In this document: positions 1-64,000 of the stretch, in pieces | How the letters are laid out: each line of letters begins with the position of its first letter | Numbering within the stretch: the stretch's first letter is position 1 | NCBI GenBank assembly: GCA_039111635.1 | Contig: JBCAQO010000014.1 | Coordinates: 1,488,001 to 1,552,000, forward strand | Source: Heterobasidion occidentale | Taxonomy: Eukaryota; Basidiomycota; Agaricomycetes; Russulales; Bondarzewiaceae | Length of the DNA stretch: 64,000 nt | Reading direction: 5' to 3' | Program-made: the position numbers and the translations under genes | Notes under the pieces: generated by a model | Told to the model about the DNA's origin: nothing | Seen by the model: the letters and a program-made list of their open reading frames with translations, nothing else | Databases searched by the model: none

Positions 1-2583
1 CATCTTCATGTGTCCATTTTTCTAGGTCGCCCTTCATTGCGTTCGGTCCTTTCTCCAGCAATTTCTTGAGCGCGACATCAACCAGCAAATCGTGTTCCGA
101 GCGCGAGTGTCGAATAAGGGAGAGGATGTCCGAGGATACAAGTTCCGTTGCTTTGACGTGTATGCCTTTGCTTGGCTCTACCAGAGTTTCGCTGGACTCG
201 GTGAAAAGTCTGGATGGGAGTAGAGTCTGTGCCTTGTTATCAGATTCCACCCCCTCACTAAGGTCTGGACGCCTGGACAGAGCATCGGCATGATTAGTAG
301 TTCCAGCCTTGTAACTGAGCTGGAAGTCAAATCGGGACAAAAACAGACTCCAGCGCGCTTGTCGCCTTGATAGGTCGCGCGCCGTCTGAAAGTGCTCTAG
401 GTTCTTGTGGTCCGTCCAGACCTCAAAGGGGTGCCGAGCGCCTTCGAGGTAGTGTTTCCAGTGCTCCAGCGCCTTGATGATGGCGAGGAGTTCGCGATCA
501 TGTACGTCGTAATTCCGTTCGGGCGGTGAGAACAATCCTGAGAGGTATGCGACGGGGTGCCAGTCATTATCAGGTCCTTCCTGTAAGAGGACTGCACCGT
601 ATGCCGCGAGAGAAGCGTCGGTGACGAGTCGGTAGGGACGCATCGGGTCAGGGTATAATAGGACGGGTTGACTGATGAAGGCCTTCTTCAATCGATCAAA
701 TGCTTGTTGGCACTCCGTGGTCCAGTCCCATCTCGTATCTTTCTTCGTGAGGTCGTGTAGGGGCCGAGCGATCAAGGAGAACTTATCAATGAATCGCCGG
801 TAAAAGTTCCCTAAACCTAAGAAAGAGCGGATGTCGCGGACTGTGCGCGGGATGGGCCACTCCTGGATAGCTTCAATCTTCGAGTCTTCCATAGCGACGT
901 GGTCTTTTGAAATCGTGTACCCAAGGTAGTTCAGCTTTTCCTTGTGGAACTCGCACTTCTCTGGTTTGAGGTAAAGATCGTTGTCGCGCAGGATTTGGAG
1001 GACTCGTTTAAGAATCACAATGTGTTCCGCTGTGGTCTTCGTGAAGATGAGGATGTCGTCCATATATACCGCTATTTTCCGGGCCAGGATGAGTTCTTGG
1101 AAGATCATGTTCATCATGGCTTGGAAGGTCCCTGGGGAATTACAGAGCCCAAAGAACATTACTGTAGGTTCAAGAGCCCCAAGGTGTGACGAAGGCCGCT
1201 TTGGATTCGTCTCCTTTCTTGATGCGCACGTTGTTATATCCCCACCGAACATCGAGTTTCGAGAACACCGTTGCGCCTTTAATAATATCCAATAGTTCTT
1301 GGATTAATGGCAGGGGGTGACATCTCGAATGGTGTGTTCGTTAAGGTGACGATAGTCTTGTACCGGACGGAGCTTCCCATCTTTCTTGCTTACGAAAAAG
1401 AAAGAGGCCGCGCTATGTGCTGTTGACCGACGTATTGTTCCTCTGGAAAGGTGCTCTTTGACGAACTTCCCTAACTCATCATGCTTTTCCGGCTCAGAGG
1501 AAATATCCGCGGGGCCTGGGGTACAAAAGACGGTTTGAGGTTTATCGCGTGGTCCCATACTGTATGTTGGGGACCTCTGCGATCGTCGTTCGCTGAAGAT
1601 GTCGAGGTAAGAATGATATTCCGTCGGCACCCGACCTTTCAAGTCGGTGGTGTCGATTTCTTCCTCCAGATCTTCGTCAAAGCTTGCGAACCCCGAGGGT
1701 TCTGGAGCTACCTTTCTGATGTCGGGTTCTCCTGCGCTATTCATTGCGGAGGAGTCGAACGGTGTTTGCGCTTTTTCGGCGACTTTTCCTAAAGCTTCGC
1801 CCTGGGCTACCTCTTGCTGGGCTTGCCGGCGTTCCTTCCTTTCGGTTACTTGTTCCTCGAGCCATTTCCGAGCTTTGCGTTGTCGGGATTTGTGCTCGAG
1901 CAACTCCATGAACCGAGTTTTCCACTCCTTCGCGGGTACTTGTTTCCATTGTTCTTTAGTCCAAGTCCACGAAGGTCCTACCGGTTCTGAGACAAGATGC
2001 GGCTTCATCCGCTGGGGAATCTTGTCGCCGCGTAGTTTAGCTAGCCATGCCTTCTTGGTAGGCTCTTCCCTTGCCTTGGTAAACCCATATGGTTGTTGGC
2101 AATCTCTGGGGCAACGATCAAAGTGTACCTCACGGCGCCTCCCCCGATGGAGGGGTCGTGGTATTTCAACCAATCCGTTCCTAGGAGCATGTCGTCTTTT
2201 CCTAGATTGGTGATGAACATCTGGACGCGTTCGGTGTGAGTTCTTCCCCGCCTATCCTTGACGGTGAGATTCGCGTCTAGGCCTCGTCGAATGAGGCCTG
2301 CCTTGTTAATGGTGTCATCGACGTTGCGAACGCGGATGGGGCGGTTTAAAGGATAGGTGGGGAGGTTATGCTTCTCTACCCACTTCTCGTTTACCAGAAT
2401 CCCTTCGCATGCTGAGTCGATGGCGGCCCTGGCTCCAGCGCTTCTTCCTCGAGTTGATAATCGCACATCAAGTCGAATGGGGGTAATAATGTGACTGTTC
2501 ATTGCTCCGATTCGAATATATGACGGGGAATCATACTCGAGCTTCCTCGACCCTCTCTCTTTGGCTGGAGAAGGAGAGGTCAA
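1..2583 (-). pseudogene. pol: Pol of copy A: protease, RT, RNase H (frameshifted, cut by window edge)
   Basis: The protease part (2583-2041) has a DSAC active-site motif (usual family form DSG) and the conserved GTDWL block. RT follows, with the FFFVSKKDGKLRPVQDYR block. At least three 1-nt deletions relative to copy B break the frame: near 2150 (GGGTGGAGG to GGGGAGG), near 1575 and near 1500. RT palm and RNase H continue to base 1 in broken frames; the strand-wise homology to copy B 13,400-14,760 is clear. No functional polyprotein can be made. Confidence 0.9.
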
Positions 2584-3788
2584 GAAAAATCCTCCGCCAG
2601 GTCCACCAGCATCTCTTTGGCCTTGGCCTCCCCTACTTCTTGGAAGAGCGCTCGGACGCCATTAGTATCACTGACGGGTCCATTTCTTCGTCGTCCGTTA
2701 GGCGGTACGTAGCGCTCTCCATTGCTCTGGCGTGATCCTCCCCTTCTCGCGGAAGGGTCCTCACGTTCCACCGAATTACCAGGTTGTGATACCCGACGGT
2801 GGTGGCTATGAGAACTCCCCTCCTCCAGTCCTCGATGAAGTCCCGCATCGTTTCCTAGCGGGGGTTCTTGCTCGTCTTCATCCTCCATGTCTGCAGCGCG
2901 AGTTCGTCTACCTCCTCCGCCCATTGGCTTGCGCGGATTTCCTCGAGACGGGGGAACGCCTCTGCGAGTGGAACGGAAGTCAGATGCCCAATGCCCTAGC
3001 TTCCCACAGTTAAAACAACGAGTGGTAAGCTTGCCATCATAAGTGCGCTTCTGGCGAGCGGCATCTCTTTTTCGTGAGGCGTCAATGTTCATGTCGACTA
3101 CCTGGTTGTTCATTCTGCGAGGAGCGGTGGTAGAGTTGTAACGACGAGCTGGTTGGAGGTGAAAGCGATTGAGGAAATCGCTTCGGAATAAGGTGGAGTT
3201 GGCGAGGATCGCCTTTTCACTTCGGGCTCTCAGGCGTCCGTCTATTTCACAGGCAGTGTTGACCCAGTCTTGGATTGTGTCCTTCGGCGGTGTTTCTTTG
3301 TCATAGATTTTGTCCATGACCCTCGGATCAAGCCCCCTCTGGAAGTAAGGAACTTGTTCCTTGTCGGTGATGTCGGCGTCGGCGGCTATAAGGATGAATT
3401 GGTTTGAATATTCATCCACCGTCATCTTCCCCTGAGAGAAAGACATGAGGGCGCTTCGGGCCTTGTCCGTGAGGTTTGTTTCCTTGAACTGGAGTTTAAA
3501 CCTGGCAAGGAAGTCGTCCCAAGTTCCTACGGTCTTGGGCGGGGTCGCCCCTACTGTCTTCTTTAGGAAACTTTCCGCCCATACGCCGGCCGTTCCATAT
3601 CTCATGCAAGAGAGAGCGAGGGAAACCTTGTCTGTATCCGTCTTGTATCGGTCCGATTCTGCTGTAAAAAGGAGGAGGCAATTCATGATGAATTTCTGTG
3701 ATTGTGTTCGGTCTCCCTCGAAGTTATCAGGGAGTTTGAGCTTGCCCCTTCCCGATGATACGGGTGGGTCTGTAGGATTTGTCGACAT
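2580..3788 (-). CDS. gag: Gag of copy A (402 aa, frame intact)
   Basis: Structural capsid/nucleocapsid protein of the retroelement. From the first ATG (MSTNPTDPP...) the frame stays open for 402 codons. The capsid-like part covers about residues 20-190. A single CCHC zinc knuckle lies near residue 255, but its last Cys is replaced by Phe (CFNCGKLGHW-ASDF), so zinc binding is doubtful. The C-terminal third is Arg/Gly/Pro-rich and basic. The frame ends in TCT TGA, with pol beginning in the -1 frame at that point. Copy B has the same protein with a 1-nt deletion and a different knuckle mutation. Confidence 0.88.
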   Translation of the reverse strand: MSTNPTDPPVSSGRGKLKLPDNFEGDRTQSQKFIMNCLLLFTAESDRYKTDTDKVSLALSCMRYGTAGVWAESFLKKTVGATPPKTVGTWDDFLARFKLQFKETNLTDKARSALMSFSQGKMTVDEYSNQFILIAADADITDKEQVPYFQRGLDPRVMDKIYDKETPPKDTIQDWVNTACEIDGRLRARSEKAILANSTLFRSDFLNRFHLQPARRYNSTTAPRRMNNQVVDMNIDASRKRDAARQKRTYDGKLTTRCFNCGKLGHWASDFRSTRRGVPPSRGNPRKPMGGGGRRTRAADMEDEDEQEPPLGNDAGLHRGLEEGSSHSHHRRVSQPGNSVEREDPSARRGGSRQSNGERYVPPNGRRRNGPVSDTNGVRALFQEVGEAKAKEMLVDLAEDFS

Positions 3789-4247
3789 AATGTTTCGGGT
3801 GTTGATCGGTGTTTGGATATCCGAGGATTCGGACTCGGATGTTCCTTCTTCTTCCTCCGATGTGTCCGGGATTTCCGGTTCAGGGTTCCTGTACTGGGGT
3901 GGCTCTACCCAGTCTTCTGCTATTTCGTCCCAAGCCCACTCAGCTTCTGTTTCGTCTTCTCTTGTGAAGAAGTATCGTCCTTCTCGATACGAGCAGTTAT
4001 CAAAGTTTGGGGGTGCTGGCCGATTGGTGTCGGAGTAATACCAGCGGTTTTCTCTTTGATGGATAGGACAATTATTCTGTCGAAGTTGGTTATGGGTTCG
4101 TCTAGTGCCTGGTGGGAATCCTAGGCCTAGGTCTTGCTCCAGGGTGTGTGAAGTAACTCTCTTCGGTGGGGGTCTATGCCACCGATGAGGGTTGTGAGAA
4201 AGAGTGTGGCAGCAAGCAGAGTGTGGTGCAAGGTAGGGGCAAAAGCG

Positions 4248-4257
4248 AGTCTATTCT
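4248..4257 (-). promoter_or_regulatory. Primer-binding site of copy A (self-priming type)
   Basis: Two bases (CT) after the LTR comes AGAATAGACT, the exact reverse complement of AGTCTATTCT at 4465-4456 in the LTR, about 30 bp downstream of the TATA motif. The geometry equals that in copies B, C and D. Confidence 0.75.
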
Positions 4258-4259
4258 AG

Positions 4260-4880
4260 TGTTACGAACTGCTCGTTCAGTAACCCAAGAGTAACAGGTT
4301 CTTCCCTAGGTCGCACAATGGACTGAGTGGTGGACGAAGTCTCGACTGTATCAGGTAACGATACAGGAGGGAATAGTGATTGGCTCTAAGAGTCCTGTAT
4401 GCGTAGATACAGGGGGAACAAAGAGGTTCGTATTCAAAGATACGAATGAACGAAGAGAATAGACTGAAGATCCTCAGCCTATTCTATGGGCCTTATATAC
4501 TGTATAGGGTATAGGGTAAGAGTCCGTGTGCTTCTCCAGGTTTCCATCCTAGGAGAGCTGTGGTCGCCGTCTCTCTCAGCCGGTGCCTACTCTTGTACTT
4601 CTCTAGTTGCACTGATCCATCATGGTGCGACGAGGTGCTTACCCATAAGCCCTAAGCCCATGGCATGTGAATGCCTCTCTTATTACTGTGTGAACTCTGT
4701 GAGCCTCGTGTCCCTCCAATATAGCCTCTACCGATGTCTTGAAGAACCATCGGTCTTGTCGGCTCCTAAGGACACGCCGAATACCTTAGTGTACGCTCCG
4801 TAGTGGAGCCGCCTAGCATGTGATGCTTGATCCATTGGTTAGACCGACCCCGAAGGGCCCCGATTGGTCAAGTCATAATA
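4260..4880 (-). repeat. 5' LTR of copy A (621 bp)
   Basis: The inner end TAACA and a decayed outer end (TATTAT where copy B has TGTTAT) bound a sequence homologous to the 588-bp LTR of copy B. It contains a TATA motif (TATATAAG, about 4499-4492 on the minus strand) and the 10-mer AGTCTATTCT (4465-4456) that pairs with the primer site. Compared with copy B it has about 32 extra bases just downstream of that 10-mer, including a perfect hairpin TTCGTAT-N6-ATACGAA (4427-4446). Confidence 0.9.
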
Positions 4881-6529
4881 CGGACTACTGTTTTTTTGAG
4901 CTCTATGTAATAAGGGTGCCAGTGAGGAGAAAGACTCAACTGGTAGAGAATCATTGGCCAGGCTCGACAGTATAATTGGCATCAAAGTATCTGATGGGGA
5001 AATAATCTGCCTCTTCACTTCTATAAGTGATCTCATAGCTTGCCATGCCCTTCAGGTACCTACACAAGTGTGTAGGGGCAATGGGAGAATGACCCAAGTG
5101 TTTGGACCACATACAAGATATCTAGGCGTGTCATGACAGCAAGGTAGTTAATTGTGCCCAGTATCTCTTAAAAGGGCTCTCCCTTGATCTGCTTGTATTC
5201 CGCATTGTCAATTGGTTCAAAGAGTAATTAGTATGCACCACTAGCAAGGAGCGGTATTGATTCAGCATTGCAATCAGACATCCCTGTACGTTCAAGTATG
5301 CAAAGGAGGAAACTGTGTTGGGAAATCTAGATGGTCTTGCGGAAGTGATCACGCTTGACCTTGATTCTGAGGATGATGTTCCCAATGTTCTTTATTTTGT
5401 ATGCAGTGCCTAGCTTGGACTTTGCCCAAGTAGCTTCTGCTAGGCTGGTCGATAGGCTAAGGATATCATCGGGGAATTGGCAGCGAAATGACATTCTTAT
5501 ATAAAGTAATATAAGCTATGTAATAACCATAATATATCCAATACTTTTACATTGTACGGGCAAGCCATACATGAGGCGGCACGGTTGGTAGATACCACAA
5601 CATCCCTTAGGCTTTCCAAACTTTACAAAGAATATCAGATATGGGATTAGAAGGTGAAGATGAGCAGGAATGCAACATCGATGACCTCTGGTGAGCAAAA
5701 GATTAAAGATAATGAAGTGACATATCAATCATACTTCTGGGTACACAGCACAAGTATCTAGTCAAGTAATGCCTGGTGATGTTGGTGAAACTCTCCATCA
5801 ACAACAGGTTGACAGCAAATGTCAAGAAATAGAGGAAATATAGCCATGGTTCAAGGTTGATGCACATGCATCGGAAGGACAGCCCTCGAGACAGCCAACA
5901 AGAATGTTATGTGATTAAAAGTAGTACCAATCATTGTAATAGACAGCGGGATTTGCGAAGGCTATCATCTTTGTCAGACTGATGTTCTCGGCCAACACAT
6001 GCAAGAATTTGAGATAAGATCAACCTATATCAGGGAGAAGGGTTTCGCAAAGGTCAATAAGAAAGCCAAATTGTCAGCAATAGAGCCTACCTTTATAATT
6101 AACGATGGAGTTGCCGGTGCTGACAATCCTTGCCAGACTGACGTTCACGGCCAACACATGCAAGAGTGACAATGTTCGTCCAGACTTGATCACGCAACAT
6201 CAGCGCGATACTGAGTCTAAATGTGAGTAAAAATGAATCAGAAGCAAAGTGATTGTGAAATGCAGTAAGAAAGCCGCACAATTGACTGCAATTATCAAGA
6301 CCTGGACATATGATGGAGTCCGGTCAGGCTTGACACATTAATTGTTAAAATGATTAAGAAATAGCAACGTCTAGCGAGGATATCTACTATTGTAACTAAT
6401 TATGATGATTGCAGAAGCTACTATCATTGGAAGGAAAGATATAGTCCCTTCTGCACACAAGATGAAGCAACAGATGATAGGCATTGATACCGTGAAAAGC
6501 ATATTATACTGCCCGACGTCTAGTACGTT
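4881..6529. other. Unassigned sequence
   Basis: AT-richer intergenic or decayed sequence between copy A and the DUF6698 pseudogene. Only ORFs under 90 codons with no recognisable composition are present. Two stretches near 5985 and 6145 repeat the phrase CGGCCAACACATGCAAGA, which suggests a short local duplication. I see no gene that I can support. Confidence 0.5.
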
Positions 6530-7616
6530 CCTCAACGGTAGGCTCCTTGAGATAGGATCCTTCCTCGCCTCAGCCGCTTTTCTCTGAGCCCTTCTTTCTC
6601 TGATCTTGGCCAGCGCACTTGGTTGATGCTGCGGGGTGAGCTGAAAAAAACTGGGAAAAATCTGACTTCAAAGAATGTCAGAAAGGGTCGAAGATACTTT
6701 GAGATATGTACCGGTTCCACCATAATAATAGTGCGTCAACTTCCTCTTTTCCTCCACATCCTCAAACAATTCCAATACACTATTGAAAAACGCTCTGAGT
6801 TGGTGACAGTATCTGTTCGAGAAAATACAGCTGACAACGAGAGGGAAAATTGAGCCTAGAAAGGGGAATCAGAAGCAACATGCGAAAGGGTCTCTTAACA
6901 GCTACCTGCATGGCAATGTAAACGATCGATGCCGGTGTGATGCATTTCATACCGTAAATCCGCACGTTCCCAGACCTTGTGGCCCTCGCATCCTTTTCCA
7001 CTGAACTTGGAGATGTAAACATGTGCTTATAGGCCTATGAACATCAGCATGCAAGTTCGTCGAAAGTACCAGATAGAAACATACTGAGATGAGCAGCTGG
7101 CTCTTGAAAAGCCCCTTCCATGGGTCATCAGAATCGTACCGATAACCAGCATATAGAAAAATGGGCCACTGGTCTCCTGGAATAAGCATTTCACCATCTC
7201 GCAATTTCTGTTTGATACTGTTCGAGTGAGATGAACGGGAAAAAATGAGATTATTTGATCTTACTCAGGATTCAACCAATCCAATCCTGCAGGGCAAAGC
7301 AGCGCTTCTGTCTGTTCATGGCGAAAGCCCCAATCTGATTTCATGTTACGGGAGAGTGGCGGAATAAGGGATTGGCCTCGAGGAGTGATCCAATCGAGGA
7401 TAGGGCCTTTCATACTCTTTGTATCGTCCGATCTAGTGCTAGACACCCCTTTTTGAATCTGCCCTACCGTTAAATAGCCACACTCAAGGTGATGCGGTCA
7501 CACTTACTAGTTCCCCTATGTGCATGATCTCCTCGTCAGAGCCTTCCTGTAGGCGCTCTTCAAGATGGGGGACCATCCGATGTAATTCTTCATAAACCTT
7601 GTACTCCTGCCTCTGC
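6530..7616 (-). pseudogene. DUF6698-like gene remnant (five or more exons, two frameshifts)
   Basis: Function unknown; this is a common expanded family in basidiomycetes that I recognise by eye as DUF6698. Minus-strand exons: 7616-7508 (HRMVPHLEERLQEGSDEEI), 7458-7265 (KGPILDWITPRGQSLIPPLS), 7217-7085 (GDQWPIFLYAGY), 7034-6906 (FTSPSSVEKDARATRSGN) and one from 6855, joined by GT..AG introns of 47-50 bp that keep the frame. In the exon from 6855 two 1-nt losses break the frame (a T run near 6800 and an A run near 6755). After a further intron the family's C-terminal segment (SALAKIRERRAQRKAAEA) reads correctly. Splice sites are intact while coding is broken, so the decay is recent. The true 5' end may lie further up. 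Confidence 0.75.
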
Positions 7617-9518
7617 CTATCAAACAAAGAAACACGCAGTGCATGACAAGAAAGATTGATTCAGCGAGTTGGCCTTAGATAGGAACGGCTCACTCATATG
7701 TCAAGGACTCAGGCTCCTCAGCCAGCTCTCCTATTCTAAGAAGACCACGTGTGATTATAGACTGGACGTTGCAAAGAGCATGTACAGTCCGTCCAAAATG
7801 ACGACCGTGATGAACAAGCGGATCTGTGAGACATCTTGCGGAGGGTCAGAGGTCGCCCAGGCAGGCAAGGCAAAGTAGTGCTTACGGCCTTTTCCTGGAG
7901 CCTAGTTGAAGAGCAATAGGCTGCCGTTTATCACCAAGAGAGTGGTCCTCAGGCATGGAAGTAAGAACGGTGCGTCGATGAGAAAACAGGTGTGGGACCT
8001 GGTATCACGTCTAAAGTTTTTAACGAGCGAGCAAGCAAGCGAACGAGTCATAAACTATGGTGAGTTAGAAAGTCAGTGGGAGTCAGAGCGAGTCACCTCG
8101 GGTAGGAGGAGGAAGGTCGGGCTTCGGGTATCCAAGCCAATTCAAAGCAACCCTCAAGGGTATTTAGGACATTGACCTGCTCAAGGCCATCTCATCCTGC
8201 ACTGCCTAGCCATGTTGTCCCAACCTTTAACTCGCGAATCACTGGTCATCTCCATCCCTTCTCGTTATTGCCGATACCTGGACAAGGTTCAGGGATCTGA
8301 CAACACGGTTTTTCAGTACAACATTCAAACAGGGGAGATGGTTCCATGGAAGTGGTGGGTCTTGTCACCTCAAAAATTTGAAAATGTCTGACGCACAATG
8401 CAGGCCCGTAAGCTTAAGGGAGGGGGACCGTGTTGTGCCTTTGTCTCTGAGGAAACACTGCCTGACAAATAGATTTCTTGGGCCGTATTGTTTGTGCCCC
8501 TTGCTCGAGAGAAATGGACCACCGGTGTTCACGGAGGCAGCTATGTATCTTGCAACGTTGGGTCTTTTCCATGGTCAATACATTGCTCGATGCGCACATG
8601 GAGTGTGTGGATATATAGGTCAGTCCCATCCAATGAGCGTGAATACACACAACTTACCGATCTCACAAGTTTGCCTTGAGAATGCCTACTAACATATTGG
8701 TTGTCCAGTGCATATGTGCGCGCCTCGTGGTGAGCACCTTGAGATCAATCTCTAGGTCTAGAATTGGCTCCCACGCAGAGGCAACCGAAGTGTGCCCACA
8801 ACCAGTGCTACACTTTAGCAAAGCAGGATATGTCTCTCTGAACCCCTTTCCAATGCCTCTGAAATGCACTCACGCACAAATCAGTGAGTGTCAGTACCTG
8901 TTTGACATTCAGGTGTAACTCACTCACCATTTCAGATGTAACCTCAAAAAAAACCCCACTTCTCCGCCTTGTGCAAAGGCGCCGTGTCTCTACTCAATAT
9001 TGACCAAACCTGTTGTATGACCTCCTTTGACAGATAGACACAAACATTTATCCAGGTGTTTCCAAAGAGGCCTTTTCCAAATTCTTTGTGAAGTGCTCCT
9101 GTCGATTGATCACGACCTGTCGGGCCTTCGCTCACCACGAATGCCCGTTGGAAGTAATTGATCTCACCACAGATTCAGATAATCAAGGGGGAGATACCAA
9201 TGAGGAGCAAGCTACAGAACTTTAGAAAATTAGTACCAAAGCGTTGACACCATAGGATTCATATACAGCCATTAGTCAGCATAGAATTAATGTACAGCCA
9301 TTAGACTCAACACCATAGGATTGATACGTAGCCACTCATTTCAATATGAACCGGCTCATATGCATGAAGATCAAGTTGTGGGAATGGTAAAAGTGCGTAT
9401 TAAGGGAAGAACCAAAGACTCAATGGTCAGCAAGTCTGCGAGACAGAACAGTAGTGGCCATGTTCTACAGACTCAACAGCATATGACTTTGAGTCTGCAC
9501 ATTACGCTACGTACTCAC
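7617..9518. other. Unassigned sequence
   Basis: No supported gene. 7617-7700 may hold a further upstream exon of the DUF6698 remnant (a donor-like GTGAGC lies near 7690). 8200-9300 has only short ORFs. Near 9240-9320 a short phrase containing ACAGCCATTAG recurs, a small local repeat. The stretch 9300-9518 may hold the last exon of the Ulp1-like gene, whose donor is at 9518. Confidence 0.4.
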
Positions 9519-9904
9519 CTTTCCAAGAGCTGTTGCCATTCATCAGAAAGTTTGAGGAGTTCTGCCTTCAGCATCTCACGCATGGTGGGAATGACGCTCG
9601 CCTCCCATTCTATTTCTGCCCCTGATGCATGCCCCTTCTTCAATGTCTTGCATGATGGCCCAAGGGCAATAGATCAGGATTCATGATAGCAAGCATTGTG
9701 AAGACTTACCAATGTCGGTCTCATGAACATATCCAGGTTTTTCATGAAAAGATAGTTGAAGTGGAGAAGGTACAAGCCACAATCATACTGATTGGGTTGC
9801 ATGGGCACCTGACAAGGACATTCATTCAAGAATCATACATCATACACAACAAATGTGACCCACCTCAAACTGTTTTGCATGCGGTTTGAACAGAGGCATG
9901 ATAT
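9519..9904 (-). pseudogene. Ulp1-like SUMO protease gene, 3' part (catalytic Cys exon)
   Basis: C48-type cysteine protease, which removes SUMO or SUMO-like modifiers. Minus-strand pieces: 9904-9864 (reads IMPLFKPHAKQFE), intron 9863-9809, exon 9808-9710 (33 codons with VPMQPNQYDCGLYLLHFNY, the Gln and Cys of the catalytic site), intron 9709-9647, exon 9646-9519 (ends near LSDEWQQLLER), then a further donor. The 5' part lies at 20633-21961, on the other side of copy B. The codon series ATC AAT ATC ATG CCT is restored when copy B and one GATAT are removed, so the element split an exon. Confidence 0.85.
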
Positions 9905-10285
9905 TGTTATGACTTGACCGATCGGGGCCCTTCGCGGCCGTGTCTAACCAATGGATCAAGCATCACATGCTAGGCGGCTCCACTACGGAGCATACACCAA
10001 GGTATTTGGCATGTCCTTAGGAGCCGACAAGACCGATGGTTCTTCAAGACATCGGTAGAGGCTATATTGGAGGGACACGAGGCTCACGAGGTTCGCACAG
10101 AGATAAGAGAGGCATTCACATGCCATGGGCTTAGGGCTTATGGGTAAGCACCTCGTCGCACCATGATGGATCAGTGCGACTGGAGAAGTACAAGAGTAGG
10201 CACCGGCTGAGAGAGACGGCGACCACAGCTCTCCTAGGTGGGAACTAGGAGAAGCACACGGACTCTTACCCTATACCCCATACAG

Positions 10286-10320
10286 TATATAAAGCCCATA
10301 GAATAGGCTGAGGATCTTCA
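10286..10320 (+). promoter_or_regulatory. LTR promoter: TATA box and predicted transcript start
   Basis: TATATAAA at 10286-10293. The 10-mer AGTCTATTCT begins at 10320, 34 bp downstream. Because it is complementary to the primer site, 10320 is the inferred first base of the transcript, as in Tf1, where the mRNA 5' end is the primer. The start site is inferred, not measured. Confidence 0.65.
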
Positions 10321-10338
10321 GTCTATTCTCTTCGTTCC

Positions 10339-10406
10339 CCTGTATCTACGCATACAGGATTCTTAGAGCCAATTATTATCCCCTCCTGTATCATCGCCTG
10401 ATACAG
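10339..10406 (+). other. Two perfect hairpins in R/U5 of the LTR
   Basis: CCTGTAT-N6-ATACAGG (10339-10358) and CTGTATCA-N5-TGATACAG (10386-10406). They lie between the predicted 5' end and the primer site. Copy A has an additional hairpin of the same size class. A structured U5 is known to matter for Tf1 self-priming; a similar role here is inference. Confidence 0.7.
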
Positions 10407-10494
10407 TCGAGACTTCGCCCACCACTCAGTCCTCTGTGCGACCTAGGGAAGAACCTGTTACTCTTGGGTTACTGAACAAGCAGTTCGTAACACT

Positions 10495-10504
10495 AGAATA
10501 GACT
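10495..10504 (+). promoter_or_regulatory. Primer-binding site of copy B (self-priming type)
   Basis: AGAATAGACT begins two bases (CT) after the LTR end and is the exact reverse complement of AGTCTATTCT at 10320-10329, the predicted mRNA 5' end. No resemblance to a tRNA 3' end (which would be complementary to CCA) is seen. Confidence 0.75.
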
Positions 10505-10963
10505 CGCTTTTGCCCCTACCTTGCACTACACTCTGCTTGCTGCCACACTCTTTCTCACAACCCTCATCGGTGGCATAGACCCCCACCGAAGAGAGTTACT
10601 TCACACACCCTGGAGCAAGACCTAGGCCTAGGATTCCCACCAGGCACTAGACGAACCCATAACCAACTTCGACAGAATAATTGTCCTATCCATCAAAGAG
10701 AAAACCGCTGGTATTACTCCGACACCAATCGGCCAGCACCCCCAAACTTTGATAACTGCTCGTACCGAGAAGGACAATATTTCTTCACAAGAGAAGACGA
10801 AACAGAAGCTGAGTGGGCTTGGGACGAAATAACAGAAGACTGGGTAGAGCCACCCCAGTACAGGAACCCCGAACCGGAAATCCCGGACACATCGGAGGAA
10901 GAAGAAGGAACATCCGAGTCCGAATCCTCGGATATTCAAACACCGATCAACACCCGAAACATT
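10502..10963 (+). other. AUG-free open leader in frame with gag (154 codons)
   Basis: From a TAG at 10499-10501 to the gag ATG at 10964 the gag frame has no stop codon and no ATG. The whole predicted leader 10320-10963 contains no ATG in any frame. The translated composition looks protein-like: Trp/Tyr-rich in the middle (about 10700-10860) and Glu/Ser-rich at the end. This may be an N-terminal Gag extension begun at a non-AUG codon or reached by splicing, or a leader under selection against upstream AUGs. Copy A has the same frame open with about 2-3% substitutions and no indels. Confidence 0.5.
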
Positions 10964-12171
10964 ATGTCGACAAATCCTACAGACCCCCCCGTCTCGTCGG
11001 GAAGGGGCAAGCTCAAACTCCCTGATAACTTCGAGGGAGACCGAACACAATCACAGAAATTCATCATGAATTGCCTCCTCCTTTTTACAGCAGAATCGGA
11101 CCGATACAAGACGGATACAGACAAGGTTTCCCTCGCTCTCTCTTGCATGAGATATGGAACGGCCGGCGTATGGGCGGAAAGTTTCCTAAAGAAGACAGTA
11201 GGGCGACCCCGCCCAAGACCGTAGGAACTTGGGACGACTTCCTTGCCAGGTTTAAACTCCAGTTCAAGGAAACAAACCTCACGGACAAGGCCCGAAGCGC
11301 CCTCATGTCTTTCTCTCAGGGGAAGATGACGGTGGATGAATATTCAAACCAATTCATCCTTATAGCCGCCGACGCCGACATCACCGACAAGGAACAAGTT
11401 CCTTACTTCCAGAGGGGGCTTGATCCGAGGGTCATGGACAAAATCTATGACAAAGAAACACCGCCGAAGGACACAATCCAAGACTGGGTCAACACTGCCT
11501 GTGAAATAGACGGACGCCTGAGAGCCCGAAGTGAAAAGGCGATCCTCGCCAACTCCACCTCCTTCCGAAGCGACTTCCTCAACCGCTTTCACCTCCAACC
11601 AGCTCGTCGCTACAACTCCACCACCGCTCCTCGCAGAATGAACAACCAGGTAGTCAACATGGACATCGACGCCTCCCAAAAAAGAGATGCTGCTCGCCAG
11701 AAGCGCACTTATGATGGCAAGCCTACCACTCGTTATTTCAACTGTGGGAAGCTAGGGCATTGGGCGTCTGACTGCCGTTCCCCTCGCAGAGGCGTTCCCC
11801 CGCCTCGAGGAAATCCGCGCAAGCCGATGGGCGGAGGAGGTAGACGAACTCGCGCTGCAGACGTGGAGGATGAAGACGAGCAAGAATCCCCGGTGGGAAA
11901 CGATGCGCGACTACATCGAGGACTGGAGGAGGGGAGTTCTCATGGCCACCACCGTCAGGTACCACAACCTGGTAATTCGGTGGAACGTGAGGACCCTTCC
12001 GCGAGAAGGGGAGGATCACGCCAGAGCAATGGAGAGCGCTACGTACCGCCTAACGGACGACGAAGAAACGGACCCGTCAGTGATACTAATGGCGTCCGAG
12101 CACTCTTCCAAGAAGTAGGGGAGGCCAAGGCCAAAGAGATGCTGGTGGACCTGGCGGAGGATTTTTCTTGA
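10964..12171 (+). pseudogene. gag: Gag of copy B (1-nt frameshift)
   Basis: Homologue of the 402-aa Gag of copy A. The frame starting at 10964 breaks near 11201-11203, where GGGG of copy A is GGG, and continues in the next frame to TGA at 12169-12171. Capsid region first, then one zinc knuckle near 11733-11775 whose first Cys is Tyr (YFNCGKLGHWASDC), then an Arg/Gly-rich tail. The knuckle mutation differs from that of copy A, so the ancestral form was presumably intact CCHC. As sequenced it cannot give full Gag. Confidence 0.9.
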
Positions 12172-15100
12172 CCTCTCCTTCTCCAGCCAAAGAGAGAGGG
12201 TCGAGGAAGCTCGAGTATGATTCCCCATCATGTATTCGAATCGGAGCAATGACCAGTCATATCATCACCCCCATTCGACTTGATGTGCGATTATCAACTC
12301 GAGGAAGAAGCGCTGGAGCCAGGGCCGCCATCGACTCAGCATGCGAATGGATTCTGGTAAACGAGAAGTGGGTAGAGAAGCATAACCTCCCCACCTATCC
12401 TTTAAACCGCCCCATCCGCGTTCGCAACGTCGATGACACCATTAACAAAGCAGGCCTCATACGACGAGGCCTAGACGCGAATCTCACCGTCAAGGATAGA
12501 CGAGGAAGAACCCACACCAAACGCGTCCAGATGTTCATCACCAACCTAGGAAAAGACGACATGCTCCTAGGAACGGATTGGTTAAAATACCACGACCCCT
12601 CCATCGGGTGGAGGCGCCGTGAGGTATGCTTTGATCGATGCCCCAGAGATTGCCAACAACCATATGGGTTTACCAAGGCAAGGGAAGAGCCTACCAAGAA
12701 GGCATGGCTAGCTAAACTACGCGGCGACAAGATTCCCCAGCGGATGAAGCCGCATCTTGTCTCAGAACCGGTAGGACCTTCGTGGACTTGGACTAAAGAA
12801 CAATGGGACCAAGTACCAGCGAAGGAATGGAAAACTCGGTTCATGGAGCTACTCGAGCACAAATCCCGACAACACAAGGCTCGGAAGTGGCTCGAAGAGC
12901 AAGTGACCGAAAGGAAGGAATGCCGGCAAGCTCAACGAGAGGCAGCCAAGAGCAAATCCTCGAGAAAAGTCGCTAAAGAAGTGCAAACACCGTTTGACTC
13001 CTCCGCAATGGATAGCGCAGGAGAACCTGTCATTAGGAAGGTAGCTCCAGAACCCTCGGGGTTTGCAAGCTTTGACGAAGACCTGGAGGAAGAAATCGAC
13101 ACCACCGACTTGAAAGGCCGGGTGCCGACAGAATATCATTCTTACCTCGACATCTTCAGCGAACGACGATCGCAGAGGCTCCCCCATCATACAATATGGG
13201 ACCACGCGATAAACCTCAAACCATCTTTTGTACCCCAGGCCCCGCGGATATTTCCTCTGAGCCCGTAAAAGCACGATGAGTTAGGGAAGTTCGTCAAGGA
13301 GCACCTTTCCAGAGGAACAATACGTCGGTCAACAGCACATAGCGCAGCCTCTTTCTTTTTCGTAAGCGAGAAAGATGGGAAGCTCCGTCCAGTACAAGAC
13401 TATCGTCACCTTAACGAACACACCATTCGAGATGTCACCCCCCTGCCATTAATCCAAGAACTATTGGATATTATTAAAGGCGCAACCGTGTTCTCGAAAC
13501 TCGATGTTCGGTGGGGATATAACAACGTGCGCATCAAGAAAGGAGACGAATCCAAAGCGGCCTTCGTCACACCCTTGGGGCTCTTTGAACCTACAGTAAT
13601 GTTCTTTGGGCTCTGCAATTCCCCAGGGACCTTCCAAGCCATGATGAACATGATCTTCCAGGAACTCATCTTGGCTCGGAAAATAGCGGTATATATGGAC
13701 GACATCCTCATCTTCACGAAGACCACAGCAGAACATATTGTGATTCTTCGGCGAGTCCTCCAAATCCTGCGCGACAACGATCTTTACCTCAAACCAGAGA
13801 AATGCGAATTCCACAAGGAAAAGCTAAACTACCTTGGGTACACGATCTCGAAAGACCACGTCGCTATGGAAGACTCGAAAATTGAAGCTATCCAGGAATG
13901 GCCCACCCCGTGCACAGTCCACGACATCCGCTCTTTCTTAGGCCTAGGGAACTTTTACCGACGATTCATTGACAAGTTCTCTTTGATCACTCGACCCCTG
14001 CATGACCTCACGAAGAAAGATACAAGATGGAACTGGACCACGGAGTGTCAACGGGTGTTCGATCGACTGAAGAAAGCCTTCATCAGTCAACCCGTCCTGT
14101 TATACCCTGACCCGATGCGCCCCTACCGGCTCGTCACCGATGCTTCCCTCGTGGCATACGGCGCAGTCCTCTTACAGGAAGGAGCTGATAACGACTGGCA
14201 CCCTGTTGCATACCTCTCGGGATCGTTCTCGCCGGCTGAATGGAATTACGACGTACATGATCGCGAACTCCTCGCCATCATCAAGGCACTGGAGCACTGG
14301 AAACACTACCTCGAAGGCGCTAGACACCCCTTTGAGGTCTGGACGGACCACAAAAATCTAGAACACTTTCAGACCGCGCGCGACTTATCAAGGCAACAAG
14401 CACGCTGGAGTCTGTTTTTGTCTCGATTTGACTTCCAGCTCAGTTACAAAGCTGGGACTACTAATCATGCCGATGCTCTGTCCAGGCGTCCAGACCTTAG
14501 TAAGGGGGTGGAATCTGATAACAAGGCACAGACTCTACTCCCATCCAGACTTTTCACCGAGTCCAGCGAAACTCTGGTAGAGCCAAGCAAAGGCATACAC
14601 GTCAAAGCAACGGAACTTGTATCCTCGGACACCCTCTCCCTTATTCGACACTCGCGCTCGGAACGCGACTTGCTAGTCGACGTCGCCCTAAAGAAATTGC
14701 TAGAGAAAGGACCGAATGCAATGAAGGGCGACCTAGGAAAATGGACACATGAAGATGGCATCACAAGACGCGACGGTTACATTTGTGTTCCAAAGGACGA
14801 CCTCCTCCGACGAACAATTGTCAAAACACACCATGACACTATGGCTACAGGACACCCAGGCCGAGCAAAGACCTTGGAATTGGTGCAGTGCCATTATTGG
14901 TGGTCAAGCATGACCAAGTTCGTACACCAATATGTGGATGGATGCGCAGTCTGCCAATCCACCAAGAACCTGCCCCACAGGATCCATCCACCGATCCAAC
15001 CACTGGAAACCACGAACGCCCCTTGGCGCTTCATCTCCACCGACTTCGTAACAGACCTCCCGGAAAGCAGAGGCTACGACTCGATAAACGTGGTGGTCGA

Positions 15101-16103
15101 TCAAGGCCTGTCAAAAGGAATAGTCATAACCCCGTGCAAAAAGACAATCACGGCCGAAGAAACTACGACGCTCTTCCAGGACAATGTGTTCAAGCGATAT
15201 GGTTTACCGACCAAGGTGGTGTCCGACAGAGGTCCTCAATTTGCGGCAAAATTCACAAGGGAACTATGGAAAGGAATGGGAATCACCCCTGCCCTCAGCA
15301 CGGCTTATCACCCCCAAACGGACGGAGAAACGGAACGGGTAAACCAAGAGATCAAGCAATTCTTGCGAGTGTTTTGCAATTACCACCAAGATAATTGGGT
15401 GGACTTGATCCCCTTCACAGAATTCTCCCACAACACCCGGAAGCACTCCGCCACTGGAAAGTCACCGTTTGAGGTCCTTTATGGGTTCAACCCACCATAT
15501 TCGGTCGACTCAGCTCTGGAGACCAAGGTGCCCGCAGTAACTGAACGCTTACAGCTAATCAAGGAAGTCCAAGAAGAGGCGGCTGCAAGTCTACAGATAG
15601 CAGCGCAGCACGCCAAGGACCGGGATCTGCACAGGAAACTCCCGCAGTGGGAAGTAGGAACCCAAGTTTGGTTAGAAGGAACCCACATTCGGACGACCCA
15701 TCCGAAATTCAAGCTGGCACCTAGGCGCTATGGCCCCTTTTCAGTGACCGAAAGAATCGGCCCTCTGGCTTATCGGCTGAAAATACCTGAAACGTGGAAG
15801 ATACACCCGGTATTTCATGCCTCCATACTCATGGAGTATCACGAGACAGAGGCCCACGGAAGGAACTTCCCCAGACCTGCCCCAGAGATCTTGAATGAAG
15901 AAGAACACTACGAAGTGGAGGCCATTCTAGATTCAAGACGTCAGGGACGAGGGACCAAGTACCTTGTCAAGTGGGTCGGATACTCCGAAGCCGATAACAC
16001 CTGGGAACCCTTTGCCCTCCTCAAAGATACGGCCGACGAGGCGCTTCGTGAATTCCACGAAAACTACCCAGACAAACCCCGACCTGCGGCGATTAAGCTT
16101 TAG
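12168..16103 (+). pseudogene. pol: Pol polyprotein of copy B (PR-RT-RNase H-IN-chromodomain) with one nonsense codon
   Basis: One frame runs from the gag overlap (TTTTTCTTGA, pol in -1 relative to gag) to 16103, interrupted only by TAA at 13266-13268 (GAA in the consensus with copy A). Order: aspartic protease (DSAC, then GTDWL near 12570); RT with YMDD at about 13695-13706; RNase H starting VTDASLVAYGAVL (about 14135); integrase HHCC zinc finger (14825-14970); catalytic core with STDFVTDL (15038), VSDRGPQF (15221) and TDGETERVNQ (15320); C-terminal chromodomain (about 15900-16060, KYLVKWVGYSEADNTWEP). The 879 codons after the last upstream ATG (13464-16103) are fully open. The chromodomain assigns it to the chromoviruses, whose integration is guided to modified histones. 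Confidence 0.95.
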
Positions 16104-16160
16104 AAAGATATAAAAAGGAGAGACCCCCATCCTTTCAAAAGCAAGAATCCTCCCCAGTAC

Positions 16161-17482
16161 ATGTCCGACCACTCCTCCCTTGATTACTCCCCTGGACGTG
16201 CCATGCTCATTGATGACGGAACTACCTCCTCCCCTTCAAGAAACCCCTCGCCAGACATCATTCTGGCCGTGGCCAACCCCGACACTGGACGCCCTAGCCG
16301 AAGCAGCCGCCCAGCAACTCCAGAAGGAATTCCCATACCAATCGTTGTCCACCAAACCGCGCTCACCGTCGAAGATCGAACGGGTTCCCGAACCTCACCA
16401 CGGTTTGAGGGAGCTCATGACGAGCACGATGAAGGACGTCAAGAAGAAGGAAGACCTACTCCGCCAACGCCTCCGCGACCGACGACAGCGTTGGCTCAAA
16501 GAGACACAAGGCAGGAAACGGGAAGCGGAAGAAGACCAAGAAACTCTGCGGACCTGGCATCGCCTACAGTTGCTGAGGCAGGTGTACAAGAACCAGCAAC
16601 GGCTGGTACATCAGCTGCCAGGACCAGAGGGCCCCCTACCAGTAGTCGAGATCTGCACCCCGGAGAGTTGGAAGGGCTAGGAGACGCGCTGCTCCAACGC
16701 ACCACCATCTCCGCGGGCAACCAGGGAGCGAGAGCGACGACGTACCCAGACGCCTTGCTGACGCGAGCGACCAGGTCAGGCTTCTGGCCTATGCAGATGA
16801 TCATAGGGCCGCCTCCTGGTATGCCCGAGGAAATAATGGGGCTTACGCCTTACTCATTCATCCGGATGAGATCTCCTCCTTCATCAACCTGGAGCTCCTA
16901 CCCGCCCTCATCTCGCGCACCAACACAAGACACTCCTCCCACGCCCATCCCGTCCGGATCGATCCATTCCGTGTCCAACCATGGAGCGAAGCCAGCAGGA
17001 CGATACCGGCTACAAACAGTCGAGACGCATCCACCCAGACAGAATATGTCTGGACCACAGTCCAACGACAGGCATGAAGGGACCGAGAGGCCCTACCTCC
17101 CATATCGGCAGGACAATCCACCGGGCAGGACGCAGGAGGCAGCAATGAGGAACACCCTCCAAGGTACAGGAGGAATGAGGGACGAGGGAACCAAAGGGCG
17201 AGGACAACCCCTCAACCCAGGCGAAGCAGTCCTAGAAGAACTCAACCAAGAGATTCACCGACTCCAAACCGTCCTCGAGATAATCGAATTGAAGGAGCGC
17301 ATCCACACATTGGTAGAAGAACTCCAATCCGCCAGCGTCCGACTCAGCGAACTACTTCCTGGACTCGAGCGGAACTAGACGCCTGGGACGAGGTCGAAGA
17401 CGGAAATTACGACGACATCGACCCCTATTACAGGCCAGATGAAGGATACGGGGACTACGGAGACATTGGCGGAGGATACTAA
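16161..17482 (+). pseudogene. Accessory ORF3 of copy B, decayed, coding signal in three frames
   Basis: Unknown protein encoded between pol and the 3' LTR. The longest ATG frame (16161-17378, 405 codons) is mostly low-complexity and is probably not the true product. The most protein-like stretches are: frame of 16161 for the first 35 codons; frame of 16180 for 16290-16680 (charged, helical, with LRELMTSTMKDVKKKEDLL); and the frame of 16679 for 16679-17482 (LLAYADDHRAASWYARGNN, then an Arg-rich segment and an acidic Tyr/Gly tail ending at TAA 17482). That last frame has one internal TGA near 17066 (CGA to TGA would be a CpG transition). I read this as one ORF of about 435 codons broken by two indels and one nonsense change. 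Confidence 0.55.
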
Positions 17483-17581
17483 ACCAGGGAGTGGAGGAAC
17501 CCCGGGTTTTTAACATGATGACGGAGAGGAAAGGACCTCCCGCATCACAGGTACCGGTTTCACGCACAGGACGCCGGAACG

Positions 17582-19195
17582 AACGTCCTGCATGACGTTA
17601 AACTGTGAAAAGATAAGAAGGCAGGGGAAGTACCTGACCATTTTGCGTTGCAGCCCTCTGGTCTCAAGACAAGGACAAGCATCTAACACTCTCGTTGTCA
17701 AGAGGTATTCTGACAAGCGAATCGGGCGTCCCGCTTGGATCCCCAGTTTTACAGGGCCCTTTCCGCATTAGGAGGCCCTTAGGATTCACAACATAACCTT
17801 GGTACTGGTACATGAATGATGCATGAATATTGGTGGGAAATCATGTTGCATGTTCGCCGTTGGGGAACAGTGGACCAACCTCGCTGTCAAGGTCTGACAG
17901 GTGTCTTGGACGTCCCACTTTGGATCTCCGGTTTTACAGGGTCGTTTCCGCATTAGGGGGCCCTATCTGCGATGCAGGAACTAATGGCCGCACTCCATTA
18001 GTAACCCAAAACGGAGAAATTACATCCGCAACGATGTAAAACTACGAAAGGCTTGGTCCGCAATGACGATAAACTAGTTACCGTCCGGAACGACGTTAAA
18101 GCTACCAAGACCCTCGGAGCGTGGTTGTATTCTGGCAGACGGTGGAAGGGAGGGCCTCCACCGTTGCGGAACCCTGCCGACTAGGTCGAGGCGCTTCCAT
18201 ATTCCATACGCCCTACAGTAAAAGAATATGGGGTCGACACGGTTCAATTCCGTGCGAGGGGTTTGGGGACATGGAGCGGGTTGTCAGTCTTCCGACAAGG
18301 CCACGACTACTCCATGGCGCTCCCATTCTACCCTTGAAGTCCGAAGCAAGGATTCCGCTTCAAGGGCCAGTCAAGAGGCAACTGGGACCGTGCCTCGTGT
18401 TTAGGCGTCCGCAATGACGGTAAACTACGGACGCCCTCCACGGCGTTAAACTGGGATTGCCCTTTCCTTTACAGGGCCATGAGCAGTGTCCAAACATGAG
18501 ATATGTTTCGGCATTGCTGCGTCCGCAAAGACGTTAAACTACCACTCCTTTCAGCATAGGAGATGTTGATCGACATCGTTGTTGACGCCACGATGTTGAT
18601 CTAGTCCGCAATGACGATAAACTATTATCCCTCGTTCTAGGGACCGTATTGGAGCTGGAATTACCGCTTCCAGCTGCAATAGTCCGAAATGACCTTAAAC
18701 TACCCTCACCCCGGAGGATTAAATCTATCGAGGCTCGGGAGGTTCAAGCCAGACGATAGCGGACGTCCGCAATGACTATAAACTAGTTGCCGTCCTTCAT
18801 GACGATAAACTGAGCTGCCCTTCTGTCTACAGGGCCATGTGAGTTGTGTCAAAATAGGCTTAAAGTCTATTCTCGCAACTCTAGAAGTTATCCGGTTTGA
18901 TATAGTATAAACCGTCACCATCTTACCTCAATGGGAACCCTGTCAAGATGGCTGTACTTGGTCTAGGGCCCTATGTGCATCACCGATGAATGTTCCGGCG
19001 CACAGAAAAGGTCTACCATCTTGTTTACAGGTACTCCTACGTTGGAAGATGGATAGGTCCGCAACGACCTTGGTTTAAACTAGCAGGGCAGTCTGCAACG
19101 ACTTATGCATAAACTAGCCTCAGTCCGCGATGACTTAAGGATAAACTAGCCGACGTCCGCAAAGACGCAAAACTACGGACGTCCGGCACGACGTT
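17582..19195 (+). repeat. Array of about 16 hexaloop hairpins in the 3' region of copy B
   Basis: Each unit is a 3-6 bp stem, a loop of exactly six bases (consensus CGCAAY) and, 1-9 bases later, AAAC, usually followed by TA or TG. Loop-flanking GAC starts are near 17594, 18033 (GATGTA form), 18065, 18092, 18416, 18442 (GGCGT form), 18530, 18613, 18691, 18774, 18801, 19066, 19100, 19132, 19164 and 19190. Stems vary together: AACGTC/GACGTT, TACATC/GATGTA, ACGCC/GGCGT, AGGTC/GACCT, AGTC/GACT, CGTC/GACG, plain GTC/GAC. Two units also lie in larger perfect 8-bp stems (18404-18411 with 18428-18435; and 19152-19159 with 19176-19183). Pairing kept while sequence changes argues for RNA structure. Confidence 0.8.
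17725..17965 (+). repeat. Duplicated segment with TTTTACAGGG and a 6-bp stem
   Basis: Two related segments of about 65 bp (about 17727-17792 and 17904-17967) share TTTTACAGGG, TTTCCGCATTAG and GGCCCT. In the first, AGGGCC pairs with GGCCCT. In the second, AGGGTC still pairs with GGCCCT through one G-U wobble. Related ACAGGGCC phrases recur near 18472 and 18830. They also resemble 3' splice sites (pyrimidine tract then CAG/G). Confidence 0.5.
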
Positions 19196-19199
19196 AAAA

Positions 19200-20031
19200 C
19201 TACCAGGACATACCTTACGCTGACCCCGCAATAATTACCGTCAAGGTGGATACCATGGTCTATTCAAGAGACCATGGGGTTCAAAGTCTATTCTTCAAAG
19301 TCCTTACCTCGTGTTCAATACGCGGAGCGCTGCTACATGCTCGCTCCCTTGTGAAAAACAAACTCTGGACGAACACTCAATCTCTAACCAGGACGGGCCA
19401 CCGTATGGGGCTGACAGAGTTAGGGATCTTCAAAGGGGTCTTGCCGGACTCAAAACAAGTCAAGAGCCATGTTCACTCTTGATAGGTTGGTGGGCCTAAG
19501 CCTTAGTAAAGCAATCAACCCACACACCTGGAGTCCCCCTCGATACCGGAGATCAAGGAGATGAAGATCTATCCTGGAAACACTGAAGCATGGCCTTCGG
19601 TATTTTGAAGAAGAACGACACACACCCATCCACAGACGAGTTTCTATTTCATCTTATAATCATTCGCACGACACCTTTCTGCATCGTCGCCAGAGAAAAT
19701 ACTGGCTCATCAAACCTACCAGGGAGCCCTGGTCGAGTAGCTGCCTATCGACTCTAGGAGTGTACTCACACAAAACGTACGGTGAAGGAAGAACACCGAG
19801 GGCAACGCAATATTGTGGCTGATATTGCTACGAGCCTGGATCAAACAGCTCAACGGAGAAGGAAAACTCCTAGGCGTTGTAAACGACGTAGGTCGGTCCT
19901 CGCCCCAGAAAACGCAGTGATATTGGGAAAACGCATCCCAATCTATTTGACGACCAGAAAGTAATTGCACGTGGAATGACGATGAAGCTCGTTTCTGCTC
20001 AAGCGAGTAGTCCCCTCAGGAGTTGGGACCT
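19200..20031 (+). other. Distal 3' region of copy B, unassigned
   Basis: Between the hairpin array and the polypurine tract. Contains only short ORFs (up to 84 codons) without recognisable features. Near 19255-19275 ACCATGGTCTATTC is followed by an inverted GACCATGG, a short hairpin. Confidence 0.4.
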
Positions 20032-20041
20032 AGAAAGGGGG
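20032..20041 (+). other. Polypurine tract of copy B
   Basis: AGAAAGGGGG, three bases before the 3' LTR. It is the expected plus-strand primer site. The same decamer at the same distance is present in copy D. Confidence 0.85.
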
Positions 20042-20044
20042 TAA

Positions 20045-20632
20045 TGTTATGACTTGACCGATCGGGGCCCTTCGCGGCCGTGTCTAACCAATGGATCAAG
20101 CATCACATGCTAGGCGGCTCCACTACGGAGCATACACCAAGGTATTTGGCATGTCCTTAGGAGCCGACAAGACCGATGGTTCTTCAAGACATCGGTAGAG
20201 GCTATATTGGAGGGACACGAGGCTCACGAGGTTCGCACAGAGATAAGAGAGGCATTCACATGCCATGGGCTTAGGGCTTATGGGTAAGCACCTCGTCGCA
20301 CCATGATGGATCAGTGCGACTGGAGAAGTACAAGAGTAGGCACCGGCTGAGAGAGACGGCGACCACAGCTCTCCTAGGTGGGAACTAGGAGAAGCACACG
20401 GACTCTTACCCTATACCCCATACAGTATATAAAGCCCATAGAATAGGCTGAGGATCTTCAGTCTATTCTCTTCGTTCCCCTGTATCTACGCATACAGGAT
20501 TCTTAGAGCCAATTATTATCCCCTCCTGTATCATCGCCTGATACAGTCGAGACTTCGCCCACCACTCAGTCCTCTGTGCGACCTAGGGAAGAACCTGTTA
20601 CTCTTGGGTTACTGAACGAGCAGTTCGTAACA
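20045..20632 (+). repeat. 3' LTR of copy B (588 bp)
   Basis: Identical to the 5' LTR except at 20618 (G against A). It is followed by the target duplication GATAT (20633-20637). Confidence 0.98.
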
Positions 20633-21961
20633 GATATTGATTCGGGCCTTGACCTCCTCACATAGATATCCAGCTAAGTGCCAGCCTGTATTCCGATGCT
20701 TTCAGTTGAGAGAATCAAATATAAAGATTTGTGTACTGGCAAAGATCAATTAGGAGTAACAGTGAAATGATCATCATCGTTATGGCTCACATGTGGACCC
20801 AACTTGATGTAGTCGAGCCTTCGCTATCCAACAACATAGTCCATCCAAGTCGGCGCGCCAAATCAACGGCAAAAACAGTATTGTATTTAGCTGGCGGGCG
20901 CTCAAATAGGCCTCGTGGATGGCTTATGACTGCCAAGTACCAATGCTGTTCCGCCCTATCAGTCATGTCTCAGCAATGTAGTCACAGAACTAAGAAGCTT
21001 GCTTGCACTCATCATGTATAGGGACAATCAAGAACTTCTTGCTGAAGAAATTGACTCTATTTGTATGACTTTTGGCTGCTTCATAGCCAGCTCGTCTACA
21101 AAAAAAAATAAGCGATCTTCACAGCGCTCCATGAGATGTAACTCACAATTGCATATAGAAAAATGTGCTATATATGTGTACCTGGTCCATAGCAACAGAA
21201 TCCTTCACCCTTGACTTGGCATACCACAATCTTTGTGTTCATATGAGCGAGCACTCGGGTTTTGGATAAAATCAAACACTTACTTTAAACCAAGATTGAT
21301 GAGATTATCATTTAAGAATCTGCGAGGTTTTAGTCGCTCCATATCCTGTGGTCCGATATCAATCGCACCATGGCCAACAAAGGGGTAAGTCAAAATACTG
21401 TAGAAAGTCGAGAATAAGTGACAATTTGTATGTATTCATTGATACATACATCATGCGAGTGTCCGATCGAGCAGATGAGTCAGATTGCTTTGGCAAAGGT
21501 ACTTTCATGGGCAGCTCTACTTCAACATCATCATCTTCAGACGTGAGAGAACTGAGTGGAGAGGATGGAGGAATAGGTAATGCCTCTGAGACCGTTGGCA
21601 ACAAAGCATCCTCTAGAGCTGATGCTGGAGTATTTGAGGAATTGAAGAGAGGTGAGGGCGCTGGCACGGTTCCTGTGCCAGATCGTGGAAAACCAGTGTC
21701 AAGAGATGATGCTTGTGTGCAAGATGTTTTGGTTGGCTTTGAGCCAAGAGACAAAAGAGGCTTCGTTTTTGAGATATATTGTGGCGAGATTGTGTTCGAG
21801 GCTACCGCTATAGTTGAAGAATTTTTTGATTCATAGAAAGACTTCTGTCGGCGTACGGCAAATGTAGGATGCAAAGATGCTGCACTCTGTTGCAAGGGTC
21901 GTTCGGATTGTGTTGCATGTTTCCTATGGTATAATCTATATTGGCGGCGTATGGAAGGCAC
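20633..21961 (-). pseudogene. Ulp1-like SUMO protease gene, 5' and middle part
   Basis: Minus strand, reading down from 21961. A Ser/Pro-rich N-terminal exon (to 21450) is followed by a 52-bp intron and exon 21397-21284 with PFVGHGAIDIGPQDMERLKP and RRFLNDNLINLGLK (typical Ulp1 entry). Next come exons with RVNFFSKKFLIVPIHDE and QHWYLAVI (catalytic His, about 20941), then exon 20735-20633 with IFIFDSLN (catalytic Asp) and LAGYLCEEVKARIN, cut by copy B. The catalytic Cys exon is at 9808-9710. A TGA at 20704-20702, just after DSLN, is an additional nonsense change. Introns are about 50-75 bp and keep phase. The start codon is not settled: the first in-frame start here is GTG, and exons upstream of the solo LTR (for example 23048-22942) may belong. 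Confidence 0.85.
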
Positions 21962-21976
21962 GCATATCAGACTTAT

Positions 21977-22791
21977 TGTTAAGCCCTAGTCTTCGCACGT
22001 GATGTGCCAGGAGGCTCCTGAGTCACTGAGGGACGTGCCAAATCCAAGTGCGTCCGATGAAAGCACCAGCGGCTAACTGTATGCGTAATTCAGAATGCAC
22101 GAGGGATTCGTGATGGTATCGTGTTTCCAGGAAAGCACAAAGGTTTTCCCACAGGTGTGAGGGTACGACCTGATGCGGACCTGGATGACAGTAGATGTGC
22201 TGCCCACTAAAGTCGAGATAGAATACTGCTAGTCCTGTGTAGAACTCAGCCAGTATTGAGATGACGACTGAGTGGTTGAGGATGACGATAGAGAGAAGTG
22301 CAGGGCAAGTTGAACTGATGCTCAAGCAAATGTTCTATTGACAATCAAAGGTCTGGCTTGTTGGCAAAGACTATGATGTAGCAGAGGTATGGCTAGTACC
22401 AAAGGTCAAGGGTAAGAACAGGTGGGGGAGTAACAAAGGTGAACGAGCTGGCGAGACAGGTCTCTGGCTCGTTCTATATATACGTGATCCGCTTTAGGGC
22501 AAGATCTACAGAAGGTCTGTGCTTCTTAAGGTACCGAGGTAAATAGAAGTAAACGATCAACGATCAAAATGATGCAATCTATGATGTGATCAGAGAAGCA
22601 TGATGCAATCAATGAGGTCAGTGATGTAACCAATCGTTAATCCAGGAACGAAAGATAAGATAAGATAACTCAATGTCTGTTGGTGAAGTCAAGGGGTCGG
22701 TCACCGGGTATAGGTCATATCCGTTGGTCATAGACCGCATGTCATATGATCAGGTGATCATATATCATGTGTTATGAGCCGGCTCTTAACA
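21977..22791 (-). repeat. Solo LTR of the copy D family (815 bp) with CTTAT duplication
   Basis: TGTTAAG...CTTAACA ends, flanked by CTTAT (21972-21976 and 22792-22796). Clearly homologous to the LTRs at 39635-40456 and 47723-48539, with more differences. No internal region is present, so it is the product of LTR-LTR recombination. It lies just upstream of the Ulp1-like coding region. Orientation is given as that of copy D. Confidence 0.95.
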
Positions 22792-23547
22792 CTTATGCAA
22801 TGGGGCACAAAGCAGACTTGGATAACACCCGCTTAGTGTGCGCAAGAGGTGATGGCACTCGCAAGGTGCTGGGTGGCAGAGACGCACTAGCATAATCTTG
22901 TGTGAGAAAGGCTGAGATCGTGCATGAGAGAGTGAACATACCTCGCCGACACAAACCCCATAACAGCGTGCATCCTCACCACAAGATCCTTCGGCGGTGG
23001 TTTCTTCATGGAGCGAGCTAGCTCCGCATCTTCAGGATTCAATAGCATGATTTGTCTGGACGTCGAAAGGCTGAAGTGATGGACATTTGAAGTTTACTCG
23101 TCAAGCATAGCAGTTCTGCAATGAGCAAGACTGAGTGATGTCGGTCACCTGATACCACCTGCAATGAGCAAGTGAATACCTTTGTGGAAGGGGAGACAGA
23201 TGTTGAGAGAGTCGCAGAAAGAGGAGGTCCGTCACGGAGTGCATTGTGGAAATGGCCAGCCTGGCAATGCCCAAAGCAGCTAAAGTTTGCCAAGGGAAAT
23301 TCCCCACGTCCTGGAAATATCCGGATGAGGTGTATGAGTGTGTATGGCTGGTTATACACGACCTTATTCACCTTCATGACCTACGATGACTACATTTGTT
23401 GCAGGCTCTCGAACGAAGACTGCGTTAGACAATTATGCTCTGATGAGGGAAGGCTTTGCACGTTGTTGACACATCATATTTGATCATGGACTTGTGGCAA
23501 CCTAGTACATCGGACTGACACGATGGGGTTTGTCCTGCTCGCAGTGA
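22792..23547 (-). other. Possible upstream exon(s), otherwise unassigned
   Basis: Minus-strand ATG at 23048 opens a coding-looking exon (PEDAELARSMKKPPPKDLVV) to 22942, followed by a good donor GTATGT. It may be the first exon of the Ulp1-like gene, with the solo LTR falling between exons or inside one. The rest (23050-23547) shows no supported gene. Confidence 0.35.
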
Positions 23548-24210
23548 GTGAAATTGCGTCTCGTGTGTCTATTTAATCTGATCTGCCCCTCCCACATATT
23601 GATATGCCCTTTGGCAATGTACCACATCACTCTAGTGCCATATCAAAGGAAGATGAGTGAACAATGCTCTTGCAATCATAACAACAGGTTGGCATTCCCT
23701 GAGTTGCCTAGCATGCCAGACAGGATCGACGTGCCTCATTTCAGAGTGTTTCTCGACGGCAATGGTCCCCTGTGCCACGTTCTCTTATCTACTGTTCACC
23801 AGCTTGACGATGACCAGATGGAAGAACATCCCTGCATCATGCCTTGGTGCTATTCTATCCCCCTCACCCTCATGAACAAGGCTATGGCTTTCTTCGAGTC
23901 ACTGCGGCACCCCGACGGCTCACCCATTGTCTATCCTACACATGAGAAGGATCTAGAGATGTCGCCGAGACACATGTGCAAATACACGTACATCTGGAGG
24001 CTGCGGCGTGCGTTTCTTAAGGCAATTTACGCGGCCAGTTGCAATGATCAGATGGGAAGTAACTGGCGATGGCCAAAGATCCACGGGTACCTGTATCGGG
24101 AGTACTCTGGTTACGGTCACAATCACGCACAGCGAATGCTCTATCGTGAGGATGAGCAGGCGGTGGGCCAGGTTCCTTACACTGTGCTGGACATGGCCCA
24201 AATGAGTTGA
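23548..24210 (+). CDS. Hypothetical protein, unrecognised
   Basis: A 220-codon frame. The better start is probably the internal ATG near 23653 (MSEQCSCNHNN), giving about 185 residues ending ...TVLDMAQMS. Composition is protein-like, with aromatic, charged and His-rich stretches (WRWPKIHGYLYREYSGYGHN). No domain recognised, no signal peptide or membrane segment seen. Opposite-strand and other-frame ORFs here look like shadows. Could be an exon of a larger decayed gene. Confidence 0.45.
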   Translation: MKLRLVCLFNLICPSHILICPLAMYHITLVPYQRKMSEQCSCNHNNRLAFPELPSMPDRIDVPHFRVFLDGNGPLCHVLLSTVHQLDDDQMEEHPCIMPWCYSIPLTLMNKAMAFFESLRHPDGSPIVYPTHEKDLEMSPRHMCKYTYIWRLRRAFLKAIYAASCNDQMGSNWRWPKIHGYLYREYSGYGHNHAQRMLYREDEQAVGQVPYTVLDMAQMS

Positions 24211-27200
24211 GTGTTTTGTTTTATCTGAGAATGTGGCTTGCTGATCGTACTTGGTCCTAGATTGGGCGGCGCTGCTCAACAGAGACATAAAACAAAGGGG
24301 ATGGCGATCCTTTTTGTGGTGACATATCAGCCAAGGTTATGATTTGTTTGGAGAAGAAATTGTCAGGATGTGGTTCGCATGGCGCAAACACAAGTACTCC
24401 ATCAGCGGGGACCAATTTCTGTTCGATGATGATATCCCGCCTTGCGTCCCCAGTCTAGCATCCGGAACACAGGAAGCAGAGGAGGGTGAGTCAGCTGAAT
24501 CTAGAATGGATGTTAGCTGACTAGAAGGCATGGTGACAGTTGATCTTGTACAATCCAACGACGAAGGCTCTAGTTTGATCCATGTTGAAGCGGATAGAGA
24601 GCAGTCATTGTGATTAGGACAGGTCATCCCACTCGATTGAAAAGACAGATTTTTCAAGTTCCACCATCTCTGATTGTATGAGTGCTTCATATTGTGGTCA
24701 GTTGGCAGTCGTGTGCTTTGTCTTGTGTTGTATGTTTATGAGTAGTCCCCACTGAGAAGTTTTGTATCATGATGTACAAAAGAACGTGGTTATTTGGTGT
24801 TCATATTAGTGATGCCGATGAACATTTGTTGTCTATAATGCTGCGTGGTTGAAGCCTTGCTGTGTATGGTGGTCAAAGTGTCGTTTTATTCATTCTGCAC
24901 GACAATGGAGGTTCCCACAAAAACTAAGCTCCGCACAAAAACTTGAGAACACACAAAAAACTAAGCTCCCCCACGAGACTGCACAACCCCCGAACACACA
25001 AGAATGACATCGCACACGAAAAACAAAATCACACACACATATTACATCTCGGTCAAGCGCACACGAGACTGACCAGTGTTGCGTATCATAAACTGTTTCG
25101 CAAAAAGATAATAAAAGTTGAATGTGGATCACTCTAGTCTCTATGCAAACATTCTATTCTTGCTAACATATGTCCTGGACAGAGCTGCGCACCTCTTCAC
25201 TATGCTGTGCCACTGACACATCCATGGCTCGTTGCGCAAGGCGTCCCCGATCTCGAAGACAGTGGCGAGGCCACCCTCAATAAACTCAACACCCTCATTG
25301 TTACTCATCTTCTTTGTCCTCCTGCCCGCCCCGACTCTGTCCCGTCCCTGCCACAGGACACGCTACCGGCTACTAGAAAATCACTAAGTACTACACAATG
25401 CAAGCCCTCTGCATCGCCAGGTCCACCTTGGCGCGGTGCCCTAACCCTCGCCTCTAGCTACAGCACTACAGACGTGCCTGCCGGATGCAGAGCGCATGCT
25501 CTGTGTCTTGTTCACGTTCACGCCGTTGCCTTGCATGGCGGTGGCCTTGCAGTCCGCATGCTGGATGAGGGACACTTTGTGGATGCAGATCAAGATGGAA
25601 AAGTGGGAGAGTGCGGTGATGGAGTGCTTTGAAGGCACCTTTAAGAGGTGCAAATGCGACACAAAGGAATTGGAGGAAAGAGGGGGACATTATCAGAATG
25701 GGGTGCCAGCCACAGTGTCGCCGTATCACGTTGGAAGCTTGTCATTGATGATGAGCAGCCACAGCTCTGCCCCAATCGCATGTGCACCGCTCCCAGTGAC
25801 CTTTGTCTTCGCGAGGGTGTTGGCGGAGAGCAAAGGCTTGAAGAGCCAGAAAATCTACGTTAGGGAGCCCAGATCATTCATGAAGAACTTGTATGCCTGC
25901 GGCGCAAAGGGGCACGTGTCAGCCGGTGTGTGGGAACACGAGCTGTTGAAGCCAAACCAGCGGAGCACACCAAAGGAACCACTGTATGTCGCTGGATATG
26001 ACAATCAGATCTTTATTTGCGCCATAGAGCGCTGTCTTTGCATCCAGCTTGTTGTACATGCTCGCAAATATCTCGGGGAGGTGTGTCTGCTACGGCTGTG
26101 AGTATGGTGTGGTCACGGCAGCATCGAAGGGACAGGGGCACGTACATGGAACTCCTTGAGCATCGACTGTTCGCTTTCTGTGAACGTCTGGGCCGGTAGG
26201 CTCCGGAACTGCTGACTCAACGTGTGTTCTCCTTTCCTTGCTGTCGCATTTCGTGTGGTCACGCTTGAGGGTGTAAATCGAAGATCCCCGTGTCAACTGT
26301 GTGTATGCGGCGAATGGAATGTGACAAAGTCCATTTCTTCATGTAGTATCTTACCGAAGAAGACAAGGCAGTTGAGCAGTTCGGAACCATGCGCCACATG
26401 GCTGGCATCAACGTCACTCAAAACAAGGACGAGGAGCGTGCGTGGGCAAGAACACGGGCACAAAGACGAGGGGGAGCCAGGCGAGGCAATGGGCAATGGC
26501 AACAACGAGGATAACACCAAGGAGTGATGGAGGGAAGAGTTCACAGGATAGGCAATGCAAATTGCTTCAGGGAAAACTGGCTGGACAACTTGCATAAACT
26601 AGAATAGCATTCCAGTTTAAGTTACCTCCTCATTAGCTTCTTTACAATTTATGAGAGTGAAGACAACATACCGCGCTGTAGGGCCCTCTGAGACATCTTC
26701 TCTGCCACGTGAATTTTGACCCCAGACCTGCAAACCGTATGAAATGTCCTGTCTTTTTATCCCACTGCCTACGTCTCCAAATTCACTGCTCTTTCACCTC
26801 TCTCCCCTACCTCTTCCCTCCTTCCAACAGTGCCAATGTAACCCTCGGCATCAATATCAAGGCTGTGGTTGTAGATCAGGGATGCGGCAGAAAAGACAAC
26901 AAAAACCCTACAATTCTGCACAAACAGATTGAATGAACCCACAATCAGGCAGATGATGTTCAAAGAAAAAATGGATCTTGCCCCGCAGCGCGTCAATGTG
27001 GAACGAGGTTGAGACTTGAAGACGGTACCAAGCATATTTGGGGTTCATGATTGAGAGTAGGCTGTGATGTGTGGTGAGGGTGCGAGGAGCGCAAACGAAA
27101 CACGAAGTGTGAAAGGGTTTAAGGAGAAAGGCAAATGCAAATGGAGAGCGAGTATGGTGAGCAAATGAATGCAAGTGCAAACAGATGGTAGTTGAGGACG

Positions 27201-27768
27201 TCACATACCTGACACATATCCCCAACGACGTTCTTGCATGTCGAACAATCGATGTGCACTTTCAAGGCAGCGCATTGTTCTTCCATCCACCAAACTCGAC
27301 AACAGCGTACGCAGTGGCTTCTGTGAGCGTGGCAAGATCCGTGTTCTACGCCCCAATGAGCATGATATGCCTCAGTAGCCCAAAGATGATTGGTACGTGG
27401 ACCTTATTAAAGTCATATAGAATCCCTCAAGGCGACTGATGAGTTTGTTGGAGAAGGTGAGTTCAGGTATAAGCATAAGGCCACGCTTCTTCGACCAGAA
27501 GATTGAGGCAAAAAACCGGAGAAGATGTCCTCTGCTGCAGCAAAGGCGGCTCATCGCTCAGCAAATGTGAAGCGAATGTGAAGCGATGATGAGAGATCCA
27601 GCGCGATGCCCAGTCCGTCTTCCTCTTGATGCAGAGGATGATCTCAGTAGCATCACAATTTGTAGGTCCAGTCTCGTTGTGAATATTTTCCATCATTATA
27701 TGCAATGTGGTGAAGCAGCACGCTGCCTGATGGAGTTGCAAAGAACCACGGCTTAAAAGTAGTGGATA
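24211..27768. other. Unassigned sequence, only weak ORFs
   Basis: Several frames of 80-200 codons occur on both strands (the longest is 25496-26101, plus), but none has a convincing composition, splice pattern or start. 24880-25130 is rich in CACA/GTGT tracts. 26000-27740 has short ORFs only. Likely old decayed host sequence; no gene is supported. Confidence 0.4.
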
Positions 27769-29064
27769 TCTGGAGGAAAATTGCTCTCAGAAAGCTGCTC
27801 GTTGGGAGGTTAGATGGGGACAACACATTTCTGGAGGAACATCGCTCTCAGAAGCCGCGCGACGCCATTGGGCTATGGCTGCTTGATGGCAGGGTGGGAC
27901 GCAAAGGACAAGGGCCTACGAGCAATGCATTTCTGGAGGAACCTCGCTCTCAGAAAGCTGATTGCCAAGAGGATATATGAAGATGGCCTGGGAACATCAC
28001 ATTTCTGGAGGAACCTCGCTCTCAGAAATGTCTCTCGACAGCCGCAAACCACGCGCCACCGTCTGATTGCGGTAGCTCGATGGCAAGGTGCGATGGAAAG
28101 AGCTTCGGCCTATGGGCAATGCATATCTGGAGGAAGGTCACTCTCAGAAAGCTGGTTGCCGGGAGGATAAATGGAAAGGCTCTGGGGACAACACATTTCT
28201 GGAGGAAGGTCGCTCTCAAAAAGCTTGACAGGACAATAGAGGTGGCCGGCAAACAGCACATTTCTGGAGGAAAGTCGCTCTCAGAAAACTGCTCGTTGGG
28301 GGGAGAGATGGGGATAACACATTCATTGAGGAAGATGCTCTAAGATATGTGTCTCAACAGCTGCGCAACACCATCTGACTACACCCGCTTGATGGCAGGG
28401 TGGGACACAAAGAACGATGGCCTATGGGCAGCACATTTCTGGAGGAAGGCCGCTCTCAGAAAGCTGATTGCCGAGAGGATATATGAAGATGGCCTGGGAA
28501 CATCACATTTCTGGAGGAAGGTCGCTCTCAGAAATGTCTCCCGACAGCCGCTAAACACGCGATGCCGTCTGACTACGGCTGCTTGATGTTGGGGGAATGA
28601 CAACGCACTTCTAGAGGAAAATTGCTCTCAGAAAGCTGCTCAACAGGAGGATAGACGGTGGCGGAGTGAGAGCAACCCATTCCCGGAGGAGGGTCACTCT
28701 CAGAAATTTGTTGATAGAGCTAAGAGCTGGTAATATGACGATGTCCGTACAGACATTCGGCCAAAGAGTGACCGTGGGACCAAAATTGCTGACCGTGGGA
28801 GCGGAGCTCACATGACTTCAAGTTGTCCCACTCATAGTCCTCAGGCGGTCGTCGTTGGGCAGCATCGTGTTTCGCGGCTGTCTAGGCAGTTTCTGAGAGC
28901 ATTTTTCCTCCAGAATTTGTCTTGTGGAGTCCTTATCGGTTGAAAGCTTTATTCCTTTGTCTTCAAGTCTCCCTTTCCTTCCAGTCATCCCGTGGTCGTC
29001 ACTGGGCGGTACCATGTTTCCGCGGCTGTCTAGGCAGTTTCTGAGAGCGTTTTTCCTCCAGAAA
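27769..29064 (+). repeat. Field of 27-bp imperfect palindromes (11 forward, 2 inverted copies)
   Basis: Consensus TTTCTGGAG-N8-CTCTCAGAAA, whose outer arms (TTTCTG/CAGAAA and GAG/CTC) pair. Forward copies begin near 27769, 27828, 27930, 28002, 28124, 28197, 28261, 28437, 28508, 28609 and 28680. Copies with the opposite core are at 28890 and 29038. Spacers are 30-150 bp and partly repeat as well (a phrase near 27965-28000 recurs near 28470-28505). No coding role: the short frames through it are broken and shift. It ends about 110 bp before the ATG of the next gene. Confidence 0.8.
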
Positions 29065-29173
29065 TAGTCTTGTGCCGCTCTTGTGCCACATCTGTTGAGA
29101 CCTCTACTTTTTGTCTCCTTCACGTCAACGCACTTTCCTCCAGCAATTGTTCCGCTTCAATCTTTTCATCACA

Positions 29174-31885
29174 ATGAAAGCCTCTGTCTCCCAAGACCAA
29201 TACCCCTGGGTTGAAGTCACGAGGTTGCAGCAGTCGGCATGGGTAGTTGTCACATTTTGCCCCTACCCTACCATGAGTTCCACATCTTACATCTCTAGAA
29301 ACACATTTACCCTGCCAGCGGACGTGACCTTTGACACTGATCTATCTCGTGCCAGACACCTGAAACTGTACAATTGGGCAGTAGATCCAGCTCCTCATGA
29401 CTCGCGTTTTCCCTGGAGGCCCTTCATCCCAGTTGATCCTGGATCCATCAGGGGTGACCCTTTGGAATGGATTTTTCCAGCCTCCGAAGCAAGTCATGAC
29501 TTTTATCACTTCCCTTCTCGGACCATTTGCCCAGGATTGGTCAAGGCACACAACCAGATCAGAGCTTTTATCATCCGTTGTACCAGTGCGTTGAGAGACA
29601 TTCTTGACTGGGATGGCAACCGGCCTCTCAAGGTTAGTGTGTTGCAGGAAGGGATTGTCTATCCCTGGAAAACTGAAGAGGATGCACATATCACCTTTTG
29701 GCAATTACATTGTCCCTTTCTCGACTGCTTTAGATTCATCAGCTTTCTTGTCTGGAGGATTGAGCAGGGGTTTGTGCCGAAAGTGAGTGCTTTACAGGAT
29801 TGAGGTTTCTGCTCATATCTCATGTCTTGCTTTCTAATGGCGTGATCGTTCTAAGGATCAGGCCTCTTTGTCATTTGCTTTCGACCAACTGGATAAGTTC
29901 ATCTTGGGTGCTTGCATCCATAGAGTCACCATTGTCACACAGGGCTATCCAACCTTGGGTCCCGAAATGAAGACGACTTGGGAGCTTCTCAAGCTCGCAC
30001 GAATCAATATTGCATACTCTTGGAGCACTCGACAAGCAGGAGAGGTTAGTGCATTCAGTGACCTCAGGCCCGATTGGTGGCGACTTAACAGGAAACCGTT
30101 CACAATTGTGTCCTACAAACCCCCACCACAGACAACGTACCTGGCAATGTTGTGGGGTGACAATCGTGGCATCATTGGCTCCAAAAAAGACAGAAGATGG
30201 GAGGATCACTACTGTTCAGCCTCTTATCTATCCACAGACGATTGCATCAATGTGCGCATGTTTTACATGGAGATGCAGATTGGGCTGGATGAGGACGACA
30301 GTGATGCTGAAGATCGTGAAGGTTGCACTGACCCTCCCTCCATTAGGGGGCGTACTTTCCACCTGATCAACTGTGATATCAGCCATCTTTGCCCAGAGAA
30401 AAAGCATGCAGAAATACTCAAGAAGAGAGCAGTGTCTAACAGTCGCCTTTCTGCGGTTCTCCTATACAACCATGATCGCATTCCTCGTTCTGCCCTGTCT
30501 TGACCTGCCCTCCTCCGCCAGCCCCTCCTCCACCAGCCCCTCCTCCACTAGCTCCTTCTCCGCCTGCCTCTCCTCTACCCGCCCCTCCTCTGCCTGCCCC
30601 TTCGCAACATCAGCTGTCAAATGTGTTGCCTGGTAGCAATACGTTGTACGGAGGTGGTACATTGTCTAGCGGCAACACGTCACAGGAGGTGCAGATGCAC
30701 ATTGACACCCCTGGTGCAGTGTCATCATCATTCCAGCCACACTCTGAAGATCATGTTCAAGGCGTTGGACGGTCCGAGTCATCCGAGCATCTCAGGTATG
30801 CATTTTCTTCAACCTCAGAGCGCAAAAACATTACTGACAAATATTTTTGGTGCACAGCACAACAACAATGCTAGTTGACTCGCAGAGCCAGTATATGGCA
30901 ATGGATATCAATTTGGAGGACCGGGGCATGGGTTTGTCTTTGTCATCAGGCCCTCCATGCATTGTGTTGTCTGACTGCAATGTGATGTGGGAAGGCTCGT
31001 ATGAGCAGGATGTGGCGATGAATGTCAACTTGGAGGTGGAGGACCGGGTTGAAGACCATTCTTCATCCAGTCATGCTCTTGTCAGCTTGAATGACGATCC
31101 AAGCGAAGACGATGTGAGATTCCCGTGTTCTCCAAGCCCTGTCATCATTTATGAGGAACATTTGGAGGTACACGCAGTCACATCCACTGATGTTGTCAAC
31201 AGGGAGAATTATCCTCCCGCCTTTATTGCTGCGCTTTTCCTGAAAGTCTACCCCGCACCTCCCGGCAGTGAATTCTTAGGAGGGCACTGGATAGCACCAG
31301 AAACCTTTCAATCTGAAAAAATGCTCATTGTCTTTCCTAGGACGCTTGCGTACTTAGACAGCATCAAGGAAACGACTTCGGGAGGTTGGGCTCCCTATGC
31401 ACCATTTGACGTTAGACCTCTGGCTATCAACACTGGCTTCTTGGGTATCTCACGTCAAGCTTTATCCACTCACTGAGATCTGGTTGCTAGCCATTTTGGA
31501 ATGGAAGGCCTTTGAAGTTGAGGCGTTGCTGGAGGTGATGTTTGCAGCATGGGATGTCGTTCCATCTCAGTTGGAATAGCATGTGGGGGTCAGCAGAAGA
31601 TCGTGGCCAATGCTGAACACCGTACAAAATGAACCTCGTCCCAACTGGGTGGATGGAGACAACTTCCTCATAGGCGAGCGACAAGACTCTCTCTCCTCCT
31701 TTGGCCAGCTATATCAGGAGCGGGTTTGATGGCTCCTGCGACAACCCTACACAAGACGTCTTGTGGCATATGGTGGCCTGGCTTGGCACCTTGTCATCCA
31801 TTTTGGGTCCAAGGACATAGTTCAGAGCTACCTGGAGGGGCCAAGTGAGGCATACACTGTCTGGGGTGAACGATACACAGCTAGA
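29174..31885 (+). pseudogene. Unrecognised multi-exon gene, decayed and truncated by copy C
   Basis: Exon 29174-29782 (starts MKASVSQDQYPWVEV), intron 29783-29855 (GTGAGT...CTAAG), exon from 29856 (DQASLSFAFDQLDKF). A frame change lies near 30,500 at a Pro-rich tract, then exon to 30795, intron 30796-30857, and an exon continuing in frame to 31476. Beyond that the coding signal moves to another frame (LTEIWLLAILEWKAFEVEAL) and then a third, which reads ...SEAYTVWGERYTAR right up to the LTR of copy C at 31886. So copy C inserted in or next to its coding sequence. Function unknown; the Pro-rich repeat (30,505-30,610) is the only special region. Confidence 0.6.
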
Positions 31886-32715
31886 TGTTAGGACCGCGTC
31901 CTAACACGTGCTTCGCATGTGAGTGGATGGGCTGGTCAAGTGCTTCGGACTTGTTGCAGACTCGGATCGTTTTCTATGACTCTTTACCATTTACATGCTA
32001 ACGCATGAACGCTGACCTTTGGTTCCTGATTCTTGATGTGGACAGACATTGGTTCCTGACCCCCGTTCCTGGTTCTTGATCGATCGAAGATGTGGATGGA
32101 CATTAGTGATCGGATTACTATATTTGGTTATACGGCAGGTGGATGAGGTATTCTAGCTTACGGATCTCGATCGTTGACTTCGGTACCTGAGAAGAGCACG
32201 GACCAGATCGCGATCCTGCCCTAGACACTTCTGTACGTAAATAGCCGAGATGAGCTTCTAAGAAGCTCAGCTCGTTCACCTGTAATACACTCGATCTCTG
32301 CACTGCACCCGGCGTCTGGCTACATTCTTAGCCCACGCTTCGTGATATCAGTCAGAACTGAGAAACTCTATGCACGGTCTGATGAAGCACTGGACTCGTC
32401 TCCCTTCCCTCACCTCCCTCTACACTTCCGCTTCTATACGGGCTAGCTGCCTACCGTGTTCTCTGTTGGTCACCCCCTCGTGTCTTCTGTTGGACTGGAG
32501 AAGATCATCCGGTCCTCCTCATCATCGAGAAGACCTCGAAGATCACCTTCTCAATCTCTTCGAGAACAAAGCCGACAGCGACCCCGAGTTCCTCGAAAGA
32601 GCCAAAGACGATCCATCGTCTTCATCCATTGGAGTCTACGACTATACGAACCAGTGGAGGTTTAGCCTAGGGACCCTTCGTGCATCGGTGCACGTGATAG
32701 GTCTCCGACCTAACA
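31886..32715 (+). repeat. 5' LTR of copy C (830 bp)
   Basis: Starts TGTTAGGACC and ends CGACCTAACA (inverted TGTTAGG/CCTAACA). Contains AGCTCGTTCA at 32269-32278, which pairs with the primer site, about 30 bp after an A/T-rich TATA-like TACGTAAATA. Confidence 0.88.
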
Positions 32716-32717
32716 CT

Positions 32718-32727
32718 TGAACGAGCT
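32718..32727 (+). promoter_or_regulatory. Primer-binding site of copy C (self-priming type)
   Basis: TGAACGAGCT, two bases (CT) after the LTR, is the exact reverse complement of AGCTCGTTCA at 32269-32278. Copy D has the same pair. Confidence 0.75.
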
Positions 32728-32825
32728 CTTTTATCCCTACCCTATTCAAGCTGGATCCTCAGCAGAGACAGCTCTTTCTCTCATCCGTCAACAACATTTA
32801 GCAATCGCCAACAGGGTAAACCTAA

Positions 32826-34031
32826 CGGCCCCCAGCAGCGACTCCTCAAGTAAGAATAAACAACCCCGGAGCTATAGAGGTCGCAAGACACCGGAACCCA
32901 GGAAAGGTTTATTCAGGAATAGCCACACTCAGGCTACAACAAGCACCCGAAATATTTATAGACCTCCTTAAAACTGGATATAGATTTTCCGGGATTTGCT
33001 TCGTCAACGAACCAAAGACACCGTTCACCCTCACGGACAACGGAGAGCCCGACATCATCAGAGCAAGGAACTGCGTCGAGATACACAACGGAAGACCAGA
33101 CGATTTCCCCATTGCCGTTATCCCCGATCTCAGAAGAACCATCGCAAGGAATATCGACACAGACGGAATCAGAGCGGAACTCGTCAAGACCAAGGAGAAC
33201 AGAGACCACGTCTCAATCCTCATCCACTGGACCTTCTCCTCAACCTAGGAAGACACACTGGAAGCTCCTGACTCCCCACCAGTCCGAACAGAAATTGAAG
33301 GGATCGTTTTTGTTGTCAGAAGAGGAGAGTTCCCCACAAAACTTATCATCTCAGGACCTTCATCTCGGGACACACATTCTCCGAGATCATCCAGCTCATC
33401 GACCAAATTGATATTTCCATCAACGAAATTATCAAAAGGGACCCAGACTTACAGGAAGCACTACAGGCAGGAAGAAGACAGGCAGTACCCTTCTTCTTCA
33501 AAGAATAAAGAACAACGGACGAAGTCGCAGCGGGATATCCTCCCGGCTATAGAACAGACCCAGCAGAAGTCTACGGAGATTTACCCGAAGACGTCGACAA
33601 GGATCAACTTTATTACGACGAAGGGAAAGAACACTTCTACTACGCGGGATTCCTCACCGGATTCTTCAAAGACCAAGGAAAGAGCGAATACGAATACGCA
33701 GCTTGGGGAGGAGAGACTGCCCCGCACGACCCGACCTACACCTTGTTAAGATCGAGGACTACATCGCGAGAAAGACCTTCGACAAGCCTGAATCACCGAC
33801 AAATAGGCATCGTGACTCGCCAAGACCGCACATACATACTCTACCAGAGAAACAGCCAGTGGAAGTCGAATCTCTAGAAGAAACACGCCCGCTGCATCCC
33901 CCATACAAGAAACCACAACCCAAGAAGACATACGAGCCCCAACACCGGAGTTTGTCCCCGAACCAGAGTATTTTGAAGCACCAAGTGGAAATCCGGAACC
34001 ACCTGACGATCCAGAGCCCCCGCCCGATACA
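32826..34031 (+). pseudogene. Leader ORF upstream of gag in copy C (frameshifted)
   Basis: About 1.2 kb with protein-like coding in successive frames and no recognisable domain. Segment 1, 32826-33249 (VYSGIATLRLQQAPEIFIDL, later DDFPIAVIPDLRRTIARNI). Segment 2, about 33375-33510 (IIQLIDQIDISINEIIKRD, ending VPFFFKE). Segment 3, about 33510-33770 (YYDEGKEHFYYAGFLTGFF, WGGETAPHDPTYTL). Then an acidic Pro/Glu-rich run in frame with the gag ATG at 34032. It looks like one long ORF fused to or preceding gag, broken by indels. I do not know its function. Confidence 0.55.
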
Positions 34032-35042
34032 ATGTCGGCAGATACTGGAGGTAATGAGTCCAAGGGACCAGCTATGGCCAAACCCTCACCTTCAATGGAA
34101 ACAGAAAACGAACCGAGCAATTCCTCCACGAAATCGATCTAATGTTCCTGGCTAGGAAGAAGGATTATCGCAACGAATTCGCCAAAATCGCTTACGCTCT
34201 ATCATATATGAAGGAGGCTCGGCAGGGATATGGGCAAGAAACTTTACTCAGGCCAGGAACACGCTGAAGGATTGGAACAGATATACTTGGGCAGACACGG
34301 TCGGCTTCACATCCGTCCGCAAAAGATAGCCACCGACTTCGAGGAATTCAACAAAGAAGCCGATGCTCGCGACAAACTGGCCCGAGTCAATCAAGGAAAA
34401 GAATCATTTAACACCTACCTTCAGCTGTTTGAACAGCTCGCAGCACTTGCTGGTGTAGACGGAGAAACCAAGAAAACCCATTTCCTACGAGGACTCAAGT
34501 GGGAGTTGGCAAAAGGAATTTATGAAGATCCCTCTGCAGATGGGACATGGGAAGAACTAATCGAGAAGGCCAAAAAAACACGAAAGAATGCACATCGCAA
34601 GGGACCGAGCATACGACCTCCGAAAAGGAAATTCCAAATCTACACTCCGCGTACCTTTTACGACGAAAGGGCACCCCCAAGGCACGATAGGAGCCCCAAT
34701 ACGAACCTATGGATGTAGATGCAGCGGAAATGGAGGCCGATGCTGTCCGAACTCGCTTCAAGAAGCTTACCGGCGGAGAGAGATCGACTTGCCAAAGAAG
34801 GCAAGTGCTTCTTTGCAAGAAACCGGGCACATGGCGCGCAACTGTCCTTCTCGACCCAAGAGAAGATTCCAGCCCCCTCGTCGCAGACCTGTGCGCGAAG
34901 CAGAAATGGACGAAGGACAATTCGACGATGAAGACGTCGAAGAAGGAAAAAACAGAGTCAACCACATCCGCCAGATGATGATGGGACTCAGCATGGAAGA
35001 AATCGAGGAAGTTCGAGCCTTTAGCGACTCGAAGAATTTTTA
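34032..35042 (+). pseudogene. gag: Gag of copy C (frameshifted)
   Basis: Starts MSADTGGNESKGPAM at 34032. The capsid core is open at 34230-34718 (FNKEADARDKLARVNQGKES, FLRGLKWELAKGIYEDP). The zinc knuckle region near 34805-34850 reads as CCHC only if two small indels are allowed (...KKPGHMARNCPSR in pieces). At least three frameshifts. Confidence 0.8.
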
Positions 35043-35066
35043 AGGCCTCTCCCATCGGCAGCGGAT

Positions 35067-38000
35067 GTGGAGAGTAGGATTCTTGCAGGAAATCGGTACG
35101 CTCCTCTGGCCAGTAAAGATGCTGACCAAGAGCATGGACATCCAGATGTATTGTATCTTTCGGAAATGAAATCACATGGTGCACCATCACTCCGACTCGA
35201 GACAATGCTCATAGGCAAGAATAGAAAAGCTGCTACACAGGCACTAGTGGACAGTGGAGCCACCGGAATCTTCATGCACCCTCGCTTCGTAGAAGCACAT
35301 CGAATCACTACACACAAAACCCCCACCCCTATCCCAGTCAGTACGGTCCAGCACACCGAGTTCAAGGGAGGACCTATTACACGATTCGCCAACCTCAAAC
35401 TACAGGTTCTAGGCGAAAAAGGGGGGTCGCATACAGAATCAGCAAGATTCTATATCGCGGAAATAGGAAAAGAAGACGTCATTTTAGGAACCGACTGGTT
35501 ATTAGAACATAACCCAGAAGTCGACTGGCATGCCTACGGGCTACACTTTACCAGATGCCCGCCCTCCTGCCAAATAAAAGGAGGACCGGTAAAAGCTAGA
35601 AGAGCTACAAGAAAACCAGGACGTCCTAAACCAAGCATACGGCGCATGGAAACAGTACCGCAAACGGGCAACTACTCAATACCAGTGCAAAAGCCAGGAA
35701 AAGCAGTACCAGGCCGGAAAGTGGGAAACACCACAGTACCACATCCGCGGACAATACCTACAAGTCCGGAGTTCACAACTCGAAGGTTGAATGCTGAACG
35801 TCTGAAGGCCCGAACCAGAAATTATAAAGTTCCGACATGGGCTGAAGAAGACGTTCCGGAGGACGGTGACGGACTTCCGGCACTTCCCTCCAAGGATCTT
35901 GAAGAAGATGGAGTCTATCTTGTTAGATGCCTGGATACGGGAACATTACAGGCACTGGAATTATACAACGACTCCGAAGAAGGCGTCGACATACATCGCG
36001 CCGAAACCACGGAACTTCCACATGCCAATACACCGGCTCAAGGAAGCAAACCTGTCAAAGCACCGACAGGAAAACAAACGAAGCACACAACTCACAAAGA
36101 CTGGCAGAAGAAGCCGCCAAAGGGAAACCCGAACTATCCTTCGAAGAAATAGTGCCGAAGGAATACTGGAATTATAGGAAGGTTTTCGAAGGTCGACCAA
36201 AGGGACAGCTACCGCTCTCTCGACCTTGGATCACAAGATAGAGATCAAGGAAGGAATGGATCACTCGCTCAAACCCAAGCTATACAGTCTTAGCCCTGGA
36301 GAGCAAGTGGAACTCAAGAAATTCATAGACGAAAACCTCCAGAAAGGATTCATTAGAGAATCCAAATCGCACATGGCATCCCCATTCTTCTTCATCAAGA
36401 AAAAGAACGGGAAACTACGACCAGTAATGGATTATCGCAAACTCAATGAAATAACAATCAAGAACAAGTACCCTTTGCCGATTATTCAAGAATTACTGGA
36501 CCTTCTAGCCGAAGCCGTATACTTTTCACTAATGGATGTCGATACAGGATATAACAACGTACGCATGAAGGAAGGAAGCGAGAAACTAGCCGCGTTCGTC
36601 ACAATCTAGGAATGTACGAACCTCTGGTGATGTTCTTTGGATTAACCAACTTGCCGGCAACATTCCAAACTATGATGAACGCCCTCTTCAAAGACCTCAT
36701 CTACGCCGGATTAGTGGCAATCTATATGGACGACATACTAGTATTCTCTAAAACGATGGACGATCACATCAAGACGGTTCGAAAGGTTTTACAGATCTTA
36801 CAAGACAACGACCTGTACCTACAACCCTCGAAGTGCCACTTCCACAAAAAGAAAATCGACTATCTCGGATATGTTATATCACACGGACATCTGGAAATGG
36901 ACCCGATTAAAGTAGCCGGCATTATGGACTGGCCGACCCCTGGAAAAGTCAAGGAAGTGCAATCATTTTTAGGGTTTTGCAACTTCGTCAAGATATCATC
37001 AAACTAAACCATGACAATCTAGCAGCAGGACATCCAGGACAAAGGGGAACTCTAGCATTAGTCGGACAAGAATTCACTTGGCCAGGAATATCGAACACAG
37101 TGCACCAATATGTGGAAGGATGCGCCATCTGTCAATCCACCAAGAACGACACACATCCCACCATGGTGCCCCTACAACCAACAGAAATCCCAGATCGACC
37201 TTTTGGAACAATAACCATGGATTTTATTACAGATCTACCAGAATCAAACGGATACGACTCGTTACATGTAGTAACCGATCGATTCACCAAAACCGCAGTA
37301 ATAACTCCATGCCTGAAAACCATAGACTCGGATGGAACGGCCAAAATCTTGCTAGAAAACACCTGGAGACGCTATGGATTGCCAGACAAAATCATATCGG
37401 ATAGAGGAACTCAATTCGCTTCAAAAGTAGCGCAAGCCCTGCTCAAAGAATTAGGAATCAAATCCGCTTTAAGCACAGCCTATCACCCACAGACGGACGG
37501 CGCTACTGAACGAATGAATCAGGAATTGGAACAATACCTAAGAGCATTTTGCAGCTCTTCACAGGACGATTGGGCCGGACTAATCCCCTACGCGGAATAC
37601 GCCCACACACCCATCAGCACTCAGCCACGCAGAAGTCACCATTTGAACTTCTCCATGGATATCAACCACGGGCTTACCCAGCCATCATCGGAAACACGAA
37701 TGTCCCCACCGCCGATGCTCGCCTCGAAGCTCTGCAACGTGCTAGGAAGGAAGCACAAGCCAGCCTCGAAATTGCAGCTGAAGCCATGAGGATACAGCAC
37801 GACCGTTTTAGAACGGACCTGCCCCCTTTCAAGAAAGGAGATCAAGTATGGCTTGATGGGAAGAACATCCACACCGATCACCCATCAGAGAAACTGAGAC
37901 CCAAACGCTTTGGGCCATTTGAAATCACTGACACCATAGGAAATGTCAACTTCAGGTTGAAACTGCCCAACAGCTGGAAGCGCATTCACGACGTCTTCCA

Positions 38001-38394
38001 TGCTAGTCGACTCACGCCCTACAAGGAAAACGAAGTCTATGGCCCGAACTACCCTAAACCGGCTCCGGACCTGATCGAAGGGCAAGAAGAATTCGAAGTC
38101 GAAGCTATTGTCGGAGCTCGACGCTTCGGAAGATGGAAGATCTTGCAGTACCTGATCAAATGGAAGGGCTACCCGGAATCGGACAACTCTTGGGAAGCCG
38201 CGGCAAACGTCACTAATGCACAAGAAGCCATAAAGGACTTCTACCGCCGGCACCCTCGGGCAGTCAAAGGAATGGAAGCTTCCATTCTGGCCCTGGTAAT
38301 CGAATTAGAACTCAACAGAGTAGCCGAAGAAGATCAAATCAGAAAGAAGCTCGAGAAGCATCCGATCGGAAGAAGCTTCTCGCTACAGGATTAG
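35067..38394 (+). pseudogene. pol: Pol of copy C, RNase H and connection deleted, several frameshifts
   Basis: Protease 35067-36152 (LVDSGATG, then VILGTDWLLEHNPEVDWH). RT 36226-36609 and 36612-37007 (FFFIKKKNGKLRPVMDYRKL, YMDDILVF). At about 36975-36985 the RT phrase FLGFCNF is joined directly to the integrase zinc-finger start (RQDIIKLNHDNLAAGHPG), so about 0.95 kb present in copy D (connection and RNase H) is missing, with AACTT-type microhomology at the joint. Integrase core 37200-37560 (TMDFITDLPES, ISDRGTQFAS, TDGATERMNQ) is intact, then a 1-nt loss near 37605, then the C-terminal part with chromodomain (about 38090-38240, LIKWKGYPESDNSWE). The end has a KHPIGR segment before further frameshifts. 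Confidence 0.92.
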
Positions 38395-38643
38395 CTATCC
38401 CCAGATCATGGAAGAGATCAACAAACGAATGACGCAGCTAAAGAGGCCGCCCCTGGTTCCTCGATCAAAAGTGCCACCACCGGCGATCAACGATCAAGAA
38501 GCGCAGCCAAAGAAGCCCAATATAGATTCGTCTCGATCAAAGCTGCAGCAGAAGCGATCGGACAACTCTAATTGGCGGACTCAAGCATACCAGGAGCTAC
38601 AAAAGCAGACCAACCGAGGATTGGCATGGCCAGGCAAACGACT

Positions 38644-38790
38644 ATGACCCCTTTCGACCCCACTCTATCCACAGTAGCCGTTTATACCGTCGTCGCAACT
38701 CTTGCTCTCACCGCTGTCTCCATCGCCATCGCCCTTGTTCTCGGATCTGTTCACGCTGCTGCCACCATTGGCGTCTCCTCCATCGTATAA
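38644..38790 (+). CDS. Small hydrophobic ORF (48 aa) between pol and ORF3 of copy C
   Basis: ATG at 38644 gives MTPFDPTLST followed by about 30 hydrophobic residues (TVVATLALTAVSIAIALVLG inside), consistent with one transmembrane helix, then a stop. It lies between pol and ORF3, where envelope-like genes sit in some retroelements. No homology is recognised; a chance ORF cannot be excluded at this length. Confidence 0.35.
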   Translation: MTPFDPTLSTVAVYTVVATLALTAVSIAIALVLGSVHAAATIGVSSIV

Positions 38791-38842
38791 GAGACACCCT
38801 GCATCGGACAGAAACATTCCTCAGCATCCAGCTACAACTCGA

Positions 38843-39634
38843 ATGTCCCTTGCCCCCGCACACCTTTTCTTACACAACTCCCCCCGCTATATCCTCAGTA
38901 ACATCAGAATGACCTCCGCGACCACTTCCCCTCACGCCTCCAACACCTCCTCCCCCAACCCCTTCATCCTTCGCACCATCTCTCCGCCCACTACCACACC
39001 CACGCTCATTGATGACACGGACTCAGATTACGACAGCGAGGACGACATCCCTTCCGAAGGCGTCCCAGTCGCCGATCCCCTTACAGAGTTTGTTATCCCC
39101 CGGTTCCCAGCTGAAATGCCAAACCCCCACATCGCCATTCCTCCGTTGGCTTTCGCCATTCACAACGAAAACCCCCGTATTCGAATCCGCGCCATACCCA
39201 ACCCCCTCTACGACATCCGTCTCTACCAGGACTTGAATACGAATTATAGCATCTACCACCTCACGCTCGCCGAGGACGAGGCACCTATCATTTTGAACCA
39301 GCCTGGCTTGAAGAACCCCCGTGCCTTTCTTTTCTATTTACAGCAAGCAGTCTGGGCGCAAGCCTATCAGGTTTTCTCGGGACCGCTCAACCAGACCCAA
39401 GCTATTCTCCTCGCCAACCTCACCGTCACCTCCTACCGCATGAAAGGATTGATCAATCTCCCCGCCATCCGCAACGACATGATCAATTTCCGACTGGGAG
39501 GAATCTTCACCACCAGCTCCATCCTCCTACAGGCGCACGCCATACCAGCCTGGCTTGATGTACTGGCTCGAATCCGCTACAAGGAGAACACGATCCGTTG
39601 GTTCCGATTCGCAGGACATAATGGAGCACGTCTA
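38843..39634 (+). pseudogene. ORF3 of copy C, first part (split by copy D)
   Basis: Unknown protein downstream of pol. First in-frame ATG 38843 (MSLAPAHLFLHNSPRY; a second at 38909). N-terminal Ser/Thr/Pro-rich segment with an acidic patch (IDDTDSDYDSEDDIPSEG), then a folded-looking region (YLQQAVWAQAYQVFSGPLNQ, GGIFTTSSILLQAHAIPAWL). The frame runs into the copy D LTR at 39635. Its last codons CGT CTA contain the target site GTCTA, and the frame resumes at 48545. Confidence 0.7.
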
Positions 39635-40456
39635 TGTTAAGACCTGGTCTTCGCACGTGATGTGCCAGGAGGCTCCTGAGTCACTGAGGGACGTGCCAAA
39701 TCCAAGTACGTCCGATGAAGGCACCAGCGGCTACTTGAGTGCGTAATTCGGGATGTACGAGGGATTCGTGATGGTATCGCGTCTCCAGGAATGCACAAAG
39801 GTTTTCCCACAGATGTGCGGGTACGACCTGATGCGGACCTGGATGGCAGTAGATATGCTGCCCACTAAAGTCGAGATAGAATACTGCTAGTCCTGTGTAG
39901 AACTCAGCCAGTATTGAGATGACGACTGAGTGGTTGAGGATGACGATAGAGAGAAGCGCAGGGCAAGTTAAAACCGATGCTCAAGCAGATGTTCTATTGA
40001 CAATCAAAAGTCTGGCCTATTGGCAAAGACTATGATATAGCAGTGGTATGGCTAGTACCAAGGTCAAGAGTAAGAACAGGTGGGGAGTAACAAAGGTGAA
40101 CGAGCTGGCGATACAGGTATCTGGCTCGTTCTATATATACGTAAACTACTTTAGGGCAAGATCGACAGAAGGTCCGTGCTTCTTAAGGTACCGAGGTAAA
40201 TAGAAGCAAACGATCAACGATCGAAGAATCAACGAACAAACCGTTGGGGCAGGGACAGGAACCAGGAACAGGAACCGTTCAGGTAACTGTGATGACATGA
40301 TCGCTGATCAGGGGTAGAAAGATAAGATAAGATAACTCAATGTCCGTTGGTGAAGTCAAGGGTCGGTCACGGGTATAGGTCATATCCGTTGGTCATAGAC
40401 CGCGTGTCATATGATCAGGTGATCATATATCATGTGTTATGAGCCGGCTCTTAACA
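39635..40456 (-). repeat. 3' LTR of copy D (822 bp)
   Basis: TGTTAAG...CTTAACA in plus orientation. It is the 3' LTR because the polypurine tract and pol show the element reads on the minus strand. Preceded on the plus strand by GTCTA. Confidence 0.96.
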
Positions 40457-40459
40457 CCA

Positions 40460-40469
40460 CCCCCTTTCT
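40460..40469 (-). other. Polypurine tract of copy D
   Basis: AGAAAGGGGG on the minus strand, three bases from the 3' LTR. Identical in sequence and spacing to the tract of copy B, though the LTRs are unrelated. Confidence 0.85.
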
Positions 40470-41432
40470 AACCTCGGCCTCATATATAGCACAATGGGTA
40501 ACGGTCGGTTGGGTTGTGCGATATGTAGGCCAAGGCAGAAGTTGGGTAGTGCTTTGCAATGATAGAGTGGGGATTGACTAGGCGTGAGTTAGGCGAAGGA
40601 GAAGCATAATGATGCGTGGTCCGGGACGTTGGTTTGACTATCGTCTAGCCGGTGTCGGTGGGCGTGGCATAGGTGGAACCGGTAGCGACGGTAAAGACGG
40701 TGATGATGAGGTTTCCGGACTGGTGGGGAAAACCTGAGGGGATGGTTCCGACGGTGTGTGTGCATATGCGTCAATGTCTTGCAGAGCGCGGAGCGCGAGT
40801 TCGATCATGACTTTAACTGCGTTGTATATGGCAACGCGCGGTTCCGTTCGTCAGGCATTCTCTTGGGGGTCAAAGAGAGATCTTGGTACAGCTCTGGGTT
40901 ATTATACCACTTGCTGTCTAGCAGAGGGGGTGCGAGTAGAGGGTGGTCAAGGGAGAGTGGGGAGATTCCGCGTCGGGCTCTCTAATATAGGCCCTGCTTC
41001 GTTTGGTCCTGCTTGGCCAATCTGCTGGGTTTGAATCTCTTGCCATCGCTGTTCCTCTCTGGATGTTTCTGGTTCCAACTCCGCGATAGGTGATCGGCCA
41101 AGATCATCTCGGTGTCCATGGCATTGGGATCGATAGTTAATCGGCCAAGATTACTGTCGGTGTCCTTCCATAGCAGTTCGCTAGTGGTGGGTGGTTCTCC
41201 AAGGGGCTTCGTTTGTTGAAGCGCTGCCCGCTGTGCTCGAGTGGGGCGTGAGGTATCCTGTTTCCTGCGGTATCGTAATAGATAGCGCGGCCGTTCTGTG
41301 TGTGTGTTTAGCCTGTTAATATCCATGCCACCTGGTAGCCATCCAGGAGTGTCCTTAATTGATAGGTCTCCTATTTCTTCGGCCATGTCGAATTTTCGTT
41401 GCTCGTCTTCGGAGGTTATCTGTATATCTCCG
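40470..41432 (-). other. 3' internal region of copy D with a 134-codon frame
   Basis: A minus-strand frame at 41386-40982 (starts MAEEIGDLSIKDTPGWLPGG, Arg-rich, protein-like) may be the end of the pol C-terminal extension or an ORF3 remnant. 40470-40980 shows nothing supported. Confidence 0.4.
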
Positions 41433-44400
41433 TCAGAGTCGGGGTACTAGGGGTACGAGGGGGTGTGTCCTCGTCTGGGTCGATGTCTCTTGCTGAGACG
41501 CACCAAGCGCCGCTTCCATATGGTGTGTATGGCGTGGGGGGTGTTTGTCGGGTGCGGAGGAAGGGGTGAGCCTTGTTGGTGAATAGGACATTTCTGAGTC
41601 CTTCTTCTTCTTTCTTCTTCTTCGTGGAGAGGGGTCCTTTCCTCCATTCTCCATTGCGCTGTCTAGGTCCATAGCGTCTTCGTATTCTTCTCCGTCCGGC
41701 GAGTAATCCGAGCCTTCGTCCATGTAGTCTTCATCGGCGTTTTGATAAGACGTGTCTTCTGGTTCCGGTGTGTGAATCGAGCCTTCTTCTGATCCGTCGT
41801 CTTCGTCGGCATTTTGACGAAGTGAATCTTTTTCCAAGCGAGTCCCTTGGTCATTTGTCTCTCCAGGTCCTTGACTGCGCGGTATCTCCAATTTGATACT
41901 TGTTCATCCGCATTCTTCCTGGCCCATGTTGATTTCTGGGATTTCCTTGACTCGTGTTTGACTCCAGGGGAATATGTCGATGTGCGAGAGGAAGAGGAAG
42001 GGGCCACCTTCGTTTCCTGAGCGCGTTCGCGTTTATCCGTCTGAGTGCTCTTTCCTAGACTCTCCGTGTCGTAGGTGAGGTTCTTCCCTTGTCGATGCAT
42101 AATGATCTGTCCACTGGGTAACAATGGTTGGGCTTTCTTGAGTCCCAACCTGATTTCCGCCGGCGTCGCGCCGGTAGCTAGGAGCCGTCTTCCTAGCTTT
42201 GTTTTCCTGAGCTTTTGCCTGTATTCTTCATCCACCATGGATGCTCGATGTTGTGTGTGCGCGTGGCTCCCGTGGCTAGTAGTTTCTTCCCTGTTGGGTG
42301 AACGAGTAACTTGCGCCTTATGGATTCTTCCTGTATAGCGGTTTCTGCCTGTTTAACCGTTAGTCCTGCGCCTAGTAGTTTCTTTCCTGCTGATGTCTGT
42401 GTCAGCTTCCGTCTCGAGGTTTCTTCCTGTATTGTGGTCTCCGCTTGTTTGACCGTTAAACCTGCGTCGAGTAGCTTCTTCCCTGCCGAGGTCTTCATTA
42501 GCCGAATCTGTCTGTCGCACAGTTCCACTATCTGGTTCCTGTCGAGTGCGAGTTGTAATTCCCGAGTAGACGGCTCCATGCCTCGGACTGCCAATGGGTA
42601 TTTCCTGTGGAAGTCACTAACTTCCTCCTTTGCGTTCTTGACCGCGTCCGCTGATTCCCATGAGTTGTCGGATTCCGGGTACCCTTTCCATTTGACTAGG
42701 TATTGTAGGGTCTTCCAACGTCCAAAGCGGCGGGATGCTATAATTCTTTCGACCTCAAATTCTTCCTGTCCTTCGATGAGGTCGGGTGGAGGTTTCCTAT
42801 AGTTTGGACCGTGAGTGGTGTTCTCCTTGTACATGGTTAACCGCGAGGCATGGAAGACATTGTGTATCTTCCTCCAATTCTTCGGCAACTCCAGCCGATA
42901 GTTAACCGTTCCTATGGTGTCCAAAATCTTGAATGGCCCAAATCTTTTTGGCCTTAACTTCTCCGAGGGGTGATCCGTGTGTATGTTCTTTCCGTCGAGC
43001 CATACTTGATCGCCTTTCTTGAATGGGGAAGTTCTACCCCAAACTTGTCGTGCTGAGTCTTCATGGATTCTGCTGCAATTTCCAAACTGGCCTTTGCTTC
43101 TTGCTGTGCTTTCTTTAACAGTTCTAGGCGCTTGTCGGCAGTGGGTACATTTGTGTTTCCGACGATTGCAGGGTAAGCTCTTGGTTGGTATCCATGAAGG
43201 AGCTCGAACGGCGAGATCTTTGTCGCCGAGTGCTGGTGTGAGTTGTGGGCATATTCTGCATAGGGAATAAGTTCGGCCCAGTCGTCCTGTGTGGAGCTGC
43301 AAAATGCCCTGAGGTATTGCTCCAGTTCCTGGTTCATCCGTTCTGTTGCTCCATCCGTCTGTGGGTGGTAAGCCGTGCTAAGGGATGACTTGATTCCTAA
43401 TTCTTCTAGTAGCGCCTGTGCTACTTTAGACGCAAATTGTGTTCCGCGGTCCGAAATTATCTTGTCCGGTAATCCGTACCGTCGCCATGTGTGATCTAAG
43501 AGTAATTTCGCCGTTCCGTCGGAATCGATCGTCTTCTTGCAAGGGGTGATGATCGTTGTCTTCGTTAACCGATCCGTGACCACGTGTATCGAGTCGTATC
43601 CATTTGACTCCGGGAGATCTGTAAAAATCCATTGTGATTGTTCCGAATGGTCGGTCCGGTATCTCCGTAGGCTGTAACGGCACCATTGTCGGTGTGTGTG
43701 TCGTTCTTCGTTGATTGACATATTGCGCATCCTTCCACGTATTGTTGTACCGTGTTAGACATTCCGGGCCAAGTATAGTCTTGACCGACTGACGCCAGGG
43801 TACCTCTAACTCCTGGATGTCCCGCTGTTCGGTTGTCGTGATGCCGTTTGATTATGTCCCTTCGTAGTTCTCCGTTTGACGGTACGTAAACCTTTCCGCG
43901 ATGTAGTACGAGGCCATCCTCTTCGTTCCATTCCTGCAAGCCTTTCTTGAGGGATCTTGGTCCGAGTTCATTGACCTGTTTCAGTATTTCCAATAGCCAG
44001 GGGTCTTCCCTGTTTCCTGCTATGATGCGGTCCCTAAGCTCCGTCTCGATCATGGTAACCGCCGTTCTTCCCGTTGCCCTAAGGTGGAAGATCTTCTGTG
44101 GATCGAGAGGTTCTATCAGATCTGTTGCGCCGAGATGGACAGATCTGATGTTTGTTGCTTCTGTGAAGGGGGTCCGGGAGTTTGGCTGGGTTGTTTTATC
44201 GAAAATTTCCGGCCCGAGGAGGACTTCTCCCGAATTGTCTAATTCCACCCCCTCTTTATGGTCTGGCCTCCGAGACAGACCGTCTGATTTATTCGTGGTC
44301 CCCGCCTTGTGTGTGAGTTTGTAGTCAAAGCGTGACAAATAAAGCGACCACCGGGCTTGTCGACGATTTAGTTTCTGTGATGTCCTGAACCATTCCAGAT

Positions 44401-46806
44401 TCTTATGATCGGTCCAGACGTCGACCTGGTGTGTGGCGCCTTCCAAGTAATGTCTCCATGCTTCGAACGACCGTACTACCGCCAGAAGTTCCTTGTCGTA
44501 TATGGGTAGTTTCGTTCTGCGGGTGCAAGGGATTTCGATATATAGGCACATGGGTGCCACTTGCCGTCCTTGGCCTGTTGCGAGAGTACTGCACCTGTAG
44601 CAAAATCAGAGGCATCGCATTCGATGCGGAATGGCTGTTCCGTATCCGGCATGATTAGTACAGGTGACTCGGTGAATGCTTCCTAAGCTGTTGGAAGGCC
44701 TGCTCGCATCCTGGGGTCCATACCCAGGCGTGTTCCTTCTGTGTTAACTCGAATAGCGGTCGTGCTACTTTCGAGTAATCCTTTATAAATCTGCGATAAA
44801 AATTGCAGAATCCAAGGAAGGACTGTACTTCCTTGACGCGAGTGGGCGTCGGCCACTGAGCGATTCCTTCTACCTTGACTGGATCCATTTCCAGATGTCC
44901 ATGCGATATGACGTACCCCAAGTACGTCAGTTTCTTGTGGAAATGGCATTTCGATGGCTGCAGGTAGAGATCGTTGTCCTTCAATATTTGGAGGACCTGC
45001 CGTACGATTCGGATGTGTTCTTCCATGGTCTTGGTGAATACCAAGATCGTCCATGTAGATCGCAACCTTCCCCGAGTAGATGAGGTCCTTGAAGAGCGAG
45101 TTCATCATGGTTTGGAAGGTGGCCGGCGAGTTCGTTAATCCGAAGTACATGACGAGGGGTTCGTACATTCCTAGATTCGTTAGGAATGCCGCCTTGTGAA
45201 TATCCTTCTCAAACATCTTTATGTTGTTGAAACCTGTGTCAACATCCATAAGCGAGAGGTATTCCGCATCCTTGAGTAGGTCTAAAAGTTCCTGGATTAT
45301 CGGCAGGGGGTACTTGTTCTTTATGGTTATCTCGTTTAACCGTCGATAATCCATGACTGGCCGCAATTTTCCATTCTTCTTTTTGACGAAAAAGAAGGGT
45401 GATGCGATGTGTGACTTGGATTCCCTGATGAATCCCTTGGCCAGATTTTCCTCTATAAATTTCTTGAGCTCGGCCTGTTCGATAGGACTTAGACTGTAGA
45501 GTTTGGGGCGTAGCGAGTGTTCCATGCCCTCCTTGATGTCAATATGATGGTCCCATGGTCTTTCCGGTGGGAGCCGTCCTTTGGGTCGTCCGGTGAATAC
45601 TTCTTTGTAGTCCCAGTATTCCTTTGGTACGATTTCTTCGAATGATAACTCCGGCTTTCCCTTTGCGGCTTCTTCCGCTAAGCGCTGTGAGTTAGTATGC
45701 TTGGTCTGTTTCTTTGGTTCCAGCCCGAGCGGGTCTTCGCGCTTGCCCCTAGGTTGCGACTTATCCTTGAATTCTTTGCGCGCGCCCCAAGGCTGCGACT
45801 GATTTTCCTTGTCTTCACGCGTGCCCCTAGGCCGCGATTTGTCTTCGCGCGTACCCCAAGGTCGCGACTTTTCTTCGCGCATGCCCCAAGGCTGCGACTT
45901 TTCCTGGGTTTCGGCTCTGTGGATGTCTACTCCTTCCTCGGAGTCGTTGTATAGTTCCAGTGCTTCTAGAGCTCCCGTTTCTAGGTACCTGACGAGGTAT
46001 ACTCCATCTTCGTCTAGGTTCGTGGAGGAAAGTGCGGGCTTGCCGCTACCGTCTTCCGTTGCATCTTCTTCGGCCCATGTGGGGGCTTCCATTTGTTTAG
46101 CCCGAGCGCGAAGATGCGCATTCAACCTTCGGGTTGTGAACCCCGGATCTTTAGGTATTGTCCGCGGATGTGGTACTGTGGTGTTTCCCACTTTCCGGCC
46201 TGTCCTAGGTATTCCCGCCTTTTGTGATGGGATGCTGTAGTCCCGGCGCTGATAGCCCTCGGCCTCTATCCTGTTCTCCTCGAGGGTGGGGAATATTGTT
46301 TTCTTCCTAAAGGCTCTTTTGGCCTTGACCGGCCCTCCTTGTATTAGACAGGAGGGTGGGCATCTCGTGAGGTGCAGCCCGTAGGCATGCCAGTCGACTT
46401 CTGGGTTGTGCTTTAACAACCAGTCGGTTCCTAGAATCACGTCCTCCTTTCCTATGTCCGAGACAAATAGTAAGGTTCGTTCCTGGTGCGTTCCGCGATT
46501 TTCTCCGTGAATGCGAACGCCTATGTTTACCCGTGCGGTAATGTTTCCTAGTGATTCTCCTCCCACATGATTTATGGGGATGGGTCGAGTGGGGATGGTC
46601 GCAACTCGATGTTTCTCTACGAACCGGCGATTAATGAAGTTGCCGGTTGCTCCACTGTCGATTAACGCAGTGGTTCTTGCCGTCCTATTGAGTCCTATGA
46701 GATCTATCTCAATTCGAAGTGATGGTGCCCCTGTTTTTACAATCTGAGAGATCGAAGAGATCGAGATGGCTGGTCTGGGATCTTCTTCGACTCTGCTTCT
46801 TCGCAT
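41433..46806 (-). pseudogene. pol: Pol of copy D with long repetitive C-terminal extension (frameshifted)
   Basis: Minus strand. ATG at 46806, overlapping the end of gag by about 70 nt in another frame. Protease (LIDSGATGNF; VILGTDWLLKHNPEVDWH). A linker follows with five copies of a 10-residue repeat of the type KSQPWGMREE (about 45911-45745). RT ends in a frameshift just after YMDD (about 45050). The rest of RT is at 45065-44655, RNase H and IN zinc finger at 44560-43565, IN core at 43730-42954, and the C-terminal domain with chromodomain (YLVKWKGYPESDNSWE, about 42700-42650). After that come four copies of a motif of the type SAGKKLLDAGLTVKQAET (about 42500-42130), then an acidic segment with repeated QNADED (41810-41690). 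At least four frameshifts. Confidence 0.92.
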
Positions 46807-47411
46807 AAGTGTGCGATTGGCGAGAACCGATTGCTTGTCGGAATAGGCGTTGGCTGGCGCCTATCCGAGATCTGTTCCAAGAGATGCTGTATCTCCGAAG
46901 CTTCCGTGAGCTTCTTTTCCTGGTATCGGTTCCGTTCTGGGGTTCCTTGCATCCTTTCCCATAGGGTTTTCTTCGGCTTCTTGTTCCTTCGGTTTGGGCA
47001 GTTCCTTGCCCAGTGTCCTGGTTCACTGCAACTAAAACAAATGTCGTTGTCAGTACCTTCGCGCTTCCTTTTCCTTCCCTGGTATGGCGATAGGATTGGT
47101 CTGTAAGCTTCTTGAAAAGCTTCTTCTTCCATTGACTCCGCGTGCTTCCCTGTTTGAGTTATTAGATCTTCAAAACGATCTGGTACTCCGTCCTGAAGGA
47201 CTCGCACGGCGAGTTCTTTCTTGAGTCCCTCAGGTAGTATTTCTTTTTGAGTTGGTCGTCTGCTCTGGCTAGGAGGGCGACCGCCCCGAATCTGCGTGTA
47301 CTGGACCCAATTTCTGTTTCCTTGAGTGACTTTCAGTAGTCGGTCTGGTACGCTGGGCAGTCGAAAGGCTTTGTCCGGGGGTTCCGGTTCCGGGGTCTTG
47401 GCGGTACTCAT
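46737..47411 (-). CDS. gag: Short Gag of copy D (224 aa, capsid largely deleted)
   Basis: Minus strand from the internal ATG at 47411 (MSTAKTPEPEPPD; same MST start as in copies A/B). It has a short N-terminal part, then a jump to the last capsid helix region (LPEGLKKELAVRVLQDG) and an intact CCHC zinc knuckle CFSCSEPGHWARNC (about 47040-46998). Compared with Gag of copies A-C roughly 150 residues of capsid are missing, so it should not assemble particles alone. The frame could also start upstream at 47561 (non-AUG). Confidence 0.75.
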   Translation of the reverse strand: MSTAKTPEPEPPDKAFRLPSVPDRLLKVTQGNRNWVQYTQIRGGRPPSQSRRPTQKEILPEGLKKELAVRVLQDGVPDRFEDLITQTGKHAESMEEEAFQEAYRPILSPYQGRKRKREGTDNDICFSCSEPGHWARNCPNRRNKKPKKTLWERMQGTPERNRYQEKKLTEASEIQHLLEQISDRRQPTPIPTSNRFSPIAHLCEEAESKKIPDQPSRSLRSLRL

Positions 47412-47721
47412 CTTCGCTGGCTGGGCGAAGGTTGGAGTAGTGGGGCGTGATCCGGATAGAGATGGGGAACGTAACGTATCCGTCCCTTTCGAGTAGGTAT
47501 CGATATGGAGGATGATGGAGTAGCGGTCTGAACAAACTGTCGGTGATTTGGTTAAGCGCACTGCTAATGACCTCGGGTGGTTCTGCTACAAGGGTGATGG
47601 AGAGTGTGTGCGTTCGGCGTAAATCGCCTTCGTGTAAATGGAAGGTGATGACGCCGACGATCTCGGTATTTGGGGAGGGTAGTCCGTCCAGAGTGAGGCA
47701 GGGGCAGGTGAGCTCGTTCAA
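47269..47721 (-). other. AUG-less protein-like frame directly after the primer site of copy D
   Basis: From the end of the LTR (TAA in LTR, then TTG) 150 codons are open on the minus strand, with protein-like sequence (VGVITFHLHEGDLRRTHTLS, LERDGYVTFPISIRITP). No ATG begins it. It overlaps the gag ATG region in a different frame. It parallels the open leaders of copies B and C. Confidence 0.45.
47711..47720 (-). promoter_or_regulatory. Primer-binding site of copy D (self-priming type)
   Basis: TGAACGAGCT on the minus strand, two bases (CT) after the 5' LTR. Exact reverse complement of AGCTCGTTCA at 48193-48184 in the LTR. Confidence 0.75.
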
Positions 47722-47722
47722 G

Positions 47723-48539
47723 TGTTAAGACCTGGTCTTCGCACGTGATGTGCCAGGAGGCTCCTGAGTCACTGAGGGACGTGCCAAATCCAAGTACGTC
47801 CGATGAAAGGCACCAGCGGCTACTTGAGTGCGTAATTCGGGATGTACGAGGATTCGTGATGGTATCGCGTCTCCAGGAATGCACAAAGGTTTTCCCACAG
47901 ATGTGCGGGTACGACCTGATGCGGACCTGGATGGCAGTAGATATGCTGCCCACTAAAGTCGAGATAGAATACTGCTAGTCCTGTGTAGAACTCAGCCAGT
48001 ATTGAGATGACGACTGAGTGGTTGAGGATGACGATAGAGAGAAGCGCAGGGCAAGTTAAACCAATGCTCAAGCAGATGTTCTATTGACAATCAAGAGTCT
48101 GGCCTATTGGCAAAGACTATGATATAGCAGAGGTATGGCTAGTACCAAGGTCAAGAGTAAGAACAGGTGGGGAGTAACAAAGGTGAACGAGCTGGCGATA
48201 CAGGTATCTGGCTCGTTCTATATATACGATACTTTAGGGCAAGATCGACAGAAGGTCCGTGCTTCTTAAGGTACCGAGGTAAATAGAAGCAAACGATCAA
48301 CGATCGAAGAATCAACGAACAAACCGTTGGGGCAGGGACAGGAACCAGGAACAGGAACCGTTCAGGTAACTGTGATGACATGATCGCTGATCAGGGGTAG
48401 AAGATAAGATAAGATAACTCAATGTCCGTTGGTGAAGTCAAGGGTCGGTCACCGGGTATAGGCCATATCCGTTGGTCATAGACCGCGTGTCATATGATCA
48501 GGTGATCATATATCATGTGTTATGAGCCGGCTCTTAACA
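47723..48539 (-). repeat. 5' LTR of copy D (817 bp)
   Basis: Near-identical to 39635-40456. A TATA box TATATATA (48226-48219 on the minus strand) lies 33 bp before the 10-mer AGCTCGTTCA (48193-48184), the inferred transcript start. Followed on the plus strand by GTCTA and the continuation of copy C ORF3. Confidence 0.96.
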
Positions 48540-48544
48540 GTCTA

Positions 48545-48736
48545 GAGATCGAAGAGTATGTTCCTAAAGGACTACTGCCGACCCACTCCTTCCCGCTTAA
48601 CAGTCGAGGGGTTCACCCCATTGCGTGCTACTGGCCCGGCGGATGTACCCCGGAAGATAACGTTAGGCCCTGGGTTATGACCAAACCGGATATACAGGAA
48701 CAGGGGTTTCACCAGATCAACGCTGAGGAACCATGA
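48545..48736 (+). pseudogene. ORF3 of copy C, second part
   Basis: Continues the frame of 38843-39634 after removal of copy D and one GTCTA: ...CGT CTA then GAG ATC GAA GAG. Reads EIEEYVPKGLLPTHSFPLNS and ends INAEEP at TGA 48734-48736. Together the parts give about 327 codons. Its stop overlaps the ATG of the next ORF (ATGA). Confidence 0.7.
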
Positions 48737-49011
48737 CAGTCGATCCCCCGGTCAATACCGAGCCCGATCTCCCGGCGGTAGACCCCTTTCAGCCCACCGA
48801 AGAAGAGACCGCCGAATTCACGCGACCCACCAGTCCCCCTTACGACCCCGAACAAGTCGTCCGGGATCGCCAGGTACTTCAGTCGCTACCAGTACCACCC
48901 CCGTCACCCCCTGCTGTGTCCCCATCCCCCCCCCTACTCGCGATGACATCACCCGTCCTATCATGTCGACGAAGCCTCCCCCCAGTCGCCGGACGTTCCT
49001 GTCGCAACTGA
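48733..49011 (+). CDS. ORF4 of copy C (92 aa open, then frame changes before the gap)
   Basis: ATG 48733-48735 overlaps the ORF3 stop (ATGA), an arrangement compatible with termination-reinitiation. Acidic and Pro-rich (MTVDPPVNTEPDLPAVDPF). Past about 48930 the protein-like signal moves frame and continues to the gap. Near 49105-49150 one frame shows CWECGRAGH, resembling the first half of a CCHC knuckle. Unknown function; the end is hidden by the gap. Confidence 0.4.
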   Translation: MTVDPPVNTEPDLPAVDPFQPTEEETAEFTRPTSPPYDPEQVVRDRQVLQSLPVPPPSPPAVSPSPPLLAMTSPVLSCRRSLPPVAGRSCRN

Positions 49012-49262
49012 AGAAGGATGGCCTGCAGACGCACTGGACTCCGAAAACGTCTGGCCTAACCCGCCTACTCTCCCGCCTTCTCCACCACCGACTCCGCCAC
49101 CCGTACTTGCTGGGAATGTGGACGCGCCGGCCATCTCGTCGGTGGGATGTCCAATCACGGGCATTCGCCAGAGAACGGACGTTACGGCGCGCGGCTTTCT
49201 TCAAGACTATGACAGGCATCGCATGCAGTCCCGGCGCCTTCGTCTACAGATGGATAGGGACG

Positions 49263-49362
49263 NNNNNNNNNNNNNNNNNNNNNNNNNNNNNNNNNNNNNN
49301 NNNNNNNNNNNNNNNNNNNNNNNNNNNNNNNNNNNNNNNNNNNNNNNNNNNNNNNNNNNNNN
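49263..49362. other. Assembly gap (100 N)
   Basis: Exactly 100 N, the usual placeholder for a gap of unknown size. The 3' end of copy C and its right target duplication are not visible, and the sequence right of it need not be directly adjacent. Confidence 0.99.
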
Positions 49363-49461
49363 GCACCAATGACAGTGCCCTGGCTATCTAGCAGTGCATA
49401 AGGCTTACTGGATGGCGATATAGACTATTAGTACAGAGATCAAGCTGTACCGATGCGAAAC

Positions 49462-49987
49462 TCACCACCCATCCCACTCGAAAAATGAAAACCCTTGCTC
49501 TCGAAGGTCTTCATTCATCCACGGTGTCGCAGACAGGCGGCGCATTGTCTTGGCCTTGTAGGCGCCCTTCGTCACCTTGTAATTGATTGCATTGTAATCG
49601 ACCTTGATAACCCCAGGCTCGCTGAATTTCGACACAAAGCTTGGCTTCTGCCGCCGGGTGAACGGGCCCTGGGCTTCCTTCTCTGCCTTTCGCTTCTTGC
49701 TTCGACGGCGCTTCGAACCCTCTCGTTGCGACTCTCGAATTGGCCTCGTGATCAGAGCGTCAAAGGGACGACAGAGCTGGTCCAAGAGATAGCGGAGGTA
49801 CTGCTTCCGCGAGTGAAGACGTTATGGAATCCGCCGTCTCGCCTGTAGAGTCAAGGGGTGGAGTGTCTGGCGGTGTTGAAAGAGGCGAGGAGGTAAGCGG
49901 AGACAAAGACGTCGGTGACCACGAGCCCTCGTCCTCCGCCTCTTGTGCATCAGCGAGGGTATCATCACGAGCGATCGCCTGACGCAA
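49462..49987 (-). CDS. Hypothetical two-exon gene, unrecognised
   Basis: Minus strand. Exon 49987 to about 49815: acidic and Ser/Pro-rich (MRQAIARDDTLADAQEAEDE). An acceptor-like GAAGCAG near 49805 leads into a frame reading YLRYLLDQLCRPFDALITRP, then a Lys/Arg-rich run (SKRRRSKKRKAEKEAQG), and ends PWMNEDLREQGFSFFEWDGW at the stop 49462. The basic run could be a nuclear localisation signal. Donor and exact junction are not settled; family not recognised. Confidence 0.45.
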
Positions 49988-50841
49988 GAGGGCACTGAAT
50001 CTCAGGTTCGTCGTCAGGCTGTCGGGAGCTCAGCAAGGGTCGAAGAATCCCTCGCTTCGACGTTTGAGCTGGAGAAGATGCGGCCAGATCGCGTCTACAT
50101 GATACAGAAAAGGTTGAGCCTCAAAATGTGTACACTAGAGCAGTCGGCTTACTTTGGAAGCCATGGTTTATGTAGATAATAAGCTGATGTCCTGTGGTGG
50201 CCGATTAGCAAAGCTATTCATCAGAGAGAAGACAAAGATTGCTTTGGTCCTCAGTGCCCTGGTCGGACTCATCGGTACTTCCGGCAAATCTCTGAGGTAG
50301 CGCGCAGGTTCACAGCCATATGCCCTCAGTGCCCTGGTCGGACTCATCGGCGCAACCGGCATGCCACTGTGGCTGGAAAAAAACAAACGGATCTAGGTAG
50401 ACAACCACATTACCTGCAAATGAAATACAACAATGGTGGCTAGCAGCGTCGTTCGTGGTCGTGGTCGTCGACAGTGGCTGGTGGGAGTCGCGTCGTCTCC
50501 GTCGACAAGTTGGTGGATGGAGACAAGGTTGGTTAGAAGCTGACCAACTTCAACAGCACGCGCCTGTGGCTGAACATAGGCGTCAATCTTCAAATCGAGA
50601 TTACTAAGCCGGTTATCATCATGTAAAAACATCAGTCGACAACTTATCGTATCATAGCCCAACAAACGGCTGAAACAGAGATGGAAGGTGATATTCAATC
50701 TATAGGGTAGTTATCTATACTCGCCCCCAAGGATGAACATCAGCATGGTTCACCTTTCCCTCGCTACTACTCCATTCGTTGTTGCCTCCTCCTCACCCGA
50801 GTCATCTCCGACATCTGGGCTCTGTAAACCCCGAGTGACTG
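49988..50841. other. Unassigned sequence with a duplicated 26-bp phrase
   Basis: A 26-bp phrase (starting CTCAGTGCCCTGG) occurs at about 50256 and 50323, and in inverted orientation at about 53987-54012. In the appropriate frame each encodes PMSPTRALR. No supported gene. Confidence 0.45.
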
Positions 50842-52935
50842 CAGAACAGTGTGAGCTCACAATTTGATTCAACACCAAGTCGTCTGCGACGTCCTTACCC
50901 TATAAATCTAACCCGAGTCGCTTGAGGCGTCCTTACCTTGTAAAAACCCGAGCCGTCTGAGAGGCCCTTACCCTGTAAGCCAGACCCGAGTCGTCTGCGA
51001 CGTCCTGATCCGAGTCGTCTGCGACGTCGGCTCTCTGTGAACCCTCGGTGATGGCAGGACAGGTGAGCAGGAATTTGGTTGAGCAACAAGTCGTCTCAGA
51101 CGTCCTTACCCGGTAAGCCAGACCCGAGTCGTCTGCGACGTCCTGACCCGAGTCGTCTGCGACGTCGGCTCTCTGTGAACCCTGGGTGATGACAGAACAG
51201 GTGAGCAAGAATTTGGTTGAGTAACGAGTCGTCTCTGACGTCCTTACCCGGTAAGCAAGACCCGAGTCGTCTGCGACGTCCTGACCCGAGTCGTCTGCGA
51301 CGTCGGATCTCTGTGAACCCTGGGTGATGACAGAACAGGTGAGCAAGAATTTGGTTGAGTAACGAGTCGTCTCTGACGTCCTTACCCGGTAAGCAAGACC
51401 CGAGTCGTCTGCGACGTCCTGACCCGAGTCGTCTGCGACGTCGGCTCTCTGTGAACCCTGGGTGATGACAGAACAGGTGAGCAAGAATTTGGTTGAGTAA
51501 CGAGTCGTCTCTGACGTCCTTACCCGGTAAGCAAGACCCGAGTCGTCTGCGACGTCCTGACCCGAGTCGTCTGCGACGTCGGATCTCTGTGAACCCTGGG
51601 TGATGACAGAACAGGTGAGCAAGAATTTGGTTGAGTAACGAGTCGTCTCTGACGTCCTTACCCGGTAAGCAAGACCCGAGTCGTCTGCGACGTCCTGATC
51701 CGAGTCGTCTGCGACGTCGGCTCTCTGTGAGCCCTGGGTGATGGAAGAACAGGTGAGCAGGTATTTTGTTCAGCAAGAAGTCCGCTCAGGCGTCCTTACC
51801 CGGTAAGCCAGACCCAAGTCGTCTGCGACGTCTTTACCCTGTAAGTAAGCCTGCGCGAGTCGTCTGCGACGTCCTGACCCGAGTCGTCTGCGACGTCCTG
51901 ACCCGAGTCGTCTGCGACGTCGGATCTCTGTGAACCCTGGGTGATGACAGAACAGGTGAGCAAGAATTTGGTTGAGTAACGAGTCGTCTCTGACGTCCTT
52001 ACCCGGTAAGCAAGACCCGAGTCGTCTGCGACGTCCTGACCCGAGTCGTCTGCGACGTCGGATCTCTGTGAACCCTGGGTGATGGCAGAACAGGTGAGCA
52101 AGAATTTGGTTGAGTAACGAGTCGTCTCTGACGTCCTTACCCGGTAAGCAAGACCCGAGTCGTCTGCGACGTCCTGATCCGAGTCGTCTGCGACGTCGGC
52201 TCTCTGTGAGCCCTGGGTGATGGAAGAACAGGTGAGCAGGCATTTTGTTCAGCAAGAAGTCCGCTCAGACGTCCTTACCCGGTAAGCCAGACCCAAGTCG
52301 TCTGCGACGTCTTTACCCTGTAAGTAAGCCTGCGCGAGTCGTCTGCGACGTCCTGACCCGAGTCGTCTGCGACGTCGGATCTCTGTGAACCCTGGGTGAT
52401 GACAGAACAGGTGAGCAAGAATTTGGTTGAGTAACGAGTCGTCTCTGACGTCCTTACCCGGTAAGCAAGACCCGAGTCGTCTGCGACGTCCTGATCCGAG
52501 TCGTCTGCGACGTCGGCTCTCTGTGAGCCCTGGGTGATGGAAGAACAGGTGAGCAGGCATTTTGTTCAGCAAGAAGTCCGCTCAGACGTCCTTACCCGGT
52601 AAGCCAGACCCAAGTCGTCTGCGACGTCTTTGCCCTGTAAGTAAGCCTGCGCGAGTCGTCTGCGACGTCCTGACCCGAGTCGTCTGCGACGTCGACCCTC
52701 TGTGAAGCCTGGGTGATGAAAGAACAGCGTGAGCAAGACTTTGGTTCGGCAGCAAGTTGTCTGGGACATCCTTACCCGGTAAGCTAGACCCGAGTCGTCT
52801 GCGACGTCCGCGCTTTGTAAACCCTGGGTGACTTCAGAAGACTGTCAGCTCACACATTGATTTAGCACCAAGTCGTTTGTGTTGTCCTTACACTCTAAGT
52901 CTAACCCGAGTCGTCCGAGTCGTCCTTACAATGCT
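50842..52935. repeat. 138-bp satellite array with higher-order variation
   Basis: The period is 138 bp (phrase TGGGTGATG at 51183, 51321, 51459, 51597), with some longer variant units around 51730-51960 and 52200-52700. Each unit holds two copies of CGAGTCGTCTGCGACGTC and one variant with CGTCTCTGACG. Outer units at both ends are more diverged (shared flank with GAGCTCAC and CACCAAGTCGT), as expected when array edges decay. 138 is a multiple of three, so long open frames through it are not evidence of coding. Confidence 0.95.
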
Positions 52936-54841
52936 GAATACAATGAATTTTAATCGTAGTAGAGCAGAGGCAGAGGGTGAGCCAGTCGTCACCCAAGCTC
53001 GCTCACAGTGTCTTGTGGAGCATCGCGATAGGACCGGCGATGTGTGCCGATGAGTCGATGCGTCGATGCGGCACCCTCACGTCTGAAAGACGGAGGGGGG
53101 AACTTCACGCCCGAGGGGCGGAAATGGCCAGCGACGACGACAAGCAGGATGAGAGTGAAACTGATGGAAGAGATATTCAGCACGAGCAGCAAATAAATCA
53201 ACAATCGATGTACTTACCTTGAGGCAGTTCCAAGAATCATAGGCGAAGTTTGAGGTTGATGGATGCGGTGTGGTTGTGGACGGAGCGAGGATGAATCAGC
53301 GCCCGTCGACTCGGCAAGATTGTGATCGCGTCGCACGTCACAGAACGTGACCGTGTCGCGGCGACGCTCTGCCCACCTCCTTATCCTGCCTCAGTCCCAC
53401 CCACCTCCTCCATGTCCTGCCCATGTCGCTCGTCGTCGCTCCACGCTCTCCCCGACAGTCTCTTATCGCTTCAACTTATAGCTGTTGCAGCTAGGATCTT
53501 TCTCATCGGTAAGTAAGCTCAGGTATATCTCCTTGGACTTTCAATCTCATGTTCACTTAGCAGCAGACGACCTACCCACGCACGCGCATCCCTCCCTCTT
53601 TCCCCTAGTTCTCTTGGGAATTTCCGCCTTTCAGGCGTGAAAACACAGCTCCGTCCTTCGGACGTGAGCTGCCTTTGACGAACGACCGGCTCACCGACCC
53701 ACGCACCCGGCGGAAGACCAGGACGAGGACGATGGACTCCAGCGGCGGATAGGGGGAACAGACCCGCACGTTTTCTGAGGATGCAGGTACGTCGCCATTC
53801 ATGCCAATCCTTCCCGAGATGCGCGCCTCCATAAATCTCATCCCTGCCCGAACAGCCGAAGAGGCGCGTCCTCCCTTCCACTGGCGACCCTCAAGCTCGT
53901 GTGGAAATCATCCGCATGCCGTGGACGTCGCGGCCGACACGGATTTCACAGACGGCGCGAACGACGCATGCATGGGATGCCAAATGCTCCGATGAGTCCG
54001 ACCAGGGCACTGAGGGCAGATGGCTGCACACCATGGTCGGTCTCGTTCGTCTGCGTCTTCTCAAGTGGCCCGCGTCGCCCTTTGTCAACAGCCTCCGCTT
54101 GTGTGTTGGCCTTGCTGCTCCCGCGGCGTCTCCGCACGACCTGCGAGTCGCTCCGATCTTTCAGCGCATTGTCCCACCTCCCACCCCTCTGCGACAGACC
54201 CCTTGTCATCAGAGAAGCTCAATGCCGGTGAGTTCATTTATTTTTCGCCGCTCAAAATCGAGCTAACATAACAACAGGATATAGCCATGGGCCTGTGGCT
54301 CAAAGGGATGGACAACATGCGGGCGCGTGCTGTGGGCTCGAGCTCAGGACGGGCGTCATAGATGTGGGAGCGACGGTCACCACCTAATCCTACCAGGTGC
54401 GGCACACGGCCTGCCACGCTGAGCCCCGACCTGCAGGCGGGCGCGATGGGAAGCGGGGGTTACGAGTATGACGCGTCCACGATGCCTCTGAAGTCCTCGA
54501 GGCATGTCTGCGCGGAGTGGGTCTCGCCTCGAGTACGGTGCGAGGCGAGGATTCGTAGGTAAGTACCTTACGTCGCCCTTTCACGGAGTCTAACCTTATC
54601 TTTATGAATGAATAGAAACATGAAAGACTCGTGGCTTGAGCGATATAAAACACCTCGCATGGCGCGGCCGTTCGACCCTGATGACTCGACGCATCAACAG
54701 ATCGGCAATGCGAAGGTTCGAGGGAGCCTTTATCGAATTCCAGAGCGGCGTCAAGTCTGGCAAGGAAGACGCCCCACAGATGAGGCGAGGGCTATATAAT
54801 CGCCATCGCGCCAGCCGGTATCTCCTCAGTCCCCACTCGCC
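52936..54841. other. Unassigned sequence, possible exons
   Basis: GC-rich, gene-like composition with short introns possible: a donor GTAAGTACC at 54560, and the inverted 26-bp phrase with PMSPTRALR near 53990. Between 54617 and 54840 a frame reads RFEGAFIEFQSGVKSGKEDA and RRGLYNRHRASRYLLSPHSP, which looks coding, but I could not build a consistent model. Confidence 0.35.
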
Positions 54842-55468
54842 ATGTACTCAATTTCCAACCTTGACCCCACGCCCCGACGTCTGGCAGCGATGTCGGCGTC
54901 GCCTGGGCTAATTGCCGAGCAAAAGAGCAAAAGTTCACCACAATATCTATCCGACAACCCTTCCGAGGACACCCGTGGCCTCGATCTTCACAGTTCACAA
55001 GTAGACACCGATTGGGAAAAGCGTGTCAAGTTTGAGAAGAGGGTGAGATGGGTGCGGTTCATGTTGTGGACCGGCGTGAGTGCTTTAGCCCCTTCATTGC
55101 GTGTGATGCTGACCAGTTGGCATTAGACTGGTAGGATACCCGAGATCTTTGTCTTCGAGGCCCAGCAGGGCTGCTTTGCGCCTGGTATGCAACGCGGGGT
55201 GCGGGACACGATGATGAAAAACGGGGGGGATGTCCGATGGACTCAATGGAACCGGACAAGGTGCGAATGGGGCGAAGCACTGACGATGAACTCGGTCCTG
55301 ACCTTGGAACGGGGCGAGCATACCGTCCTGGGGCGGCTGGAGGGAGCGACCCAATGCCAGGACTTGGGTAAAGCCATCCAGTGGGCAGATGTGTCGTTGG
55401 TGGGCCCCGCGGAGGGTGCCTCGTCGGACCAGGACAAAGTGGCAGACATGGCCTCCACTCCGGAGTAG
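54842..55468 (+). CDS. Hypothetical two-exon gene (191 aa)
   Basis: ATG 54842 (MYSISNLDPTPRRLAAM), exon 1 to 55075, intron 55076-55126 (GTGAGT...CATTAG, 51 bp), exon 2 55127-55468 ending at TAG. The phase is kept (WTG/TGRIPEIFVFEAQQGC). No domain recognised. Exon 2 includes a long acidic/amphipathic stretch (LERGEHTVLGRLEGATQC). The true start may lie further up, since coding-like sequence precedes 54842 in another frame. Confidence 0.55.
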
Positions 55469-55737
55469 GGAGGCACAGTGCGAGTCACCAGAAGATTCGG
55501 GCTCCAGCAGAGACTTTCGGACCAGGCCTGTTTATGTATCCTCTCATTTTCTGTCATGTTGTCTTCGTTACTACTGCTCTCGATCGTGTGTTAGTTCTTT
55601 CTTGCGACCGCTGTCGTGTTCTCCTTATTGGTACTGCAAACATGGCTTGATTGATTGGTGTGGACGTTGAACAAGGATTCTTGAGCGCTAACGATACGAC
55701 AAATACAAAGGTGTGAGCTCATTAGATTCCACAGTCC

Positions 55738-55885
55738 ACCACAGACGACTAGGGCCAGGCCTACAGAGAGCCGACGTCGCAGACGACTAAGGTCAGGCCT
55801 ACAGATCGCGGACATCGCAGATGACTCGGGTTGGGCTTATGGGGTAAGAATGTCTCAGACGACTTGTTCCTCAACCCATGTATTA
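55738..55885 (-). repeat. Inverted, diverged fragment of the 50.8-kb satellite
   Basis: Reverse-strand copies of the CGTC-N3-GACG core (CAGACGACT, GTCGCAGACGACT, CTCAGACGACTTG) in a 150-bp stretch flanked by TGTGAGCTCA-like phrases, as at the satellite edges. Confidence 0.65.
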
Positions 55886-56058
55886 GCTCACAACGTTTCA
55901 TGGCACGGGGAATGGGACGGCTCAGATGCAGAGCCATGTTTGGACAAGGCGCTATGGCATGAAAGTTCATGCGGAAACAGTACGTCCTCAGCCTATGTCA
56001 AGTAAACAACTTTTCAAATTTGCTGATGCATTTCAGTAGGTATTTACATGTTGCGTGA

Positions 56059-57017
56059 ACAAAATATCAGAACTCCAGGTATAATGTGCGCGACATTGGA
56101 AAACGACACGCAACAGACCTCACAAGTCTTGCTCGAGCAATCGTGTTCTCCAATATTTTTCGCAGAAGACCACCTTTGCTTCTCCGTATTCCAGTGCGCC
56201 CATACTCTGCCGCATCCTCGCCACCACCAACTCTAGACTCGGGTGAGCAAGTCATCTACCACAAGCTCACCGAACGGTTCAAGCTCTTCGAGCTGCTCGT
56301 CTTTCACCGCCTCTTGAACACGAACTCAATATTCGTCGAACGCGGCGGTAGAAGGTACAACTCAAACCAGCCACCAAAAGGTAGGTGTTGAAGCCGAATC
56401 AGTCAGTGTTGCACAACGACGACGGACGTCTTCGTCGGTTTGAACATCTGTAGGTCTCACCACTGTCGCTTGCATGTCGAGACGAGCTCGCGAGGCGGCT
56501 CTTTTTATGGATGTAAGTTTTCTCTAGATCTAATACGATGATGTACTAACGATACAACGTTGTATTACTGCGAAAAAGGGGCCGCAAGAACCGTACACCG
56601 ACCCTCGGCTGTGGTGGGCGCACCCGTCGCAATACAGCAGACAATTAATCAAAAAAAGAGAAATCGAACAGACTGTACTGGAGTTTTTTCGGTACTTGGC
56701 GGGAAGGGGAGTAGTAGGGGCAAGCGAGGTCGTGATTAAGTAAGTTCTGTTGTTGACTACGTTGTGTTGGCGATACTGATCTTACTAGCTCAACTAAGCA
56801 CCAATCGTACCCGCGCCGCAAGCAAGGGCGCGAGCCGTCCCACCACCACAAGCGTGCGCACAAGTATTTTGACCGCCGCGACCATGTGCAAGTTGCCGTG
56901 TACGGAAGCGACGGTGAGGGATGGAGTGTGTTATCCCCAAAAGGTGTGTTATGGCGGGAGCTCCATATCCCAGAAGATCGAGAGGAGTGGGACGTTGTCG
57001 TGTTCTTGGAGGGTTAA
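56059..57017 (+). CDS. Hypothetical gene with four consistent exons
   Basis: Exon 1 (frame open from 56059, start unknown) to 56380, with LLLRIPVRPYSAASSPPP and DSGEQVIYHKLTERFKLFEL; exon 2 56454-56512; exon 3 56579-56739 (GPQEPYTDPRLWWAHPSQYS); exon 4 56789-57017 ending VVVFLEG and TAA. Introns 56381-56453, 56513-56578 and 56740-56788 all have GT..AG and keep phase with no stop, which is good evidence for a real gene. The Arg-rich, acid-poor start of exon 1 resembles a mitochondrial presequence. Exon 4 has a basic His/Arg-rich run then an acidic end. Family not recognised; a weak likeness of exon 1 to BolA-type proteins is not supported further on. Confidence 0.6.
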
Positions 57018-57779
57018 AAATAGCGTGTCCGGCTTGAGAGTGGTTTGTACTTTGCTGTCGTGTTGTCTTCATTGCTACTGCTCTCGTTCTTGTATCACTT
57101 ATTTCTTGTGACCGCTGTTGTATTCTCTAGGTTGGTACTGCATTAGTTCAGCAGACTGGGGGACGGTAACAACTCACCAGGTACATTTTGAGGTTTTTCG
57201 TGCGAGCACGGATCCAATCGTCAATCGGGGGACTAAGACACACGGGCCCAAGATTGAGCACCGGGAATGTAAACAGTGCGTGTTCCATATCCACTGAACC
57301 ACTTTTCTGATGGCGAATTTGGTTACATAGCATTGGCAGCACGCTTCGGGATGTGTACGGCTGGCATCTAGGGATGTTCAGGGGGCATTGAATCGGCTGG
57401 TCCGTCGTCTTTTTGTTTTTGTTTCGCTTGTGAGTCTTTCATCACTCGTGGCTGGTTCGTTCTGCTTCGTTGATGGTGTCCTATGTCATGTCAGTGCTTT
57501 CTTGGATCTCGTTAGTGCTGTGTATTGAAATATAGACCCTGCTCGTCGGTCGTTCCGAGCTTCGCTGGTGAGTGCTTTTAATGCATATTACTCACCGGAT
57601 CTCACTCATTGATGCTGTCATATGGTATATTACACCTCTAATATCTCTCGCTTCTTTTTTTTGCTCTCTGAGATGTTCTTGCTTTTTGTCAGTGATGCAG
57701 AGTCTGCGTGTCTATTGTCCGCATCCCGCATCCTTGTATGGATGGTCAGGCACGTCGATGACACATTCTCTAGAGTTGT
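57018..57779. other. Unassigned sequence
   Basis: No supported gene. Downstream of the four-exon gene, T-rich stretches and short ORFs only. Around 57050-57130 it is similar to 55555-55640 (shared phrases around GTTGTCTTC..TTGCTACTGCTCTCG and TTCTTGTGACCGCTGT), suggesting a duplicated 3' flank of the two hypothetical genes. Confidence 0.4.
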
Positions 57780-59650
57780 GGGCCGTCTGTGACGGCCGCA
57801 TGTTGCCTGTGATGGCTGCTAGTCGTCTGTGATGGCCACATGCTCGATCTGTTGTCTGAGCACCTTGCCCGTTGTCTTTGACAGACGCATAGTATCTAAG
57901 AGGGCTGCATGTCGTCTGAGATGGCTACCAGCTGTCTGAGACGGTCGCAAGTCACCTGTGATAGCTGCCAGTCGTCTGCGACACCCATATGGGCCGTCTG
58001 TTGTCTGAGCACCTCTGTGACATCTGCATACTATCTCAGACGGCCACATCTCACCTGTGACGGCTGCGTACTGTCTGAGATGGCTGCATATCGTCTGAGA
58101 TGCCCGCCGGTTGTCTGTGATGCCCGCCGGTTGTCTGTGATGGCTGCATGTTGCCTGCAATAGCTGCCGGTCGTCTGCAACAGCCTCATAGTCCGTCTGT
58201 TGTCTGAGCACCTCGCTGGTTGTCTGCGACGGCCGCGTAATATCTAACACGGCTGCATGTTGTCTGAGATGACTGGCAGTCATCTGCGATGGCTGCATAG
58301 TGTCTGAGACATCTGCATGTCGTCTGAGATGCACGTAGGTCGTCAGTGACGACCTCATCCTGCCTGCAATGAATGCCGGTCGTCTGAGACATCTGCGTGT
58401 CGTCTGCCACGGCCGCACACTGTCTGAGACGTCTGCGTGTAGTTAAAGAAGCCGGTCGTCTGCGGCGGCAGTATGCTGTCTCAGACGTCTGTGTGCCATT
58501 AGAGCAGCAGGTCGTCTGCGACGGCCGCACACTGCCTCAGACTTCTGCGTGTCGTCAGAGAAGCAGGTCGTCTGCAGCGGCCGCGCACTGTCTCAGACGT
58601 CCACGTGTCGTCTGAGATGCAGGCAGGTGCCCGATGCATTCATGGCCACCGGCAGACGTGACCTGCCTATAGGGCGTCTCCGTCGTCAGTGACGGCCTCA
58701 TCCTGCCTGTAATGACTGCCGGTCGTCTGAGATGTCTGGGTGTCGTCTGAGACGGCCGCACACTGTCTCAGACGTCTGCGTGTCGTTAGAGAAGCAGGTC
58801 GTCTGCGACGGCCGCACACCGTCTCAGACGTCTGTGTATCGTTAGAGAAGCAGGTCATCTACAGTGGCCAAATATTGTCTCAGACATCCGCGTGTCGTCT
58901 GAGATGCAGGCAGATCGTCAGTGACGGTCTCATCCTGCCTGCAATGACTGCCGGTCATCTGAGACGTTCGCGTGTCGTCTCAGATGCACACAGGTCGTCA
59001 GTGACGACCGCATCCTGCCTGCAACAACTACCAGTCGTCTGAGACATCCGCGTGTCATCTTAGACGTCCCTGTGTTGTCTGAGATGCATGCAGGTTGTCT
59101 GTGACGGCTGCACACTGTCTCAGACGTCCGCGTGTCATCTGAGATGCAGGCAGGTCGTCAGTGACGACCTCATCCTTCCTGCAATGACTGCTGGTCATCT
59201 GGGACATCCGCGTGTCGTCTGAGATACACGCAGGTCGTCTTCGAGGGCTGCACACTGTTTTAGACGTCCGCATGTTGCATGAGATGCACGCAGGTCGTCT
59301 GAAATGACTTCCGGTCATCTGAGACGTCCGCGTTTTGTCTACGACGTCCCCATGTCGTCTGACATGCACGTAGGTTGTCTCCGACAGCTGCACACTATAT
59401 GAGATGTCTGCCAGTTGTCTAAGACATCTGCATGTCGTATGACGGCTGCACGCTGTGTTGAGATGCACACAGGTTGTCTGCGAGGCCGCACACTGTATAA
59501 GATGTCTGCCAGTCATCTAAGATGTCCAAGTGTCATCTGAGATGCACACAACTTGTCTGCAACAGCCACACACTAACTGATGTCCACATGTCATCTGAAA
59601 TGCATGCAGATGGTCTGTATAGTGTCCGAGACAGTTGCATGTTGTCTGAG
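57780..59650. repeat. Degenerate tandem array built on CGTCTGAGACG-like palindromes
   Basis: Units of roughly 24-36 bp such as GTCGTCTGAGACGTCTGCGT, GTCGTCTGCGACGGCCGCA and the same with changes. The core CGTCTGAGACG is a perfect palindrome around a central G. Higher-order duplication is visible: blocks near 58405-58600, 58735-58880 and 59090-59330 resemble each other. Short open frames in it are not coding. Confidence 0.88.
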
Positions 59651-59654
59651 ATAG

Positions 59655-60245
59655 CTACCTTGCCTGCCTCCTTGCCTGCCTCCTTGCCTGCCTCCTCATG
59701 TGCCTCCTCATGTGCCTCCTCATGTGCCTCCTCACGTGCCTTCTCACGTGCCTCCTCACGTGCCTCCTCATGTGCCTTTTCGGATGCCTCCTCGCCTGCC
59801 TCCTCACGTGCCTCCTCACGTGCCTTCTCACCTGACTCCTCACCTGCCTTCTCACCTGACTCCTCACCTAGTCTCTCACTTGGCTCCTCACCTGGCCTCT
59901 CACCTAGCCTCTCACCTGGTCTCTCACCTGCCTCCTTACCTGGCCTCTCACCTAGCCTCTCGCCTGCCTCCTCACCTAGCCTCTCACCTGGCCTCTCACC
60001 TGCCTCCTCACCTGGCCTCTCGCCTGCCTCCTCACCTAGCCTCTCACCTGCCTCCTCACCTGGCCTCTCACCTGCCTCCTCACCTGGCCTCTCACCTGCC
60101 TCCTCACCTAGCCTCTCACCTGCCTCCTCACCTGGCCTCTCACCTGCCTCCTCACCTAGCCTCTCACCTGCCTCCTCACCTGGCCTCTCACCTGCCTCCT
60201 CACCTAGCCCTCACCTAGCCTCTCACCTAGCTCCTCACCTACCTA
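59655..60245. repeat. CT-rich minisatellite (12/24-bp units)
   Basis: Repeats such as CCTGGCCTCTCACCTGCCTC with alternating CCTCCTCACCTG and CCTCTCACCTAG forms, beginning as CCTTGCCTG and CCTCATGTG forms on the left. Strong strand asymmetry (almost no G runs). The 268-codon Ser/Pro/Leu frame across it follows from unit lengths divisible by three. Confidence 0.92.
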
Positions 60246-61307
60246 ACATCTCGGATTTTTTTCGTCTCACCTACCATCCGCCTACCACCTCTTATAACCT
60301 AACCCGCATACACCTACTGCTAAGTTGACAGATTGAAGTTTGGTTTACTTACAAGCAAGGTTTTCTTCCTGTGACAGATGTTATCCATCCATTCACCAGG
60401 TATAGCATTCTAGGATGACATAGAGAAGTACTTGCCTGAGAGTATGAGTTGCAGCAAGGAGGGGCATGATGAGAGTCAGGAAGAGAAGGAGTTTGACTTA
60501 TCTGACGACGCGTCCTGACGCGTCGCGCTGTGACATAACGTGACTGCTCTACTCTGCTTCCAATACCGCGCGTTTGGGGTTTTCTAGGGTTTTCTGCAAA
60601 AAACCGAGCTCTGCACCGCAGAGCTGAAAACTCTTCATCGGCAACTCTACACCTCAGTACTGGCAAGGCATGGACAACGGCCATGACAGCGAAAATGCCG
60701 ACGGAGCATCGACAGATGAGGGTGAGGACACTGACGACGACCCCGACCCGTTACCTGAACGAGCGGGATGAGCGGGACCGCGGGTGCTTGCAGAGGAAGG
60801 CGATAGGGATTTTGAGCACGGTATCATATATAGTAGTTATATAGTATTACATTATGAGGCCTAGTAATATATTACATTGCCATTGAGACCTCCAGATGGC
60901 AATCCACCGCAACGATTGTGACGAAACACTAAGAAGAGCGCGGCAAATGCAATGCCATATATGACCTTGCCTGCAGGGTCTTGAGATTATATAACCCTCA
61001 ATCTGTGAAAGGCAATCCCATGTTTGGTCAATTTTGCTGATGCATAGGCTGGGGCATGCTAGAGCTCTGACCGAGCCAATCCAACTTTCCCCTTGTGCCC
61101 TCGCCATCGCCCTCGCCATTATCTCTGCTCTTTCTTGCGTTCCCCTCACTCTCCACCAAGTCTACCATCTGCTCACCAAAAGCCCTTTGGTCGAGGTTGT
61201 CTTCATACTCGCCATCCCAATAGTTGCATTTAGTTAGTGACCCGCCCTTCCTCCCCTCGGTTTGACCGTGACTGACACAGTCCTCTGTCTCGTTGGTAGC
61301 CACCACC
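60246..61307. other. Unassigned sequence
   Basis: No supported gene. A short acidic frame at 60671-60772 (MDNGHDSENADGASTDEGED) could be an N-terminal exon but has no visible continuation. The last 50 bp are the leader of the APH-like gene. Confidence 0.4.
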
Positions 61308-62335
61308 ATGTCCTCCACAGTCACCGTCTACATTGACGACAGAGGCAAGCCGATGAACATTCCGGACTACGAGTCGATCATCAAGAAGAGTTTCGAACTA
61401 CGTCGCTACCAGGCTACCGCCATCAACATAAACGGCGTGCGAATGCCTCTCACCAAAAATTCTGATCTTGACGTCAGCAACGTCTGGGTTAAGTTTGGCC
61501 GCACTATAACGATGGGAGAGGCCAGGACGCAACGCTTTGTTGCACAATACCTTGAAGAGCAAAACATTGCTGCCGTGCGTGCCCCTCGTGTCTACCTCGC
61601 CTTTACGTGGGGCGAGTTCGGTTTCATCGTCTCCGAGTACATCAACGGGCAGATGTGCGACAAGTCCGATATTAACGTCGTCGCCACCGCAGTGCAGGCT
61701 CTGATCAAGATCCCGAGCCCCAATTCGACGCCCGGACCCGTCGGAGGAGGTGTCATCGAGCACCCCTTCTTCGTCGACGGGAAGTCTGATATCTGGTACA
61801 ACACCGTCGAGGAGCTAGAGGGTCATGTAAACGGGGTAAGTGTTATTTTTTTGCTCGTTCTGTCCCTCTCGCCCCTTGGCTGCTTTCCCGACGATACCTC
61901 TTGATACAGATCCTGGCCAAGACGGGGAGGACAGTGCGTGTTGACTTCAAGGGTGAGGTCGGCCTGCTCCTCTGCGTATCCGACTTGAAGATTGTCAACT
62001 TCATGAAGGATGGGGAGGGTAGGATCGTGGCCGTTGATTTTGGCGGCTACTCCTTCCTACCACCGTCCTTCTTCGCCTTGGCGCTGACACACGGGGGTTT
62101 CGCACACCGCATTGCCTCAAGTGGTATGCTCGAGTATCCAGCACCGCCGTCTACAAATGTTTCGGCACTGGAAAGCGCCTCTTCCGCGCTGGCCCCATTT
62201 TCGAGCAATGATGTCGGTGAGCAGATCTCCCTGCTCTCTTTTTTTTTCCTTGCCTCTCGCCCTCTTACAAGAACACCGAGCTCACTGTACTGTACAGGCC
62301 TTACGAGGAAACTCCGGTCCAGACGCGTTCGGTAA
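61308..62335 (+). CDS. APH/protein-kinase-fold protein (290 aa, three exons)
   Basis: Start ATG 61308 in a good context (ACCACCATGTC). Exons 61308-61835, 61910-62216 and 62298-62335; introns of 74 and 81 bp, GT..AG, phases kept. It resembles fungal aminoglycoside-phosphotransferase-like proteins: N-lobe with FVAQYLEEQNIAAVRAPRVY, hinge FGFIVSEYINGQMCDK, catalytic-loop equivalent LCVSDLKIVNF, metal-binding VAVDFGGYSFLPPSFFAL, and the short family-type tail after the last intron. The His of the usual HxD is Val while Asp and DFG are kept, so activity on a phosphate acceptor is uncertain. The substrate cannot be told. It is the only fully intact, recognisable host gene in the window. Confidence 0.82.
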
Positions 62336-63790
62336 ACCCAGCGCACAGAGCAGTCACTTGCTCAACAGGACTGCGTGTTCTCTCTTCTCATTTTTTATGT
62401 GCGTGCTGTTGCTGCGACTTGTCGATTCTCCCAAAGGAGGTTGCTTTGTATATTTTCGCCGTCTCTTTCCCAATGTATAAGGTACCACATCAGCCATTCG
62501 GTCACCACACGTGGCCGTCGACGTAATCCTCGCCAACGACGGCACCGCCTTCTGCGCCGTGCGCGCTGCACACCTCCTAATGCAAACTTTTGCAAGCAGG
62601 TTAGGTTATGAGACCTTTTTTGTGTACCTATCCATAGGCAACTGGGAATAGGGTAGTCTATTCCCTTTACTTATATCAGTAGATACTGTTGTTGGGGCAA
62701 ACACGAGAGGAAGCGCAAGGGGGATGCGCTGGAGAAGAGGTCGCGAAGGGCAGACAATAAGTTCATGGTGGCAGAGAGCAGAGAATGGCTAAACGTGACG
62801 TGAGGGCTGGCAACTGCTGGCTGGCAGCAGTGCTATGGGCAAGGCCATGTAACCGGTGAGGACACACGTACATACAGACGATTCGGCATACGGCTACCTA
62901 CTTCCTCTGCCTAACCTTCTCCTGCGAACCCTTCGTGAAACCTGCCCAACCACACATCGACCTGGCCGTTCAAGATCCCTGTCTCTGCGCTCAATCCCTC
63001 GGATCGATCCCGTTCTGCACGATCACATCTCTGTGCCCACACGCGGACTGCCCGACGTCATATTGTTGAGTGCAATCCTGCACTCTTCCTTGGCAGATGC
63101 AGTGCGCCAAGTGTCTTCTTGTGCCGCACGGTCCAGTCGTCAACATGGCTGGCCTTGGCGAACAGCAAATTGAGCGTCGGCAGATAAAGTGTCGACGAGT
63201 CATGGATCGGGCGAGAGCTGGGCGCCAGTGTACTGCTTCGAAAGACATATAAAAAGACGATGGTTCATGTTCTTATCAAAGTAAGTACTCCGCACGCTCG
63301 CCAAACCACCACCGCGTCTGCCTCCCACCTGGCTTAACACGCCTCCGCCATGAACATCACTCCTGCCTGTGATCCCACGTTTGAATCGTCATGGAATCCG
63401 ACTTGTACAGGAGCTGCGGGCTGTTTGAGGCGAGTAAGAGCGGGCTGACGATAAGCGTGTCAGAGGCGAAGATTCCTGCAAAGATTCGCATCGAGGACAC
63501 CCCCAGGACACTCTCACTGACAGTTTTCACGTCTTTCAGCCTCACAAGTTCACCACTTTCACTGTCCATCGGATTCCTGTTCTCACGGGGTTGTATATCA
63601 GAAGCGCTATACAATGACTGCGCTTTTGGTAGAGCTTGATCGTGTCACTAGCCAACGACGGGCGCTCATCACTGTTTAATATCTTCCTCTCCACACCTAA
63701 CCTTGAATTTCTTCTGGGTGACTGAGAGGATAGCCCACGTCGAGTGGCACAGTAAACGCACACAATCAGTGGTTTTTCGGCTACAGGATT
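62336..63790. other. Unassigned sequence
   Basis: GC-normal, with frames up to 105 codons on both strands that I cannot assemble into a gene. 63350-63620 has protein-like frames on both strands (plus: from 63391; minus: to 63614). Probably partial or decayed genes. Confidence 0.4.
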
Positions 63791-64000
63791 ATGGACGACT
63801 GTGGGCGCAGCTTCCGCGCGCAGGTACGCATGACCTTTTACCGACAGCTGACGTCAATTCATCTGAGATGCTATAGGTCATCCTGCAGATGCTCTTCGCG
63901 GTAATGCAGAATCAGCAGCGCCGCGAGGAGGAGGAGCGACGTACCGTGGGAGCAGAGAGTACCGAGGGATCAGATCATGCCGAATGGCCACAGGGGGCAA
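63791..64000 (+). CDS. 5' part of an unrecognised gene, cut by window edge
   Basis: ATG 63791 (MDDCGRSFRAQ), intron 63824-63876 (GTACGC...TATAG, 53 bp), exon from 63877 in frame (VILQMLFAVMQNQQRREEEE), then an acidic segment to the edge. The EEEE/RR run suggests a coiled coil. Too short to assign. Confidence 0.45.

Follow-up and report, generated by a model that had tools for sequence, protein, structure and literature searches.

In a Ty3/gypsy element of Heterobasidion occidentale, here called copy B, 16 small hairpin units lie at positions 17585-19202 of the window (the whole 64-kb stretch of DNA that was analysed), upstream of the polypurine tract (PPT) and the 3′ LTR. Their letters indicate that the array is probably a row of tandem coremin-type Xrn1-resistant RNAs (xrRNA_C) that would stall 5′-3′ decay of the element RNA. 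Xrn1 is the main cytoplasmic decay enzyme, and we infer both that it is stalled by the array RNA and that this stalling has a role in the life cycle of the element.

The element and its array

Copy B is a young chromovirus with the RT-RNase H-integrase order, a C-terminal chromodomain, LTRs and a TSD (GATAT at 9900-9904 and 20633-20637). Its LTR pair is 99.7% identical over 591 aligned bases, with two mismatches, of which one falls immediately beyond the LTR, and the family probably numbers several hundred copies. The main parts of copy B are as follows.

9905..10492 (+): 5′ LTR, ends taken directly from the sequence
10495..10504 (+): putative PBS for self-priming, the complement of AGTCTATTCT, which lies close to where the RNA presumably starts (10320, 20460)
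11029..12171 (+): gag reading frame, stop to stop, with Retrotrans_gag and CCHC
13269..16103 (+): pol reading frame, stop to stop, with RT, RNase H, integrase, Tf2-1-like SH3 and chromodomain
16161..17378 (+): ORF3 as open in copy B, no Pfam match
20032..20044 (+): putative polypurine tract AGAAAGGGGGTAA, read from the sequence
20045..20632 (+): 3′ LTR, from comparison of the LTR pair

The putative PBS points to Tf1-type self-priming of the element; the 3′ region contains additional copies of the primer-like 10-mer, conserved no more than average windows. The sequence-only reading of this DNA had called ORF3 decayed, in line with our finding that its frame in copy B departs after 16714 from four of the seven other copies compared, which carry 55 extra nt there. 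Searches with Pfam and PDB sequences returned no family for ORF3 or the array.

The hairpins first pointed out at 17582-17599, 18021-18038, 18431-18446, 19055-19070, 19090-19103 and 19179-19194 are present as they had been written, and the grammar proposed with them (a stem of at least three Watson–Crick (WC) pairs, a 6-nt loop and AAAC just after) recovers 16 units on the plus strand and 4 on the minus strand. Across 500 dinucleotide shuffles the same stem threshold gives on average 1.4 units and at most 6, against the 16 observed on the plus strand; requiring at least four WC pairs leaves 12 units against a shuffle maximum of 3, and at least five leaves 5 against a maximum of 2. A weight-matrix scan of the 64-kb window (threshold 14), on which the unit rows below are based, places 16 units in 17400-19300 and elsewhere only one on each strand. 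Throughout the assembly, the unit pattern with one mismatch allowed has 1,415 matches, versus 1 for the reversed pattern.

17585..17605 (+): u1, GTC CTGCAT GAC GT TAAACTG; T at loop position 2 departs from the published consensus
18024..18044 (+): u2, ATC CGCAAC GAT GT AAAACTA (YGNNAC)
18056..18076 (+): u3, CGCAAT loop (YGNNAD); hairpin of the next unit can act as hp2
18083..18103 (+): u4, CGGAAC loop, tail TAAAGCT; dyad partner of u3
18407..18427 (+): u5, CGCAAT loop (YGNNAD); hp2 is the u6 hairpin, 18431-18446
18433..18453 (+): u6, GCC CTCCAC GGC; dyad partner of u5
18459..18477 (+): hp2/HpA after u6 (GCCCT/AGGGC)
18482..18518 (+): HpB of module M2, position by offset from u6
18521..18541 (+): u7, CGCAAA loop (YGNNAD)
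18545..18562 (+): hp2/HpA after u7 (CTCCT/AGGAG)
18569..18600 (+): HpB of module M1
18604..18624 (+): u8, CGCAAT loop (YGNNAD)
18628..18643 (+): hp2/HpA after u8 (TCCCT/AGGGA)
18647..18681 (+): HpB of module M4; other copies have module M3 here or in addition
18682..18702 (+): u9, CGAAAT loop (YGNNAD)
18704..18717 (+): hp2/HpA after u9 (CCTC/GAGG)
18725..18759 (+): HpB of module M0, little varied
18765..18785 (+): u10, CGCAAT loop (YGNNAD); hp2 is the u11 hairpin
18792..18812 (+): u11, CTTCAT loop; dyad partner of u10
18817..18835 (+): hp2/HpA after u11 (GCCCT/AGGGC)
18841..18881 (+): second hairpin after u11 (GAGTTG/CAACTC)
19057..19082 (+): u12, 7-nt gap type, CGCAAC loop
19091..19116 (+): u13, 7-nt gap type, TGCAAC loop
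19123..19148 (+): u14, 7-nt gap type, CGCGAT loop (YGNNAD)
19155..19175 (+): u15, CGCAAA loop (YGNNAD), tail AAAACTA; hp2 is the u16 hairpin, 19179-19194
19181..19202 (+): u16, CGGCAC loop, GTT then AAAACTA

The loops first described as prevalent (CGCAAT, CGCAAC or CGCAAA) occur in 8 of the 16 units. The nearby AAAC is likewise real, but its supposedly free distance of 1-9 bases is not: in most units the gap from GAC to UAAAC is 2 or 7 (among 1,312 units of 83 copies, 2 in 1,010, 7 in 234 and other values in 68). Nor are the units identical tandem duplicates, as their spacers of 30-110 nt form 10 clusters at 72% identity; some stretches of the array region resemble one another at about 75-77%. 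From copy to copy, modules are exchanged, missing or duplicated, and 18 orders occur among the 83. Twenty of 35 chosen places were included as further copies, the partial matches C12:1525398 and C39:13776 were left out of the copy set, and L002-L008 were left out of the alignments as duplicates of L009-L015. Rfam gave no match to 16000-20700 at E ≤ 1, and a literature search that did not cover xrRNAs in retrotransposons, phages or RNase J brought up, among the papers listed, no description of such an array.

Match to xrRNA_C and constraint on letters

According to the text of PMC10520033, xrRNA_C comprises a first hairpin (hp1) with a GUC/GAC stem of 3-4 bp and a YGAD (4 nt) or YGNNAD (6 nt) loop, a spacer whose letters are crucial, and a second hairpin (hp2) that is required but free in sequence. 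In the loop, G as second base and A as fifth are needed, and G as sixth is weaker; the hexaloops CGCAAU and CGAAAU tested resistant, and a loop-end C was nonresistant in a benyvirus context, with natural exceptions (PMC10520033). The unit found here, GUC, hexaloop, GAC, 2 nt, UAAACUA and a free-sequence second hairpin, has the same build. In copy B the stem is GTC/GAC in 14 of 16 units (ATC/GAT and GCC/GGC in the others), extended in 12 of the 16 by an outer WC pair that is C-G in 9, and 794 of 1,011 unit instances in 63 copies have GTC/GAC. Eight of the 16 loops are YGNNAD and five YGNNAC, while u1, u6 and u11 carry T at position 2 and so have no loop G; over all copies, 568 of 1,299 units are YGNNAD, 424 end in C and 307 are of other types. 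A spacer with the conserved UAAACUA letters directly follows hp1 in the gap-2 units, as in the published RNA, but not in u12-u14, whose 7-nt gap has no counterpart in the text of PMC10520033. A hairpin of at least 4 bp starts within 9 nt of the tail in 12 of the 16 units, and by this test none adjoins the tail of u1, u2, u4 or u16. Over copies, 643 of 1,299 units have the next unit within 20 nt downstream, and 425 of the remaining 656 have a hairpin of at least 4 bp, against 223 of 656 random positions, a third of which pass. The hp2 hairpins after many units differ in sequence, and HpA after u6 is 98% WC over 63 copies, with more than one WC type in three of its five pairs. All 16 units stand on the plus strand, the one that is transcribed, between ORF3 and the PPT. 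The fit to the published consensus is good but incomplete, and mixed for the loop.

Across 63 aligned copies, constraint is strong at U2, C3, loop position 5 A, A11 and the tail AAAC-TA. On the 63-copy tree, over the 16 window sites, observed against expected substitutions are 3/31 at t1, 2/27 at t2, 3/27 at t3 (8 against 84 for t1-t3, corrected for trinucleotide context), 4/27 at t5, 2/28 at loop position 5, 4/20.5 at C3 and 4/32 at A11. Key tail, loop and stem positions stand at about a tenth to a quarter of expectation and gap and flank positions above it, in a test free of the letter bias of the weight matrix. Units were also collected from 83 copies with a matrix that favours consensus letters and is neutral at loop position 6; the 569 distinct ones have C or T at loop position 1 throughout, G at position 2 in 421, A at position 5 in 568 and G at position 6 in only 7; U2 is kept in 545, C3 in 563, A11 in 542 and each A of the tail AAA in 557-564. 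The tail letters AAACU also fit the DRACH rule (m6A).

Covariation and recurrence in other DNA

The sequence-only reading had argued for selection on RNA structure from stems that change while pairing is kept, but covariation of the hexaloop stems stays within what a phylogeny-aware null produces. Among 150 distinct gap-2 units (taken from 229 distinct units), 23 stem cells are double-changed versus 19.7 in the tree-based null, where 99 of 300 simulations reach 23; a plain shuffle, which ignores relatedness, gives 12.1 (0/500). Paired stem cells are in excess (85.2% versus 67.1%, 1/300), which conserved letters would lead one to expect. In the stems of u7-u9 covariation does not exceed the tree null, unit stems show no preference for G.U over A.C (65 versus 91 events), and at G1-C12, with both sides CpG-exposed, wobble and A.C are level at 12:12. 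Double changes at G1-C12 outside u2 (8 versus 2.9 expected) are a weak signal beside unpaired controls of 5 versus 2.2 and 1 versus 2.5. Covariation of the outer stem pair (-1/+1) was considered and rejected: 391 of 569 are paired against 260 expected overall, but by class the counts are 261 against 253 of 411 (gap-2) and 104 against 81 of 105 (gap-7), so that the overall excess is largely a class effect.

The check across copies did, however, succeed for a hairpin between units, absent from the earlier description, with 74 double-changed cells versus 4.6 in the tree null (0/300). HpB of module M3, present in other copies, covaries strongly. HpA after u7 has 12 double-changed cells versus 1.5 (0/300), in 2 pairs versus 0.75 (reached in 40/300), and these changes are perhaps one event. 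HpB of M1 has 16 versus 6.1 cells (10/300) in 3 versus 2.1 pairs (92/300), and HpA after u8, which offers no testable variation, has 0 double changes versus 0.2 expected. Selection on a repeated RNA-type unit is supported by letter constraint and by at least one clearly covarying alternating hairpin, whereas the reason first given for it, compensating hexaloop stems, is not borne out by the copies. Plain column covariation (G-test with APC, 1,784 columns, 63 copies) was set aside in favour of per-module tests, since the exchange of entire spacers creates linked blocks that swamp its signal. An excess of G.U over A.C was also discarded as proof of the sense strand: it is 128:49 on plus-strand folds but 49:43 for the HpA/HpB pairs common to both strands, which therefore does not prove sense RNA to be the selected strand, and all listed helices together give 228 G.U versus 245 A.C events.

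Phage-type viral contigs also carry the combination of hp1 and spacer, far more often than controls do and with loops that follow the same grammar; an obvious second hairpin is mostly absent. With the loop left free, at least 120 viral loci match versus 22 for a scrambled-tail control, and loops are YGNNAN in 86 of 102 (31 contexts) versus 2 of 22 in the control; chance, assumed at first for 68 viral matches, was overturned by controls. A hairpin of at least 5 bp follows in 8 of 113 phage-type loci and one of at least 4 bp in 45 of 113 (controls, 5 of 22); hp2 is thus not evident and these loci may work differently. Rfam found no family at the motif sites of nine viral loci. The motif also occurs in 40 bacterial loci, a count made without a control.

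Proposed role, alternatives and known systems

The units would sit in the 3′ noncoding part of the genomic RNA of the element, each made of hp1 (GUC, six-base loop, GAC), the spacer NN-UAAACUA and an hp2 that would be supplied either by HpA, a hairpin dedicated to this, or by hp1 of the unit that follows. Host Xrn1 acting on decapped element RNA would stall just before an hp1, sixteen sites would give redundancy, and the stalls would produce stable, nested 3′ RNAs that retain both polypurine tract and 3′ U3-R end. The element might gain by protection of the template for reverse transcription, by occupation of Xrn1 or by a dulling of RNA silencing, and the longer HpB hairpins could be folded spacers against misfolding of neighbouring units.

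Binding of Gag or ORF3 protein, packaging, dimerization and RNA export had been suggested earlier; resistance to 5′-3′ decay appears better supported than any of these because of the match between the unit and coremin (xrRNA_C; PMC10520033), an RNA known to resist exonuclease. We regard as unlikely an array whose hairpins and exposed conserved sequence bind Gag or ORF3 protein for packaging or export: it would agree with the layout of the alfalfa mosaic virus (AMV) 3′ end (PMC9414508), with the arginine-rich stretch in the accessory ORF just upstream and with the predicted exposure of tail and hexaloop (probability of an unpaired 6-mer 0.36 and 0.34, versus 0.07 between units, although A-rich letters favour exposure anyway), yet it leaves unexplained both the near letter-by-letter match to xrRNA_C and a motif with the same loop rules in unrelated viral contigs. 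That the motif chiefly stops scanning ribosomes, or affects translation, rather than decay is improbable, for although xrRNA_C slows scanning ribosomes in vitro, the array lies 3′ of all frames seen, beyond cap-dependent scanning, which is the explanation given for 3′ placement in the text of PMC10520033. A set of neutral tandem repeats in which reverse transcriptase, by switching templates, has tidied palindromes and so mimicked compensation would suit the shuffled modules and have a parallel in the hypervariable tandem repeats of plant Ogre 3′ UTRs (PMC7004042), and template switching may add to the covariation of HpB; the depletion of substitutions at key positions and the recurrence of the motif in unrelated DNA make this account very improbable. 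Least probable of all is a DNA-level row of factor-binding sites, suggested by the GTC/GAC dyad and by the 12 Su(Hw) sites in the 5′ untranslated region of Drosophila gypsy (PMC2374998), since all 16 units point one way, HpB keeps pairing and not sequence, and the motif also turns up in phage-type DNA, where a common factor is unlikely.

We tentatively entertain, at somewhat below even chance, that xrRNA_C serves as a portable RNA device well beyond the RNA viruses: a row of about 16 units would be shuffled as cassettes at unit boundaries in the retrotransposon, its RNA decaying to nested protected 3′ fragments, while phages and their bacterial hosts would use hp1 and spacer with no fixed hp2 against RNase J, the bacterial 5′-3′ exonuclease. 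xrRNAs have been studied as tricks of RNA viruses; if our reading is true, a nuclear mobile element defends its own RNA against the chief cytoplasmic decay enzyme. More than 1,000 units from copies with a traceable history form a natural mutant library for the requirements of xrRNA_C, and the motif in phage-type DNA raises the question of whether the same fold stops RNase J. The many natural variants may also help toward a structure, none having been solved as of 2023 (PMC10520033).

Among known systems, the 3′ hairpin/AUGC array of AMV, which binds coat protein, is likewise a linear row of hairpins parted by short conserved sequence, but its motif differs (PMC9414508), and protein binding in the present element is putative. 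Plant Tat/Ogre elements likewise carry copy-variable tandem repeats between coding region and 3′ LTR (PMC7004042, citing Macas et al. 2009); there the repeats themselves are described as hypervariable, whereas in the present array constraint falls on the motif and variation on the spacers. The Su(Hw) insulator of Drosophila gypsy likewise gives a Ty3/gypsy element roughly a dozen degenerate sites, but these are bound as DNA, lie in a 5′ untranslated region that is AT-rich and involve no RNA structure (PMC2374998). With the xrRNA_C of beny-, cucumo-, hypo-, chryso- and other viruses (PMC10520033, PMC5869530) the array shares CGCAAU, the sense strand and a 3′ noncoding place. The legend of Fig. 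1 in PMC10520033 names some viruses with motif repeats, and its main text lacks the words "retrotransposon," "phage," "RNase J," "bacteria" and "tandem." Compared with these viral forms as described there, the array has sub-types with a loop-end C, T as second loop base or a gap of 7 nt, the hp1 of a following unit can serve as hp2, long hairpins fill the spacers, and some 16 units stand in tandem in one RNA, that of an LTR retrotransposon rather than an RNA virus.

The host element and its hairpin array

Copy B, a complete Ty3/gypsy chromovirus on contig C14 of the 45-Mb, 159-contig assembly, carries in its 3' region an array of short units, each typically consisting of a first hairpin, hp1 (GUC, hexaloop, GAC), a two-base gap and the tail UAAACUA. 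It encodes gag and a pol with RT, RNase H, integrase, Tf2-1-like SH3 and chromodomain; some 2.6 kb between ORF3 and the polypurine tract (PPT) are non-coding, and its LTRs show 2 mismatches in 591 aligned bases, one of these outside the LTR. The host group was taken as fungal from the element type. Copy B looks self-primed in the Tf1/Tj1 fashion (Tj1 as comparison element, PMC4600332): immediately internal to the 5' LTR, at 10495-10504, lies AGAATAGACT, the complement of AGTCTATTCT, which is located downstream of a TATA-like LTR stretch.

Features of copy B (window coordinates)
9905-10492 and 20045-20632: LTRs, target duplication GATAT
10320 and 20460: self-primer 10-mer AGTCTATTCT at the presumed RNA 5' end
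10495: complement of the 10-mer at the PBS
17585-19202, + strand: units u1-u16

Two extra self-primer-like copies lie in the 3' non-coding region (18864 and 19285), where AGTCTATTC is retained in 50/83 and 65/83 copies of the element, with 18 more at 19470. They could pair with the PBS; their conservation across the 83 copies is no higher than that of average windows. ORF3 (16104-17484) is an open frame of 476 aa in another copy, L003 (positions 3317-4744), with an arginine-rich stretch and, in its second half, a third-position bias (substitutions 71/48/162, L003 against seven other copies). A frame of 188-191 aa, likewise biased, overlaps its first half, perhaps as dual coding. At 16714, four copies contain a stretch of 55 bases that is missing from copy B and from three others. 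Pfam and PDB searches with ORF3 gave no match.

The hairpins listed by the sequence-only reading lie where it placed them, and their number is far above chance: 16 on the + strand and 4 on the - strand, against a shuffle mean of 1.4 and maximum of 6. Across the assembly, the 21-letter unit pattern with at most one mismatch gave 710 + 705 matches, and the same pattern read backwards 1 + 0. First-look candidates numbered 308 in the first search and 325 in a second one that started from a divergent copy. The 3' region was aligned for 83 copies: a 63-copy set (copy B, the 37 best matches of the first search and 25 places from the pattern list) and 20 copies from the divergent-copy search. Each carries 9 to 21 units. 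At 19057-19148, three consecutive units have a gap of 7 rather than 2 bases between GAC and UAAAC, a type that accounts for 234 of the 1,312 units in the 83 copies. Other, unrelated tandem arrays in the window lie at 50845-52925 (period of ~138 bases), 57873-59471 (~56/20) and 59599-60193 (~12).

Covariation and constraint

The sequence-only reading proposed that the stems change while pairing is kept. When copies were aligned and compared with a tree null, in which each branch's substitutions were replayed on the tree in 300 simulations, the hexaloop stems showed no covariation beyond that null. Double-changed cells numbered 2 versus 1.6 in alignment A1 (module M1, 58 sequences), 0 versus 0.1 in A2 (module M3, 43 distinct sequences) and 23 versus 19.7 among 150 units, a value reached by 99/300 simulations. 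A plain shuffle, which ignores relatedness, gave 23 versus 12.1 (0/500). The paired-cell share in the 150-unit set was 85.2% versus 67.1% (1/300), and was not above the tree null in A1 (61/300) or A2 (63/300).

Many units are separated by spacers that form modules of ~80 bases: the unit, then a short hairpin (HpA), then a longer one (HpB). In M3 HpB, both sides changed in 7 of 13 pairs, one of them A-U in 16 sequences, C-G in 13 and U-A in 12, and double-changed cells numbered 74 versus 27.9 in shuffles (0/500) and 4.6 under the tree null (0/300). This set comprises two alternative hairpins (in ~26 and ~17 sequences) whose columns were matched one to one in the alignment, so that for part of the signal the cell count exceeds the event count; several Watson-Crick types also occur inside one of the two. 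M1 HpA gave 12 cells versus 1.5 (0/300), but in only 2 pairs (40/300), and M1 HpB 16 versus 6.1 (10/300), in 3 pairs (92/300); A2 HpA showed no double change. The 5' side of HpA varies by module (GCCCT, CTCCT, TCCCT, CCTC), and whole modules have been doubled, reordered, gained and lost: the 83 copies show 18 different orders, of which the most frequent is shared by 25 copies. When 8 diverse copies were folded as a consensus, many windows of 18071-18788 had z-scores under -2 for both strands, as did sequence near 17455-17557 and 19442. Within the structured region are a T-arm-like sequence, CACGGTTCAATTCCGTG (18238-18254), for which an RNA family search found no match, and, just upstream, a conserved 8-bp hairpin (18197-18231).

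Constraint on the unit's letters is strong. For the 16 unit sites of the window, substitutions were mapped onto the 63-copy tree; the expected numbers come from columns outside the units, in that region, with matching trinucleotide context.

Substitutions observed/expected on the 63-copy tree
Tail: t1 3/30.6; t2 2/27.2; t3 3/26.6; t5 4/27.4
Loop: position 5 2/28.1; position 6 61/53.6
Stem: C3 4/20.5; U2 8/30.9; A11 4/31.9; G1 31/49; C12 28/61
Gap: 192/110

The weaker constraint at G1 and C12 is due mainly to CpG decay; without CpG exposure, the G-C pair is kept in 134/139 distinct units. At loop position 6, T, C and A are all common, yet G occurs in just 7 of 569 distinct units. The substitution pattern is similar on internal and terminal branches, as expected if rounds of replication drove the divergence of copies.

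The motif in viral and bacterial DNA

When viral contigs were searched for the unit pattern as a background check, 68 loci were found (70 matches in 30 contexts); the reversed pattern found 1, and a gap of 3-14 bases in place of 2 found 4. This rigidity of gap and orientation pointed to coremin, which blocks the exonuclease Xrn1 (PMC10520033, PMC5869530). The loop-free pattern GTC-N6-GACGTTAAACTA gave at least 120 loci, and a scrambled-tail control 22, with YGNNAN loops in 2/22. The 101 new loci had YGNNAN in 86 of 102 loops (3% expected by base counts), in 31 contexts without a common flank, most commonly CGAAAT (55); 78 of the 86 do not end in C. A four-base-loop version showed no enrichment for the loop rule in viral contigs (YGAD in 2/36 loci).

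Coremin-type hp1 plus spacer with YGNNAN loops
L071-L138 and L204-L304: viral contigs
L164-L203: bacterial genomes

In the phage-type contigs, for which two scans each gave ~30 unrelated contexts, CGAAAT and CGCAAT are the commonest loops. Of 40 viral matches listed, 36 have all forward frames interrupted by stops near the motif, and by eye many of 45 listed lie after tRNA-like or terminator-like sequence or ahead of gene starts. A hairpin adjoining the tail is not a rule in viral loci (at least 5 bp in 8/113, controls 1/22; at least 4 bp in 45/113 versus 5/22). Bacterial genomes gave 40 loci, against ~7 expected by letter-count arithmetic rather than a control scan; by record title 12 are from Lactobacillaceae, the rest mainly from Clostridia, streptococci and candidate-phylum bacteria. 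The viral contigs are probably those of tailed phages, and in such phage-type and bacterial DNA hp1 plus spacer may possibly act as a roadblock to RNase J.

Correspondence with coremin-type RNAs

The real and unusual array and the selection on an RNA-type feature proposed by the sequence-only reading are borne out; stem compensation, the signal it named, is not, and it missed the probable identity with xrRNA_C, the coremin-type Xrn1-resistant RNA. As described in PMC10520033, xrRNA_C consists of hp1, a spacer and a second hairpin, hp2, that "holds only structural conservation", with a loop of YGAD, or YGNNAD when six bases long. The same source reports resistance for hexaloops including CGCAAU, CGAAAU and others but not for CGAAAC, weaker resistance where loop positions 1 and 6 can close, and putative natural exceptions with a loop ending in C (CcCV1).

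Going by the activity reported there, Xrn1 would be expected to halt just before an active hp1 as it degrades decapped RNA of the element, and the 3' RNAs left behind would retain the 3' end together with the PPT. A series of sites would provide redundancy, a leaky site being backed up by the next, and the element might benefit because its template is protected, because Xrn1 is tied up or because silencing is suppressed.

The units of the element fit xrRNA_C as GUC-YGNNAN-GAC-NN-UAAACUA, the place of hp2 being taken by HpA or by the hp1 of the next unit. Loop, gap and hp2 all conform in u3, u5, u7, u8, u9, u10 and u15 (the last with AAAACUA), and u14 has a fitting loop with a gap of 7 bases. 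The loop ends in C in u2, u4, u12, u13 and u16 and has T at position 2 in u1, u6 and u11; u6 and u11 are second members of dyads, and their hairpin can act as hp2 for the first member. Judged by sequence, most units have the stem, the spacer, the hp2 and the location that suggest membership in xrRNA_C, and the outcome for the loop is mixed; the 7-base-gap units fall outside xrRNA_C as PMC10520033 describes it.
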